The notes beneath the pieces were generated by a model. That model did not search any database. It saw only the letters and a program-made list of their open reading frames with translations, and was not told the DNA's origin. Shown here one piece after another: positions 1-45,449 of a DNA stretch of 45,449 nucleotides (within the stretch, counting starts at the first letter, position 1; every line of letters starts with the position of its first letter). The stretch is from a virus, in IMG/VR virus record IMGVR_UViG_3300026521_000022, positions 1-45,449 of that record, one strand, 5' to 3'. The position numbers and the translations under genes were made by a program.

Positions 1-181
1 CTTTCCAATCCTGCCATAATATATAAAGCTACAGCATCTAATAATTCTTCATCAATATCTACTTCAGCAGAATCATTATCTGTTGCAACAGGTTTTCTCA
101 TATATGTAATCACATCGTCTATAGGGTTATAGAATGTCCTGATAGCATCTATCGGTTCTTCTTGTACTATCAGTCGTTTTG
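1..181. repeat. Terminal overlap, left copy (circular closure)
   Basis: These 181 bases recur at 45269-45449 with one difference (T at 128, C at 45396). A gene reads straight through the junction, so this is the overlap of a circular or circularly permuted assembly and not a genuine repeat inside the genome. The unique length is therefore about 45,268 bases. The mismatch is non-synonymous (Asn or Asp at residue 61 of the protein crossing the junction), which points to variation within the sampled population or a sequencing error. Confidence 0.93.
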
Positions 182-308
182 CTGTTGCTTCGCTTGCTAC
201 GTGCATTAAAGCAGTCTGCAATCTAAATTTCAATTCACTATTTTCTGGCAGTGTTATTCTGTTTAGTGATTTGCTCTTTAGAAGCTCTTTAAATTCCAAT
301 AGTTTCAT
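1..308 (-). CDS. Head-tail adaptor-like protein, N-terminal part (continues at 45268-45109)
   Basis: The start is the ATG at 306-308, just after the large terminase gene. The frame runs through base 1 and, once the circle is closed, continues from 45268 to the stop at 45109, giving 155 residues. The protein is helical and acidic. Its C-terminal half (EELLDAVALYIMAGLERAQA followed by YNKEI) looks like small phage adaptor or head-completion proteins, and its place between terminase and portal supports a virion-assembly role. I do not recognise the family with certainty; function is inferred from size, composition and position. Confidence 0.8.
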   Translation of the reverse strand, partial: MKLLEFKELLKSKSLNRITLPENSELKFRLQTALMHVASEATAKRLIVQEEPIDAIRTFYNPIDDVITYMRKPVATDNDSAEVDIDEELLDAVALYIMAGLE

Positions 309-316
309 TTATCTCC

Positions 317-2695
317 TTACCATTGTTGTGGGTTATAATAGTCTTCACTATCATTATATAAGTCATCAAAGTTTCCTGCATGACTGCTTTCATATTCTGT
401 TGCTGAATCACCAGTTGGGTAAACTATGAAGTCTGGGTCTAAGAAGTTAGCAAGACAGTCCAGAGCATCATCATGTTCTGTTGTTGCACCTTCTTTTGTG
501 AAACCTTTGTATTCATAGTCCATTTCAGCTACTGATTCTTGGTCTATATCTGTTGGAAACCATATCTTTCCAGTCTTAAATAATGGCTGAAGAGCTGATA
601 TTCTCTGTTCTTTATTTGTTGTAGAGTTTAATTCTAAACCTTTGTACTGGAAATAAACTCCAGTCCTACTCATTTCTAACTGTATAAAATGGTCTAGTAC
701 TTGTTGTAGAGATGCCTTCTCAGCTCTAACTTCAAGTGGTCTAAACATCACAACGTGTTTGAATAATATATCAATCACTTCGCTAGGATTGTAGTTGCCA
801 ACATCTAGTTTTACTAGATATATGTTCTTTTCCTTGTCTACTCCTATTGTAGCTATTACCCTATAATCACCACTGTTTTTTACACTAACTGCTAAATCCA
901 TAGATGTGAAGAAGTTCATTTCTTTAAGTCTTGGTTTTAAGTCTTTATATTGATAATGTCTCAACCAATCATCTTTAAACACTCTAGTATCTTCTGATGT
1001 TACTTGAAGCATATATTCTCTATAGAACGAACCTTCTTCTCCTAATCCTTTAGCACCTTCGTATAGTTTCCAGATTTTGTCTTTTGTAAATCTATCTTCC
1101 CAACTGGAAACAATGTCCTCTTTAGGACATGGGAAGACTTGTGCTACTGGACATTCTATTGTCATAAACTCTGAATGTCTTTTCATCTTCAATAGAATAT
1201 CGTCCTCTGCAAATGGTGTGCCTACTACTACCATCTTATTAAAGTTCATATCAACTGCTGGATAAACTGAAGACATAAACCATTTAGTTACTTTCTGCCT
1301 TTCTGTCTTGCTAAATAAAGCATCATCTGGTAAAATCAATTTTGTTAAACTAACATTCGTTATTTGCTAGCCAATAATTTTTTTCTACTTCTTCTAGCAC
1401 CTTGTTCGCTTCTGTTCTCAGCCCCTGTCACAAATTTGCAGACATGTTTTGAGTATACTGTGCTGTCTCCTAATATATCTTTGTCTAGTTCCATTCCTTT
1501 ATAGTTCAACCAATCGTTAAACCCTTCTAGTTTTGATATATCTTCTAAGAAGTTTTCGAAAACTAACCATCTTGTATCTACTGTAACTTTTCCATAATAT
1601 CCTTTTTTGTCTTTCTCGCTGTAGCATCTTTTAAGCATATTGTTCCACAGCTGTTTTGCTCTTTTCCAGAATGTCTTCTTCTTGTCTGGTATTCCATAGC
1701 ATCCAACTCCATATATTGATGGAGAATAGTGGTCTTTCACTTCCCCACTTCTTATATCTGTAGTTGTAGCTGTTCTAGTGTATCCTGACTTTAGAAATTG
1801 TATAGGATTCTGTTCTCTAGTTCCAATAAATTTTAGAATTTTAAATTCTAACCCTAAGTTGTTTACAAATACTTTCCCTTCGTATTGTTCAACTAAATCT
1901 TGATGTGTTTTTCTTTTCATAAGAAATTTCCTTATATAAAATTATTTTCTATATGTCACCATATAGTTCGGACTATATCTTCATACTAACTGTATGCCCA
2001 CCGCTTCCACCTACTTAGGTGTACTCCATTTCTGGATAGTCTCTACACTTTCCTGTGTTTCAGGCTTAGCTCGGTATTCTCTCATAGTATTTACTACAAG
2101 CTCTTCACCGAATTCAATGGGTTTATTTTTAATTCGACAACAATTTATCGTCGAATAATAATAGTTGTGGACGTTTACCAGCTCTCTTTGTACCACGTAA
2201 TGATTGTCCTGAACCTTTTACTTGAATATACATTACATGACCTTGTTCGTTCCTAAACCTTGCATTCTTCTTTGTTGCTTTCTCTAGTGTAAGAGTCTGT
2301 TGCAACACCTCACTGTTCTCCCACATAAATACAATCTCTTCCAGAAGTCCAATTGCTTGTTCTTCACTTGCAGAGAATATCATCAAATTCTTTATCTGTT
2401 GTTGTTCACCATCTTTGTTTACCATGTTTGGCATATATCCAAGTGAAGCAACATATAATGATAACTTTGTGTTCAGTACTGTTGTTTTAGCACCACCCCT
2501 GTGTACAATTACTTGAACTCTGTCTTCACTACTAAGCGTTAAGTCTAACATCTCATAATGTATTCTAGGAGTCTTATTATCCTCTTCTATCAAGTTTAAG
2601 TTGCACCAAGACAAGAAATCTATTGACTCTTTATTTGGCTTATATGGCTTAGTGTAATCAGGTCTATAAACTCTACTATTTGACATACTCGACAT
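317..2695 (-). CDS. terL: Terminase large subunit, interrupted by a group I intron
   Basis: This is the ATP-driven DNA packaging motor and nuclease. Exon 1 (2695-2147, 183 residues) carries a Walker A-type loop (HRGGAKTT) and ends in the Walker B stretch PQLLLFDD. Exon 2 (1336-317, 339 residues) starts ILPDDALFSK and holds the RNase H-like nuclease motifs, including SMDLAVSV and the late HDDALDC. Splicing out 1337-2146 restores an uninterrupted frame of 522 residues, the usual TerL length. Unspliced, exon 1 hits a stop five codons into the intron. The first ATG (2695) overlaps the end of the small-subunit gene by 20 bases; an ATG three codons later is an alternative start. Both exons keep their key motifs, so this is not a pseudogene. 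Confidence 0.93.
1337..2146 (-). ncRNA. Group I intron in terL (class IA-like)
   Basis: The boundaries follow from structure and reading frame. The exon end TTCGACGAT pairs with the internal guide GTTGTCGAA to form P1, including the hallmark U-G wobble at the 5' splice site. The last intron base is G (1337). The guide's 5' neighbour AAAT can pair with the 3' exon start ATTT (P10). Downstream I see P3 (CCCATT with GGTGGG), a P6-like CCTG/CAGG, P7 (GACTAT with ATAGTC inside AAGATATAGTCC), an extra CACCT/AGGTG hairpin between P7 and P3 typical of IA introns, P8 (CATAC/GTATG), and P9 (CTATATG, GTGA tetraloop, CATATAG). The core lies 5' of the internal gene. The intron falls directly after the second Asp codon of the Walker B motif. 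Confidence 0.92.
1360..1920 (-). CDS. Putative intron-encoded homing endonuclease
   Basis: A 186-residue basic protein wholly inside the terL intron, downstream of the ribozyme core, with a good ribosome binding site (AAGGA, about 8 bases before the ATG). It has the pattern of a family of phage homing-type nucleases: an N-terminal strand-rich part around VNNLGLEFKILKFIG, then YGVGCYG, a helical segment with WNNMLKRCYSEKDKK, and the C-terminal signature LDKDIL...YSKHVCKFV. Position in an intron is the strongest argument for a homing role. The catalytic centre cannot be assigned from sequence alone; an HNH/His-Me type is my best guess. It could also act as a maturase. Confidence 0.72.
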   Translation of the reverse strand: MKRKTHQDLVEQYEGKVFVNNLGLEFKILKFIGTREQNPIQFLKSGYTRTATTTDIRSGEVKDHYSPSIYGVGCYGIPDKKKTFWKRAKQLWNNMLKRCYSEKDKKGYYGKVTVDTRWLVFENFLEDISKLEGFNDWLNYKGMELDKDILGDSTVYSKHVCKFVTGAENRSEQGARRSRKKLLASK

Positions 2696-3212
2696 CTATA
2701 ATATCTCCCGATTGGTCTACCATCTTTCCTTGCCCAGTTAATGATTCAATCTGTTTTTGCATCTTAACCATAACTGCATCAGCTGGTTTAACTTCATGTG
2801 TATGTTCTACCTGTACTTTAGATTCAATCTGTTGTTTAATGTATGGTTGCAATGCTTTCATAGCTTCAGTAACCTCTCTTGGACTACTGCGTCTATCTCT
2901 TACAATTTCCATACCCCTCTGTATTATAGTCTTTACTTCTCCGATATACAATGTATCATCATTAGGTCTAAAGTATCTAACTAGCTCTTGTACATATTTT
3001 GCTCTAAATGTAGAACTAGCTCTACTAATAGCTGTTTGTTTGTCTACGTCAAAAGCTTGTTCGTAAGCTCTCTTTCTGCTAACTCCTTCAACTATAAGTT
3101 GTGCAAACTCTACTGCTTTTGCAAAACGTTCTTTATCTATTCCGAATCTAGTTCTTATAAGCTCTAATTCTTCTAGCTCTTGCTGTGTTTCTGCTACTAC
3201 TATATCACTCAT
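2676..3212 (-). CDS. terS: Terminase small subunit (putative)
   Basis: A 178-residue protein directly upstream of, and overlapping, terL, with a strong AAGGAG site before ATG 3212. The N-terminal half (roughly 20-85) has a helix-turn-helix-like section (FAQLIVEGVSRKRAYEQAFD) as found in DNA-recognition domains of small terminases. The middle contains an extended helix for oligomerisation, and the C-terminus is charged. In the family this protein recognises the packaging site and regulates TerL. Function rests on position and general pattern. It is the first gene after the ThyX terminator and so heads the late transcript. Confidence 0.7.
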   Translation of the reverse strand: MSDIVVAETQQELEELELIRTRFGIDKERFAKAVEFAQLIVEGVSRKRAYEQAFDVDKQTAISRASSTFRAKYVQELVRYFRPNDDTLYIGEVKTIIQRGMEIVRDRRSSPREVTEAMKALQPYIKQQIESKVQVEHTHEVKPADAVMVKMQKQIESLTGQGKMVDQSGDIIDVEYVK

Positions 3213-3234
3213 TTAACTCCTTGTTTATTTTTAG

Positions 3235-3262
3235 CTGAACTTATACAACAATATAAGCTCAG
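3235..3262 (-). promoter_or_regulatory. Leader hairpin of the late (terS) transcript
   Basis: An 11-base-pair stem (CTGAGCTTATA with TATAAGTTCAG, one G-U pair) closes a six-base loop and lies about 20 bases upstream of the terS ribosome binding site, right after the thyX terminator. No U-run follows it, so it is unlikely to be a terminator. It could be an RNase III-type processing site, an mRNA-stabilising structure or part of a promoter. Confidence 0.6.
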
Positions 3263-3264
3263 GT

Positions 3265-3291
3265 AAAAACAGAAGGTTATTTAACCTCCTG
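3265..3291 (-). terminator. Intrinsic terminator after thyX
   Basis: On the minus strand a nine-pair stem (CAGGAGGTT with AACCTTCTG, one G-U pair) with an AAAT loop is followed at once by five T residues. The stem overlaps the thyX stop codon. It closes the long middle (replication and nucleotide) transcript and separates it from the late genes. Confidence 0.8.
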
Positions 3292-3978
3292 CCCTTCTTT
3301 ATATAAACTATCTTCAAACAAGAACTTATGTTCTTCTGGTAGTTGTTTAAACACCTCATAAGCTAGTTCTCTAATCTCCCATAGTGCTGCTTTATTTGTA
3401 CGTAGTGCTAAGAAGTTTTGTAATGACCTAGCGTTAATAGTCCATACTAAAGATGTTTTGTAAGCTTCTGGAATACAATATTTAGCTAAATCATTAGGTA
3501 CACCTGCTCTTAAATCTTGTCTAAGATTTTCTAAAGCTAACATTGAATTATGGTCAGTTCTATCATTCTTAGTAAATACTAAATATTTTGAGGCTCTTTT
3601 ACCTATATCTGTATCATAGCATTTAAAATCACTCTCAAGATAAAAACTCTTCTCACCTTTAAGCTCCTTAAGAGTATATCTAGTACTCTTAACACTTAAA
3701 GAAGCCATACGATGTCTTGCCAACTCTTGGAGACAAGCTCTACTAATACTATCTATATCAAATGTATAGTTTAAATGTTCAATAGTTGAAGCGTGTTTAT
3801 GTTTTAGTGCTACACGTTCTATACGCTCTGTATTACACCCTGGCTCTGTTCGTATATGGTCGTACTCATTAAACACTTCGTTGTATACCAGCTTATCTGG
3901 TGTAGGTTTATCCCAGCACTTGCCTATGGCTTTATCTGCAACCCAAAGCGGTGTGTTATTTAATAATGTTACTTTCAT
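3277..3978 (-). CDS. thyX: Flavin-dependent thymidylate synthase ThyX
   Basis: ThyX makes dTMP from dUMP with FAD and methylene-tetrahydrofolate. The diagnostic ThyX motif RHR-x7-S is present as RHRMASLSVKSTRYT, and the C-terminal part has the conserved LRTNKAALWEIRELAYEV helix with the substrate-contacting Arg. The length of 233 residues is normal for the family. It is the last gene of the nucleotide-metabolism block and is followed by an intrinsic terminator that overlaps its stop codon. Together with the reductase genes it directs ribonucleotides toward phage DNA. Confidence 0.95.
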   Translation of the reverse strand: MKVTLLNNTPLWVADKAIGKCWDKPTPDKLVYNEVFNEYDHIRTEPGCNTERIERVALKHKHASTIEHLNYTFDIDSISRACLQELARHRMASLSVKSTRYTLKELKGEKSFYLESDFKCYDTDIGKRASKYLVFTKNDRTDHNSMLALENLRQDLRAGVPNDLAKYCIPEAYKTSLVWTINARSLQNFLALRTNKAALWEIRELAYEVFKQLPEEHKFLFEDSLYKEGQEVK

Positions 3979-3987
3979 TTTTTTCCT

Positions 3988-4068
3988 TTAGTTTCTAATA
4001 GACAACAATATTGCAATCTCAGTTATTGTAGATATTATTCCTATTGCCATTACTTTGTCTAGTGTCAT
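3988..4068 (-). CDS. Membrane microprotein, 26 residues
   Basis: A short frame, MTLDKVMAIGIISTITEIAI and six more residues, in the gap between thyX and the reductase large subunit. Residues 7-23 are hydrophobic enough for one membrane helix. An AAAGGA site lies upstream, although its spacing (about 11 bases) is long. It sits nine bases from the thyX start in an otherwise tightly packed operon. Unknown function; it may not be expressed. Confidence 0.45.
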   Translation of the reverse strand: MTLDKVMAIGIISTITEIAILLSIRN

Positions 4069-4070
4069 CT

Positions 4071-4169
4071 CTATTTATTTCCTTTAAATAAATAATGCAT
4101 AAACCAAGCAGTTTGAATGCTTGTGTTTAATACAATTGCTAGTTCAACTATAGTCATATTACTATCCAT
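4071..4169 (-). CDS. Microprotein overlapping the end of nrdA, 32 residues
   Basis: ATG 4169 overlaps the last codons and stop of the reductase large-subunit gene, suggesting translational coupling. The frame reads MDSNMTIVELAIVLNTSIQT then a short tail ending FKGNK. The middle is hydrophobic. There is no clear ribosome binding site of its own. Not recognised; it could be chance, though it fills the space before the next ribosome binding site exactly. Confidence 0.4.
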   Translation of the reverse strand: MDSNMTIVELAIVLNTSIQTAWFMHYLFKGNK

Positions 4170-5901
4170 GACAAGCTAAACATTCATCGTCTTTAGCTTT
4201 ATGTTTAGCTACATCATTTAATGACCTAATGTAGTATAAACTATGAATCTGTTCGTTGTTAAATGCAATACTATGAAGTCTTGAAATTTCTTCTTCAGAT
4301 ACTGACTTATCAAAATAGAAATTAGTTGATTGTCCTTGACAAACAAATGGTTGTCTATCTGCTGCAAATGTTAATATTAACTCTTGGTCAATTTCAAATG
4401 CAGTTCTAAATACTTTCTTCTCATGTTCTGTAAGCCAATCTTCTTCTTGCACCGAGCCTTTCTGCTCTGCAATTCTATTCATAACTTCTTCAGTATACAT
4501 TTCACGTTCTTTCATCAACTCTAAGAATGTTGGATTGATTCTGAATACGTTACCACCTGCAGTATCTTGTGTAAACACATTTGCAAATACAGGTTCTGTT
4601 CCTTGTGATATACCTCCAAGAATAATTGAAGTAGACATTGTTGGAGGATAAGCAGTTCTGTGACTAAATCTCTCTCCGTAACCTTCCATCCATTCTGGTT
4701 CACCAACATGTTTAGCTAAGTATCTTGATACATCTAATGTATCTGCTTGTAGTCTTTTTGCAATTAACTTATTAAACATACGTGTTTGCAAATCACCAAA
4801 TACCCAACTTTGTGACTGGAAGTAAGTTGTTAATCCAAGCATACCAATTCCAATTGCTCTTGACTTTTCAGTAAACCTTACTACCTTTTCGAAGCCTTCC
4901 TTACCTCTTGCCTTAATAAGCATATCTTCTACTACAGCATCTAAGAAGAACGTAGCTATCTTAACTAGCTTTGTATCTTTCCATTCATCATACTTTGTAA
5001 TATTTACACTAGACAGTACACATGTAAAAGAATGTCTCTCATCACTCATTAGAGCTATCTCAGCACAAAGATTACTTGCTTGCACATACAAACCTCTATC
5101 TTTGTACATTTGAGGTCTAGCACGGTTTACTTTGTCTTTAAACCAGAAGTATCCTTTACCAACAGTCATCTTTGTTTTTAACATCTTCTTCCAGATATGG
5201 TCTGCTCTCTCTGGATTTGTTTTAAACATCTCTTTATAACTATCAGTTAATGTCCATCCAATGTTTAAGCCTTCTGGGTCTGCATGTAGCTTAGCTGCAA
5301 CCTCATCAAAGTCTTTATGAAGCACGTCAATATATTGCCCTGCTTGGCCTCTTCTTGAGTTTCCTTGAGATACCTTGTCCATATCATCTACTACACCATC
5401 CATAAGCTGTGTCACACCAGTAGCATAGCCACCTCTCGAAATAGGTGCACCTCTATGTCTAATTGGGTCAAGCACAACAGATGTACCATAACCTTCCTGA
5501 GTTAGTAGTGCCAACTCTTTTCTTACGTCATAGAATCCAAGAATAGAATCATGTGGTACTGAACCACTGCATGCTACTGGATGACCTCTTTCAGTTCCCA
5601 TGTTTGTTAAAACAGGTGTCGATGGACTTAGCCAACCTTTCCACATTGCATCAAAGAAAGCATCATACCAATTGCTATATCCTAGCCAAGCTGGCACTTC
5701 TAACTTGAATTTAAACATATATATATGCTCAGCTCTTGCAGCTAATCTTGCATACATATCAATCGGTGTTTCTCCTGTTTGTAGATAGTTCTTCTCTACT
5801 AACATTTGATAGCCAGCTGTTGTCATCCATTCAGGTGCTTTCCCTTGTTTTTGCAACATTTTTCTTGTCTTGCTATATTGTTCATATTTGCTATTCTGCA
5901 T
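4162..5901 (-). CDS. nrdA: Ribonucleoside-diphosphate reductase, class I, large subunit
   Basis: Catalyses reduction of ribonucleotides to deoxyribonucleotides. Visible features: STPVLTNMGTERGHPVACSG with the substrate-site Cys, the SNLCAEIAL segment with the catalytic Asn-x-Cys-x-Glu triad, a second redox Cys in FTCVLSSVN, the PPTMSTSIILGGISQGTEP signature, and a C-terminal tail CLACHG that supplies the shuttle Cys pair. At 579 residues it is short because the N-terminal ATP-cone regulatory domain is missing, as in many phage enzymes. Its start overlaps the end of the small-subunit gene, and the pair forms one operon with thyX. Confidence 0.96.
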   Translation of the reverse strand: MQNSKYEQYSKTRKMLQKQGKAPEWMTTAGYQMLVEKNYLQTGETPIDMYARLAARAEHIYMFKFKLEVPAWLGYSNWYDAFFDAMWKGWLSPSTPVLTNMGTERGHPVACSGSVPHDSILGFYDVRKELALLTQEGYGTSVVLDPIRHRGAPISRGGYATGVTQLMDGVVDDMDKVSQGNSRRGQAGQYIDVLHKDFDEVAAKLHADPEGLNIGWTLTDSYKEMFKTNPERADHIWKKMLKTKMTVGKGYFWFKDKVNRARPQMYKDRGLYVQASNLCAEIALMSDERHSFTCVLSSVNITKYDEWKDTKLVKIATFFLDAVVEDMLIKARGKEGFEKVVRFTEKSRAIGIGMLGLTTYFQSQSWVFGDLQTRMFNKLIAKRLQADTLDVSRYLAKHVGEPEWMEGYGERFSHRTAYPPTMSTSIILGGISQGTEPVFANVFTQDTAGGNVFRINPTFLELMKEREMYTEEVMNRIAEQKGSVQEEDWLTEHEKKVFRTAFEIDQELILTFAADRQPFVCQGQSTNFYFDKSVSEEEISRLHSIAFNNEQIHSLYYIRSLNDVAKHKAKDDECLACHG

Positions 5902-6898
5902 CTAAAAACTCCATTCTACTAAATCCTTCTTCACTCCATGTTCTTGTGTAAGAGTTTGTTCCTTTTACAAAGAAGTCATGAATCTTGATTGCATTAGCTC
6001 CTTTATAGAACCAATCAGCAATTGTAGTATCTGTTATATCATATTTAAGTTGTATCTTCATTGTAGCTGCAACATAATTAATTCTACTTCTAATAAACTG
6101 TTTAAGTTGCACTCTATTGATTCCACTAATGTACTTATCATCAGTTTCAAACAGGTAGTCGATAACAGCATCTTCATGTTCAATAATTACTCTAGCTACT
6201 TCTACAATCTGTCTTTCTAGTTCTTTCATATCATACGATACATTCAATGCCTTCATTTCTTCATTGTAAGTATTAAACAGATAAGCTGCTAGTTCTCCAT
6301 GTAGTACTTCATCATTAACTACGTAATCAACACCTGAGATAGTATTTGGAGCTAAATTATTGCCATTTGCTTGAAATGATTTAAGCATTGCAAAGTTACT
6401 AAACAGTAATACTTGTTCAATAAATGCTACAGTTGCCAATGTTAAAGGTTTGTTGTTGTCTGCATTCTCAAGAATATCATTCAGCAGCTTTAGTTTCTTT
6501 TTCAATTCCTTAACTGTCTTTTGTGCCTTTTCTGTATCTTCTGGAGCAATATTTAATACATCATTCATTTTTTGATAAAAGAATGCATGTACAGATTTCT
6601 CCATTGCAGCAATAGCAGAACAAGCACCTTCAATCTCTGAATGAGGAAACCACTCTTCCACCTTAGCCCAAATCTTACCTACAGTTTGTTCAATTTCTAC
6701 AAACAGACTTAAAGTTACATTCACTAGCTTAAACTCATCATCTGTCATCTTAGTAAGGAAATCATGTATATCATTCTCTACTTTGATTTCTTGTGCATAC
6801 CATACAATGTCTTGTTGTTTCTCCATAATAGCTTTTACTTCTGGATATTTATAATCTCCAAACAAGCTAGGTGTTTCTAATTGAATCTTTTTATTCAT
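5891..6898 (-). CDS. nrdB: Ribonucleoside-diphosphate reductase, class I, small subunit
   Basis: The 335-residue ferritin-like radical subunit that partners the gene just downstream. The second metal-binding half is canonical (FIEQVLLFSNF and NDEVLH). In the first half the segment MEKSVHAFFY has Glu and His separated by three residues, not two as in the Escherichia coli type (E-x2-H-x3-Y), and a Lys stands where the Glu would fall. The Tyr four after His is kept. The C-terminus ends with an acidic, aromatic peptide suited to docking on NrdA. The start codon lies inside the upstream small gene. Confidence 0.93.
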   Translation of the reverse strand: MNKKIQLETPSLFGDYKYPEVKAIMEKQQDIVWYAQEIKVENDIHDFLTKMTDDEFKLVNVTLSLFVEIEQTVGKIWAKVEEWFPHSEIEGACSAIAAMEKSVHAFFYQKMNDVLNIAPEDTEKAQKTVKELKKKLKLLNDILENADNNKPLTLATVAFIEQVLLFSNFAMLKSFQANGNNLAPNTISGVDYVVNDEVLHGELAAYLFNTYNEEMKALNVSYDMKELERQIVEVARVIIEHEDAVIDYLFETDDKYISGINRVQLKQFIRSRINYVAATMKIQLKYDITDTTIADWFYKGANAIKIHDFFVKGTNSYTRTWSEEGFSRMEFLDAE

Positions 6899-7040
6899 AT
6901 CTAACCACCTTTATCTGATGCCAAGTAATAAGGCTAACTTTTCCCTCGTATTCAACCTTGCATCCATATTCTAGTTCCTCTATCAAACCAGCTGAAATCA
7001 TTTCGTCTGTTGTTAGATGTAATAATATTTTATTGTTCAT
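6891..7040 (-). CDS. Small protein upstream of nrdB, 49 residues
   Basis: I place the start at ATG 7040 (MNNKILLHLTTDEMISAGLI), preceded by TTGAGGAAAGAATTTAAA. The frame is open further upstream, but there it overlaps the preceding gene. The end overlaps the nrdB start by eight bases. Acidic-to-neutral, strand-rich C-terminus (KVEYEGKVSLITWHQIKV). No family recognised. Confidence 0.6.
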   Translation of the reverse strand: MNNKILLHLTTDEMISAGLIEELEYGCKVEYEGKVSLITWHQIKVVRYE

Positions 7041-7041
7041 T

Positions 7042-7218
7042 TTAAATTCTTTCCTCAATATATTGTCTAAACTTCTTTGATTTGAAGTATTTGTTTTGTG
7101 TACTGCAATATACAGACCACATATCAATGACTTTGTCCTTATCTTTTTTCTTTGTATAACCGTTATTAATTTGCATTACTACTTGCTCTGCAATACCTAT
7201 AAAATGTTTTCTACTCAA
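7042..7218 (-). CDS. Conserved small phage protein with TTG start, 58 residues
   Basis: The frame begins at TTG 7218 with a well-placed AAAGGATGTGAAA leader, the same leader as the gene starting at 20085. It overlaps the MazG-like gene by eight bases. The protein (SRKHFIGIAEQVVMQINNGY, then IDMWSVYCSTQN and FKSKKFRQYIEERI) matches a type of short helical protein often seen in phage replication operons; function unknown. The TTG start is chosen because no ATG fits the reading frame near the ribosome binding site. Confidence 0.65.
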   Translation of the reverse strand: MSRKHFIGIAEQVVMQINNGYTKKKDKDKVIDMWSVYCSTQNKYFKSKKFRQYIEERI

Positions 7219-7888
7219 TTTCACATCCTTTAAAATCTGCTTTGTACCAATTAGCCACAGCTTCTTCTGACTTGTCTTTCTCGAACTTGCCATTAACAAA
7301 TGTACCAACTCTTGAATTGATTTCTTTGCCTACTTCAAGTAATACTTTCTCTGGGTTGTATCCAAGCTTCATAAGTTCACCAACAGCAAACACTACAACA
7401 TCTGCATAAGCATCTACTTTATCTTCAGTAGTCGTTTCTCCGTACACATCTTTAACTGCAATCTTCTTATGCATTAATCTTTTAACAAATAGTACAACCT
7501 CTTCTTTTAGTTGTCCTCTTTTGCTTTTGTCTACATCATACCCAATACTTTCAAGTAGTTCTTCAACGATATTTGCATGTGCATCTAACGCTGAGTATTC
7601 TTTTAAATGCAAACCTCTGTCTGTTTGAAATCTTGTAATTGCATCTAAAGCTGTTGTTTGTTTTATTTCTTCCACTATATATTCATTTGCTAAATTGTTT
7701 TCAAACTCTTCTTCCATTGATAACCTTCCATTTAAGTACGCCATGGCTGTTCTGTCTTCACATTTAGAACAATATCTAATTTTTTTATCAAGTACTGCTA
7801 CAGGACCCCCAATTCTAATAACCTCTACAATGTCACCCAGTTCAGTTACATACTTTTTTCCTACTTCAAGTTGTAAATTTTCTTTCAT
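7211..7888 (-). CDS. MazG-like nucleotide pyrophosphohydrolase with N-terminal extension
   Basis: The C-terminal two-thirds (about 80-225) has the all-alpha NTP-pyrophosphatase look: ANIVEELLESIGYD, an acidic helix EDKVDAYADVVVFAVGELMK, and then GYNPEKVLLEVGKEINSR. Such enzymes hydrolyse (d)NTPs to monophosphates, for instance dUTP to dUMP, which here would feed ThyX. The N-terminal 70 residues form a separate module starting LEVGKKYVTELGDIVEVI with a CSKC pair. A similar LxVGKKY opening is found in the DUF3310 protein at 14812-15477. Substrate is inferred from context. Confidence 0.75.
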   Translation of the reverse strand: MKENLQLEVGKKYVTELGDIVEVIRIGGPVAVLDKKIRYCSKCEDRTAMAYLNGRLSMEEEFENNLANEYIVEEIKQTTALDAITRFQTDRGLHLKEYSALDAHANIVEELLESIGYDVDKSKRGQLKEEVVLFVKRLMHKKIAVKDVYGETTTEDKVDAYADVVVFAVGELMKLGYNPEKVLLEVGKEINSRVGTFVNGKFEKDKSEEAVANWYKADFKGCEIE

Positions 7889-8096
7889 ATCTATCCTTAA
7901 CTATTTGCTTTATTTTTTCGTGTGAATCACCCACCGTGACAACTACCCAATCACTCATTCTATAACATATGAATATCTTTGTTGGTTTACCTCTATAGTC
8001 TTTCTTTAAAACGTAAAAGTCTACTCCAAAAAGAGTAAACTTGTTTTTAGCCATAACTCTCTTAGGTCTAAACTCTTCTTTCAAGTATCGCAGCAA
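7866..8096 (-). CDS. Hypothetical protein, about 76 residues
   Basis: I favour TTG 8096 (MLRYLKEEFRPKRVMAKNKF) because AGGAG lies eight bases upstream. The internal ATG of MAKNKFTLFG, with AAGAGAG in front, is a reasonable alternative. Basic, strand-rich protein with KPTKIFICYRMSDWVVVTVG in the middle and a helical C-terminus. It overlaps the MazG-like gene by 23 bases. No family recognised. Confidence 0.6.
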   Translation of the reverse strand: MLRYLKEEFRPKRVMAKNKFTLFGVDFYVLKKDYRGKPTKIFICYRMSDWVVVTVGDSHEKIKQIVKDRYERKFTT

Positions 8097-8100
8097 AGGA

Positions 8101-8397
8101 TTACTCCTCTACTACTTCCACGTCAGTTGCTTCTGAATCTAAGTCTTCTTTTGCAATGTTACCTTGTGCAATAACATCTGAACAGAACACACTAAAGATA
8201 CTACGTGCTAACATTTGTTCCATTACTGGACCTCTTGTCTCTTTAGGATATACAGATACATTCTGTACTTGAGTTAAAGCCCAATCTTCCAAGTAATGCT
8301 TTTCAAATACCAACTTAAAATCATCATTGTTTAGAAGACGAAGCATTGCTTGTCCTCTTTCTACTTCTACTTGTCTATTGTCTACTTGCTCATTCAT
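8101..8397 (-). CDS. Hypothetical acidic protein next to the SSB-like gene, 98 residues
   Basis: Starts at ATG 8397, sharing a base with the end of the SSB-like gene, so the two are probably translationally coupled. Helical, with a strongly acidic C-terminus (KEDLDSEATDVEVVEE). Acidic tails of this sort are common on single-strand DNA-binding or DNA-mimic proteins, but there is no recognisable domain. It could be an accessory factor to the SSB. Confidence 0.7.
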   Translation of the reverse strand: MNEQVDNRQVEVERGQAMLRLLNNDDFKLVFEKHYLEDWALTQVQNVSVYPKETRGPVMEQMLARSIFSVFCSDVIAQGNIAKEDLDSEATDVEVVEE

Positions 8398-9005
8398 TAA
8401 ATTAAATCCTCCTCTTCTTCATTTACTTCTTCTTCTGTTGAACCACCACCAGCTTTGTAAGCCTTATAGTCTTTATCTTCTTTGTCTTTTAAGCGTTCTG
8501 CTACCTTATCTGACTTCTCAGAACCACATGCATATACATCATAGATTTCATTCTTCTCAGTTACTTCTCCATTGTAGTATCCAAATACCTTTTGAATAGC
8601 TACATCACATTTAGCACCATGACAGTCTTTTAAACAAGTTAATATTAATGGTTGTTCATCTTTCATTACTTGTGTACCATCACTCTTCTTGATTGAGTCT
8701 TGGAATGTAGCTAGTGATTTAATGCCAGTTACTTTTGCAAAACGTAACCAAGCTTCATATCCATATTTATTATCTGCACCACTTGCCCACTTAGTATCAA
8801 GTACATAAGCTTGATAAATAGTTAGTTCATGTCCATCTTCTGTCTTTACAGTTACGTCTAGTTTATTATTCCCTTTCTTTGTTTTGCCAAGTACTGCACG
8901 TACAATTGTTGCATTCTTATATACACCTGTATCAATTAAGCCGAAGCCACCTTCTTGTTGTTCTGTTACCTCTTCTACTTCTTGTAGATTAAAAACTAAT
9001 TCCAT
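8397..9005 (-). CDS. Single-stranded DNA-binding-like protein
   Basis: A 202-residue protein with an N-terminal beta-rich core (GLIDTGVYKNATIVRAVLGK, then KKGNNKLDVTVKTEDGHELT) resembling phage DUF669-type or OB-fold SSB proteins, a Cys/His cluster (LKDCHGAKCDV), and a low-complexity acidic tail ending in a run of Glu-Asp (NEEEEDLI) that mirrors the interaction tails of SSBs. In N4 the SSB also activates late transcription; whether that applies here is unknown. It lies next to the recombination ATPase and exonuclease genes. Function is inferred from architecture and neighbourhood. Confidence 0.65.
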   Translation of the reverse strand: MELVFNLQEVEEVTEQQEGGFGLIDTGVYKNATIVRAVLGKTKKGNNKLDVTVKTEDGHELTIYQAYVLDTKWASGADNKYGYEAWLRFAKVTGIKSLATFQDSIKKSDGTQVMKDEQPLILTCLKDCHGAKCDVAIQKVFGYYNGEVTEKNEIYDVYACGSEKSDKVAERLKDKEDKDYKAYKAGGGSTEEEVNEEEEDLI

Positions 9006-9008
9006 TTC

Positions 9009-9248
9009 TTATTTATCCTTTTGTTTTAATATTTCTAAACTGTCTGTTAGTTTTGACAGTACTCCTAAGTCTGAGTATGTTATTAACAGACTAAAATGTT
9101 CAGGGTATTTCTGTATTGCTTTTATATTTTCACCAATAGGAAAACCCAGTTCCTTACAACTCTTAGCAAATCTCTTTAAACGCTCTTTATCATTATTGAA
9201 GAATCTAAGCAGTTGTTCCTGTACCTGTTTCTTAGTTATAGTACTCAT
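9009..9248 (-). CDS. Hypothetical helical protein, 79 residues
   Basis: A small Lys-rich helical protein (MSTITKKQVQEQLLRFFNND at the start) between the Sak4-like ATPase and the SSB-like gene; its start overlaps the end of the ATPase gene by 17 bases. No family recognised. Its place suggests a recombination or replication accessory. Confidence 0.65.
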   Translation of the reverse strand: MSTITKKQVQEQLLRFFNNDKERLKRFAKSCKELGFPIGENIKAIQKYPEHFSLLITYSDLGVLSKLTDSLEILKQKDK

Positions 9249-9879
9249 CTATCTTCTCTGCAATAAACAGAGCATCATTCTTTACTACGCCTTCAAATAA
9301 TCCTCTTGGACTTTTTGCTGTATTCTTCTTATTGCTCTTGTATTGCATAATGACATCTTCCATCTCTCCAGTGTCATCATCGTATATAGGATTAGTGAAT
9401 AGTACCACTGCAACTTCTTTTTCAAGATAACCATACTTTAACTCTTTACCTTTTACCCTTGCGTAAGCTTTTGTTTCTCCAAACTCTAAAGCTTTCTGTT
9501 CTGGTAATGCAATAATAAATGTTTGTTGTGGTAGCTTCTTTAACTTCCAAATTGTATCAACAATCATTTGATTATATTGTGCCCATACCTCAAAACCATT
9601 GAATGCAGTACTTGCATATTTATTTACAATCTCTGTTAAAGATGTAAAGCTATCTAGTACAACGTAGTCATACTTATCTGTCTTTTGTAACTGACTAATA
9701 GCACTGTCTAGCTTTTTGTACGTATCTGCCATTACATTCTTGAACTGATTGAAATTCCTCATTGGAAGAGGCTTCAATTCTGTGTTTAGAATCAGTGTTC
9801 TCTCTGGTGGTAGTGTTTCAAACATTGAACTCTTACCTGTTCCAGACTCCCCACATATTAATACTACTGGCTTACTCAT
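9232..9879 (-). CDS. Sak4-like RecA-fold ATPase (recombination)
   Basis: 215 residues with a clear Walker A (GESGTGKSS, residues 10-18), a Walker B (YDYVVLDSFTSL) and a RecA-type core of the AAA_24/Sak4 sort common in phages. Such proteins work with an SSB in single-strand annealing and strand exchange; here the SSB-like gene lies one gene downstream and a 5'-3' exonuclease directly upstream (four-base overlap). The three together look like a phage recombination-replication set. Confidence 0.8.
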   Translation of the reverse strand: MSKPVVLICGESGTGKSSMFETLPPERTLILNTELKPLPMRNFNQFKNVMADTYKKLDSAISQLQKTDKYDYVVLDSFTSLTEIVNKYASTAFNGFEVWAQYNQMIVDTIWKLKKLPQQTFIIALPEQKALEFGETKAYARVKGKELKYGYLEKEVAVVLFTNPIYDDDTGEMEDVIMQYKSNKKNTAKSPRGLFEGVVKNDALFIAEKIDEYYN

Positions 9880-10589
9880 TCATTCTCCCATAATTTTAGT
9901 TTGTTGTTCTTATATTGGTCAAGTCTGACTAACCTCATTGATAAAACAGCATCTTCTTCTGAATCAAAATATGATACGTATTTATCATAATCGAATCCAT
10001 CTATACTGTATACAATCTTCTCAGCAGTCTTAGGACCAATTCCTTTTGCACCTTTGATACCATCAGTGCTATCACCCATTAATGCTTGTATCCAATAGTT
10101 TGTATCTATCTGTTCCTCTGATAAACCTTCAGTCCATTCCCACTTCTTGTAGTTAAAACAGTCTACTGGACTATGAGTGTATATATCTTTGTCAATACAA
10201 GCAATAACTACGTTCTCTTTCTCGTAAGCTCTAGTAATAACAATATCATCTGCTTCCATATTGTCTATTTGAGTCATACCTAAACGAATAGACACCATCT
10301 GCTTTAACTCTTTTATTCCTACAATGAATGTAGGCTTCCTGTTAGCTTTATAGCTATTTGTTAAGTCATGTCTAAATGTTTTCTTTGGACTGAATATAAT
10401 CTCTGTATTTAACTTATCTGTCTTTTGTAAATCATATTGTTTATATACAGCACTCTCTATATTACTTACTGTACTACAGAAGTCTTTGTAAGCTAGTTCA
10501 GGAAACCAATGTTGTTTCTCTATATCTTGATTTCTATAACAGCTAGTGTATAAAATAGAGTCTGCATCTATTACCAAATTAACTTCCAT
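9876..10589 (-). CDS. 5'-3' exonuclease, FEN/PIN type
   Basis: 237 residues with the acidic clusters of the flap endonuclease family: VIDADSILY near the N-terminus, NMEADDIVI and ACIDKDIY in the middle, GDSTDGIKG, and the helix-hairpin-helix GAKGIGPKTAEKI that binds DNA. Comparable with T7 gp6 and T5 D15, which remove primers and degrade DNA from 5' ends. It overlaps the downstream ATPase gene by four bases and a tiny gene upstream. Confidence 0.92.
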   Translation of the reverse strand: MEVNLVIDADSILYTSCYRNQDIEKQHWFPELAYKDFCSTVSNIESAVYKQYDLQKTDKLNTEIIFSPKKTFRHDLTNSYKANRKPTFIVGIKELKQMVSIRLGMTQIDNMEADDIVITRAYEKENVVIACIDKDIYTHSPVDCFNYKKWEWTEGLSEEQIDTNYWIQALMGDSTDGIKGAKGIGPKTAEKIVYSIDGFDYDKYVSYFDSEEDAVLSMRLVRLDQYKNNKLKLWENE

Positions 10590-10689
10590 CTGATAAAACC
10601 AATAAAAAGTCTACTACTTCTCTTCTCCACTCATCTAAGTTTTTAACTTCTTCAAGCATATCTAATAATTCTTTCGCTCTTTCTTCCAT
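10579..10689 (-). CDS. Helical microprotein, 36 residues
   Basis: ATG 10689 follows AGAGGAAATATA and overlaps the stop of the upstream gene (TAATG). The frame reads MEERAKELLDMLEEVKNLDE and then DFLLVLSDGS, ending inside the exonuclease start region. Tight overlaps on both sides and a good ribosome binding site argue that it is real. Function unknown. Confidence 0.6.
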   Translation of the reverse strand: MEERAKELLDMLEEVKNLDEWRREVVDFLLVLSDGS

Positions 10690-10817
10690 TATATTTCCTC
10701 TACGTGACTTACGTAATCATATTTGTCCATAGCTCTTTCCATTGCAGTTTCTGCATTTGGAGCTCTGATTGTTTCTGTTACGTTACTGTTCATAAAATGA
10801 ATCAAGTACTTGTTCAT
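10689..10817 (-). CDS. Small phage protein, 42 residues
   Basis: Start ATG 10817 has GGAGG eight bases upstream; an in-frame ATG at 10826 sits too close to it. Sequence MNKYLIHFMNSNVTETIRAP followed by NAETAMERAMDKYDYV has the strand-strand-helix pattern of short phage proteins with an EA-rich helix. It overlaps the upstream gene by 35 bases in another frame. Unknown function. Confidence 0.6.
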   Translation of the reverse strand: MNKYLIHFMNSNVTETIRAPNAETAMERAMDKYDYVSHVEEI

Positions 10818-10959
10818 TTCTTTCATCCTCCCATCTCATTTCCATTTCATCAAAGTGTGAAATACAGTGTTCTTTGCAACATGAGCATATGTCCGTATCC
10901 CAATATATAGGTGCATCACAACAGTTACTTAATCCTAGTCTATCTATTGCAATTTCCAT
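10783..10959 (-). CDS. Small zinc-ribbon protein, 58 residues
   Basis: ATG 10959 follows GAGGAAGAAATAA. The N-terminal half contains CCDAPIYWDTDICSCCKEHC, two closely spaced Cys pairs that would bind zinc; the C-terminal half is an acidic helix (DEMEMRWEDERNEQ). Such mini zinc ribbons are frequent in phage replication operons but have no assigned function. It overlaps its neighbours on both sides. Confidence 0.65.
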   Translation of the reverse strand: MEIAIDRLGLSNCCDAPIYWDTDICSCCKEHCISHFDEMEMRWEDERNEQVLDSFYEQ

Positions 10960-11104
10960 TTATTTCTTCCTCAAGGTCTCTAATATGCTCTATAAGCATA
11001 TTAATATCAAACATAGAAATAGTTATATACTTTCTACCGTATTTATTTCTGATTGCAACTACTTCATATAATTCTTCTAAACTACTTTCAGTTAAGTTCT
11101 CCAT
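10940..11104 (-). CDS. Coiled-coil microprotein, 54 residues
   Basis: ATG 11104 lies inside the end of the nuclease-like gene, with AAAGGAAACAAACAGT upstream. The sequence starts MENLTESSLEELYEVVAIRN and ends with a helix MLIEHIRDLEEEIN suited to a coiled coil. It overlaps the zinc-ribbon gene by 20 bases. Not recognised. Confidence 0.6.
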   Translation of the reverse strand: MENLTESSLEELYEVVAIRNKYGRKYITISMFDINMLIEHIRDLEEEINGNCNR

Positions 11105-11493
11105 ACTGTTTGTTTCCTTTCTACGTTAGCTGGATAAAACTTACCAGAGATGTTATTGTTTAAACAGTCTAGTCTAAACAGAACTCTCTCTTTTACAAGT
11201 AGTTCTACTTCTCCGTAAGTTAATCCACCTTTAGTTTTAAACACTTTAAGAATTGTTTTCTTTTTCACTACCTTGTATTTGCCCCAATCTGAAGAACCTT
11301 CGTATTTTCTCCAATTTGATTCCTTTAGTACTTTCCTTTTCCTTTTGGACCCTTTGAGTGGTGGTAATGTTTTCCTAACAACAAAGTTCTTCTTACCGAA
11401 GTATACAGTACCATCTGTATAATCAATTCTATAAGTGAATCCTTCATAACCCGTAAAATCTTGCACTCCAGATTCATTATTCCATTCCTTCAT
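11092..11493 (-). CDS. Putative phage endonuclease-like protein, 133 residues
   Basis: A very basic protein with the order seen in a group of phage putative nucleases: FTYRIDYTDGTVYFGKKNF near the N-terminus, LPPLKGSKRKRK, WRKYEGSSDW, then ILKVF, LTYGEVELLVKERVLF and NNNISGKFY at the C-terminus. The first segment resembles the opening strand pair of GIY-YIG nucleases, but the fit is loose. It may be a free-standing homing-type nuclease. The start overlaps the upstream zinc-finger gene by an ATGA. Confidence 0.5.
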   Translation of the reverse strand: MKEWNNESGVQDFTGYEGFTYRIDYTDGTVYFGKKNFVVRKTLPPLKGSKRKRKVLKESNWRKYEGSSDWGKYKVVKKKTILKVFKTKGGLTYGEVELLVKERVLFRLDCLNNNISGKFYPANVERKQTVWRT

Positions 11494-11630
11494 CTTCTAC
11501 CTATTGGTAATTGCCTACCTAGTTTAGCACATATATCACACTTCATATATGCTTTACCATTTAGTGTACACTCTTTTAAATCTTTCTTTGTAGTACACAC
11601 AACACAATGTTTACTGCTTCCAATTCTCAT
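11490..11630 (-). CDS. Small zinc-finger protein, 46 residues
   Basis: MRIGSSKHCVVCTTKKDLKE then KAYMKCDICAKLG: two Cys-x2-Cys pairs about 24 residues apart, expected to bind one zinc ion. ATG 11630 lies inside the end of the helicase-primase gene, and its stop overlaps the next start (ATGA). The pattern resembles small phage HNH-like or ribbon proteins, but no catalytic residues can be assigned. Confidence 0.62.
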   Translation of the reverse strand: MRIGSSKHCVVCTTKKDLKECTLNGKAYMKCDICAKLGRQLPIGRR

Positions 11631-13746
11631 AGCTTTGCATCCTTCTGTATAGACTGTCCATGTATCCTGCTCTAGGTTTTCTGTCTCTATAGTCTACTAC
11701 ATCATCTATAATCTTGACAGCATCTTCATAACTAAATCCTGCTTCATACAATTCACAACTCAGTATCCATAAACTGTTATGGAATCCTGCTGAAGTTGTT
11801 TCTTCATAGTATCTCTTGTATGTTTCAAAAGGATTGTCAGCAATATCTGCAATAGCTTTATTTGACAGCTTCTTAACCTTAGGAGACACAGCTTCTATAT
11901 TCTTTACTAGCTCACTAGCAGGTAAATCATCACCTTCATTGATTAACAATTCTCTGTCTTTATAACCATAATAAATCTGTGCTTTTGGTAATAAGTCAAT
12001 CTCAATACCCAAGAACTCAGATACCTTCTTCATGAAAGGTTTCCACTTATCATTCTCAATATCTACTGTAATGTCAGTAGGTAATATAACTCTAAACTTA
12101 TAAGGGTTATTACTACTAGTTCTAGCAATAATATGGTTAAAGTCACACAACATGTCTGAAGCTTCAGTATCTGTAATTCCGTCATCATCAACATCGAGAA
12201 CAACAAAATCAGCACCAGATATAATATAATCTTTTCCACGAACACCTCCTTTGAATTCAAATGGACAATAAGCAGTATCAGCTTTCATAAGATTACCAAT
12301 CTTCTCAAATGTAGTCTTCTTATACGTATAACCACTAGCTGTCTTTTGTGCTCTTTCTTCCTTTGAACCACTTACCATTATGTATGAAGCTCCAAGTCCT
12401 TCTTCTTTCTCAAAGCTCTTATATATTACCATATTATCGTCTGTAAGCTCCAACATTCCTTCTTTACCTAACTTACTGTTAGCTAGCTCTACAATCTGTT
12501 TAAGAGGAGCTCCTGTTGATTTAATCCACTTCTTCTTAACCATTTCGTGTGCAGATAAAGTCTTACCTCCATTCTTGTAATGGTCTACTAAGATTTCATA
12601 TTTCTGTCTATTAGCCATATAAGTAAACTTCTTCAAATGATTACTGTTTAGTTCTGCTACATATATTGCTTCTTTTAAGTCTTGCATAGTCACACTGTCA
12701 TTGCCATTAAAGACAGAATATACTCCTGCTAATTTAAAAGCTTTCCAATGTCTATGGTTAAGCTCTAGCTGTACAGCTTCATCTTCTGTTTCTTCTTTGC
12801 TTAACTCTTCACAATAAACCTTATAGAGCTTGTATAAGCGATTTGCATCCTCATCTATGGAAATATGCATGTAATCTGTTTTAATCGCTTCTAGTGCTAT
12901 CTTCTTGCTTCTGAGAGATACTTCTGTTAGTAACTCATTCGACTTATCCTCAAACGATATAATTTCATCTAAGATTTCATCAACTGATGTAACTTCTGTC
13001 TTTTCCTCTTTAAACTCAGGATACACAAAGAAACATCTTCTTGCTAACTTACTGATGAACTCTGTCTCAAACTTCTTTAAAACAGATTCGTCCTCTAATA
13101 TACCATATTCAGAACCTATAAACAGTGCACTCATTCCCATACCATGTACTTCATCTGATTGCTGTGTTCTATCTTTCAGAGGTTTAGATTTCATATCTCC
13201 TACATCAAACAGTTGTGATACTAACTTGATATTAGGAATCATATCAGGATTGCTTGCTAACTCTGTTGATATTTCATCTACATATAAACTTGGTAGTCCA
13301 ATACCTTCTCTTGCAAAGTCATTCAATCTCTGAATCATACCAGCTTCTGTAGCAATAGCATTGCTTAATGGAGCAGGTTTCTGTACCTCAGTATCTGTTT
13401 CTTCTGCTAACTGTTTTGCTTTATCCCATCTATACTTGTCAATCACATCATAACCACCCTTTAAGGCCTTTTCTAGCTTTAGCATACTAGATGTCTTCTT
13501 GGCTCCACTCTTCGCTAGAACGAAAGCTATGACGTTACAAGGGATAAGATTATCCTCTGCTAATTTAATCTTTAAATGAAAGTGGTTTGTGAATGTAGCC
13601 ATACTATAATTTGCAATAGTTAATGACATTGGAAAAGGTATATCTTCACCTAGTATCTCTGTCATTTGATGTGCTGTTTTATTCTTATGTTCAGCAAACA
13701 CATTTAATCTGTCTAACTCCTGTTTAACTATCTCCAGTTTTGTCAT
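11611..13746 (-). CDS. Helicase plus primase-polymerase (AEP-like) fusion protein
   Basis: 711 residues. The N-terminal part resembles the DUF3987 helicase-like ATPases: a variant Walker A AKSGAKKTS (78-86) and Walker B LYVDE (about 154-158), with SALFIGSEYGIL further on. The C-terminal third looks like an archaeo-eukaryotic-type primase: VVLDVDDDG with D518/D520 as likely metal ligands, then RTSSNNPYKFRVILPTD and IDLLPKAQIYYGY. This is the main replication protein of the phage. No separate DNA polymerase gene is visible, so this domain may also extend DNA, as the primase-polymerase of phage NrS-1 does; that is inference. The gene starts inside the acetyltransferase-like gene. Confidence 0.78.
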   Translation of the reverse strand: MTKLEIVKQELDRLNVFAEHKNKTAHQMTEILGEDIPFPMSLTIANYSMATFTNHFHLKIKLAEDNLIPCNVIAFVLAKSGAKKTSSMLKLEKALKGGYDVIDKYRWDKAKQLAEETDTEVQKPAPLSNAIATEAGMIQRLNDFAREGIGLPSLYVDEISTELASNPDMIPNIKLVSQLFDVGDMKSKPLKDRTQQSDEVHGMGMSALFIGSEYGILEDESVLKKFETEFISKLARRCFFVYPEFKEEKTEVTSVDEILDEIISFEDKSNELLTEVSLRSKKIALEAIKTDYMHISIDEDANRLYKLYKVYCEELSKEETEDEAVQLELNHRHWKAFKLAGVYSVFNGNDSVTMQDLKEAIYVAELNSNHLKKFTYMANRQKYEILVDHYKNGGKTLSAHEMVKKKWIKSTGAPLKQIVELANSKLGKEGMLELTDDNMVIYKSFEKEEGLGASYIMVSGSKEERAQKTASGYTYKKTTFEKIGNLMKADTAYCPFEFKGGVRGKDYIISGADFVVLDVDDDGITDTEASDMLCDFNHIIARTSSNNPYKFRVILPTDITVDIENDKWKPFMKKVSEFLGIEIDLLPKAQIYYGYKDRELLINEGDDLPASELVKNIEAVSPKVKKLSNKAIADIADNPFETYKRYYEETTSAGFHNSLWILSCELYEAGFSYEDAVKIIDDVVDYRDRKPRAGYMDSLYRRMQSYENWKQ

Positions 13747-14170
13747 CTGTTTTTAACTCCATATAATAAACATCTGGTGTTCCATACTTCTTAAGATTCC
13801 AATTTGAACAAGCAAGTTCTGGATTGAATATTTCAATCTTAACTGGAACAAAACCATATTCTTCTGCTAATTTTCTCATTGGTCCATCATAGCACACCAA
13901 TACAAATGCTCTTGATGCATCATAAGAATCATTTCTAGCTACCTCTAGCCTCTTTTTAAACAATTCCCTACCTTTGCCCTTCTTTAACGAGAAAAGTCCT
14001 TTAAGCTCATTCCAGAGTGTTGTAGCAAACCCTCCAATAACTTCACCATTCTCAAATACTAGATAGTACTTGTTTGCAACAATATCTTCATCTAACATGC
14101 AACTTAAATCATTTTTCAATCTGTTTAGCTGCTGTTCGTAATAACTTTTATATACTTCTACTACCTTCAT
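13724..14170 (-). CDS. GNAT-like acetyltransferase
   Basis: 148 residues with a GNAT-like progression: a strand pair YYLVFENGEVIGGFAT, then LFSLKKGKGRELFKKRLEVA in the position of the acetyl-CoA pyrophosphate loop (KGKGRELF), and VCYDGPMRKLAEEYGFVPV as the C-terminal strand and helix. GNAT enzymes acetylate amines of small molecules or proteins. The target is unknown, and modification of host machinery is only a possibility. Overlaps both neighbours (ATGA upstream). Confidence 0.65.
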   Translation of the reverse strand: MKVVEVYKSYYEQQLNRLKNDLSCMLDEDIVANKYYLVFENGEVIGGFATTLWNELKGLFSLKKGKGRELFKKRLEVARNDSYDASRAFVLVCYDGPMRKLAEEYGFVPVKIEIFNPELACSNWNLKKYGTPDVYYMELKTDDKTGDS

Positions 14171-14304
14171 TCCATCTCCATTAATATCTGTGCTAACTTT
14201 CTGTATTCATAACTGTCTTTGCACAATCTTCTGTCTATCCATAAACGTTCTGTCTTTTGTGTCTCATTTTCAAAGTCTTTTGGAATCTTTATTTTATCTT
14301 CCAT
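14167..14304 (-). CDS. Small basic protein, 45 residues
   Basis: ATG 14304 follows AAAAGGGTAGAA. The frame reads MEDKIKIPKDFENETQKTER and then WIDRRLCKDSYEYRKLAQIL. Its stop overlaps the GNAT start (ATGA), indicating coupling. It is the first gene after a 182-base intergenic region with hairpin repeats. No family recognised. Confidence 0.6.
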   Translation of the reverse strand: MEDKIKIPKDFENETQKTERLWIDRRLCKDSYEYRKLAQILMEME

Positions 14305-14486
14305 TTCTACCCTTTTATGATTTAATCTATTTTAACGATTTTACGATTTTACAATACACCTACTACGTATACCTACTTCGGGTACCGAATAGGAACCTAA
14401 TCGGGTACCGAACATCAAACTCCCTAAAATAGGGATTCTTGTATTTCTGAGTTCAAATATACACTAGCTATCTTTTTTTTAATTTG
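14305..14486 (-). promoter_or_regulatory. Intergenic control region with tandem GTA-loop hairpins
   Basis: The only sizeable gene-free stretch inside the middle region. On the plus strand TTCGG-GTA-CCGAA (14377-14389) and TCGG-GTA-CCGA (14401-14412) form two short hairpins with the same three-base GTA loop, 23 bases apart, each preceded by ACCTA. A third small hairpin, TCCCTA-AAA-TAGGGA, is at 14421-14435. The GC-rich repeat stands out from its AT-rich surroundings. A promoter or operator for the downstream replication genes is likely; which polymerase uses it cannot be told. No terminator is seen. Confidence 0.55.
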
Positions 14487-14819
14487 CTACAACAAGTTAT
14501 CTAATTTTGAACTAGAAGATATACCTTTGCTTAATATAGCTTTATTTTTAATCTCTTCTATAATCTCTCTAAAGTTCAGTACTTTATTCCAGTTAGTTAA
14601 AGACACACTGCTTGTAAATATAGGTTTCTTATGTTTATTGTATCCAATCATAATCTTCACAGAGTATCCACCTTTAGTTAATCCAAGCATATTCCAACCA
14701 TTAATCTTACAAGACATATTGTTCTTAAAGTCAAATAGCTCAAGTATCTTCTTTTCTTGTTCTGTTAAGCTATCTTCAAACTTATTCTGTCTTTCAACTA
14801 ACTCTTCTAACTCATCCAT
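14487..14819 (-). CDS. Hypothetical protein, 110 residues
   Basis: Acidic helical N-terminus (MDELEELVERQNKFEDSLTE) followed by a strand-rich part with NGWNMLGLTKGGYSVKIMIG and a Ser-rich C-terminus. Overlaps the upstream DUF3310 gene by eight bases. No family recognised. Confidence 0.65.
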   Translation of the reverse strand: MDELEELVERQNKFEDSLTEQEKKILELFDFKNNMSCKINGWNMLGLTKGGYSVKIMIGYNKHKKPIFTSSVSLTNWNKVLNFREIIEEIKNKAILSKGISSSSKLDNLL

Positions 14820-15477
14820 CTATTCTTTTAAGTTCTCTTTGTGCAAAGTATACAATCTTTTCTAAATCATATTTAGCACTAACACTGTCTTTCTCACCAA
14901 GTCTATAACAAGCTTTGAAGATATTTCCAATGCTAAAGTTCATATCTTTGTGTTCAATTAGGTCTTGCAACTCTTCTGTATCTTCTGGTAAATCATAATA
15001 TGATGCTGAGAGTCCATTTGAGGTGCCTAGAAGCTCCGAACTATCTTCAGATGACTCTTTACCTTTTAAAGCTTCCAAAACGTTTTCTGATGGATTAAAT
15101 TCAATCCAGTATTTGCCACTAGCAGCTTTGTTTAGTTTTGTACGTTCTGTTTCTTCGTTTAGCTCTTTCTCATGCTCATAAAAACAGTACACTTGTTCAC
15201 CTTTCTTAAACCATTGACCATCTCTTTTTCCAGATTGTCTTACAACTTTACCATTTTCCATAGCTTCAACTGCTTCTTCGTACGAAATAAATTTGGTAAT
15301 TTCTTCTACAATATCAAATTCCCACTCTTCAAAATTAGCTTGACTTAGACCATCTTCAGTATATGTTTGGTTGTCGTCTCCTCTGAATGGAAATCTAATC
15401 AGTCCCGACCTTCCAATTATTTCAACTTCTTGACCATTTCGTAATCTATATTTTTTGCCTACTTCTATCTTTAACAT
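14812..15477 (-). CDS. DUF3310 domain protein with N-terminal module
   Basis: 221 residues. The last 65 residues match DUF3310 (the nucleotide-kinase family of T7 gp1.7): DLIEHKDMNFSIGNIFKACY followed by YDLEKIVYFAQREL, corresponding to the family's GN-x-IKY-x-x-R and DL-x-KA features. The first 60 residues start EVGKKYRLRNGQEVEII, resembling the opening of the MazG-like protein at 7211-7888. The middle (about 70-110) has EAVEAMENGKVVRQSGKRDG, a separate small module. A role in dNTP supply is likely by analogy. Confidence 0.7.
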   Translation of the reverse strand: MLKIEVGKKYRLRNGQEVEIIGRSGLIRFPFRGDDNQTYTEDGLSQANFEEWEFDIVEEITKFISYEEAVEAMENGKVVRQSGKRDGQWFKKGEQVYCFYEHEKELNEETERTKLNKAASGKYWIEFNPSENVLEALKGKESSEDSSELLGTSNGLSASYYDLPEDTEELQDLIEHKDMNFSIGNIFKACYRLGEKDSVSAKYDLEKIVYFAQRELKRIDG

Positions 15478-15486
15478 TGTTTTTCC

Positions 15487-15948
15487 TTAATTTAATAATT
15501 CATTCATAATGAATGATTTTTGGTGAGCTACGAATTCTCCAGTTTCTTGATAATATTCTGCTTGTGCAACAATATCTGCATATATGATTCTTGATGCAAT
15601 TGTAGACACTTCTTCACTATAGCCAAGCTGCAGTGCATTTGTATAAATAATCCCTGCTTGAATACCAGCTACAATTTCTTCATTCCTTGGTGAAAAATCT
15701 AAATCAAATGCTAGATGTATTTTATCGTGGAATAGTCTAGCTAACACATTCATTTGTGCAGAAGAATAAATTGTATTCTTGCAACTTTCTTTAGATACTG
15801 TAATAAAGCCATTCTTTTCTGTCTCTTCCTTGAATTCCTCAAAGTTGTTTGTTGTTTTCTCTGCAGTACCATACATTACATTTTGTGTAACATATAATAT
15901 AACCCTTTCTAATGCTTGTATGCCTTCACTATATTGCTTTAATGTCAT
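15487..15948 (-). CDS. Conserved phage protein with His-rich HDKIH motif, 153 residues
   Basis: Mostly helical. The central part SKESCKNTIYSSAQMNVLAR leads into RLFHDKIHLAFDLDF and an acidic RNEEIV, a spacing that could provide a metal site (His-Asp, His, Asp, Glu). Proteins of this kind recur in phage genomes without known function. The start is coupled to the tiny upstream gene by an ATGA overlap. Confidence 0.65.
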   Translation of the reverse strand: MTLKQYSEGIQALERVILYVTQNVMYGTAEKTTNNFEEFKEETEKNGFITVSKESCKNTIYSSAQMNVLARLFHDKIHLAFDLDFSPRNEEIVAGIQAGIIYTNALQLGYSEEVSTIASRIIYADIVAQAEYYQETGEFVAHQKSFIMNELLN

Positions 15949-16040
15949 CTTTTATCCTTTATCTCTTTAAGTAGTCTTTTTAGTTTCGTTTCTTTGTCAG
16001 TAGACCATTTACAGCCTACTAGTCTTTTAATGAAATTCAT
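15945..16040 (-). CDS. Basic microprotein, 31 residues
   Basis: MNFIKRLVGCKWSTDKETKL then LLKEIKDKR, strongly basic. It starts at ATG 16040, with ACGGAA closely upstream, and ends in an ATGA overlap with the next gene. It fills an otherwise empty gap in the operon. Could be a host-acting peptide; function unknown. Confidence 0.5.
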   Translation of the reverse strand: MNFIKRLVGCKWSTDKETKLKRLLKEIKDKR

Positions 16041-16047
16041 TTTCCGT

Positions 16048-16308
16048 TTACCCTGCGTTGAATGATGAACACACTACTTCCCCATCTTGCAGTCCTGTAG
16101 CTGTACCTATTTTCTCAACTGTAACTTGTGATGGAGTATCTGCCCAATCACCAAAGTAGTTAAAGTCGTATTTTTTATTTGATATATAACCAATATTTGG
16201 ATAAATCTTTCGAGCTTCTTCTTCTGATTTTGCTACTACAATAGCACTGTCATATGTATCATAACCATTATTTACATCTTGAGATATTCTATATAAAAAT
16301 AATTCCAT
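16048..16308 (-). CDS. Conserved phage protein ending SFNAG, 86 residues
   Basis: The pattern LYRISQDVNNGYDTYDSAIV, then EEEARKIYP, WADTP and a C-terminal GEVVCSSFNAG is that of a short protein found in many unrelated phages. No function is established. It has a good ribosome binding site (AAGGAATACTGA before the ATG) and sits in the first block of middle genes. Confidence 0.7.
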   Translation of the reverse strand: MELFLYRISQDVNNGYDTYDSAIVVAKSEEEARKIYPNIGYISNKKYDFNYFGDWADTPSQVTVEKIGTATGLQDGEVVCSSFNAG

Positions 16309-16318
16309 TCAGTATTCC

Positions 16319-16777
16319 TTAATTATACATTTGTTTAAGTCTGTCGTGTGTTTCTATAATCCATTTGTCATATTTGTCTGTTTGTATAGCTTCACAGTTT
16401 TCATGTTTATACGATATTAATCCACCATCAAAACAATATGCTCTTCTATTTTTCACGTTATAGAATCCAATTACTCTTCTGAAAATATCTGTATTATCCC
16501 AGCATAATACTGGTTGCCCATCCCATAAATTGTTTTCCTCATCGTACTCTACATCTATCCAATTATCATCATCGAAACAAGGTTTTGTTTGTGAGAGTAT
16601 TGTACCTATTTTATTGCTAGACATATTTGTTGTCATTACTACTTCAAGAACACCATCTTCTATTTGCTTTACTATCGTTCCTGTTAACGTACTTCTTCTG
16701 AATATTGGGTATTTTTTTACTTCAATACCCAATTGTTTCAGTTGTTCTGTTGTTAGTTCTACTGTATACTTTTTCAC
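16319..16777 (-). CDS. Hypothetical protein with GTG start, 152 residues
   Basis: I choose GTG 16777 (reading MKKYTVELTTEQLKQLGIEV) because AAGGA stands seven bases before it. The open frame extends upstream to a GTG without such a site. Strand-rich with many aromatic residues (PCFDDDNWIDVEYDEENNLW, then RRAYCFDGG). No family recognised; possibly a small-domain protein acting on the host. Confidence 0.65.
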   Translation of the reverse strand: MKKYTVELTTEQLKQLGIEVKKYPIFRRSTLTGTIVKQIEDGVLEVVMTTNMSSNKIGTILSQTKPCFDDDNWIDVEYDEENNLWDGQPVLCWDNTDIFRRVIGFYNVKNRRAYCFDGGLISYKHENCEAIQTDKYDKWIIETHDRLKQMYN

Positions 16778-16787
16778 TTTGATATCC

Positions 16788-17027
16788 TTAATCGAAGTAT
16801 GAAACACGATTTAATCTTGCTTCTTTAATTTGTTCTAGCTTAACTTGAATTAGTGCTTCTGCAATTAATTCTTGGTCAATGTTTTGACCCAATCTCTTTA
16901 ATGTAGCTACAACTACTCCAAAATCTCTCTTAGCATAAGCCTTAGCGTCTTTTAGCATACCTGCTTCATCAGTTGCATAAGTCTTTTGTGCTTGTCTTCC
17001 ATTAGTTCCTGTGTTTGTAAATGCCAT
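16788..17027 (-). CDS. Hypothetical protein, first gene of the middle transcript, 79 residues
   Basis: Starts MAFTNTGTNGRQAQKTYATD with AAAGGACACAAAT upstream, and has a helical C-terminal half (AEALIQVKLEQIKEARLNRV). It is the first gene downstream of the terminator that follows the RNA polymerase genes, so it should be among the first products of the second polymerase. Function unknown. Confidence 0.7.
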   Translation of the reverse strand: MAFTNTGTNGRQAQKTYATDEAGMLKDAKAYAKRDFGVVVATLKRLGQNIDQELIAEALIQVKLEQIKEARLNRVSYFD

Positions 17028-17295
17028 ATTTGTGTCCTTTTATTTGTGTTTAATATGTGTAAGTCTGTTACGACAACTAAAGTTTTTAACTTAGAGATTT
17101 TTGTTTCTCTGATAAATAGTTTCATTGAAACTCAAACAAATAAAAATAAAGAGTTTAGCTTTAGCTAAACTAATCAATATAAAGATAGGTATTATAAATT
17201 TATACAGTGAGCTTTGCGAACTCTTTTAACTGTATGCACCTTTAGTAAAAACAATTGCCTGAGGTTGTTCAGCAGAGCAAGTGTTAGTCCTTAAC
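17028..17295 (-). promoter_or_regulatory. Gene-free region between early terminator and middle genes
   Basis: About 270 AT-rich bases with several inverted repeats: AGTTTC-ATT-GAAACT (17118-17132), AGTTTAGCT-TT-AGCTAAACT (17152-17171, preceded by AAAGAG as at the early hairpins), and an outer pair TACAGT/ACTGTA around 17203-17232 enclosing GAG/CTC. The region follows the early terminator and precedes the middle genes, so it most likely holds the promoter or promoters of the phage two-subunit RNA polymerase. I see no tRNA and no convincing coding frame in it. Confidence 0.5.
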
Positions 17296-17327
17296 AAAAA
17301 AAATATACACCAGCTTTTAAGCTAGTG
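17296..17327 (-). terminator. Intrinsic terminator closing the early operon
   Basis: On the minus strand CACTAGCTT pairs with AAGCTGGTG (nine pairs, one G-U) around an AA loop, followed by TATA and eight T residues. The stem spans the stop codon of the RNA polymerase C-terminal subunit gene, so the early transcript should end here. Confidence 0.85.
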
Positions 17328-18369
17328 CATACTCTGACTTTTGTATTAAGTCTTTAGTCAATGTTCCTTCTTTCTTTACAGTTACTTTACTACCTTTTAT
17401 TTGTGTTAGTATATCTGATAGTAAATCGCTTTCAAGTATTTCTGATAAGATGTCTTTGTAGTTCTGTCTCAGCTTATCTACATTGTTTGGATGTACTGAG
17501 AACGAGTCGTGAATAGTATGTATAAACTCATCACCCATACGTCTTATCATTTCTCTAGCTACATAACCATCAACACTGTGGATAACATTTGGAGCCATTC
17601 CTTTATTCTTCTCAGATGGTCTGTAATCTTCATATTCTCCTTCAAGTTCTACACCAAAGATTTCTGTCTTAAACTTTACCTTGCTCTTAACGTCATATCT
17701 TACTTTAAAACCATCAGGTAGTGTCCATCTGTATGTACCTATATTCTTATCATTTAATGATTGAATTAAGTCCATAGCTTTCATTGCATTTGGTGCTATT
17801 TCATACATAGCTTCAAAGAATGCAGTTTCTACAACTGGAACACCATTTTCATCAGTTAATGGTAACAACTCTGTATTATAGTACTCAAGTTCTTCCTTGT
17901 TCATATTCTCAGCTAACTCTAGGAATGCCATTGAATGTCCATATAAAGTTACCATTAGTGGTTTCTTACATATGTTTCTTGTGAAGAACTCTGTGTTCAT
18001 TGCTTTATTCATTGCGTTAGCTAACATCTGATAAGCATCCATTCTGTTGTTATAAGAACCAAGTGAAGCAATTTCACTAGTTCTTAAATCAGCTGTCAAT
18101 ACACCATACAGCTGTAATGCTTGGTTTGAAGCATCCATTGGAATAACAATATGTACTTCATTGCCTTTCTCGTGCTCTCTAAGAGCTTTTACTGCATTGT
18201 AGTACATAAATGGACTACCAGCTTGTTTCGTTAGTTCTTCAAGCTCTGAGTTATGCTCATCTACCCACTTAACTTGCTCATCAAATTTAAGCTTGTCTAG
18301 TCCAAACTCACTACAAATATTTACCTTTAGCCATTTTAGTCCACTCTCTGTTAGTCTTAAGTCTTTCAT
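17317..18369 (-). CDS. T7-like RNA polymerase, catalytic (C-terminal) subunit
   Basis: 350 residues covering the palm and fingers of a T7-type single-subunit polymerase, made as its own chain. Motif A has the catalytic Asp at 79 (PMDASNQALQL); motif B, RNICKKPLMVTLYG, keeps the T7 spacing of Arg131, Lys135, Met139 and Tyr143; PNVIHSVDG and motif C IHDSF (His287, Asp288) complete the site. The N-terminal part, with the T/DxxGR motif, is the gene just upstream. A separate start with AAAAAGGAAATAAT shows that the division is genuine and not a frameshift. This is the arrangement of N4 RNAP II, which reads middle genes. Terminator overlaps the stop. Confidence 0.93.
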   Translation of the reverse strand: MKDLRLTESGLKWLKVNICSEFGLDKLKFDEQVKWVDEHNSELEELTKQAGSPFMYYNAVKALREHEKGNEVHIVIPMDASNQALQLYGVLTADLRTSEIASLGSYNNRMDAYQMLANAMNKAMNTEFFTRNICKKPLMVTLYGHSMAFLELAENMNKEELEYYNTELLPLTDENGVPVVETAFFEAMYEIAPNAMKAMDLIQSLNDKNIGTYRWTLPDGFKVRYDVKSKVKFKTEIFGVELEGEYEDYRPSEKNKGMAPNVIHSVDGYVAREMIRRMGDEFIHTIHDSFSVHPNNVDKLRQNYKDILSEILESDLLSDILTQIKGSKVTVKKEGTLTKDLIQKSEYALA

Positions 18370-18385
18370 ATTATTTCCTTTTTAT

Positions 18386-19297
18386 TTAGTTAAATTTTGG
18401 TTTTAAAGAACCTTTTTTCCACTTGTCACCTTGTGTTGTTACTTGGTATCCAGTAGCATAGATTCTTCCTCTAAAGTCATATCTATATTGGAAATGGAAT
18501 CCTTGTTGAGTTCCTTCTCTCAGATAATCATAAACTACGTCTGAAGTTAGTGTTGCATGTTTAGCTTTCAATGTAGCTACACCTTCTTCGTCACCTTTCT
18601 TTGAGAATTTATCCATCAAGTAGTTGCGTTCTCTGTTTGCATTTACATACGAATGTATTTCCCAAGTGTTTGATTGAAGCTTATCTAGTACATCAAGTAC
18701 TTCTTCTGGCTGATTAGCTTCACCTCTATTTAAAGTACATTTGTCATCAGTAGTTCTATAGCCACTTCCTATCTTCCAAGACAATACTTGTCCTGCTTTG
18801 ATTGGTGGTTTAAACATTGACAACTCTACGAGTTCTGCACTGTCAGTATCATCTGAGAATGCTATTTCAAGAACTTTAAGTGTATACCATTGTCCATATT
18901 CGTCTTGTTGTTGTTTAGTAATTACATCAAACAGTACACCTTCAGAAGCTTCTAGTATAGCTTTCACTATTCTATGTTGTTCTTGTGGTTCTGCATCAAT
19001 ATACTTTACAATTGTAACAAACATCTGTTGTATAGTTATGTGTCTTACATCTATTGCTTCTATGTAAGTTCCTACATTCTTATTACCTAAAACTGCTAGG
19101 AATCTTAACATAAAGTTATCTGAGTTGTATCCTAGTATATTGTCTATTGTTTCAAAATAGTCTGGATACTCATTGTTTATTTGCTCAATGATTGTAGATA
19201 GATTAATGTTTAAACGTTCTTGTAATTTGTCCTTAGAGAACAATTCCTCTACTTCTTCTTGAGTAGTCTTAGATAATAGTAAGTCAAGTGTTTCCAT
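18386..19297 (-). CDS. T7-like RNA polymerase, N-terminal subunit
   Basis: 303 residues from ATG 19297 (METLDLLLSKTTQEEVEELF; AAAGG upstream). The last 35 residues hold the T/DxxGR motif as YDFRGRIYATGY (Asp274 to Arg278), followed by KWKKGSLK, equivalent to the end of the corresponding T7 segment; the chain then stops. The partner with motifs A, B and C starts 16 bases later. In N4 RNAP II the smaller chain carries T/DxxGR and the larger one carries A-C, the same division. Being in the early operon, it would be made by the virion RNA polymerase. Confidence 0.88.
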   Translation of the reverse strand: METLDLLLSKTTQEEVEELFSKDKLQERLNINLSTIIEQINNEYPDYFETIDNILGYNSDNFMLRFLAVLGNKNVGTYIEAIDVRHITIQQMFVTIVKYIDAEPQEQHRIVKAILEASEGVLFDVITKQQQDEYGQWYTLKVLEIAFSDDTDSAELVELSMFKPPIKAGQVLSWKIGSGYRTTDDKCTLNRGEANQPEEVLDVLDKLQSNTWEIHSYVNANRERNYLMDKFSKKGDEEGVATLKAKHATLTSDVVYDYLREGTQQGFHFQYRYDFRGRIYATGYQVTTQGDKWKKGSLKPKFN

Positions 19298-19298
19298 A

Positions 19299-19499
19299 TT
19301 ATAACCTTTGTTTGAGTTGTTTCTTAATGAGTTGCATTTTGAACTCATCCATTTGTTCTTCAGTGAACTGAACACCTATTTGCATAGCATTGATATAGAA
19401 TGCCTTCCATTCATTCTTTACAATAAAGAACTCTTCTTTACTTAATAGTGCAGTTAAAGACTCTTTAGTCTCTACTGCCTTCTTTGATACTAAAGCCAT
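19299..19499 (-). CDS. Early helical protein, 66 residues
   Basis: MALVSKKAVETKESLTALLS and then NEWKAFYINAMQIGVQFTEE: small, helical and Lys/Glu-rich. The start shares a base with the upstream stop (TAATG), and the stop is one base from the polymerase N-subunit start. Its immediate linkage to the polymerase suggests a transcription accessory, but nothing in the sequence proves this. Confidence 0.65.
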   Translation of the reverse strand: MALVSKKAVETKESLTALLSKEEFFIVKNEWKAFYINAMQIGVQFTEEQMDEFKMQLIKKQLKQRL

Positions 19500-19642
19500 T
19501 ACACATAAGCTTTCTTTGGCTTAGTGTTAGTCTTTATGTTCGACACCTCCTTCTCGAATATAACTCTTTGTTTAGCTCTTTTGTGAGCTGCAACTAAATC
19601 TAAACCTTTATCCATGTAATGCTGTGTAAGTCTTTTAAGCAT
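19499..19642 (-). CDS. Early basic microprotein, 47 residues
   Basis: MLKRLTQHYMDKGLDLVAAH followed by KRAKQRVIFEKEVSN and a basic C-terminus (TKPKKAYV). CAAGGAGAATAA directly precedes the ATG. It overlaps the next gene by one base. Strongly basic helices of this size suggest nucleic-acid or host-protein binding. Confidence 0.6.
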   Translation of the reverse strand: MLKRLTQHYMDKGLDLVAAHKRAKQRVIFEKEVSNIKTNTKPKKAYV

Positions 19643-19741
19643 TTATTCTCCTTGTGATACTTTTGTTATAAAAAAGCCTGCTAAGGCAACTAAGCTAAAA
19701 CCAGCAGTAGCTAGTACTGCTAATGGTATTAATGTCCCCAC
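19643..19741 (-). CDS. Early membrane microprotein with GTG start, 32 residues
   Basis: GTG 19741 has AAAGGA six bases upstream. The product MGTLIPLAVLATAGFSLVAL then AGFFITKVSQGE is one membrane helix with a short tail. Its stop directly abuts the next start (TAAATG). Early single-helix proteins of phages often act on the host envelope or in superinfection exclusion; here that is only a possibility. Confidence 0.6.
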   Translation of the reverse strand: MGTLIPLAVLATAGFSLVALAGFFITKVSQGE

Positions 19742-19744
19742 TGT

Positions 19745-19870
19745 TTATCCTTTAAGTTTATGTATTCTACATAACATTCTTTCAACTGTTATGTGCATAT
19801 TTAATTGCCATTTGCAATCAACTATTAACATACTTCTATTGAAGCTCCATTGGTAAAGTTTTAACAACAT
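19745..19870 (-). CDS. Early basic microprotein, 41 residues
   Basis: Strong ribosome binding site (AAGGAGTTTACA before ATG 19870). MLLKLYQWSFNRSMLIVDCK and then LNMHITVERMLCRIHKLKG. Basic, rich in Met and Leu, with two Cys. It ends at the ribosome binding site of the next gene. Not recognised. Confidence 0.58.
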   Translation of the reverse strand: MLLKLYQWSFNRSMLIVDCKWQLNMHITVERMLCRIHKLKG

Positions 19871-19881
19871 TGTAAACTCCT

Positions 19882-20085
19882 TTAAGATGCTCTTCTTTTA
19901 AGAACATCTTCTAATGCTATTTTATTCTCAACAGCATATTTAGCTCTTTCAAGCTCCTTCTTACTCTTTACACATATTTGGATGGTATTATCACCATCTT
20001 TAAGCAAGCCACTTCTATGCAGCTTCATACTATTGCTATACAATGTAACACACAAACCATTTCTTACTACTAAATGCAAATACAT
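19882..20085 (-). CDS. Early protein, 67 residues
   Basis: The open frame runs further upstream, but ATG 20085 (MYLHLVVRNGLCVTLYSNSM) has AAAGGATGTGAA directly before it and is the better start. A strand-rich N-terminus is followed by a basic helix (KSKKELERAKYAVENK). The last codons form an imperfect hairpin with the stop. Not recognised. Confidence 0.6.
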   Translation of the reverse strand: MYLHLVVRNGLCVTLYSNSMKLHRSGLLKDGDNTIQICVKSKKELERAKYAVENKIALEDVLKRRAS

Positions 20086-20116
20086 TTCACATCCTTTAAA
20101 AATATTCATAAGTAGA

Positions 20117-20132
20117 GTGGTCTTTAGACCAC
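20117..20132 (-). promoter_or_regulatory. Early-region hairpin, TTTA-loop variant
   Basis: Plus strand GTGGTC-TTTA-GACCAC, preceded by ATATTCATAAGTAGA. This flank matches that of the GCA-loop hairpin at 20386-20406 (ATATTCATCAAAAGA), so the two are copies of one element with different loops. It lies 32 bases upstream of the gene starting at 20085. A second inverted repeat, TCTTGTT-CC-AACAAGA, is at 20162-20177. The role is probably early promoter or transcript processing. Confidence 0.5.
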
Positions 20133-20190
20133 AGCTTAATCTTGCTAGTACTATTAATCTCTCTTGTTCCAACAAGAAAAGTGTTTTAGA

Positions 20191-20215
20191 GGTGCTAGAA
20201 CATTAGTTCTGCACC
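20191..20215 (-). promoter_or_regulatory. Hairpin overlapping the end of the 52-residue early gene
   Basis: Minus strand GGTGC-AGAAC-TAAT-GTTCT-A-GCACC, two five-pair stems with one bulged base, spanning the stop codon of the gene at 20195-20353. Hairpins that straddle stop codons recur in this genome (3270, 17308, 20386, 37643, 38491). A processing or weak termination role is likely. Confidence 0.45.
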
Positions 20216-20353
20216 TTCAACAATTGGTGGTACTTCTACGATTTCTTGTTCTTCGTAGTAAGCTTTTATTGCTTCTTCAGAAGGTTGAATTTCTTCACAG
20301 TACCCATGTTCCTCTACGGCTAAATCTGCTTTACTAAGTGTGTATTCAAACAT
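20195..20353 (-). CDS. Early acidic protein, 52 residues
   Basis: ATG 20353 follows AAAGGACACATA. The protein (MFEYTLSKADLAVEEHGYCE, then SEEAIKAYYEEQEIVEVP) is strongly acidic. A candidate early hairpin promoter lies 33 bases upstream of its start. Small acidic early proteins in phages can mimic DNA or bind host enzymes; nothing more specific is visible. Confidence 0.62.
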   Translation of the reverse strand: MFEYTLSKADLAVEEHGYCEEIQPSEEAIKAYYEEQEIVEVPPIVEGAELMF

Positions 20354-20385
20354 TATGTGTCCTTTAAATTAAAATATTCATCAAA

Positions 20386-20406
20386 AGAGTAGTCGCAGAC
20401 TACTCT
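20386..20406 (-). promoter_or_regulatory. Candidate virion-RNAP hairpin promoter, GCA loop
   Basis: Plus strand (template for the early genes) AGAGTAGTC-GCA-GACTACTCT: a perfect nine-pair stem with a three-base GNA loop. The flank TATTCATCAAAAGAG matches the copy at 20769 (TACTCATTAAAAGAG) at the same distance from the loop. N4 virion RNAP recognises hairpins of 5-7 pairs with three-base loops on the template strand. It also spans the stop codon of the upstream gene and is followed by TTTT on the transcript, so a weak terminator is the alternative. Confidence 0.6.
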
Positions 20407-20720
20407 AGTAGAGCCTTTAAAATAAACTCGTTCCCTTTAATATACTTCACTGAAGAATTGTAATCAGGATGAGTTATTGAATCATCCATCCAAGTTGCAT
20501 CACTTGGATGTAATTCTTTAGTGTAAACATTAAGAACCATAACAGAGACATTAAAGCCTTCAGTTGGATGAGGAACAGTTATGAATGCATAGCAGTTGCT
20601 ATTGTTTGACTCAACAACAACTTCGGCTGAAGCCATTAGAAAGTGGTAAGCTTTATCAGCAACTAAAACGCGTTCAAAAGTAGAAGCTTTTTCGAACAAA
20701 CTATAAACAACAGTAGACAT
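20400..20720 (-). CDS. Early protein, 106 residues
   Basis: ATG 20720 has AAAGGAG five bases upstream; an in-frame ATG at 20762 lacks one. Sequence starts MSTVVYSLFEKASTFERVLV; strand-rich middle (CYAFITVPHPTEGFNVSVMV). It is the first well-supported gene after the hairpin promoters at 20769 and 20830, hence probably the first early protein made. No family recognised; a host-takeover role is a guess. Confidence 0.65.
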   Translation of the reverse strand: MSTVVYSLFEKASTFERVLVADKAYHFLMASAEVVVESNNSNCYAFITVPHPTEGFNVSVMVLNVYTKELHPSDATWMDDSITHPDYNSSVKYIKGNEFILKALLE

Positions 20721-20768
20721 ATTGTCTCCTTTAAAGTAAATTAAGCAGATTGCTCTACTCATTAAAAG

Positions 20769-20785
20769 AGAATGCGAAGCATTCT
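20769..20785 (-). promoter_or_regulatory. Candidate virion-RNAP hairpin promoter, GAA loop
   Basis: Plus strand AGAATGC-GAA-GCATTCT, seven pairs and a GAA loop. The centre is GCGAAGC, known as an unusually stable DNA mini-hairpin. The flank TACTCATTAAAAGAG matches the element at 20386-20406. It lies 49 bases upstream of the first strong early gene. Shape, loop type and strand agree with N4 virion-RNAP promoters. Confidence 0.65.
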
Positions 20786-20829
20786 AAACATTTACAGAAT
20801 TGATTATGTCCTTGTATAAAGCAAAGAGT

Positions 20830-20850
20830 TTGAGAACTGCAAGTTCTCAA
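20830..20850 (-). promoter_or_regulatory. Candidate virion-RNAP hairpin promoter, GCA loop (distal)
   Basis: Plus strand TTGAGAACT-GCA-AGTTCTCAA, nine perfect pairs with a GNA loop, preceded by AAAGAG. It lies in a 229-base stretch without a supported gene (20721-20949). With the hairpins at 20386 and 20769 it makes three early elements, the number of early promoters in N4. Confidence 0.58.
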
Positions 20851-20949
20851 TAGAATGAAAGATATGAAAAGATGAACGAAGCGAAGCGTAGTTCACACTA
20901 TAATGAAAGAATGATATGCTTGGTCATTGATGTGTCCAATTCTTTATAA

Positions 20950-21153
20950 CTAGATTCCAAGTACTAATGTAATATTGTAAAACACGTGAATGCAAAATGC
21001 TTGTGAAACACAATGAATTGCTACTACTATGATGCTCATAGAGTAAGCAGTGATTGCGTGTACTATAAAATTGTGTAGAAATTTAGGATGAAATTTAGGA
21101 TTCCGTCCTAACCTCTTTAAAACTCCACTAAGTCCACCGACATAGTTCACCAT
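20950..21153 (-). CDS. Doubtful membrane protein, 67 residues
   Basis: An open frame (MVNYVGGLSGVLKRLGRNPK, basic, then a hydrophobic segment ITAYSMSIIVVAIHCVSQAF) that could form one membrane helix. Against it: no ribosome binding site, and its first third overlaps an arm of the long inverted repeat at 21098-21118. It may be a chance frame in a structured non-coding region. If it is not real, 20721-21395 is a gene-free stretch of 675 bases holding the hairpins and repeats described separately. Confidence 0.3.
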   Translation of the reverse strand: MVNYVGGLSGVLKRLGRNPKFHPKFLHNFIVHAITAYSMSIIVVAIHCVSQAFCIHVFYNITLVLGI

Positions 21154-21264
21154 TACATAGTATCGTTTAGTACCAATAAAAAGGAAGCTTCATTGAGTTC
21201 CTAATGATTGGTAGGGGGGGTGATGTAAGTGTAAGTTCTTGCGTCCGAAAGAGGTTAGGAATCC
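21098..21264. repeat. Long-range inverted repeat in structured non-coding region
   Basis: Plus strand GGATT-CCGT-CCTAACCTCTTT (21098-21118) is complementary to AAAGAGGTTAGG-AATCC (21248-21264): 12 plus 5 pairs with a four-base bulge, separated by 129 bases. Between the arms are a hairpin with nested stems (TACCAAT/ATTGGTA around AGGAA/TTCCT, 21171-21213) and a run of seven G. The region lies between the last late gene and the early promoters, where the physical genome ends or an origin could be expected. Confidence 0.6.
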
Positions 21265-21281
21265 TCCATCACCTATTTTTT
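21219..21281 (+). terminator. Hairpin with T-run on the plus strand
   Basis: GGTGATG (21219-21225) pairs with CATCACC (21267-21273), followed by TATTTTTT on the plus strand. It has the layout of an intrinsic terminator for plus-strand transcription, though no plus-strand gene is supported and the loop is long and contains one arm of the inverted repeat. It may instead be part of a larger RNA or DNA structure. Confidence 0.35.
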
Positions 21282-21395
21282 ATCACAACTCTCTAAGGTC
21301 CATAAAACAGGACTTCAATCTTTATCCCCACTATAAATGTTGACTTTGTATATATTTTTTTTATATATATTATATATGCAAAATCTCTCTGTAAG

Positions 21396-21659
21396 CTATA
21401 GCATACGTCTGTACATATACTTCCTATATACGAAGTATGGATACCTTACTAACGAACCTATTGCTGCTGCTAATGCTATAGGTAATCTACTCTTAAAACT
21501 TATGCCTCTATTCTTTAAACAGTTGTAGAAGTTAATGTGTGGAGTTACTGGGTTATATGTTCCAGCTTCTCCTACTTCTATGTCATGTTGTTTACAACAA
21601 CTCTGTCCTATCTCTATATCTTCCCATCTCTCAGGAAACATTGTACAGTAATCTCTCAT
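21396..21659 (-). CDS. Phospholipase A2-like small protein
   Basis: 87 residues. CTMFPERW followed by SCCKQHDIEVG gives the CC-x2-HD core of the phospholipase A2 fold (Cys21, Cys22, His25, Asp26), and FYNCLK provides the later Cys47. The residue that usually pairs with the catalytic His is Asp in the family; here the nearest position is Asn43. A hydrophobic segment with Arg residues follows (LPIALAAAIGSLVRYPYFVY). It is the last late gene and is coupled by ATGA to a membrane protein. A role in envelope disruption at lysis or entry is a fair inference. Confidence 0.6.
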   Translation of the reverse strand: MRDYCTMFPERWEDIEIGQSCCKQHDIEVGEAGTYNPVTPHINFYNCLKNRGISFKSRLPIALAAAIGSLVRYPYFVYRKYMYRRML

Positions 21660-21910
21660 TGCAGCATCTCCGTCAATACTATTAACATTGGTAATACTAC
21701 TGTTGCTAATGCATCTTTATAATCTACAGTATGTTTATCATTGTTTAAATAGTCATATACTTCTTTTATTGTAGCTATAAGAAAGACAGATAGTAATGCG
21801 TTCATATCACTAAGTAACAGGTTCAGGAACAGGAATATCACTGTCCCATAAACCATATGCAATAACTTATCTTTCTGTATTTTAGACATCCCAGCTAATA
21901 ATCTCTCCAT
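21656..21910 (-). CDS. Small membrane protein at the end of the tail module, 84 residues
   Basis: Starts MERLLAGMSKIQKDKLLHMV; at least two hydrophobic segments (GTVIFLFLNLLLS and ALATVVLPMLIVL) flank a charged stretch EVYDYLNNDKHTVDYKD. The start overlaps the tail-spike stop, and the end overlaps the PLA2-like gene by four bases, so the three are probably translated in sequence. It may be a second holin or pinholin-type protein, or a membrane anchor for its neighbour. Confidence 0.65.
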   Translation of the reverse strand: MERLLAGMSKIQKDKLLHMVYGTVIFLFLNLLLSDMNALLSVFLIATIKEVYDYLNNDKHTVDYKDALATVVLPMLIVLTEMLQ

Positions 21911-24036
21911 TATCCAGCACTCACTTTCAATGTACCTTCATCATTCCAGATTGCTCCAGCAATTGATGGGTCTGCTGTTGGAATATCATCAAATACTATT
22001 TGTCCACCATCTGTATTATTTGCAAATAGAACAATCTGTCTTGCTTTAGTTTCATGGTCTTTGTCGTATAGATTAATTCCTGCACCATTGTCTAATGTAT
22101 CTTTAGCTCTGATTTCCAGCATGTTTACATTTCTGTTTAGAACTTTGTTATATGTAGAACCATCCCAATCAAATCCAACATAGCTACCAGCCCTAATGTT
22201 ACCTAACTCTGTAATCTCTAAAACATCTGTATCATCTGTTTTCTTGAATCTAAAGTTCGTAGCAAATAAATGCATATCTGGATTACTTACAACAGAATCG
22301 TTAGCTCCATACAAGTTTATACCAGCACCTTCTTCTAGTGTTTTACCCCAACCACGCAATTGCAACAACTGTCTGTCTTGTGTGTCTATATTATAACTTA
22401 AAGGTTTGAATGAATCACCAGATTCTTTTGTAGCTCTCATGGATAGATATGTGCCTCTGTATTGTGGGTTACCTGCTGATGTTATATGATGCACTAACTC
22501 ACTCTCTTCTGTATCATAATCCCAAGTCTGTATTCTGTAAGCTTCGCCTTCAGGAATAATATTATCAATCTCTAAAGTACTCAATAAAGCTGATGGAGGT
22601 AAGTTTTCACCAATACCTTTATAATCACCATCTCCATGCAATATTAAGTGACACATGTAGTTACCATTTGTATCTCTAGTGTTTAGACCTGATACTAACT
22701 TGTCTCCATAAGTACACATTCCCTCAAGCTCAACTACTGAATAGTTATTCTCATCAATAAAACTTGGAAATAGTTTGTGTTTCTTAACAAATGTTCCAGA
22801 TTCCTCTAGTTCTATAATCATCTTATTAAATGATGGTTGATAGTATCCATACTGTAAAAATAGTCTTCCGTTTGCATACATAAGACCTTGGAAAGCATTG
22901 TATTCTGTTACATCTACAATCTTTAAATCTAAAGATATTTCATTGTAGAAATCAAGATATGTATGTTCTCCACTTCTTAATTTTTCGAAATCAAAGAATC
23001 TTACAATCTTTCTTGGCGTATAGTAAATGTCGCTAAATACTACTACTAGTACTTTTCCGTCTTTTGTTGCATACGGAACTGAGTGATACCACTTAGTATC
23101 CTTGTCATTTGCATCGTATTCAGCCATAACTCTAATTAAAGTATTTGTTCCATTTTCTACATCATATATAGCAATCTCTTTACCTGCATTTGGATATATG
23201 TCTTCCTTTAGAACTCCGCTATAAGTTGTAATATCAGTAGCTGTATCACTGTCAGGAGTACCACCAGAGTTTACTAGAAACAATTTATCATCTTCTATAA
23301 AGTGGCTAAGTTGTTGATGTCCAAACTTATCAATAGATGTTTCTCCAATCTTCACAAGTTCTGAACCATCATCTTTAAATTCAAACTCAAACACTTTTCC
23401 AGATTCATCTGGATGATATGAGTTTATACCAGTACCAATATTCTTTACATTTTTGTATGCATACAACTTGTTATCGTTAATCACAATACCTTGTAAGTTT
23501 CCAGTACCAGCAGTTTGTTCCATATCAAAGCTACATAAGTTTGATGTTCTTCCAAGTTCTAATCTTTCAGTATTGTCTACCACTGGCATGTTTTCAAACG
23601 TTGCTTTACTGTCTACTACGAAGTTACCATTTATAAGTTTGTTTATTACGTAGTTTCCTTCTGATACTACAACTTTATGTTTTGATGCTAGTTCAAATGC
23701 TACAGTATCATCTGTTACACCATCACCTTTTGCATCAAACATCTTAATGTCTAACAATCCACTTAGCTTTAGTTTCCACACACCATTTGCACCAGCTACT
23801 GTATACGGTAGACTTTCATCCTCAGCAACATCTACAAAGCTGTATATACTACCAGTACTTTTAACTAGTACGCTCTGATTATTGAATCCTTTCTTGTTTC
23901 TTAGCTCGTCTAGTGACTCTAATGATAACGGTAGTTTTGATACCTCTAAATCTGCTGAAGATTCTGTATTGCCATCTGTATTTGACAGAGTTATAGTTTT
24001 GCCATTTGCGTTAGCTAGTTCTATTCTAGTCCCCAA
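21910..24036 (-). CDS. Tail spike / receptor-binding protein
   Basis: 708 residues. The N-terminal 90 residues look like a virion-attachment part (LVKSTGSIYSFVDVAE, VAGANGVWKLKL). The pectate-lyase-like opening of spike beta-helices, FDAKGDGVTDDTVAFELA, follows at 100-116. The central 170-500 is strand-rich with repeated Tyr/Asp/Gly blades, possibly a propeller. The C-terminus has two related blocks (EGAGINLYGANDS and NGAGINLYDKDHE) and ends SIAGAIWNDEGTLKVSAG, a frequent tail-protein ending. It most likely binds or degrades a surface polysaccharide. The enzyme class cannot be told. Confidence 0.8.
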   Translation of the reverse strand: MGTRIELANANGKTITLSNTDGNTESSADLEVSKLPLSLESLDELRNKKGFNNQSVLVKSTGSIYSFVDVAEDESLPYTVAGANGVWKLKLSGLLDIKMFDAKGDGVTDDTVAFELASKHKVVVSEGNYVINKLINGNFVVDSKATFENMPVVDNTERLELGRTSNLCSFDMEQTAGTGNLQGIVINDNKLYAYKNVKNIGTGINSYHPDESGKVFEFEFKDDGSELVKIGETSIDKFGHQQLSHFIEDDKLFLVNSGGTPDSDTATDITTYSGVLKEDIYPNAGKEIAIYDVENGTNTLIRVMAEYDANDKDTKWYHSVPYATKDGKVLVVVFSDIYYTPRKIVRFFDFEKLRSGEHTYLDFYNEISLDLKIVDVTEYNAFQGLMYANGRLFLQYGYYQPSFNKMIIELEESGTFVKKHKLFPSFIDENNYSVVELEGMCTYGDKLVSGLNTRDTNGNYMCHLILHGDGDYKGIGENLPPSALLSTLEIDNIIPEGEAYRIQTWDYDTEESELVHHITSAGNPQYRGTYLSMRATKESGDSFKPLSYNIDTQDRQLLQLRGWGKTLEEGAGINLYGANDSVVSNPDMHLFATNFRFKKTDDTDVLEITELGNIRAGSYVGFDWDGSTYNKVLNRNVNMLEIRAKDTLDNGAGINLYDKDHETKARQIVLFANNTDGGQIVFDDIPTADPSIAGAIWNDEGTLKVSAG

Positions 24037-24046
24037 TATTTCTCCT

Positions 24047-24622
24047 TTATTTTACTTCCATTTCAAAATACACAAAGTCAAGAATGTCCAATAATGACTC
24101 AGCAATTTCTTTTGCTTCATCAATACTCAGTTCGACTCTATTCTTCTCTATATCTTTCCATAGTATATTTTCTCTACCTAATGTCATAACGGTATTTAGT
24201 TTTGTCATAAACATCATAGCCCAATATTCATTTAACCAGAATGTCCCAAAGCTGAAGCTAAAAACTTTTCCACTATCTAATAGTTCTTGTCTCTGTGTTC
24301 TTCTCAGTTCGTTTCTTGCATCAATCAATAGTTTATTGTTCTCTACAAGTTCTGATAACTCATTTTCACTAGGTTCTTTATATACGTGAACCTTCTCTTT
24401 AACTTCTGGCTCTAATTCAGTTGCTTCTTTCACTACAACTTCTTTCTCTAGCCACTCTTTAAAGCTTTCTTCTCGTCCCTCTGACTCATATTCTTTCTGT
24501 TTAGTATCTGTCCATTTGTCTTTGTCAAGCTTTAAATACATTGCCTTCAGGAGCTTTACAGCTCCATTAAGGTTTCCTAATTCTTTCCCTCTCTTGATTG
24601 CTAGTTTAATATCGTCTAACAC
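24047..24622 (-). CDS. Tail fibre-associated protein, DUF4376-like
   Basis: 191 residues. Helical, Lys/Glu-rich N-terminal half, then RNELRRTQRQELLDSGKVFS, FTFGTFWLNEYW-type strands and an ILWKDIEKNRVELSIDEA helix. The latter half resembles DUF4376, commonly found in phage tail-fibre assembly or hinge proteins. It lies between the tail fibre and the tail spike genes, which fits a chaperone or connector. Family match is by eye. Confidence 0.5.
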   Translation of the reverse strand: MLDDIKLAIKRGKELGNLNGAVKLLKAMYLKLDKDKWTDTKQKEYESEGREESFKEWLEKEVVVKEATELEPEVKEKVHVYKEPSENELSELVENNKLLIDARNELRRTQRQELLDSGKVFSFSFGTFWLNEYWAMMFMTKLNTVMTLGRENILWKDIEKNRVELSIDEAKEIAESLLDILDFVYFEMEVK

Positions 24623-24631
24623 TCTGCCTCC

Positions 24632-27529
24632 TTATACGTAAAACCCAGTTCTTTTAATACCGAAATATGTTCTTACAGTATTTCCATTTAAGTCTAACTT
24701 TGTTCCATTTGTTAATTGTGAGAACTTTCCATTATCACCAAAACCATTTCCTGACCATATCTGCCAATCAACACATTCAGCACCAGTATTCTCATTTACT
24801 AGTCTTCCATCCGATGTAAACGTAACACCAAGTGGTCCACCAGTTATTCCGTCTTCATAAGTGATTACCATGTTGTCTGCATCACTTCTATTGAATGTTT
24901 GACCATTACCAATGTATTTTAGAATCATTCCTGCAAACTTATATAACGCTCCATCTTTTGAGTCAGCTTCATTCTCAAAGAAGAACTCATAGTTCTCTCC
25001 TCTAATCACTGTTATATCTTCATCTGCATCTGCATCAAATGTTATGTTTGTGTTATTTCCATCATAGTCGTTAATAAGCTCTTCTCCATATAGTCCTATA
25101 AGTAACTCACTGTTGTTGTCTATACATAGTGTTGTAAACGCTTTAGAAGCTTGCGAACTACTGTTGTCTATGTTTAATGTTGAGTGAGATGGATTAGAAA
25201 ATTTACCTAATTTTACCCAATATACAGTATTACCAAATGATGCATAATTTTTAGCATCTAAATCAAAAAACTCACCAGCAATTCTTTGATATATGTTACC
25301 TGTAAAGTCTGAATTCACATTAGACAAATCAACGTAAATCAGTGAGCCATTATCTCCATCAAAAGCCCCTGTCTTAGAAGCTATACAATCAACTTTAAAT
25401 GTATTATTAATTTTGAGACTTTTGCCCTCAAACCCATTACTACCATTACCTACACTTACTTTGCCTGTAACTGCATTAACAATACCACCACCTTGGTACC
25501 AAGAATGACTGTTAGAGGCTAATACTTTATCACTTACCATTAAGACTTGCTTATGGTCTGTTTGTGATGTTGGTGATGGTAGTGATACATATGATGCAAC
25601 ATACAGTCTATTTGGAATATCTGTTGAATAAGTGCTATTTGAAACTGCATTAAATCTTGATTTCAATGTACCACTATCTACCCAATTGAATAAGTTGTTG
25701 TCTGATGAAAGATATAAGCTAAAATTTTCTTTATGTTTCTTCGAACTAATTCTATATTTAAGTGTATTGTCTGGAATATAACTAGTTCCATCTTGACCTA
25801 CCAACAAAGCATTAAAAGGCAAGCTTAACCCACTATCTAATCTATCGTACCAACTATTAGGATAACGTCCAACAACATACTTATATTTAGCTGTATCACT
25901 AAAGTCCTCAGCAGTCATGTCTACATTATCTCTATTATCAGTATCTAAATATACATACATTTTGTTTTCGCTTACATTCCAGCATAAAGCACCTTGTCTA
26001 AGCAAAGTACCACTATCAGTTGAGTCAGAATGCAGTTCGGTTGTACTATCTCCAATTACATATTTAGCTGGATTTCCTATAATATCTAATGTTAATGCTT
26101 TACCTTGTTGTAGCAATTGATTATGTTTAACTATTATACCGTCATCTAAATAATCCAATTGAGTTTTATAAGGAACTAATGGAAGCATTGTTGTAACTAC
26201 ACCACACTCCTCACTCATCTCATCAACATCAACAAGTTTATTAGTTTCATCTTCTAGTAAATCTTTCTTGTTAGGTTTGATAGCTAAAGTGTTTCTAAAT
26301 ACTAATCCACCAAGTCCTTCGAAATAAATTTTATCTTCTAGCCTACCATAAGGTCTTCCACTTGTTGTGCTCGTATCTGCATTTAATGTTTCGTATGTGT
26401 TAGCGTTTTCAACTTCATACCAAAACTTATCATCACTATTCTTGCGTGTTCCAAATGGATTGTGTGCAACATCATACATCTTTGCATTTAATCTGCTAAC
26501 TAAACTAATGCCAGCAATTTCACCAGTGTAGTTTAAAATAGTACCGTCAGTATCTTTACATTCTAAATTACTTACAGTAAATAATCCTTTCCCTACTTTT
26601 GTCCAACCATAAGCATCAGCAACATCATCTACACTAAATCCAGCATCAAAGTTACGATAACCTTTAATTGTCTTATACTTACCATCTTCTCCTACAAAGA
26701 TTACATCTTGTCTTGAAACAAAATTAATCTTAGTGAACTTTGTAATATCTGTAACTAAATCACCTGCTATCGTTTGTGTAGTTGCTTGGTACGTTGTGTC
26801 ACTTGAAGTCCTTACTGATAGATTTTTTATCACCATATTTGCATCTGAATCGTTATCCATTATAAAAGTCAATCTCGATTCACTATCTATTGGTCTCACG
26901 ATGTGTGTTTGTTGTCCAGTAGAAATTATCTCGTCGTATAAATCACCATCAGTGTAATCTCCAGAGTTTTCATCAAATCTTACCTTAACTGGAGATGCTG
27001 TTGTTGATACTAAATCAAACGATACTATCAAAAAGTCTCCTGCAGATGCTGTAACTACATAAGACACGTATCCATATTCATCACCGTTGTTCGTTACTGT
27101 TAGTTCGCCAGTCTCAGAATCATATACAGGTGTGTTATCTCCATGGTATGTATAATTGTCTATCTGTACTAACTCGTCTCCATCACCACAATGGATAATA
27201 TCTCCAGCTTTATGGTTTTGTTGTGTCTCTATTGTACTTTCCAGAAGTTCGTCATCAGCTCCAGAAAAAGGTGCTTCATAAAAGCTAATTAGCTCACTTG
27301 GAAGCCTGTCTACAAGTCCTTTTGTAAATCTAATACTATCTCCACCGTTATCCACTAACGTATTTGATGTTGTTAATTCAGTAAAACGTTCTGATTTTTC
27401 CAATTGTTTTGTATATCCAAAACCACTATAAATTGTATCAAACGTTACATTGTTTATGTTTTCTACGTCTTTCTTATACACTGGATAATTAAAGTTTACA
27501 CTATTGCTACTAATTCTACTTATTGCCAT
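24632..27529 (-). CDS. Large tail fibre/appendage protein
   Basis: 965 residues, acidic and strand-rich, typical of tail proteins. The N-terminus MAISRISSNSVNFNYPVYKK may attach to the tail. Residues about 115-245 look like a jelly-roll carbohydrate-binding module (TVTNNGDEYGYVSYVVTA through MVIKNLSVRTSS). The rest alternates short strands and Asp/Asn/Ser loops, ending with KLDLNGNTVRTYFGIKRTGF. No enzymatic motif recognised. It precedes the tail spike gene and follows two small genes, the first of which overlaps the lysis genes. Confidence 0.7.
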   Translation of the reverse strand: MAISRISSNSVNFNYPVYKKDVENINNVTFDTIYSGFGYTKQLEKSERFTELTTSNTLVDNGGDSIRFTKGLVDRLPSELISFYEAPFSGADDELLESTIETQQNHKAGDIIHCGDGDELVQIDNYTYHGDNTPVYDSETGELTVTNNGDEYGYVSYVVTASAGDFLIVSFDLVSTTASPVKVRFDENSGDYTDGDLYDEIISTGQQTHIVRPIDSESRLTFIMDNDSDANMVIKNLSVRTSSDTTYQATTQTIAGDLVTDITKFTKINFVSRQDVIFVGEDGKYKTIKGYRNFDAGFSVDDVADAYGWTKVGKGLFTVSNLECKDTDGTILNYTGEIAGISLVSRLNAKMYDVAHNPFGTRKNSDDKFWYEVENANTYETLNADTSTTSGRPYGRLEDKIYFEGLGGLVFRNTLAIKPNKKDLLEDETNKLVDVDEMSEECGVVTTMLPLVPYKTQLDYLDDGIIVKHNQLLQQGKALTLDIIGNPAKYVIGDSTTELHSDSTDSGTLLRQGALCWNVSENKMYVYLDTDNRDNVDMTAEDFSDTAKYKYVVGRYPNSWYDRLDSGLSLPFNALLVGQDGTSYIPDNTLKYRISSKKHKENFSLYLSSDNNLFNWVDSGTLKSRFNAVSNSTYSTDIPNRLYVASYVSLPSPTSQTDHKQVLMVSDKVLASNSHSWYQGGGIVNAVTGKVSVGNGSNGFEGKSLKINNTFKVDCIASKTGAFDGDNGSLIYVDLSNVNSDFTGNIYQRIAGEFFDLDAKNYASFGNTVYWVKLGKFSNPSHSTLNIDNSSSQASKAFTTLCIDNNSELLIGLYGEELINDYDGNNTNITFDADADEDITVIRGENYEFFFENEADSKDGALYKFAGMILKYIGNGQTFNRSDADNMVITYEDGITGGPLGVTFTSDGRLVNENTGAECVDWQIWSGNGFGDNGKFSQLTNGTKLDLNGNTVRTYFGIKRTGFYV

Positions 27530-27771
27530 TATGATGCTCCTACTACTGTTGGAATACTTGTTCTAGCAAATGATACTTTCGTCTCATCTGAGAACAGAAT
27601 AGAACCTCCTACTTCTACAAACCATCTTCTTGTATCATTCTCTACTATTGACAGTCTAAAATTACTTTGGTTCTGTAAAGTATTTACATTCTCTAATGTG
27701 TAGTCATCAGTGTCAGTATCCATGTCATAAAACTCTCTAACATCCGTTTTTACATCTATTGTTGTTGCCAT
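27529..27771 (-). CDS. Small virion-associated protein, 80 residues
   Basis: MATTIDVKTDVREFYDMDTD then strand-rich RLSIVENDTRRWFVEVGG and FARTSIPTVVGAS. The stop shares a base with the start of the large tail protein. Probably a tail or neck component by position; no family recognised. Confidence 0.6.
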   Translation of the reverse strand: MATTIDVKTDVREFYDMDTDTDDYTLENVNTLQNQSNFRLSIVENDTRRWFVEVGGSILFSDETKVSFARTSIPTVVGAS

Positions 27772-27791
27772 TTTTCCTCCATATTATTGCA

Positions 27792-28034
27792 TTACAGTAT
27801 CTTATATACTGTGTCATTTTCTAGCTTGATAGAAGAGTTGTTGTCAAGCTTTATACTATCTATTGTAAAGCCATTTGTTCCTTCTTCTATTACTATATCT
27901 TTTCTGCTTATTCTATTGTTTGTAAACCTAACTGCCTCATAAATCATATCTGACACAAAGCTCATTAGGTAGTTAAGCATCCTTGTTCTTTTTTCGTTGT
28001 TGTCAGTTGTTGAGAAATAAAAATCTTTACTCAT
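27792..28034 (-). CDS. Hypothetical protein, 80 residues
   Basis: Helical first half (RTRMLNYLMSFVSDMIYEAV), strand-like second half (VIEEGTNGFTIDSIKLDNNS). Start overlaps the upstream gene, AGAAG just before the ATG. Position suggests a tail or neck role; unknown. Confidence 0.6.
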   Translation of the reverse strand: MSKDFYFSTTDNNEKRTRMLNYLMSFVSDMIYEAVRFTNNRISRKDIVIEEGTNGFTIDSIKLDNNSSIKLENDTVYKIL

Positions 28035-28215
28035 CTTCTATTGCATTCCTTTTCATAAACCTAGAAAACTCGTCTAGGCTACTTGCTGATGTATTGTCTT
28101 CATTGTATACTCTCCTTGGTTTTGGTTTCATAAAATTCTTGTTTACAATTATATCTTCACCAAATACAGTTCTGTCATATTGAATTGTACTTAGTTTAGA
28201 TTCTCTCCTAGCCAT
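28027..28215 (-). CDS. Hypothetical basic protein, 62 residues
   Basis: I take ATG 28215 (MARRESKLSTIQYDRTVFGE), which overlaps the endolysin stop by eight bases and has GGAAGG upstream. Basic middle (FMKPKPRRVYNE) and acidic end. No family recognised. Confidence 0.58.
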   Translation of the reverse strand: MARRESKLSTIQYDRTVFGEDIIVNKNFMKPKPRRVYNEDNTSASSLDEFSRFMKRNAIEDE

Positions 28216-28567
28216 TCCATCTTGCCTTCCAGTTTCTAACGTCAATATGGGTAAAGTTTTTGTATCTTCCTATACCATATCTTGTCTCGTGTTCTTCCTC
28301 AATATAGTCTGCAACTTTGCTTGGTTCCATTCCTTTTACTACTATATCAGCAGCAGTACCTAACAAATGCTGTGAAGCTAAAGCTCCTCCAATTTCTGCA
28401 TTATGAACTTTGCATCTAGTGCTTGAATTAATAATTACTGGAACACCAAAATGTTCTCTAACATCATCTAACACATCAAGCAACTCCTGATTATGTATAT
28501 ACTCTCCACAACCACACTTACATTCTAGTTCTTTCCTTTTGAACCACTTACTTACTTTTCCATCCAT
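28208..28567 (-). CDS. Endolysin, M15 peptidase family
   Basis: 119 residues of the peptidase M15 (D-Ala-D-Ala carboxypeptidase/endopeptidase) type. Zinc ligands are visible: His67 in ASQHLLG, Asp74 in TAADIV and His107 in FTHIDV, with the preceding SSTRCKVHN loop. Expected to cut the peptide cross-links of peptidoglycan. No signal peptide; release depends on the holin encoded just upstream (20-base overlap). The N-terminal ECKCGCGEY Cys cluster is also usual in this family. Confidence 0.92.
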   Translation of the reverse strand: MDGKVSKWFKRKELECKCGCGEYIHNQELLDVLDDVREHFGVPVIINSSTRCKVHNAEIGGALASQHLLGTAADIVVKGMEPSKVADYIEEEHETRYGIGRYKNFTHIDVRNWKARWNG

Positions 28568-28904
28568 TTAATATACCTCCTGTAAAATATAAACTAACTA
28601 CTGACAAGAATGCCCATCCAGTATTCTTTATCACTTCCAAGTTACTGAAATCCATTGCTACGTTACCGTACAGTTCTTTATTTGGGCCATACTGACCATA
28701 GATAAACATCACTGTTGTTAGTAATAATATAAACATAAACGAGAAACCTATCATTACTGCCAAGAATCTTTGTATTAACTTGAAAGGCTCATAAGCTTTC
28801 AGTAACTCTTTATGATAATCAAGTCGTTCCTCATCTGTTAATACAACTTTATCCAATCCATCAACTACAGATTCTTTATCAAATATAGTTTTAAATATAC
28901 CCAT
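28548..28904 (-). CDS. Holin candidate (3TM-type)
   Basis: 118 residues. LTDEERLDYHKELLKAYEPF then LIQRFLAVMIGFSFMFILLL as a first long hydrophobic segment, and WAFLSVVSLYFTGGILNGW as another near the C-terminus. The pattern resembles holins of the Holin_3TMs (GTA-type) family. Placed directly upstream of the endolysin and downstream of an XhlA-like gene, it forms a complete lysis cassette. Confidence 0.72.
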   Translation of the reverse strand: MGIFKTIFDKESVVDGLDKVVLTDEERLDYHKELLKAYEPFKLIQRFLAVMIGFSFMFILLLTTVMFIYGQYGPNKELYGNVAMDFSNLEVIKNTGWAFLSVVSLYFTGGILNGWKSK

Positions 28905-29140
28905 TATACTCCTTTAAACTTGTATACAATTATCGAAGCAATAGCTCCAAATAGTATACCTGTGAATCTTTTGTACCAAGACAGAGTTGTTTGTATTTCT
29001 GTTATCTCTTTATTACAAGTATGTATTTCTTGGTACAGTTTTCTAATCTTCTCTCTATCATTTTCCCTGAATCTCTGAAAGTCACCAATTAGAATATCTA
29101 ATTTTGTTTCAACCACTTCTACAGAGTGTTCACTCATCAC
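28904..29140 (-). CDS. XhlA-like lysis accessory protein
   Basis: 78 residues: a coiled-coil N-terminal part (KLDILIGDFQRFRENDREKI, KEITEIQTTLSWYKR) and one C-terminal membrane helix (FTGILFGAIASIIVYKF), the layout of haemolysin XhlA proteins that work with holin and endolysin. It overlaps the end of the internal virion protein gene and shares a base with the holin start. Confidence 0.65.
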   Translation of the reverse strand: MMSEHSVEVVETKLDILIGDFQRFRENDREKIRKLYQEIHTCNKEITEIQTTLSWYKRFTGILFGAIASIIVYKFKGV

Positions 29141-31919
29141 TGTCCTTTTGTAGTTTTTCTATTGTTGACTGTGTGAATCCTTTATATAAATCATAATGTA
29201 TCCTAGGCTTCAATAATTTCTTAGCACCAAAAGTTTCTGTATCATCCCAAGCATTTACCCATATCTTAGGAACAACAGTTGATTTAGCTCTGTTTGACAT
29301 TGTGTCTATAAAACCTTTTTCTTTTAATTTCTCTATTGTTCCAATTGGCAACGAACCTTCTGCAAAGTCTACCATAGCTTCTATTGGATTCACTGTAGCC
29401 ATATTAGTATCTGTTTCCTGTGCGAATAGATACATTCCCACTGCTACACCTAATGCTTTCTTTGGATTCTCTTTTGTTACTTTTAACAACATTGGTGAAG
29501 TTAAGCTAAACCATTTCAGAAATGGAACAAATAATGGTACAGCATTGTATTTATCCAACAGTTCTATAGCCTCTGGTACCATTTTATCCATATCTGCAAA
29601 TAATCCATTTGCTCTCTTTACAGCTTCTTCTATTGACATACCTTTTGCATCCATATAGTGCTTTGCTATCATATATCTACCCATTGTGTCTATGTACGAA
29701 AATAATCTCAGTGTTGCTCTACCAGCCTTTGTTTTTTGATTAAAATTCAATACTTGACCTGTTTTAAATAACCATCTGTGCATATTGTTTCTTAGCATAC
29801 TAGATAACAAATCCTCATCACCAACTAGACCTTCCACTCTATTCGTGCTAAGTCCAGCCTTTTCCATTCTAAATAACAGATTGTTCTCTAGTTTCTTCTC
29901 CAAATCAGCATCTACTTTAGCACCAGTAAGTTTACGTTTATGAACAGTCTTATACAATTCTTCCATCTCTTTTATGTCTCTTGATGCATCAATCTGGTAC
30001 TTTACGATTCTATCTGGTCTTACGCCAACTGTTGCTGCTATTGTTTGATTTACTATGAAAGAGTTTACATATGATACTGGGTTTGTTAATACTACACGTT
30101 GTTTAAACATAGAACTCAGGTTAGCTACTAATCTATCAGTAACTTTAAAGAATTGTTTATTTCCCTGATATAGTCTTACTTCATCTCTACCAAGTAGTCT
30201 TTGCATAAAGTCTTCATTTACGTAGTTAAACTCTTTTCTTAGTTCATAAGGTATATGTTTCTTTTGGTCATCAGTTACTTGCACAAATCCTTCTCTTGGT
30301 TCTTTAGAAAACAGTGTTGAAGTTCCATCTTTTAAATTGTCTTTAATTTTATATACTTGACTTTGTTGAGCAACTTTTCTTCTAATTGAACGAGTAGCTT
30401 CTGCAACTTCATCTGCTAGTGATTCCACTTTCCCTAGCTCTGTTCTATTCTTCTCATCAGCTACCCTTCTGTATTCATTTCCAACCTTGCGAAGTCTATG
30501 TTGTTTCATATACTTTAATTCTTCTTCTAATGAATTAAACCTTTGAATACCTTTACTTCCTTTTTCCCACAAGCCATTAAGATATTTCTCCCTAGCTGGT
30601 GTCATTGCTTTGTCACTCTCAGACCAATGTACGTTTAGATGTTTGCTTCCTTTTTTCCATAGACCGTCTAAAAATTTCTTTCTTGCTGGTGTAAGCATCT
30701 CCACATCTCTTTCACCATTCAGTATTCTCTCTGCTGATTCCTCATCAGATGTAGCCATGTTTTTGAATCTTCTTACCGTTTCTAGTTCTTTCTTTGTCAG
30801 TCCTTTTAAATCTTCTATTGATTCTGCTAGTTGATACTCTCCTGTTTTTCCTTCCTTTATTTCTAAAAGTTTCTTAACTATTGACATCTCTTTATCTGAT
30901 AAACCAACTAGTTCGTCTAATGATTCCGCTCTTCTCATTTGTACGTCTATTTCAATCTCACTACCAATCTTTTTGTTCTGCATTTCTGCACCAATTAAGC
31001 CTTCTTCATACGTACTGTCAGCATCATAATAGAATTTCTTCTTAGGATTCTTCTTTAATTCCTTTTCAGTTGCAGGTCTAAGATTACCTCTATATATCTC
31101 TGGTCTCCAACCTTTAACCATCTTCTCTGGACTGTTTGCAAATAAGTCCTCTTTAGAAGCTATATGATTTTCCTTCATTACATCCAGTACATACTCTATA
31201 TCACTGTCAATCTTTATTCCCCAAGCATTGTTATTGTTCATTGCCTTTATACTCACAAGTTTATCTATAACATCTTCGCTGCCTTTCAAAACAGGATATC
31301 GCTTTGTTATTAGTAATGCATTCTTTAGATGGAATCCGTAGAACTCTGACTTGCTACCAAGTCCTTCTGCCATTTGGTCTATTTCTCTACCACAGATTCC
31401 TCTAATAGCAGTGTGTTCGTTCCAAAGCTCATCAGCTTGTTTCTTTGTCATTCCTCTGATTGCGTTGTAATCTGAGTTTAACAGTATTCTAGCGTTCTTT
31501 TGTGTTTCTTCTGGCATCTTTGATATTTTCTCATACAGTATTTCTGTGTCTTTATCAATTTGTGCATTTGTTACATCTTTTTCTGTTTTTAGCCTGTTGT
31601 ACTCATCTATTTCTTTTGTTGATTTTAGTTGTTCATCCCATAAGTGTTTTGTCTTTTCCAGTTGGTCTCTAATTAAACCTTTTGCAGCTTCACCACCTTT
31701 TTCTGCTTCTACTTCGTCTACTATTTGTTTTGCTTTAAGTTCTGTACTTGTAAGCTGTTTATTTGGTTTCCATGAGTGTACTCTCGTTTTTATTCCTTCG
31801 TAGTCCTTTCCAATCTTCTTTAATTTCTCTTGTGTTAACTTTGAAGTCTTATTTATTTTTGATTGTCCAATCTTTTTCTCTTTGTCAATCATTGCTTTAA
31901 CTTCATCTATTTCGCACAT
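29130..31919 (-). CDS. Internal virion protein (putative ejection protein)
   Basis: 929 residues: a long charged helical N-terminal half, then from about residue 570 a part with amphipathic and hydrophobic stretches (LTNPVSYVNSFIVNQTIAAT, then VPLFVPFLKWFSLTSPMLLK and ALGVAVGMYLFAQ). These features and its position directly after the virion RNA polymerase gene (13-base overlap) suggest a capsid-internal protein injected with the DNA, which may help form the channel for the polymerase. GAGGAAAGCCAAT precedes the ATG. No enzymatic motif seen. Confidence 0.65.
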   Translation of the reverse strand: MCEIDEVKAMIDKEKKIGQSKINKTSKLTQEKLKKIGKDYEGIKTRVHSWKPNKQLTSTELKAKQIVDEVEAEKGGEAAKGLIRDQLEKTKHLWDEQLKSTKEIDEYNRLKTEKDVTNAQIDKDTEILYEKISKMPEETQKNARILLNSDYNAIRGMTKKQADELWNEHTAIRGICGREIDQMAEGLGSKSEFYGFHLKNALLITKRYPVLKGSEDVIDKLVSIKAMNNNNAWGIKIDSDIEYVLDVMKENHIASKEDLFANSPEKMVKGWRPEIYRGNLRPATEKELKKNPKKKFYYDADSTYEEGLIGAEMQNKKIGSEIEIDVQMRRAESLDELVGLSDKEMSIVKKLLEIKEGKTGEYQLAESIEDLKGLTKKELETVRRFKNMATSDEESAERILNGERDVEMLTPARKKFLDGLWKKGSKHLNVHWSESDKAMTPAREKYLNGLWEKGSKGIQRFNSLEEELKYMKQHRLRKVGNEYRRVADEKNRTELGKVESLADEVAEATRSIRRKVAQQSQVYKIKDNLKDGTSTLFSKEPREGFVQVTDDQKKHIPYELRKEFNYVNEDFMQRLLGRDEVRLYQGNKQFFKVTDRLVANLSSMFKQRVVLTNPVSYVNSFIVNQTIAATVGVRPDRIVKYQIDASRDIKEMEELYKTVHKRKLTGAKVDADLEKKLENNLLFRMEKAGLSTNRVEGLVGDEDLLSSMLRNNMHRWLFKTGQVLNFNQKTKAGRATLRLFSYIDTMGRYMIAKHYMDAKGMSIEEAVKRANGLFADMDKMVPEAIELLDKYNAVPLFVPFLKWFSLTSPMLLKVTKENPKKALGVAVGMYLFAQETDTNMATVNPIEAMVDFAEGSLPIGTIEKLKEKGFIDTMSNRAKSTVVPKIWVNAWDDTETFGAKKLLKPRIHYDLYKGFTQSTIEKLQKDSDE

Positions 31920-34900
31920 ATTGGCTTTCCTCTTTCATCAAAATATTTTCTAGTTCCCCTAACTTGTGGAACTTTTTTACCGTTTCTAATTAAAACTCTG
32001 TCAGACAGAATCTTATTGAATTCCACCTTACGTCTAAGTCTTTCATGTGCTCTCTTTTGTGCTAAGAAGAACTTGTGTTCATCAACTCCATCTGGAGCTT
32101 TAATAGCCATCTTCTTTGTAAATCTAGGACCGTTTAGTGCATGAAACATTGCATTCTTTAATGGGTCTTTGCTTGTTTTTCTATAAAGGTCTTTATAAAT
32201 CTGTGTATCAATAAAGAAGTCTAACATTACATTGTAACTATGTTTTGATTCTTCCATACTAGCTAAATAATCATCCATAACTTCATGCTCAGTTTTAAAC
32301 CTAGTATCATCAATCTCTTTCTTCTCTACAGGAATCTTTTCACCTTCATAATGTTCTACTGCAAACTTGTTTACTCCTGACCTAATATCAGCTTCTGTTA
32401 GCTTTCCACCATACTTTTCTTTTAGGTTTGGTCCTGTGTATCCAAGCTCTCTCATGATGTCATCTAGTATATTTGAATTGTTTATTTCAGCAAGAACATC
32501 AGTATAAGCTTTAAGAATCTCTGGTTGAGAACCTGCTTTACCTCTAACTGCATCATGTACAGTACCTACTGGCAAATCAAGTCGTCTAGCTGTTTCTATG
32601 ATTGCATCACCATCAATTGAATGTATAATGTTTGGTAATAGTGCTCTGCTGTACATATTCGATTGTGTCTTGTCTACTATTGCAGCATCTTTACCTTTTC
32701 CTAGACTACCTCTAATTTCAGCATAAGCTTCATAAGATGATTTCTTTCCATATAGTCCTGTCCATTCAAATTTTCCTTTATTGTTTGGCACAAGTTTATA
32801 TATCTCTTCTCTTAACTTAAATGCAGATGGATATTTGTCATAGAATATCTTATTATATCCATTTACTATCCCTTCTGATTCCTCTACAGTTACACCATAC
32901 TTCTTAGCAAAGTCTCTTATGATACTTTCATCCATAGCTCCATACATTGCTGTAGTTGCTATATCTTTCATTTGTGGTTTGCCAAAGTCTCCATTTGGAT
33001 TCTCATAGTCTTTACTAGCTTCTCTGATTCTTACTAATGTATCCTCTGGAATCTGCTTTTCTAACTCTTTTGCAATTACTTCTCTAAAGTCTTTATTTCC
33101 GGTACCAGCTACTTTTACGCCTTTAGCTAGCTCCAAATCTCCAAGCATTGTTGCAATCATTTGGTAAGCTGAAGCAGATGCATCTGACATTTCATCTTTA
33201 AAGATATAATGTTTATCTAAATCAAAGTTATCTGTAATTCCTTGTTGCTCTCTGAACTTCTTGTTTAGCATCTTTACAGCTTCTTGTTTAGCTTGTTCTT
33301 TAACCAATTCATCTTTACTATTCATTCTTCCTAGCAACTCCGGTGGTATGCCATTGTCTAATAAGTGCATTTGGTCTTCTCTAAGCATCATTTTACCAGT
33401 CTTCTTATTTCTTCCTACATAACCAGTCTTTACGTACTTCTCAGCTATTTCTTCCATTGTGTTTCGTGAACTATCTTTTGTTCTATCATAAGGCTCATCT
33501 TCAAACTTATCAAACTTTCTATGTGGCATATCATCTTTTGCTATCTTGTCAAGTCTAGTTTTTAAAATCTCTTTTGAAATCTTACCATCCAAGAATAGTT
33601 GTATCTCAGTTTTCTTTCTAGCATTCTGCCTTACAAGACTAACATCGAGTTTATGAGGTTTTTCACCTCTTATTGTTGCTCTTTTTACTCTTGCAAGAGC
33701 TTTCTTTGCTTTCTCTTCAGTAATTAAAGTCTGAGGTCTTTTATTCATTCCTAGTTCTGCATACTTGCTTTTTATGTCTTCTGCGTTCATAACTACGTCA
33801 TAGTCTGAATCAAATGTTGATTTTCTATCTCTGGATATTCTTTCATCTAGTCTTAAAGATTCTCTGTACCTTAGCTCATCAACATCTATTTCTCCTTTCT
33901 TGTAGCTCTCTAAGTCTGACCTCAATTCCATAAAATCCTTGATAACTTGCTCATCAGCAGGATTTGGTTTACTTGCAATTCCTTTGAACTTCTCTATCCT
34001 CTCTGCTAATTTTGCAACTTCTTGTATTCTATCTCTGAGACTTTTTACAAGATTAGATACAATCTGTTCATCACTTAGTGTTTTCTTTTTGCCTTGTGTT
34101 TCCTTCTGAGCTTTGTATCTCTGTGATAACTCAAGCTGTCTTTCTTTACGAGCCCAGTGGTCTTCTTTTAGTTCACTTATTATTTCTTTTGTTCGTTTCT
34201 TTTCTTTAGCATCTCTTTCTTTTTGTGACTGTACGTATTCTTTAGCTTTTTTGTTTTTAAGTTCTTTTTCTTTTTCATGTGCTAATTTTCTTACATCTCT
34301 TGGCATCTTCTTGTTAAATGCTATTTTCTTATACAAGTCTCTTTCGTAAGCTATTCTATTTGCTTTTATTTGTGCAGATGATAGTTCTTTCTCAGTTGCT
34401 TTCAGTCTAGCTTGAGCTTGACCATATTGTTTCTTTAAAGTCCATTTAATATCAAATGCTTTTAATCTATCATCTATGAATGATTTTAAATCATCTTCTG
34501 TTTCAATCTTCTTTAACTCAGCTAATTTAAGTGAAGTCTTTTGACTTATGTCGCCTTGATTGCTTGCTAGCGTAGCTTCATGTTCATAAGCTCTTGCTTG
34601 TCTATCTTCAGTTACATAATCAACTTGTTTTGTTGAGAATACTTCACCTTCATCATCAGCTTTAGTAGGACTAGTTACTTCATATTCAGTCTCTGATAAC
34701 TTCTTTAGACCTTCAGTATTAAGTACTTCTTTTCCACTCTTTGTTGTTTCTGATACGTGTTTCATTGGTTTTACATCAACAACTTTATCTTCTTTGTAAG
34801 CTTTCTGAAGTTCATAGTCACGTTCAGCTTCTAAAAAGTCAATTGATTCTTCTGTTATCTTGTCTTGTCTGCTCTTTTTCTTTCCTTTTTTTGTATCTAG

Positions 34901-36796
34901 CAACAATTCTGCCAATGATACAACAAAATCTCTTTTTTCTTTAGCTGATAACTTTTTAAATGTATCTTTCAATTGTTCTAATTCATTTGTAGCTAATAGA
35001 TTTGTTATCTCTGGCATTTCATCATTTTCTATCTTACGTACTAATTTGTCTAGTATTTTCTGCTCATCTTTAAATTCTACTATTTCTTCCATGATAGATT
35101 TTATTTTTTTTTCAGTTAATTTTTCTAGACCATTTTTTGTCCCGTAGAATATCTCTCCAGATTTACTGTTTGTTTTTATTGATGACAGTACTATCATCTT
35201 TGTATTTTCAATATCCCTATTCTCGAGTGTAGCTGTCTTTTTCTCAGTTGGTGTACTTCTTAGTTTGTCTGTAGCAGTTTGCTTTTGTTCAGCTTCAAGT
35301 TCTTTTTCATATTCAGCTTGCATTCTAAGCTCTTCTTCATGCATTCTATCAAGCTCATTAATGTCATCATCTGACATCTTTGAATAGTCATAATCTTTTG
35401 TGTTTTTTAGCTTTGTATCTTCTTCATCAGTTTCTTTCTTCTTTGTTACTACATGTTCTGCTACTACAGCTTCTTCTTCTGAGTCTTTGCTTCCAGCTTC
35501 AACTGCTGCTAGACTTTTTTCGTGTGCTTGATTTGCTTTTACGTAATCTACCAAGTATTGCCTATGTTCTTCTGGCAGACTTTCTATAATTTGATTCTTT
35601 GTTTCATCTGAACCTTCCTCAAACATCTTAGCAATCTCTCTTCCTTTTACACCTCCGAATATTGCTCCAAATATAGCACCTATTCCTCCTGCTAATACTG
35701 CATTCTGGTCTTGACCTTCTTTGATTCCAGATTGTTCTTTCAGTAATTCATAACCAGCATTGATTGCTAAACCTGAACTTGCTCCTATTCCAATTCCTTT
35801 AGCTAGTCCTATGCCAGCTTTTATTGGTGTTGTAGCTGGCAAGAAGAACTCTGGTAACACTTCACCTACCAATGCTCCTAGTCCATCTTTATCGTGCATC
35901 ATTGATACATTTTGAGTTGCTTTCTTTTGTATTGCTTTCTTTATTGTATCTGCACCCAATAATCCAGTAACACCACCTAAGCCTTTCTCAACACCTAGTT
36001 CTGAACCTCTAACTACGTCTTCATAAGTCTCTGGTATTCTTTTTAAAACATCTTTACGAAAAGCTCCTGTGTATTCTTCTGGTTTCCCAGTTGTTAATGA
36101 ACTTATTGAACCATCTCTGCTTACTGTCTCTTTCTTTGTGTAGTCTTTTTGTTTTAAGTCTATCTTGCTTACATAATCCATCACTGCATCAAACGTTTGT
36201 CTTTGCTCAGGTCTAAGCTTATCTACTGCACTTTTCACTACACCATCTATTACTGCATCACCACTATATATTGGATTCTTTGCTTGTCTATATATCTCAG
36301 TATTACCAGATTGTAGTGGTCCCCTTTTATTTGCATCCCCTAAATCAAACTTTCTTGACTTTAGTGCATACTTATTACCGTGAATTATTCTTTCAATCTC
36401 ATTTGCATTTTTGATTGGTTGGTCATAATCCACAATCCAATTCTGAAACTGAGGGTCTTTTCTATATCTCTCATATACAGAACCTTTTGCAGTTCCTTGT
36501 TTTACATCACCAGTTCTTGGATTTCTTAGCATATAGAAATGTCTGTCTTCTGGATTGTCTGAAGGTATAAGGTTTTCCCCTATGTATTTTTGCAATTCCA
36601 TTGGAGATAAATCGTTTGTCGTTTTGTTTGATGTTAGATATGTCTTTCCATTCTTTGTAATCTTCTTTGGCTGATACCATTTAGTTGTTGCAGCCTTATC
36701 TGCTGGTTGCCATAATCCATCACCACCTATACCTAATTCAATAGCTTTTCTGTCTATCGCATTTGTTGCATCTACCCAATCTTCCCATAATCCCAT
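31907..36796 (-). CDS. Virion RNA polymerase (N4 vRNAP-like), 1629 residues
   Basis: A virion protein with a T7-like polymerase core in its last third. Motif A: SDASASAYQMIATML (catalytic Asp1205); motif B: KDIATTAMYG (Lys1277, Tyr1285, spaced as in T7); then LLPNIIHSIDGDA and motif C VHDAV (His1414, Asp1415). A possible T/DxxGR equivalent is GYVGR (Arg1129). The N-terminal part has a glycine-rich hydrophobic region (about 290-385), and the middle is a long charged coiled coil. In N4 the homologue is about 3500 residues and is injected to transcribe early genes. This one is half that size. RBS AGAGGACAATAA. Neighbouring genes encode internal virion proteins. Confidence 0.9.
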   Translation of the reverse strand: MGLWEDWVDATNAIDRKAIELGIGGDGLWQPADKAATTKWYQPKKITKNGKTYLTSNKTTNDLSPMELQKYIGENLIPSDNPEDRHFYMLRNPRTGDVKQGTAKGSVYERYRKDPQFQNWIVDYDQPIKNANEIERIIHGNKYALKSRKFDLGDANKRGPLQSGNTEIYRQAKNPIYSGDAVIDGVVKSAVDKLRPEQRQTFDAVMDYVSKIDLKQKDYTKKETVSRDGSISSLTTGKPEEYTGAFRKDVLKRIPETYEDVVRGSELGVEKGLGGVTGLLGADTIKKAIQKKATQNVSMMHDKDGLGALVGEVLPEFFLPATTPIKAGIGLAKGIGIGASSGLAINAGYELLKEQSGIKEGQDQNAVLAGGIGAIFGAIFGGVKGREIAKMFEEGSDETKNQIIESLPEEHRQYLVDYVKANQAHEKSLAAVEAGSKDSEEEAVVAEHVVTKKKETDEEDTKLKNTKDYDYSKMSDDDINELDRMHEEELRMQAEYEKELEAEQKQTATDKLRSTPTEKKTATLENRDIENTKMIVLSSIKTNSKSGEIFYGTKNGLEKLTEKKIKSIMEEIVEFKDEQKILDKLVRKIENDEMPEITNLLATNELEQLKDTFKKLSAKEKRDFVVSLAELLLDTKKGKKKSRQDKITEESIDFLEAERDYELQKAYKEDKVVDVKPMKHVSETTKSGKEVLNTEGLKKLSETEYEVTSPTKADDEGEVFSTKQVDYVTEDRQARAYEHEATLASNQGDISQKTSLKLAELKKIETEDDLKSFIDDRLKAFDIKWTLKKQYGQAQARLKATEKELSSAQIKANRIAYERDLYKKIAFNKKMPRDVRKLAHEKEKELKNKKAKEYVQSQKERDAKEKKRTKEIISELKEDHWARKERQLELSQRYKAQKETQGKKKTLSDEQIVSNLVKSLRDRIQEVAKLAERIEKFKGIASKPNPADEQVIKDFMELRSDLESYKKGEIDVDELRYRESLRLDERISRDRKSTFDSDYDVVMNAEDIKSKYAELGMNKRPQTLITEEKAKKALARVKRATIRGEKPHKLDVSLVRQNARKKTEIQLFLDGKISKEILKTRLDKIAKDDMPHRKFDKFEDEPYDRTKDSSRNTMEEIAEKYVKTGYVGRNKKTGKMMLREDQMHLLDNGIPPELLGRMNSKDELVKEQAKQEAVKMLNKKFREQQGITDNFDLDKHYIFKDEMSDASASAYQMIATMLGDLELAKGVKVAGTGNKDFREVIAKELEKQIPEDTLVRIREASKDYENPNGDFGKPQMKDIATTAMYGAMDESIIRDFAKKYGVTVEESEGIVNGYNKIFYDKYPSAFKLREEIYKLVPNNKGKFEWTGLYGKKSSYEAYAEIRGSLGKGKDAAIVDKTQSNMYSRALLPNIIHSIDGDAIIETARRLDLPVGTVHDAVRGKAGSQPEILKAYTDVLAEINNSNILDDIMRELGYTGPNLKEKYGGKLTEADIRSGVNKFAVEHYEGEKIPVEKKEIDDTRFKTEHEVMDDYLASMEESKHSYNVMLDFFIDTQIYKDLYRKTSKDPLKNAMFHALNGPRFTKKMAIKAPDGVDEHKFFLAQKRAHERLRRKVEFNKILSDRVLIRNGKKVPQVRGTRKYFDERGKPICAK

Positions 36797-37591
36797 TTAT
36801 TGTCCTCTTTGTTTAATTAAATCACGCATCTCCTCTATAGTTACTACATTATTAGTTAGTTCGTCTACATAATCATAACCTACTAGTGTTGTTTTAGTTC
36901 CGTATTTTGTTTTGTTTGTCACATATTTTGGTTTTATCCCTAACCATTTCTGCCCATAAGCAGCATCTACCGTCTCTTTGTTTGCTAAAGATAATCCTTT
37001 TGTAAAACTTGTTGGAGTCTTTAGTCTTTGTGCTCCTCCAGTCTTGTTATCTTTACTGATTAGTCCGAAATCTTTCGTTTTACCATCATTTGTAATCCCT
37101 ATTACTTTTCCATCTCTCTCAAAGAATTGTTTGAAATTTCCAGACCTTAATGCTTGCATAGCTTTTGAATTCGCTGCAGTTAGTGATGCTTGCATTTTTA
37201 TGTTTCCTTCTTTATTCTTTTGCAGCAACTTCGCTGCTTCATCCGAATGCGTAAATCTGTTCTGTTGCTGAGAATAAGCAAATTGTTCTTGCTGGTTCAA
37301 GTCTTCTTGAATTTGTGCATCTCTTAACATCTTTACATATTCTTGCTCTCCTGCTTTTGTTAAGCTTCCTACACCTCTAGCTTGTTTTATCTCCTGCACA
37401 GTATACGCATTAGCTAACCTCTGTCTGGCTTCTTTAGTCCTACTAGCCTGTCCATAACCTTTTAAACCTTGTACAGCATTCAGCATTTGCTGTTGTTGTT
37501 GTGCTTGTAATTGAGCTAAAGCTCCAGCACTTACATTTGGTCCAGCTAGAGTTGATTGTGTTCTAGTTGGATTATATGAGTTTAGTGGCAT
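36797..37591 (-). CDS. Internal virion protein, Gln-rich, 264 residues
   Basis: Start at ATG 37591 (MPLNSYNPTRTQSTLAGPNV) with AAAAGGAGATAC before it; an upstream in-frame start would run through the terminator. Contains a Gln run (LQAQQQQQMLNAVQG), helices rich in Gln and Ala, and a strand-rich C-terminus. Similar Gln-rich proteins form internal cores of podoviruses. It directly precedes the virion RNAP gene and may help package it; that is inference. Confidence 0.65.
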   Translation of the reverse strand: MPLNSYNPTRTQSTLAGPNVSAGALAQLQAQQQQQMLNAVQGLKGYGQASRTKEARQRLANAYTVQEIKQARGVGSLTKAGEQEYVKMLRDAQIQEDLNQQEQFAYSQQQNRFTHSDEAAKLLQKNKEGNIKMQASLTAANSKAMQALRSGNFKQFFERDGKVIGITNDGKTKDFGLISKDNKTGGAQRLKTPTSFTKGLSLANKETVDAAYGQKWLGIKPKYVTNKTKYGTKTTLVGYDYVDELTNNVVTIEEMRDLIKQRGQ

Positions 37592-37612
37592 GTATCTCCT
37601 TTTCTTAATTTT

Positions 37613-37628
37613 GCTCCCCGAAGGAAGC
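37613..37628 (-). promoter_or_regulatory. UUCG-tetraloop hairpin in leader of the ejection-protein genes
   Basis: On the transcript GCUUCC-UUCG-GGGAGC, a C(UUCG)G tetraloop, among the most stable RNA hairpins known. It lies between the terminator at 37634-37663 and the next ribosome binding site. No U-run follows, so it is more likely an mRNA-protecting or processing structure. Confidence 0.6.
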
Positions 37629-37633
37629 ACTAT

Positions 37634-37663
37634 TAAAAAAAGACTGAACATTAAAAGTTCAGT
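37634..37663 (-). terminator. Intrinsic terminator/attenuator after the capsid block
   Basis: On the minus strand ACTGAAC-TTTTAAT-GTTCAGT (seven pairs), then C and seven T residues. It overlaps the stop codon of the 137-residue gene. Capsid genes lie before it, and the low-copy virion RNA polymerase and ejection proteins after it, so it may set their expression ratio. Confidence 0.78.
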
Positions 37664-38064
37664 TTCTTTCTTGCTTCTTCTGAAGCTATATTTCTGTCGT
37701 ATGCATCTTGGTTCATTCTCAATTGTTCTTGCTGTAAAGCTAATTGACTTTTACCTAATTGATTTGCATTATATGCACCATATAAGTTTGCACCTACACC
37801 TAGTAAGTTTGCTCCTGTATCACTTGTCATAAAGTTACCTACTCCACTTAGTGAATTTCCTGCATTCTCCCAGAATGTTGGATTAGTACCTAATGAACCA
37901 GCAGCTACGTTATCAAATGCTCCACTAGCACTTAGTGCAGCTTGGTCTGCTGCTGACATTGCAGATAAGCTATTTGTTACCTGACCTAAACTCATAGGTG
38001 TACTACCAATAGTATTTGCACTCTGAGCTAAACTTGGTAGTGTTGCTAAAGCTTCTCCAGCCAT
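37651..38064 (-). CDS. Small virion protein, Ala/Gly/Ser/Asn-rich, 137 residues
   Basis: MAGEALATLPSLAQSANTIG at the start; LGVGANLYGAYNANQLGKSQ in the middle and a Gln-rich C-terminal helix (LALQQEQLRMNQDAYDRN). Low-complexity, flexible N-terminus with a coiled-coil end, as in small internal head proteins of podoviruses. Located between the capsid block and the virion RNAP block. No family name assigned. Confidence 0.62.
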   Translation of the reverse strand: MAGEALATLPSLAQSANTIGSTPMSLGQVTNSLSAMSAADQAALSASGAFDNVAAGSLGTNPTFWENAGNSLSGVGNFMTSDTGANLLGVGANLYGAYNANQLGKSQLALQQEQLRMNQDAYDRNIASEEARKKLNF

Positions 38065-38066
38065 AA

Positions 38067-38429
38067 CTATAGAACTTCTACTACATATTTAGGAACTTGT
38101 TTTGCAACATGTTCACCAAGTCCACCTCTACTGTTCTTTGCGTTTGGGTCATATACATGCTGTACTGCAGTTGATTCTTTTAAGAACTTAATCATTCCTT
38201 CTGGTAACTCAACCTCGACTCTTGGTTGAAACTCTACTGTATATAGTCCAATTGATGCAAAAATTGATGTGTTTTGTTGTGAAGCTTCTGTTGGATGCAC
38301 TACACATTTTTTGTATTCACCAAGTGTTTTATGTACACGAACTTCTTTCTTGCCTTTCTTTTTAACAGTTGATGTGCTTCCAGTTTCTGTTACACCTTCA
38401 GTTGTTCCATTTAATTCTTTTGTTGTCAT
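38067..38429 (-). CDS. Capsid-associated protein, 120 residues
   Basis: A Thr/Lys-rich N-terminus (TEGVTETGSTSTVKKKGKKE) followed by a beta-rich domain (YTVEFQPRVEVELPEGMIKF) and HVAKQVPKYVVEVL. Position just after the major capsid gene and the small all-beta look suit a head decoration or cement protein, but this is a guess. Confidence 0.58.
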   Translation of the reverse strand: MTTKELNGTTEGVTETGSTSTVKKKGKKEVRVHKTLGEYKKCVVHPTEASQQNTSIFASIGLYTVEFQPRVEVELPEGMIKFLKESTAVQHVYDPNAKNSRGGLGEHVAKQVPKYVVEVL

Positions 38430-38461
38430 TGTATTCCTTATTTATTTTATTTGTTTGTATA

Positions 38462-38516
38462 GAACAGAGAACTTAATCTCTATTCTAATCACTACTATTC
38501 GTAATCGTAGTAGTGT
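38462..38516 (-). promoter_or_regulatory. Double hairpin after the major capsid gene
   Basis: Minus strand CACTACTA...TAGTAGTG (38491-38516, eight pairs, ten-base loop) spans the capsid stop codon. A second stem, AGAATAGAGA with TCTCTGTTCT (38462-38487, one mismatch), follows. Neither has a U-run. Likely stabilises or processes the abundant capsid mRNA. Confidence 0.5.
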
Positions 38517-39520
38517 TTTTCAGTTGCATCTTCAATAGACGCTACAGACTCAGCACGAATTAACCAAGCTTCATTTAGGATAGCACAACCAGTAATAGCT
38601 TTCCATCCGATAGTTCCGTATTGGTCTAATGGGTCTTGTGAACCAGCAGAACCAAGTGGTTTAACTTTAGTTTGAATACCACCTTTACCACGTAGAGTTA
38701 CAGTTGCATAAGCATCTTTAGCAAAGAATAGTGATAAGTATACATTAGTATCTTCATCGTCTCCTTGGTCTGGAATTGGTGCATTATTATAAGACTCGAT
38801 TATGCGGAAGTCTCCAATTGAGCCAACTTCATCTTCTACTGCTTTAGAATAGTCAGAGTAAGTCTCTACATTTTTCCATCCAGAAAGATTACGTAAGTCT
38901 TCAGTTACTTCTGGAGATACAATACCAAAATATGCAGAACGTACTGGAGTAGTACCAATAGAAGTAGTACCAGTAATCACTTTGTTGAATTTCATACCTC
39001 TTTGATTTTTAAGTTTAAGAGCCATGATTTTAAAATCGTTTTCAGTTAATGTTTTTTTATCGTTCGCTACAGCATCACGGTCTGCTGCACCATCTGCATA
39101 TACAACGTTTGTTCCACCACGTAATACATCACGACGAATAGTATCAATTGTAAGTGATGCTTGGTCACCTAGGATGTCTAAGAATGAAGACTGAATTGTA
39201 TCTAAGTCATAAAGGTCTAATTCATCTGTGTAGATAATGTAATCACCATAGTGACCAACAGAGTACTTAACTTCTTCACGTGTAATTTTGTTTTCTGCTT
39301 TAATGTTTGAACCATCATACTCTGCAAGTGGTGTAGTTGCTGGTAAGATATTTTTATATCTGTAAGCAAAAGCTTCTTTAGTGTTGCTGTTAGCTGGAAT
39401 ATATTTTGCCATACCGAATCTATCGAATACTTGGTTGTCTACTGCTCTTTTAAGTAGTTTACGGTCGTATACTGCTAAAATGTTCGCTGATAATTTTCCT
39501 GCTGTTCCTTGAACTGCCAT
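38495..39520 (-). CDS. Major capsid protein, N4-gp56 family
   Basis: 341 residues. The segment YDGSNIKAENKITREEVKYS, then GDYIIYTDELDLYDLDTI and DQASLTIDTIRRDVLRGGTN, is the signature of the N4-gp56 type HK97-fold capsid protein. It forms the icosahedral shell. AGGAAAACAAC precedes the ATG. Scaffold and portal genes lie directly upstream. The gene is flanked on both sides by gene-free stretches with hairpins, consistent with special control of a highly expressed gene. Confidence 0.93.
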   Translation of the reverse strand: MAVQGTAGKLSANILAVYDRKLLKRAVDNQVFDRFGMAKYIPANSNTKEAFAYRYKNILPATTPLAEYDGSNIKAENKITREEVKYSVGHYGDYIIYTDELDLYDLDTIQSSFLDILGDQASLTIDTIRRDVLRGGTNVVYADGAADRDAVANDKKTLTENDFKIMALKLKNQRGMKFNKVITGTTSIGTTPVRSAYFGIVSPEVTEDLRNLSGWKNVETYSDYSKAVEDEVGSIGDFRIIESYNNAPIPDQGDDEDTNVYLSLFFAKDAYATVTLRGKGGIQTKVKPLGSAGSQDPLDQYGTIGWKAITGCAILNEAWLIRAESVASIEDATEKHYYDYE

Positions 39521-39661
39521 GTTGTTTTCCTATAGATTAGAGCTTATAGGAGTTGAGTTTTAATTTATCTTTGATAAATCCTACAAGCTAGTGTAGGACT
39601 ATACACGAATAGCCACGAAACAGTTTAGTGTCTTGTTTAGGACACTAACTATTTCTAGTTA
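39521..39661 (-). promoter_or_regulatory. Leader region of the major capsid gene with three hairpins
   Basis: A 141-base gap with three inverted repeats: ATTTATC-TTT-GATAAAT (39563-39579), TCCTACA-AGCTAG-TGTAGGA (39579-39598), and TTAGTGTC...GACACTAA (39625-39648, extended by a bulged arm to 39622-39650). On the transcript no hairpin is followed by a convincing U-run. The region probably contains a late promoter or processing sites raising capsid expression. Confidence 0.5.
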
Positions 39662-40627
39662 CTACTCACCATATTTCTCAATAAATTCTGCATCAGTTAA
39701 ATCCCAGATAGCATCTGCTGTATCTGTTCTTGGTGTACCTTCTGAAGAAACACTAGCTCTAGCACTAGCTTTCTTTCTTAACTCTTTCTCTTTCTGACCA
39801 ACTTCTCTTTTTGGTTGTTGTGCCTGTCTAACCATAGCTTCTCCAATTCTTGAGTAGTGTTCCATAAAAGAACCACCATCTCTAATCTGCGCATTAATAG
39901 CTTGTGGAATAACTTTCTGTGCTAGACCTTCTTTAATGTGCCTACTAAAATTTCTCATTACATTTGCATCACTAAACACAGCTTCTGTAAAGTCTTGCGG
40001 TAATGTATTTGTAATTTGTCTAAACTCATTGGCATGTGACTCATCTGCTAAGATTTCATTTGCAGCAATATCAATTTCTGATTGCACTGTAGGTTCAAAT
40101 TGTGGTTTATATTCTTTAGCTACTTCTGTATCAATATCATACACATCTACTTTAGCAATCTCTGCTAACTTAGCAATAGCCTCAGGAGAACCATTCTTAG
40201 CGTCTACAAGTAGTTTTAAATCCTCAGGTGACAATTTACCTTGCTCAACAATATCTTTCTCTACAGTGTACTTATCAGGCTGTTTATTGAATGAGTCTGC
40301 ACCTTTTTTAATGTAAGCCATCATATCTTCTTTAGATGTAATCTCTACATCGTATCCATTTACATTTACAGTAATAGGTTCAAAAGAGTCAGTAGTATCT
40401 TCTACTACTTCTTCTTCATCTTCTTCAATCTCATCTACTTCTTGTTCTTGCTCTTGTTCTGACTCTTCGTGTTCTTCTGCATCTGCTTCGTTGTCATCAC
40501 TGCCATCTACTTCTTCTACCTCTATATCTTCTTCTTGTTCTTCTTGCCCCTCAGGCTCCTCTAAATCTGCCATCATAGCATCAATTAATTCCTGCTCTTC
40601 TTGAGCTTCTTTTTCCTCTAAAGTCAT
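39662..40627 (-). CDS. Scaffolding protein (putative)
   Basis: 321 residues, extremely acidic N-terminal third (EEPEGQEEQEEDIEVEEVDG and further Glu/Asp runs), then helical segments (LSPEDLKLLVDAKNGSPEAI) and a basic C-terminus (GQKEKELRKKASARASV). Acidic N-terminus, helical rod, basic C-terminus and location between portal and major capsid gene are the usual marks of a podoviral scaffold, which guides shell assembly and is then released. Start overlaps the portal stop (TAATG), with AAAGGAG ahead. Confidence 0.8.
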   Translation of the reverse strand: MTLEEKEAQEEQELIDAMMADLEEPEGQEEQEEDIEVEEVDGSDDNEADAEEHEESEQEQEQEVDEIEEDEEEVVEDTTDSFEPITVNVNGYDVEITSKEDMMAYIKKGADSFNKQPDKYTVEKDIVEQGKLSPEDLKLLVDAKNGSPEAIAKLAEIAKVDVYDIDTEVAKEYKPQFEPTVQSEIDIAANEILADESHANEFRQITNTLPQDFTEAVFSDANVMRNFSRHIKEGLAQKVIPQAINAQIRDGGSFMEHYSRIGEAMVRQAQQPKREVGQKEKELRKKASARASVSSEGTPRTDTADAIWDLTDAEFIEKYGE

Positions 40628-42606
40628 TACTCTCCTTTCGTTTGTTTCATTTGATTAATCACTTCTGCTGGTTTAAGTGCAGTATCTACACTATGACTTT
40701 CTGCTTTAGCATATTTCTCAGCAGTCTGCGCTTGTTTGTACATTACAGTTGCTTGTGCATCTGCTTGGTTTAATTGACCTTGCGTCTGTAGTTGTTGTAT
40801 CTCTGCTTGTATCTTAGCATTCTCTAACTTCATTTTCTGTAACTCTAACTGTTTAGCTTGTAGTTCCATTTGCTGCATTTGTATCTGCTCTTGTGTTGGT
40901 TCTGGTTTAAACTCTCTAAGTTTTGTAGCTTCCTCATACATGTCGTACAACTCATACATTTCTGCTACAAGGTTCGAAATCTGGTCTGGAGGTAAAGTCT
41001 CACCTAATACTTTACTTTGCTGCATAAGCATGTTTATTTGCTGTATACGAACGTTTCTAGTTACATCAGTACCAACCTTCATTTTGATATGAGTTTTACC
41101 AGCTTCTTCAAAAGCCATATAATTGACAGCTTCTTCTTCTGAAAATAGTTGCTCAATCTGACTGTTATCTAAAAACACTTTAGCCATTGTTAGCCATTCA
41201 TAGATTATCTTGCTTAGCAAGTTCTCTATTCCTCTTACAATACTAGCCATTCTTTGTTGTGACATAGTTAATTGCTGAGCATTGTCCTCACTAGAATTAC
41301 TTGTACTCAAAGCTGGTCCTCCACTAGACACACCAGAAAGTTCCTGTGTTTCTCTTGTAAATAACTCAAGAGTACTAAAAACAGATTGCGGCAATTGATT
41401 ATACCCACCATCGTGTATTGACTCTGGTTTGTTTATGATAATATGCTTTTCACCATTTCTTAAACGTTTGAAGTTTACATAATCTAAAGCACCTCTCTCA
41501 ATGAACTTCTGTCCATTATTTGCATTTGCCATATTGTTCATAATCCCACGAACAATTCCTGTTTTTACTCTCTGTGAGTCTCCAAGGAAATATGCTAATG
41601 CATTACCCCATAACGAGAAAGGTCTACTAGAAAACACCTCTGAGAAGAACGGTATGTTCTTGCTAGGCATAGGGTTGTCTTCTATACCAAAGTCTACTCC
41701 GTCTCTCTCAGCCCATCTAGCAACAATTGGTTCAGCGATACCATCTCCATTTAAGTCATATACTCCCCAGTACTCTAATACAGCTATCTTCTTTCTTGTT
41801 GTATCGTTTGGTTGGTAACCTGAATCATATCCATAATTAACAGCATCTGAATCTCTAACTGCACCTAAATTTGTATCTTCATCCATCTTTGATACAAGCT
41901 TCTTAATATGCTCTTCTGTACACCATCCTTTTTGTCTCAGGTCAGATATTGTATAGTAGTTCTTTTGTATTACGAATCTACACTCTTTGTGTGTTCTTGC
42001 ACTTGGGTCTGGAAAGATATGTTCGTTTCTGCAAACTTCAGCTGTTGGTCTATTGGATACAATTTCTGTATCCTCCCAAGTAGCTTTGAATGTTCCGTCT
42101 TCATTTTCTACAATATCATCTGTCTCTCCAAGTTCAGCAGTTTTAGCAATCAGCTCTTCCATTGTTAAATTGTCAAACTCTTGCTTATTTACATTTTCCT
42201 CGTAATCCCATCTTGTTCTTATCCATACAGTACCTTCTCTTAATAGCACATCTGTTAGTTGCTCCATAAACGTTTCTCTATCAAAGTCTTGAGTGAATGA
42301 GAAGTTAGCATACTTTTCAATCACTCTTCCTATTGATGATTTAGTTGGATGACTAATTCTTATTGGGTTGCTTGTAGATGTGAAAGGTTCAGTAATATTT
42401 GGTTTCATCCATTCAATCTGTTTTGCTATCTCTCTAATAATAAGCTGTGATGAAACTTTATTTCCATCACCTTTCTTTCCATAATATAAATCATTCCATT
42501 CGTTTATTAATGTATCTATAGTTGATTTTGCATCTCTAGCTCTTTTGTAATCATGCTTTAAATCTTTGAAAGCTTTAGCTTCTAATTCCGTTGCTTCTTC
42601 AATCAT
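40627..42606 (-). CDS. Portal protein
   Basis: 659 residues. The N-terminal part (EWNDLYYGKKGDGNKVSSQL, then IREIAKQIEWMKPNITEPF) and VRGIMNNMANANNGQKFIER in the clip/stem region are typical of N4-like and related podoviral portals. From about 580 on it is a Gln/Leu/Lys coiled coil (barrel extension: MELQAKQLELQKMKLENAKI). Twelve copies form the DNA channel at one capsid vertex. TAATG overlap with the upstream gene. Followed by scaffold and capsid genes, the standard head module order. Confidence 0.9.
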   Translation of the reverse strand: MIEEATELEAKAFKDLKHDYKRARDAKSTIDTLINEWNDLYYGKKGDGNKVSSQLIIREIAKQIEWMKPNITEPFTSTSNPIRISHPTKSSIGRVIEKYANFSFTQDFDRETFMEQLTDVLLREGTVWIRTRWDYEENVNKQEFDNLTMEELIAKTAELGETDDIVENEDGTFKATWEDTEIVSNRPTAEVCRNEHIFPDPSARTHKECRFVIQKNYYTISDLRQKGWCTEEHIKKLVSKMDEDTNLGAVRDSDAVNYGYDSGYQPNDTTRKKIAVLEYWGVYDLNGDGIAEPIVARWAERDGVDFGIEDNPMPSKNIPFFSEVFSSRPFSLWGNALAYFLGDSQRVKTGIVRGIMNNMANANNGQKFIERGALDYVNFKRLRNGEKHIIINKPESIHDGGYNQLPQSVFSTLELFTRETQELSGVSSGGPALSTSNSSEDNAQQLTMSQQRMASIVRGIENLLSKIIYEWLTMAKVFLDNSQIEQLFSEEEAVNYMAFEEAGKTHIKMKVGTDVTRNVRIQQINMLMQQSKVLGETLPPDQISNLVAEMYELYDMYEEATKLREFKPEPTQEQIQMQQMELQAKQLELQKMKLENAKIQAEIQQLQTQGQLNQADAQATVMYKQAQTAEKYAKAESHSVDTALKPAEVINQMKQTKGE

Positions 42607-43307
42607 TACACTTCCTCTTCAGTAGTTACTCTAACTATCTTTGATAACTCTGACTTACAAGTGTCATTTAATGCACTCACTGTTATTGAGTTCTCTGAAC
42701 CTGAATTTAAAGCTGATGTTGTAACTGATGTATCTGAAGTTGTCTCTGCTTTCTCTCCATTAATCCATACTATATACATAGTAGCATCATCTACAGCACT
42801 CCAAGTTATGTCAGCTGTTGTTGTTCCCGTTACAGACACATCTAAGTCTTCTGGTGGTTGTAATGAGCATACTGGTTTAACTCTAACATCTATACCAGCC
42901 ATTCTTACTTTTAAATCATTGATTGCATCTTGTGCAGAATCACTATTTGAGTTCACTGCAAACTGTGTTAATCCTGCTTGTTGCTCTAATGCAACGTTTA
43001 ATAAGTTATCATCGTAAGCTTGCTTCTTTCTAATAAGTTCTGCTTCTTGTGCATTCTTTACTGGAATATCAGCTTCAAGCGAAATCAGCTCTCTAATTTT
43101 CACATCAGCCAATTGCTCGAACTGAGGTATTAGTGTTGAAATTGTTTTTGATATGATGTCTGCTTTCTGCTCTGGCAGTAAACCATAATCATCAAACTCT
43201 TTCTTTAATCTTTCCAACAATATACCATATACAGAATCATCAGCTGTCATTTCTTTTACTAGGTCACTGTAGTACTCTTTGTATTTTGTTTTGAGTTCTA
43301 TCCCCAA
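42606..43307 (-). CDS. Virion protein with C-terminal fibronectin III domain, 233 residues
   Basis: A helical N-terminal 150 residues (YKEYYSDLVKEMTADDSVYG and LRE-type helices around NAQEAELIRKKQAYDDNLLN), then PPEDLDVSVTGTTTADITWS with WSAVDDATMYIVWINGEK, the strand pattern and conserved Trp/Tyr of an FN3 (Ig-like) domain. Ig-like domains on phage structural proteins tend to bind cell-surface glycans. It precedes the portal gene and so is probably a head or neck component. Confidence 0.65.
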   Translation of the reverse strand: MGIELKTKYKEYYSDLVKEMTADDSVYGILLERLKKEFDDYGLLPEQKADIISKTISTLIPQFEQLADVKIRELISLEADIPVKNAQEAELIRKKQAYDDNLLNVALEQQAGLTQFAVNSNSDSAQDAINDLKVRMAGIDVRVKPVCSLQPPEDLDVSVTGTTTADITWSAVDDATMYIVWINGEKAETTSDTSVTTSALNSGSENSITVSALNDTCKSELSKIVRVTTEEEV

Positions 43308-43308
43308 T

Positions 43309-45099
43309 CTATTCTCCTTTTAAATCTATTTTTCCTATCTTCTTAATTGACTCAAGTTCCACTTTAACATCGTTAAGTCTTATCCTTTTTATGTCGTTCT
43401 TGAAGTTTATTAATGGGTCTTTAAAGAACAGCTTGTCTTCTTCTTTTTGTTCTTTAGTTCTAAGGTCTATCTCTTGTTGTTCCCATTGTTTACGTATACT
43501 ATCTTGTTCTCTCTCTTTGCTCTCTGCGTCAACTTCTGCTCTTTTTTCCTCTATGTCTTCATCAAACATACCAGATTCTTTAACCATTGATTGTTGCAGA
43601 GCTTTCATTTCGTTCATAGTACTCATACTAAAAGCAAACGAAACAGCTATTCCTATTGCAACACCAGCACCAGCTATTCCAGCAGATACTGCTATTGACT
43701 CTCCAACTGCTGCTCCAGCTGAACCAGTTAGGTATCCAATAACTAATGTTATTGCAATTATCATTGCCATTTTAAATACGTATTCTTCATCTAAGTCTGT
43801 ATTGAACAATTCATTTATCACAAAAGTCAATGCTACTACACTTGCTCTCACAAATGGTATTGCTGATGATATTTTGTAAGCAAAATCAATTATTGCTCCA
43901 AAGAATCCACCAACAGCAGCAAATATACTTTGTAGTGGAGACAGACTGTCTTCTTTTACATATACATTAAAATACTCTCCAAGTAAGTTTAGATATTCTT
44001 TCTGTGTTAGCTTTCTGAATTTATCCACATATATCCATCCTCCAGAACTTGTCTTTCCAGTGTTATATAACAAGTCTAAGTCTTTGTCTAACACTATGTC
44101 TATATCTAACACTCCTAATTCATCTGTTCCTACATTTGAAATTCCAGACCATATTATGAATGGTTGTGGAAACTTCATAATACTCGAAGCCCTACTGTTT
44201 GCATCTGGTGACTGGTCTACATTATATCTTTCAAACTGGTGATTATCACTGTCATCTATGAATGATGATTTTACTGTACCACTGTAATATTCTGTTCCTA
44301 CAACAGCTATCCTGTTGAATCCTATATCAATCTCATCTATCTTTTCATAGTCAGTTCTGTCCATAAACGTACTTCCAGAATACAGTATCATTGCTTTCAA
44401 AGCTTCTTTTAATTCACTGTTGTAATCTGAAGTAACATCTTCACCTCCAGATAACAATCTTATTTCTCCCCATAAACCACTGTTCTTTTTTCTGTATGTT
44501 AAATCACCATTGTCTGTTCCATAACTATCTCTTTCAGTTATTGACATGTCTTGCATCAATGGTAATTCATCGTCATATACTTCATCTTTAGGTTTGTATG
44601 GTCTGTCCTCATCTGTTGGATATTCATCTTTGTCATAAGCTAAGAATGTCATATCAAACTGTATTTCATCTACATCTTGTATTGAATCATTTAAATAGTC
44701 TGCAAAATCTTTAAATGTAGATTCTGTCAATTCATTTTTCCATTTCCAGTTTTGTCTTACATAGCTTACACCATCAGCTTCATTCGCATCTGTTATTTGT
44801 TTCAGGTCTTCATCTTCATATCCAACCATTCTCAAAACTTCTGCTATATGGTAACCTCTGTGCTCCTTGTTGAAGAAATTTCTTGAGTCGTCTGCATGTA
44901 TTTCTATGTCTGTAAATAGTTCTCTATCATCTATTGTTTTTACAGCACCTATTTCTCTCATATGTCTTTCGAACTTACCTTTAAGCATTGCAAATGATAT
45001 AGACTCAAGTATTATTAACATTTTTAAATCTCTAACCCTATCACCAGATGACTTAAAAGATGGTATATAGTTTGGTGGCAGTTCTTTAACTAGAGACAT
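43309..45099 (-). CDS. Large virion protein with glycine-rich membrane segment, 596 residues
   Basis: An acidic, strand-rich N-terminal 380 residues, then from about residue 395 to 500 several hydrophobic Gly/Ala-rich helices (IFAAVGGFFGAIIDFAYKIS, AMIIAITLVIGYLTGSAGAA and AGIAGAGVAIGIAVSFAFSM), ending in a highly charged coiled coil (EEKRAEVDAESKEREQDSIR). Placed between the adaptor-like protein and the portal module, with AAGGATAGAG before the ATG. Possibly a tail or ejection protein that enters the membrane. Not recognised as a known family. Confidence 0.65.
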   Translation of the reverse strand: MSLVKELPPNYIPSFKSSGDRVRDLKMLIILESISFAMLKGKFERHMREIGAVKTIDDRELFTDIEIHADDSRNFFNKEHRGYHIAEVLRMVGYEDEDLKQITDANEADGVSYVRQNWKWKNELTESTFKDFADYLNDSIQDVDEIQFDMTFLAYDKDEYPTDEDRPYKPKDEVYDDELPLMQDMSITERDSYGTDNGDLTYRKKNSGLWGEIRLLSGGEDVTSDYNSELKEALKAMILYSGSTFMDRTDYEKIDEIDIGFNRIAVVGTEYYSGTVKSSFIDDSDNHQFERYNVDQSPDANSRASSIMKFPQPFIIWSGISNVGTDELGVLDIDIVLDKDLDLLYNTGKTSSGGWIYVDKFRKLTQKEYLNLLGEYFNVYVKEDSLSPLQSIFAAVGGFFGAIIDFAYKISSAIPFVRASVVALTFVINELFNTDLDEEYVFKMAMIIAITLVIGYLTGSAGAAVGESIAVSAGIAGAGVAIGIAVSFAFSMSTMNEMKALQQSMVKESGMFDEDIEEKRAEVDAESKEREQDSIRKQWEQQEIDLRTKEQKEEDKLFFKDPLINFKNDIKRIRLNDVKVELESIKKIGKIDLKGE

Positions 45100-45108
45100 T
45101 CTCTATCC

Positions 45109-45449
45109 TTATAATGGAAAACCAAATGTTTCATATTTAGAGCTTGTATCAAATTGCGTAAACTTTGATTCATCTTGTGTATAATCACCAAACGATTTTT
45201 CTGATAGTCTATCTTCATATAATGCAATCTCTTTATTATATAACGACATATGGCTTCCAGCTTGAGCTCTTTCCAATCCTGCCATAATATATAAAGCTAC
45301 AGCATCTAATAATTCTTCATCAATATCTACTTCAGCAGAATCATTATCTGTTGCAACAGGTTTTCTCATATATGTAATCACATCGTCTATAGGGTCATAG
45401 AATGTCCTGATAGCATCTATCGGTTCTTCTTGTACTATCAGTCGTTTTG
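45109..45449 (-). CDS. Head-tail adaptor-like protein, C-terminal part (starts at 308 across the junction)
   Basis: The continuation of the gene at 1-308: the frame is open to the end of the window and, after closure of the circle, joins codon for codon. Stop at 45109-45111, ten bases before the next start. The C-terminal tail (YTQDESKFTQFDTSSKYETF) is polar. In this copy codon 61 reads GAC (Asp) where the left copy reads AAC (Asn). Confidence 0.8.
   Translation of the reverse strand, partial: KRLIVQEEPIDAIRTFYDPIDDVITYMRKPVATDNDSAEVDIDEELLDAVALYIMAGLERAQAGSHMSLYNKEIALYEDRLSEKSFGDYTQDESKFTQFDTSSKYETFGFPL
45269..45449. repeat. Terminal overlap, right copy
   Basis: Second copy of bases 1-181, identical except for C at 45396 (T at 128). 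It marks the closure of the circular assembly inside the adaptor-like gene, so it does not show where the packaged DNA begins or ends. Confidence 0.93.

Follow-up and report, generated by a model that had tools for sequence, protein, structure and literature searches.

A clade of N4-related podoviruses without a DNA polymerase gene retains the gp43-type primase-helicase

The DNA analysed here (the window, 45,449 bp) is a whole virus record whose recognisable genes lie on the minus strand, and it is the genome of a compact N4-related podovirus. It carries no DNA polymerase gene detectable by profile searches, and this absence is real, heritable and clade-wide. The record looks complete because its ends carry a 181-bp direct terminal repeat (positions 1–181, copied at 45269–45449, with 1 mismatch between the copies).

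The preliminary description of the sequence had found no family A, B or C DNA polymerase, and profile searches against DNA polymerase families led to the same result. Six-frame searches of the window with PF00476, PF00136 and PF07733 gave no match while the positive controls worked, and Pfam and PHROG scans covering nearly all window ORFs revealed no DNA polymerase. A custom HMM built from 23 N4-type PolA proteins, which picks up split or partial copies in relatives, reached a best E-value of only about 0.3 against the window and its clade, with no sign of a PolA remnant; its noise-level matches included the RNAP2 gene. We rejected RNAP2 as a candidate turned DNA polymerase, as the motif-B Tyr-Gly is retained in six of six genomes. 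RNAP2 (350 aa; phrog_2051, E 3.3e-75) and RNAP1 (329 aa; phrog_2166, E 1.7e-22), together at 17317–19375 (minus strand), are N4-type RNA polymerases and not DNA polymerases.

We then considered relatives of the window's primase gathered from IMG/VR. PF00476 matched in 33/42 of the relatives' records tested, in agreement with the earlier statement that N4-like phages normally carry a family A polymerase. The nine records without PolA comprised seven clade members (primase at least 40% identical to that of the window) and two fragments, namely a 36-kb fragment and contig G034. PolA was absent from 7/7 genomes of the group (the window, G001, G006, G007, G008, G010 and G047), and the full-length polymerase-less genomes measured 43.2–46.8 kb. 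Their ends overlap (window, 181 bp; G001, 127 bp; G006, 104 bp; G008, 74 bp; G010, 114 bp) or, in G047, join within the portal gene, so that six of the seven are closed or nearly so and missing sequence is an unlikely cause of the absence. G034 was rejected as a second polymerase-less lineage, since this fragment stops after the helicase gene, before the place that polA occupies in AD45-P1. In a 43-primase tree, the window grouped with 11 others in one clade (SH-aLRT 100; a quick tree with a long stem and a long-branch row, L072, near the root), on which PolA loss needs one change of state; no record of this 12-row clade showed PolA. In L020 (12206–14122) and L024 (15922–18171), two relatives at about 31% identity, the N4-type polA is split into two ORFs. 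The records behind L021 and L023 hold family A polymerases that bear very little resemblance to those of the N4 type.

The separate helicase has gone as well: no UvrD-type helicase was detected in the clade with PF13361 or with a custom HMM of 42 relatives' helicases. Outside the clade, the absence of a PF13361 match in G011, G012, G015 and G034 is not firm, as helicase genes were recovered in G012 and G034 by the custom HMM or direct comparison. For N4, replication is described as requiring the helicase, polymerase, gp43 and SSB (PMC2784036). In exchange for its losses, the clade has a Pol I N-domain/FEN-type 5'-3' exonuclease (9876–10589, minus strand), assigned by its family profile (PF02739, E 7.6e-13) together with the invariant acidic residues D8, D10, E112, D114, D115, D133, D135, D173 and D176. 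The clade's own exonuclease profile matched 7/7 polymerase-less genomes and 0/26 other relatives; PF02739 also matched the 198-kb record G044 and, weakly, AD45-P1 inside another ORF.

The exonuclease gene overlaps by 4 bp the gene for a Sak4-like ssDNA annealing ATPase (9232–9879, minus strand; phrog_2872, E 5.3e-27). Nearby lie an SSB with an acidic C-terminal tail (8397–9005, minus strand; phrog_378, E 1.9e-4), whose clade profile matches N4-like SSBs, and genes for a 79-aa protein (9009–9248, minus strand) and a 98-aa protein of phrog_2346 (8101–8397, minus strand), both conserved only in the polymerase-less clade among the relatives tested. The phage further encodes the large and small subunits of ribonucleotide reductase (4162–6898, minus strand; PF02867, E 1.2e-72; PF00268, E 3.7e-36), the thymidylate synthase ThyX (3277–3978, minus strand; PF02511, E 1.5e-41) and a MazG-like protein. 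Pfam and PHROG matches thereby confirmed the reductase, ThyX, exonuclease, SSB and Sak4 that had been named from the sequence. No conserved clamp-binding motif was found in the replication proteins, and such a motif was dropped as proof of Pol III recruitment. A SegE-type GIY-YIG homing endonuclease gene (11092–11493, minus strand) sits between the primase and exonuclease genes, and G007 (L122, 7804–8820, minus strand) encodes a 339-aa RNase H/PolB-exonuclease-like protein that is not common to the clade.

The candidate replacement, a protein of 711 aa (ORF 11611–13746, minus strand), carries D518-V-D520-D521-D522 where the preliminary description had placed a DVDDD motif. It is an N4 gp43-type DNA primase-helicase. 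PHROG 2135 ('DNA primase') matched residues 22–683 with an E-value of 2.9e-78, and tblastn found homologs in 468 phage records; a PDB sequence search gave nothing useful. The AD45-P1 homolog, 30% identical, is annotated 'N4 gp43-like', and the gp43-type homologs of N4, AD45-P1 and PT11-V19 are annotated as DNA primases and stand beside a family A polymerase. With homology over its full length and the ATPase and AEP residues in common, the protein is the core N4 gp43 primase and is not special to the window phage; it was most likely inherited, not newly recruited.

The pairing of a helicase-like ATPase with an archaeo-eukaryotic primase (AEP) domain, proposed from the sequence, was borne out by the predicted fold, and this architecture is ordinary for N4 gp43; the domain order, which had been called reversed, is the normal one of the family. 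In the AlphaFold2 model (pLDDT 88.8), residues 21–379 (12610–13686, minus strand) form an AAA+ helicase-like domain of predicted MCM-type fold (Foldseek E 6.6e-6; VIA-align against the MCM 6mii, Z 17.7, rmsd 3.9, 273 aligned), with a weak Pfam match to DUF3987. Within Walker A (A78..K84-T85-S86; 13489–13515, minus strand), S80, G81 and K84 are invariant in 43 homologs, as is E158 of Walker B (D157-E158; 13273–13290, minus strand). T85 occurs in 12/12 clade rows, and the other rows have D at that position (31/31); D157 likewise occurs in 12/12 clade rows and is missing in 31/31 others, mostly replaced by Gly or Ser. N4 gp43 has K-G in the P-loop and D-E in Walker B, and L020 and L024, in neither of which a helicase was found, have the K-D form. 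The clade has the most canonical ATPase site, a hint that would fit a transfer of unwinding to gp43.

Residues 450–618 (11893–12399, minus strand) are predicted to form the AEP domain. Using a separate model of residues 440–711 (pLDDT 91.6), the best Foldseek matches were S-2L PrimPol (6zp9, E 2.3e-5) and RepB' (3h20, E 2.7e-5), and VIA gave Z-scores of 8.1 for S-2L PrimPol and 7.0–7.4 for RepB', with other PrimPols next. A Z-score near 8 is modest, but AEPs head the match list and the motif residues fit, which supports the predicted fold. NrS-1 was not among the fold matches listed, which is uninformative on membership. Motif I (D518-V-D520; 12187–12195, minus strand) is invariant in the 43 homologs, PolA carriers included, and in N4; K550-F-R552 in the motif II region (12091–12099, minus strand) and the motif III Asp, D584 (11995–11997, minus strand), are invariant in the 43 homologs. 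The protein accordingly shares with replicative PrimPols the AEP catalytic fold, as modelled, and acidic motifs I and III. It lacks their classical motif II (sxH): the clade reads T-S...Y-K-F-R, with no His, at the place where N4 has a classical sxH-like K-R-H. Helices predicted at residues 630–711 (11614–11859, minus strand) form a C-terminal bundle, which overlaps the helical region 295–370 of AsfvPrimPol at a low VIA Z of 5.0; replicative PrimPols need a helix bundle domain for priming.

The suggestion that this primase-polymerase replaces the missing enzyme held only in part. The absence of a polymerase stood, and nothing specific supports replacement: relatives that still have a family A polymerase, N4 among them, share the protein, its domain order and its AEP acidic residues. 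As D518 and D520 are invariant in those relatives too, they mark no replacement.

We consider it somewhat more probable than all other accounts together that, in a clade that lost PolA and the UvrD helicase and gained the exonuclease, gp43 unwinds and primes and a host polymerase elongates. The analysis shows the loss, its extent across the clade, the distribution of the exonuclease, and the folds; ring formation, unwinding, priming and the use of a host polymerase, like every other activity named here, are inferred. In this account, two enzymes, the family A DNA polymerase of N4 type and the UvrD-type helicase encoded apart from it, were lost in the clade ancestor, which also acquired a stand-alone 5'-3' exonuclease. 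The gp43-type protein would assemble into an MCM-like ring to open phage DNA and unwind it, its AEP domain would lay primers, and bulk synthesis would fall to a DNA polymerase of the host, most likely Pol III and otherwise Pol I. Together, the exonuclease, Sak4 and SSB may act on primers or DNA ends and promote strand annealing or recombination, and the reductase, ThyX and MazG-like protein may feed or clean the dNTP pool. A host polymerase is the simpler reading compared with an AEP domain that copies the genome alone; nothing marks a new polymerase role, because the AEP acidic residues are equally conserved in PolA carriers. Some AEP enzymes, RSF1010 RepB' for one, are known to act purely as primases and to leave elongation to a polymerase of the host, and the place of RepB' as a top fold match supports the host-polymerase model, as does the parallel of the MPP-C cyanopodoviruses described below. 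Against this model, no host replisome-recruiting part was found in the phage, N4 relies on its own polymerase and helicase, and the phage's own reductase, ThyX and MazG-like proteins suggest an investment in its own DNA synthesis, although many phages that use the host polymerase also carry such genes.

It is rather unlikely that the gp43-type protein is instead a replicative PrimPol of the NrS-1 or S-2L kind, whose AEP domain primes and extends while the MCM-like ring unwinds; that the clade converted the primase-helicase it had inherited into a full replicase, which let the family A polymerase and the separate helicase be dropped, is just as doubtful. The AEP fold with S-2L PrimPol as best match, the helix bundle that follows the AEP domain, an arrangement also seen in PrimPols, the intact catalytic-type residues D518, D520 and D584, and the canonical ATPase site (K-T, D-E), present in the clade and not in AD45/PT11-type relatives, all favour such a role. 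The protein is also the sole polymerase-type enzyme left besides the RNA polymerases, and S-2L and NrS-1, phages whose reported polymerase is an AEP enzyme, show that the strategy exists (PMC8065100, PMC8718748). However, in relatives the gp43-type protein and PolA occur together wherever both were looked for, the surroundings of the AEP site show no new residue or domain that obviously sets the clade apart, the classical motif II His is absent, and RepB', whose fold matches equally well, serves only as a primase. We give still less weight to host DNA polymerase I as the replicase, with the host providing the polymerase part of a Pol I-type activity and the phage the 5'-3' exonuclease part. 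The exonuclease specific to the clade does belong to the Pol I N-domain/FEN type and the lost phage enzyme was itself of family A, but host Pol I is of low processivity and brings its own 5'-3' exonuclease, which makes a phage copy less needed, and the overlap of the exonuclease gene with sak4 points to recombination or end processing. Very improbable is a highly divergent DNA polymerase hidden among the genes of unassigned function. Several core or variable proteins do lack an assigned function, yet every protein above 300 aa in all complete genomes is a primase, RNAP, terminase, portal, capsid or tape measure protein, and the unassigned core proteins of the replication block are below 250 aa. 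The least credible explanation is a gene missing through incomplete assembly: metagenome contigs are often incomplete, and G034 stops right after the helicase, just before the polA place, but PolA is missing from five independent contigs, each closing on itself at its own position, and from two further contigs of full length. For the clade this explanation is already refuted unless a second segment exists.

A polymerase-less podovirus lineage is already known in the MPP-C cyanopodoviruses, which lack a DNA polymerase and keep the primase/helicase, exonuclease and SSB (PMC9860041). They are the closest precedent, a podovirus lineage inside a polymerase-carrying group that lost the DNA polymerase and has a smaller genome. 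For that lineage, host Pol I, host Pol III or a hidden polymerase were considered (PMC9860041), and much the same set of options is left for the present clade. MPP-C is T7-like, whereas the clade is N4-like; the exonuclease is a core gene also in the relatives of MPP-C but specific to the polymerase-less clade here, and, unlike MPP-C, the clade has lost a separate helicase too. No description of a polymerase-less N4-like clade was found in the open-access literature searched. Among individual enzymes, the NrS-1 polymerase and S-2L PrimPol resemble the 711-aa protein in fusing an AEP domain to a helicase and in being accompanied by no other genome-encoded DNA polymerase. The 711-aa protein differs from them in its reversed domain order, in a helicase part that matches MCM and in its homology to primases that stand beside a family A polymerase. 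RSF1010 RepB' shares the AEP catalytic fold and is among the two best fold matches, but is a plasmid protein without a fused AAA+ domain. With PolA lost once, and sister groups still carrying both it and the same primase, the clade amounts to a natural experiment on what a phage needs to hand replication to the host, and the choice between host polymerase and PrimPol is testable with one purified protein.

Like Schitoviridae (N4, AD45-P1, PT11-V19), the clade has RNAP1, RNAP2, a large virion RNAP-like protein, the gp43 primase, Sak4, SSB, portal, major capsid and TerL; in the window, the last three matched phrog_1216, phrog_1357 and phrog_38, respectively, as core genes of that family. Schitoviridae genomes measure 59–80 kb (PMC7650795), compared with 45.4 kb for the window and 43–47 kb for the clade. 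The window has no gp39 DNA polymerase, and the clade differs from Schitoviridae in lacking gp39 and a gp37-type helicase, in its added 5'-3' exonuclease and in a smaller virion RNA polymerase (1969–2481 aa for the vRNAP-like protein of relatives versus ~3500 aa). DNA polymerase gp39 belongs to a set of seven hallmark genes by which N4-like viruses are recognised (PMC10654107), and a search relying on it can therefore overlook a polymerase-less lineage.

There is a hint, and only a hint, that the clade infects Helicobacteraceae: contig WTBY01000035.1 (L134), a collinear clade relative with a primase 59% identical, is binned in a Helicobacteraceae MAG, and this MAG itself was the 1/397 genomes of its class in which a close relative was present. 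In the window, the vRNAP-like protein (29130–36796, minus strand), a single ORF in relatives, is split into ORFs of 1629 aa (31907–36796) and 929 aa (29130–31919) that overlap by 13 nt, which may reflect a frameshift, a genuine division of the gene or faulty assembly. The terL gene (317–2695, minus strand) is likewise split, its parts of 188 aa and 340 aa being separated by a gene for an HNH endonuclease (1360–1920); a group I intron RNA was rejected here, as no Rfam match was found anywhere in the window, and in relatives terL is intact and encodes 505–536 aa.
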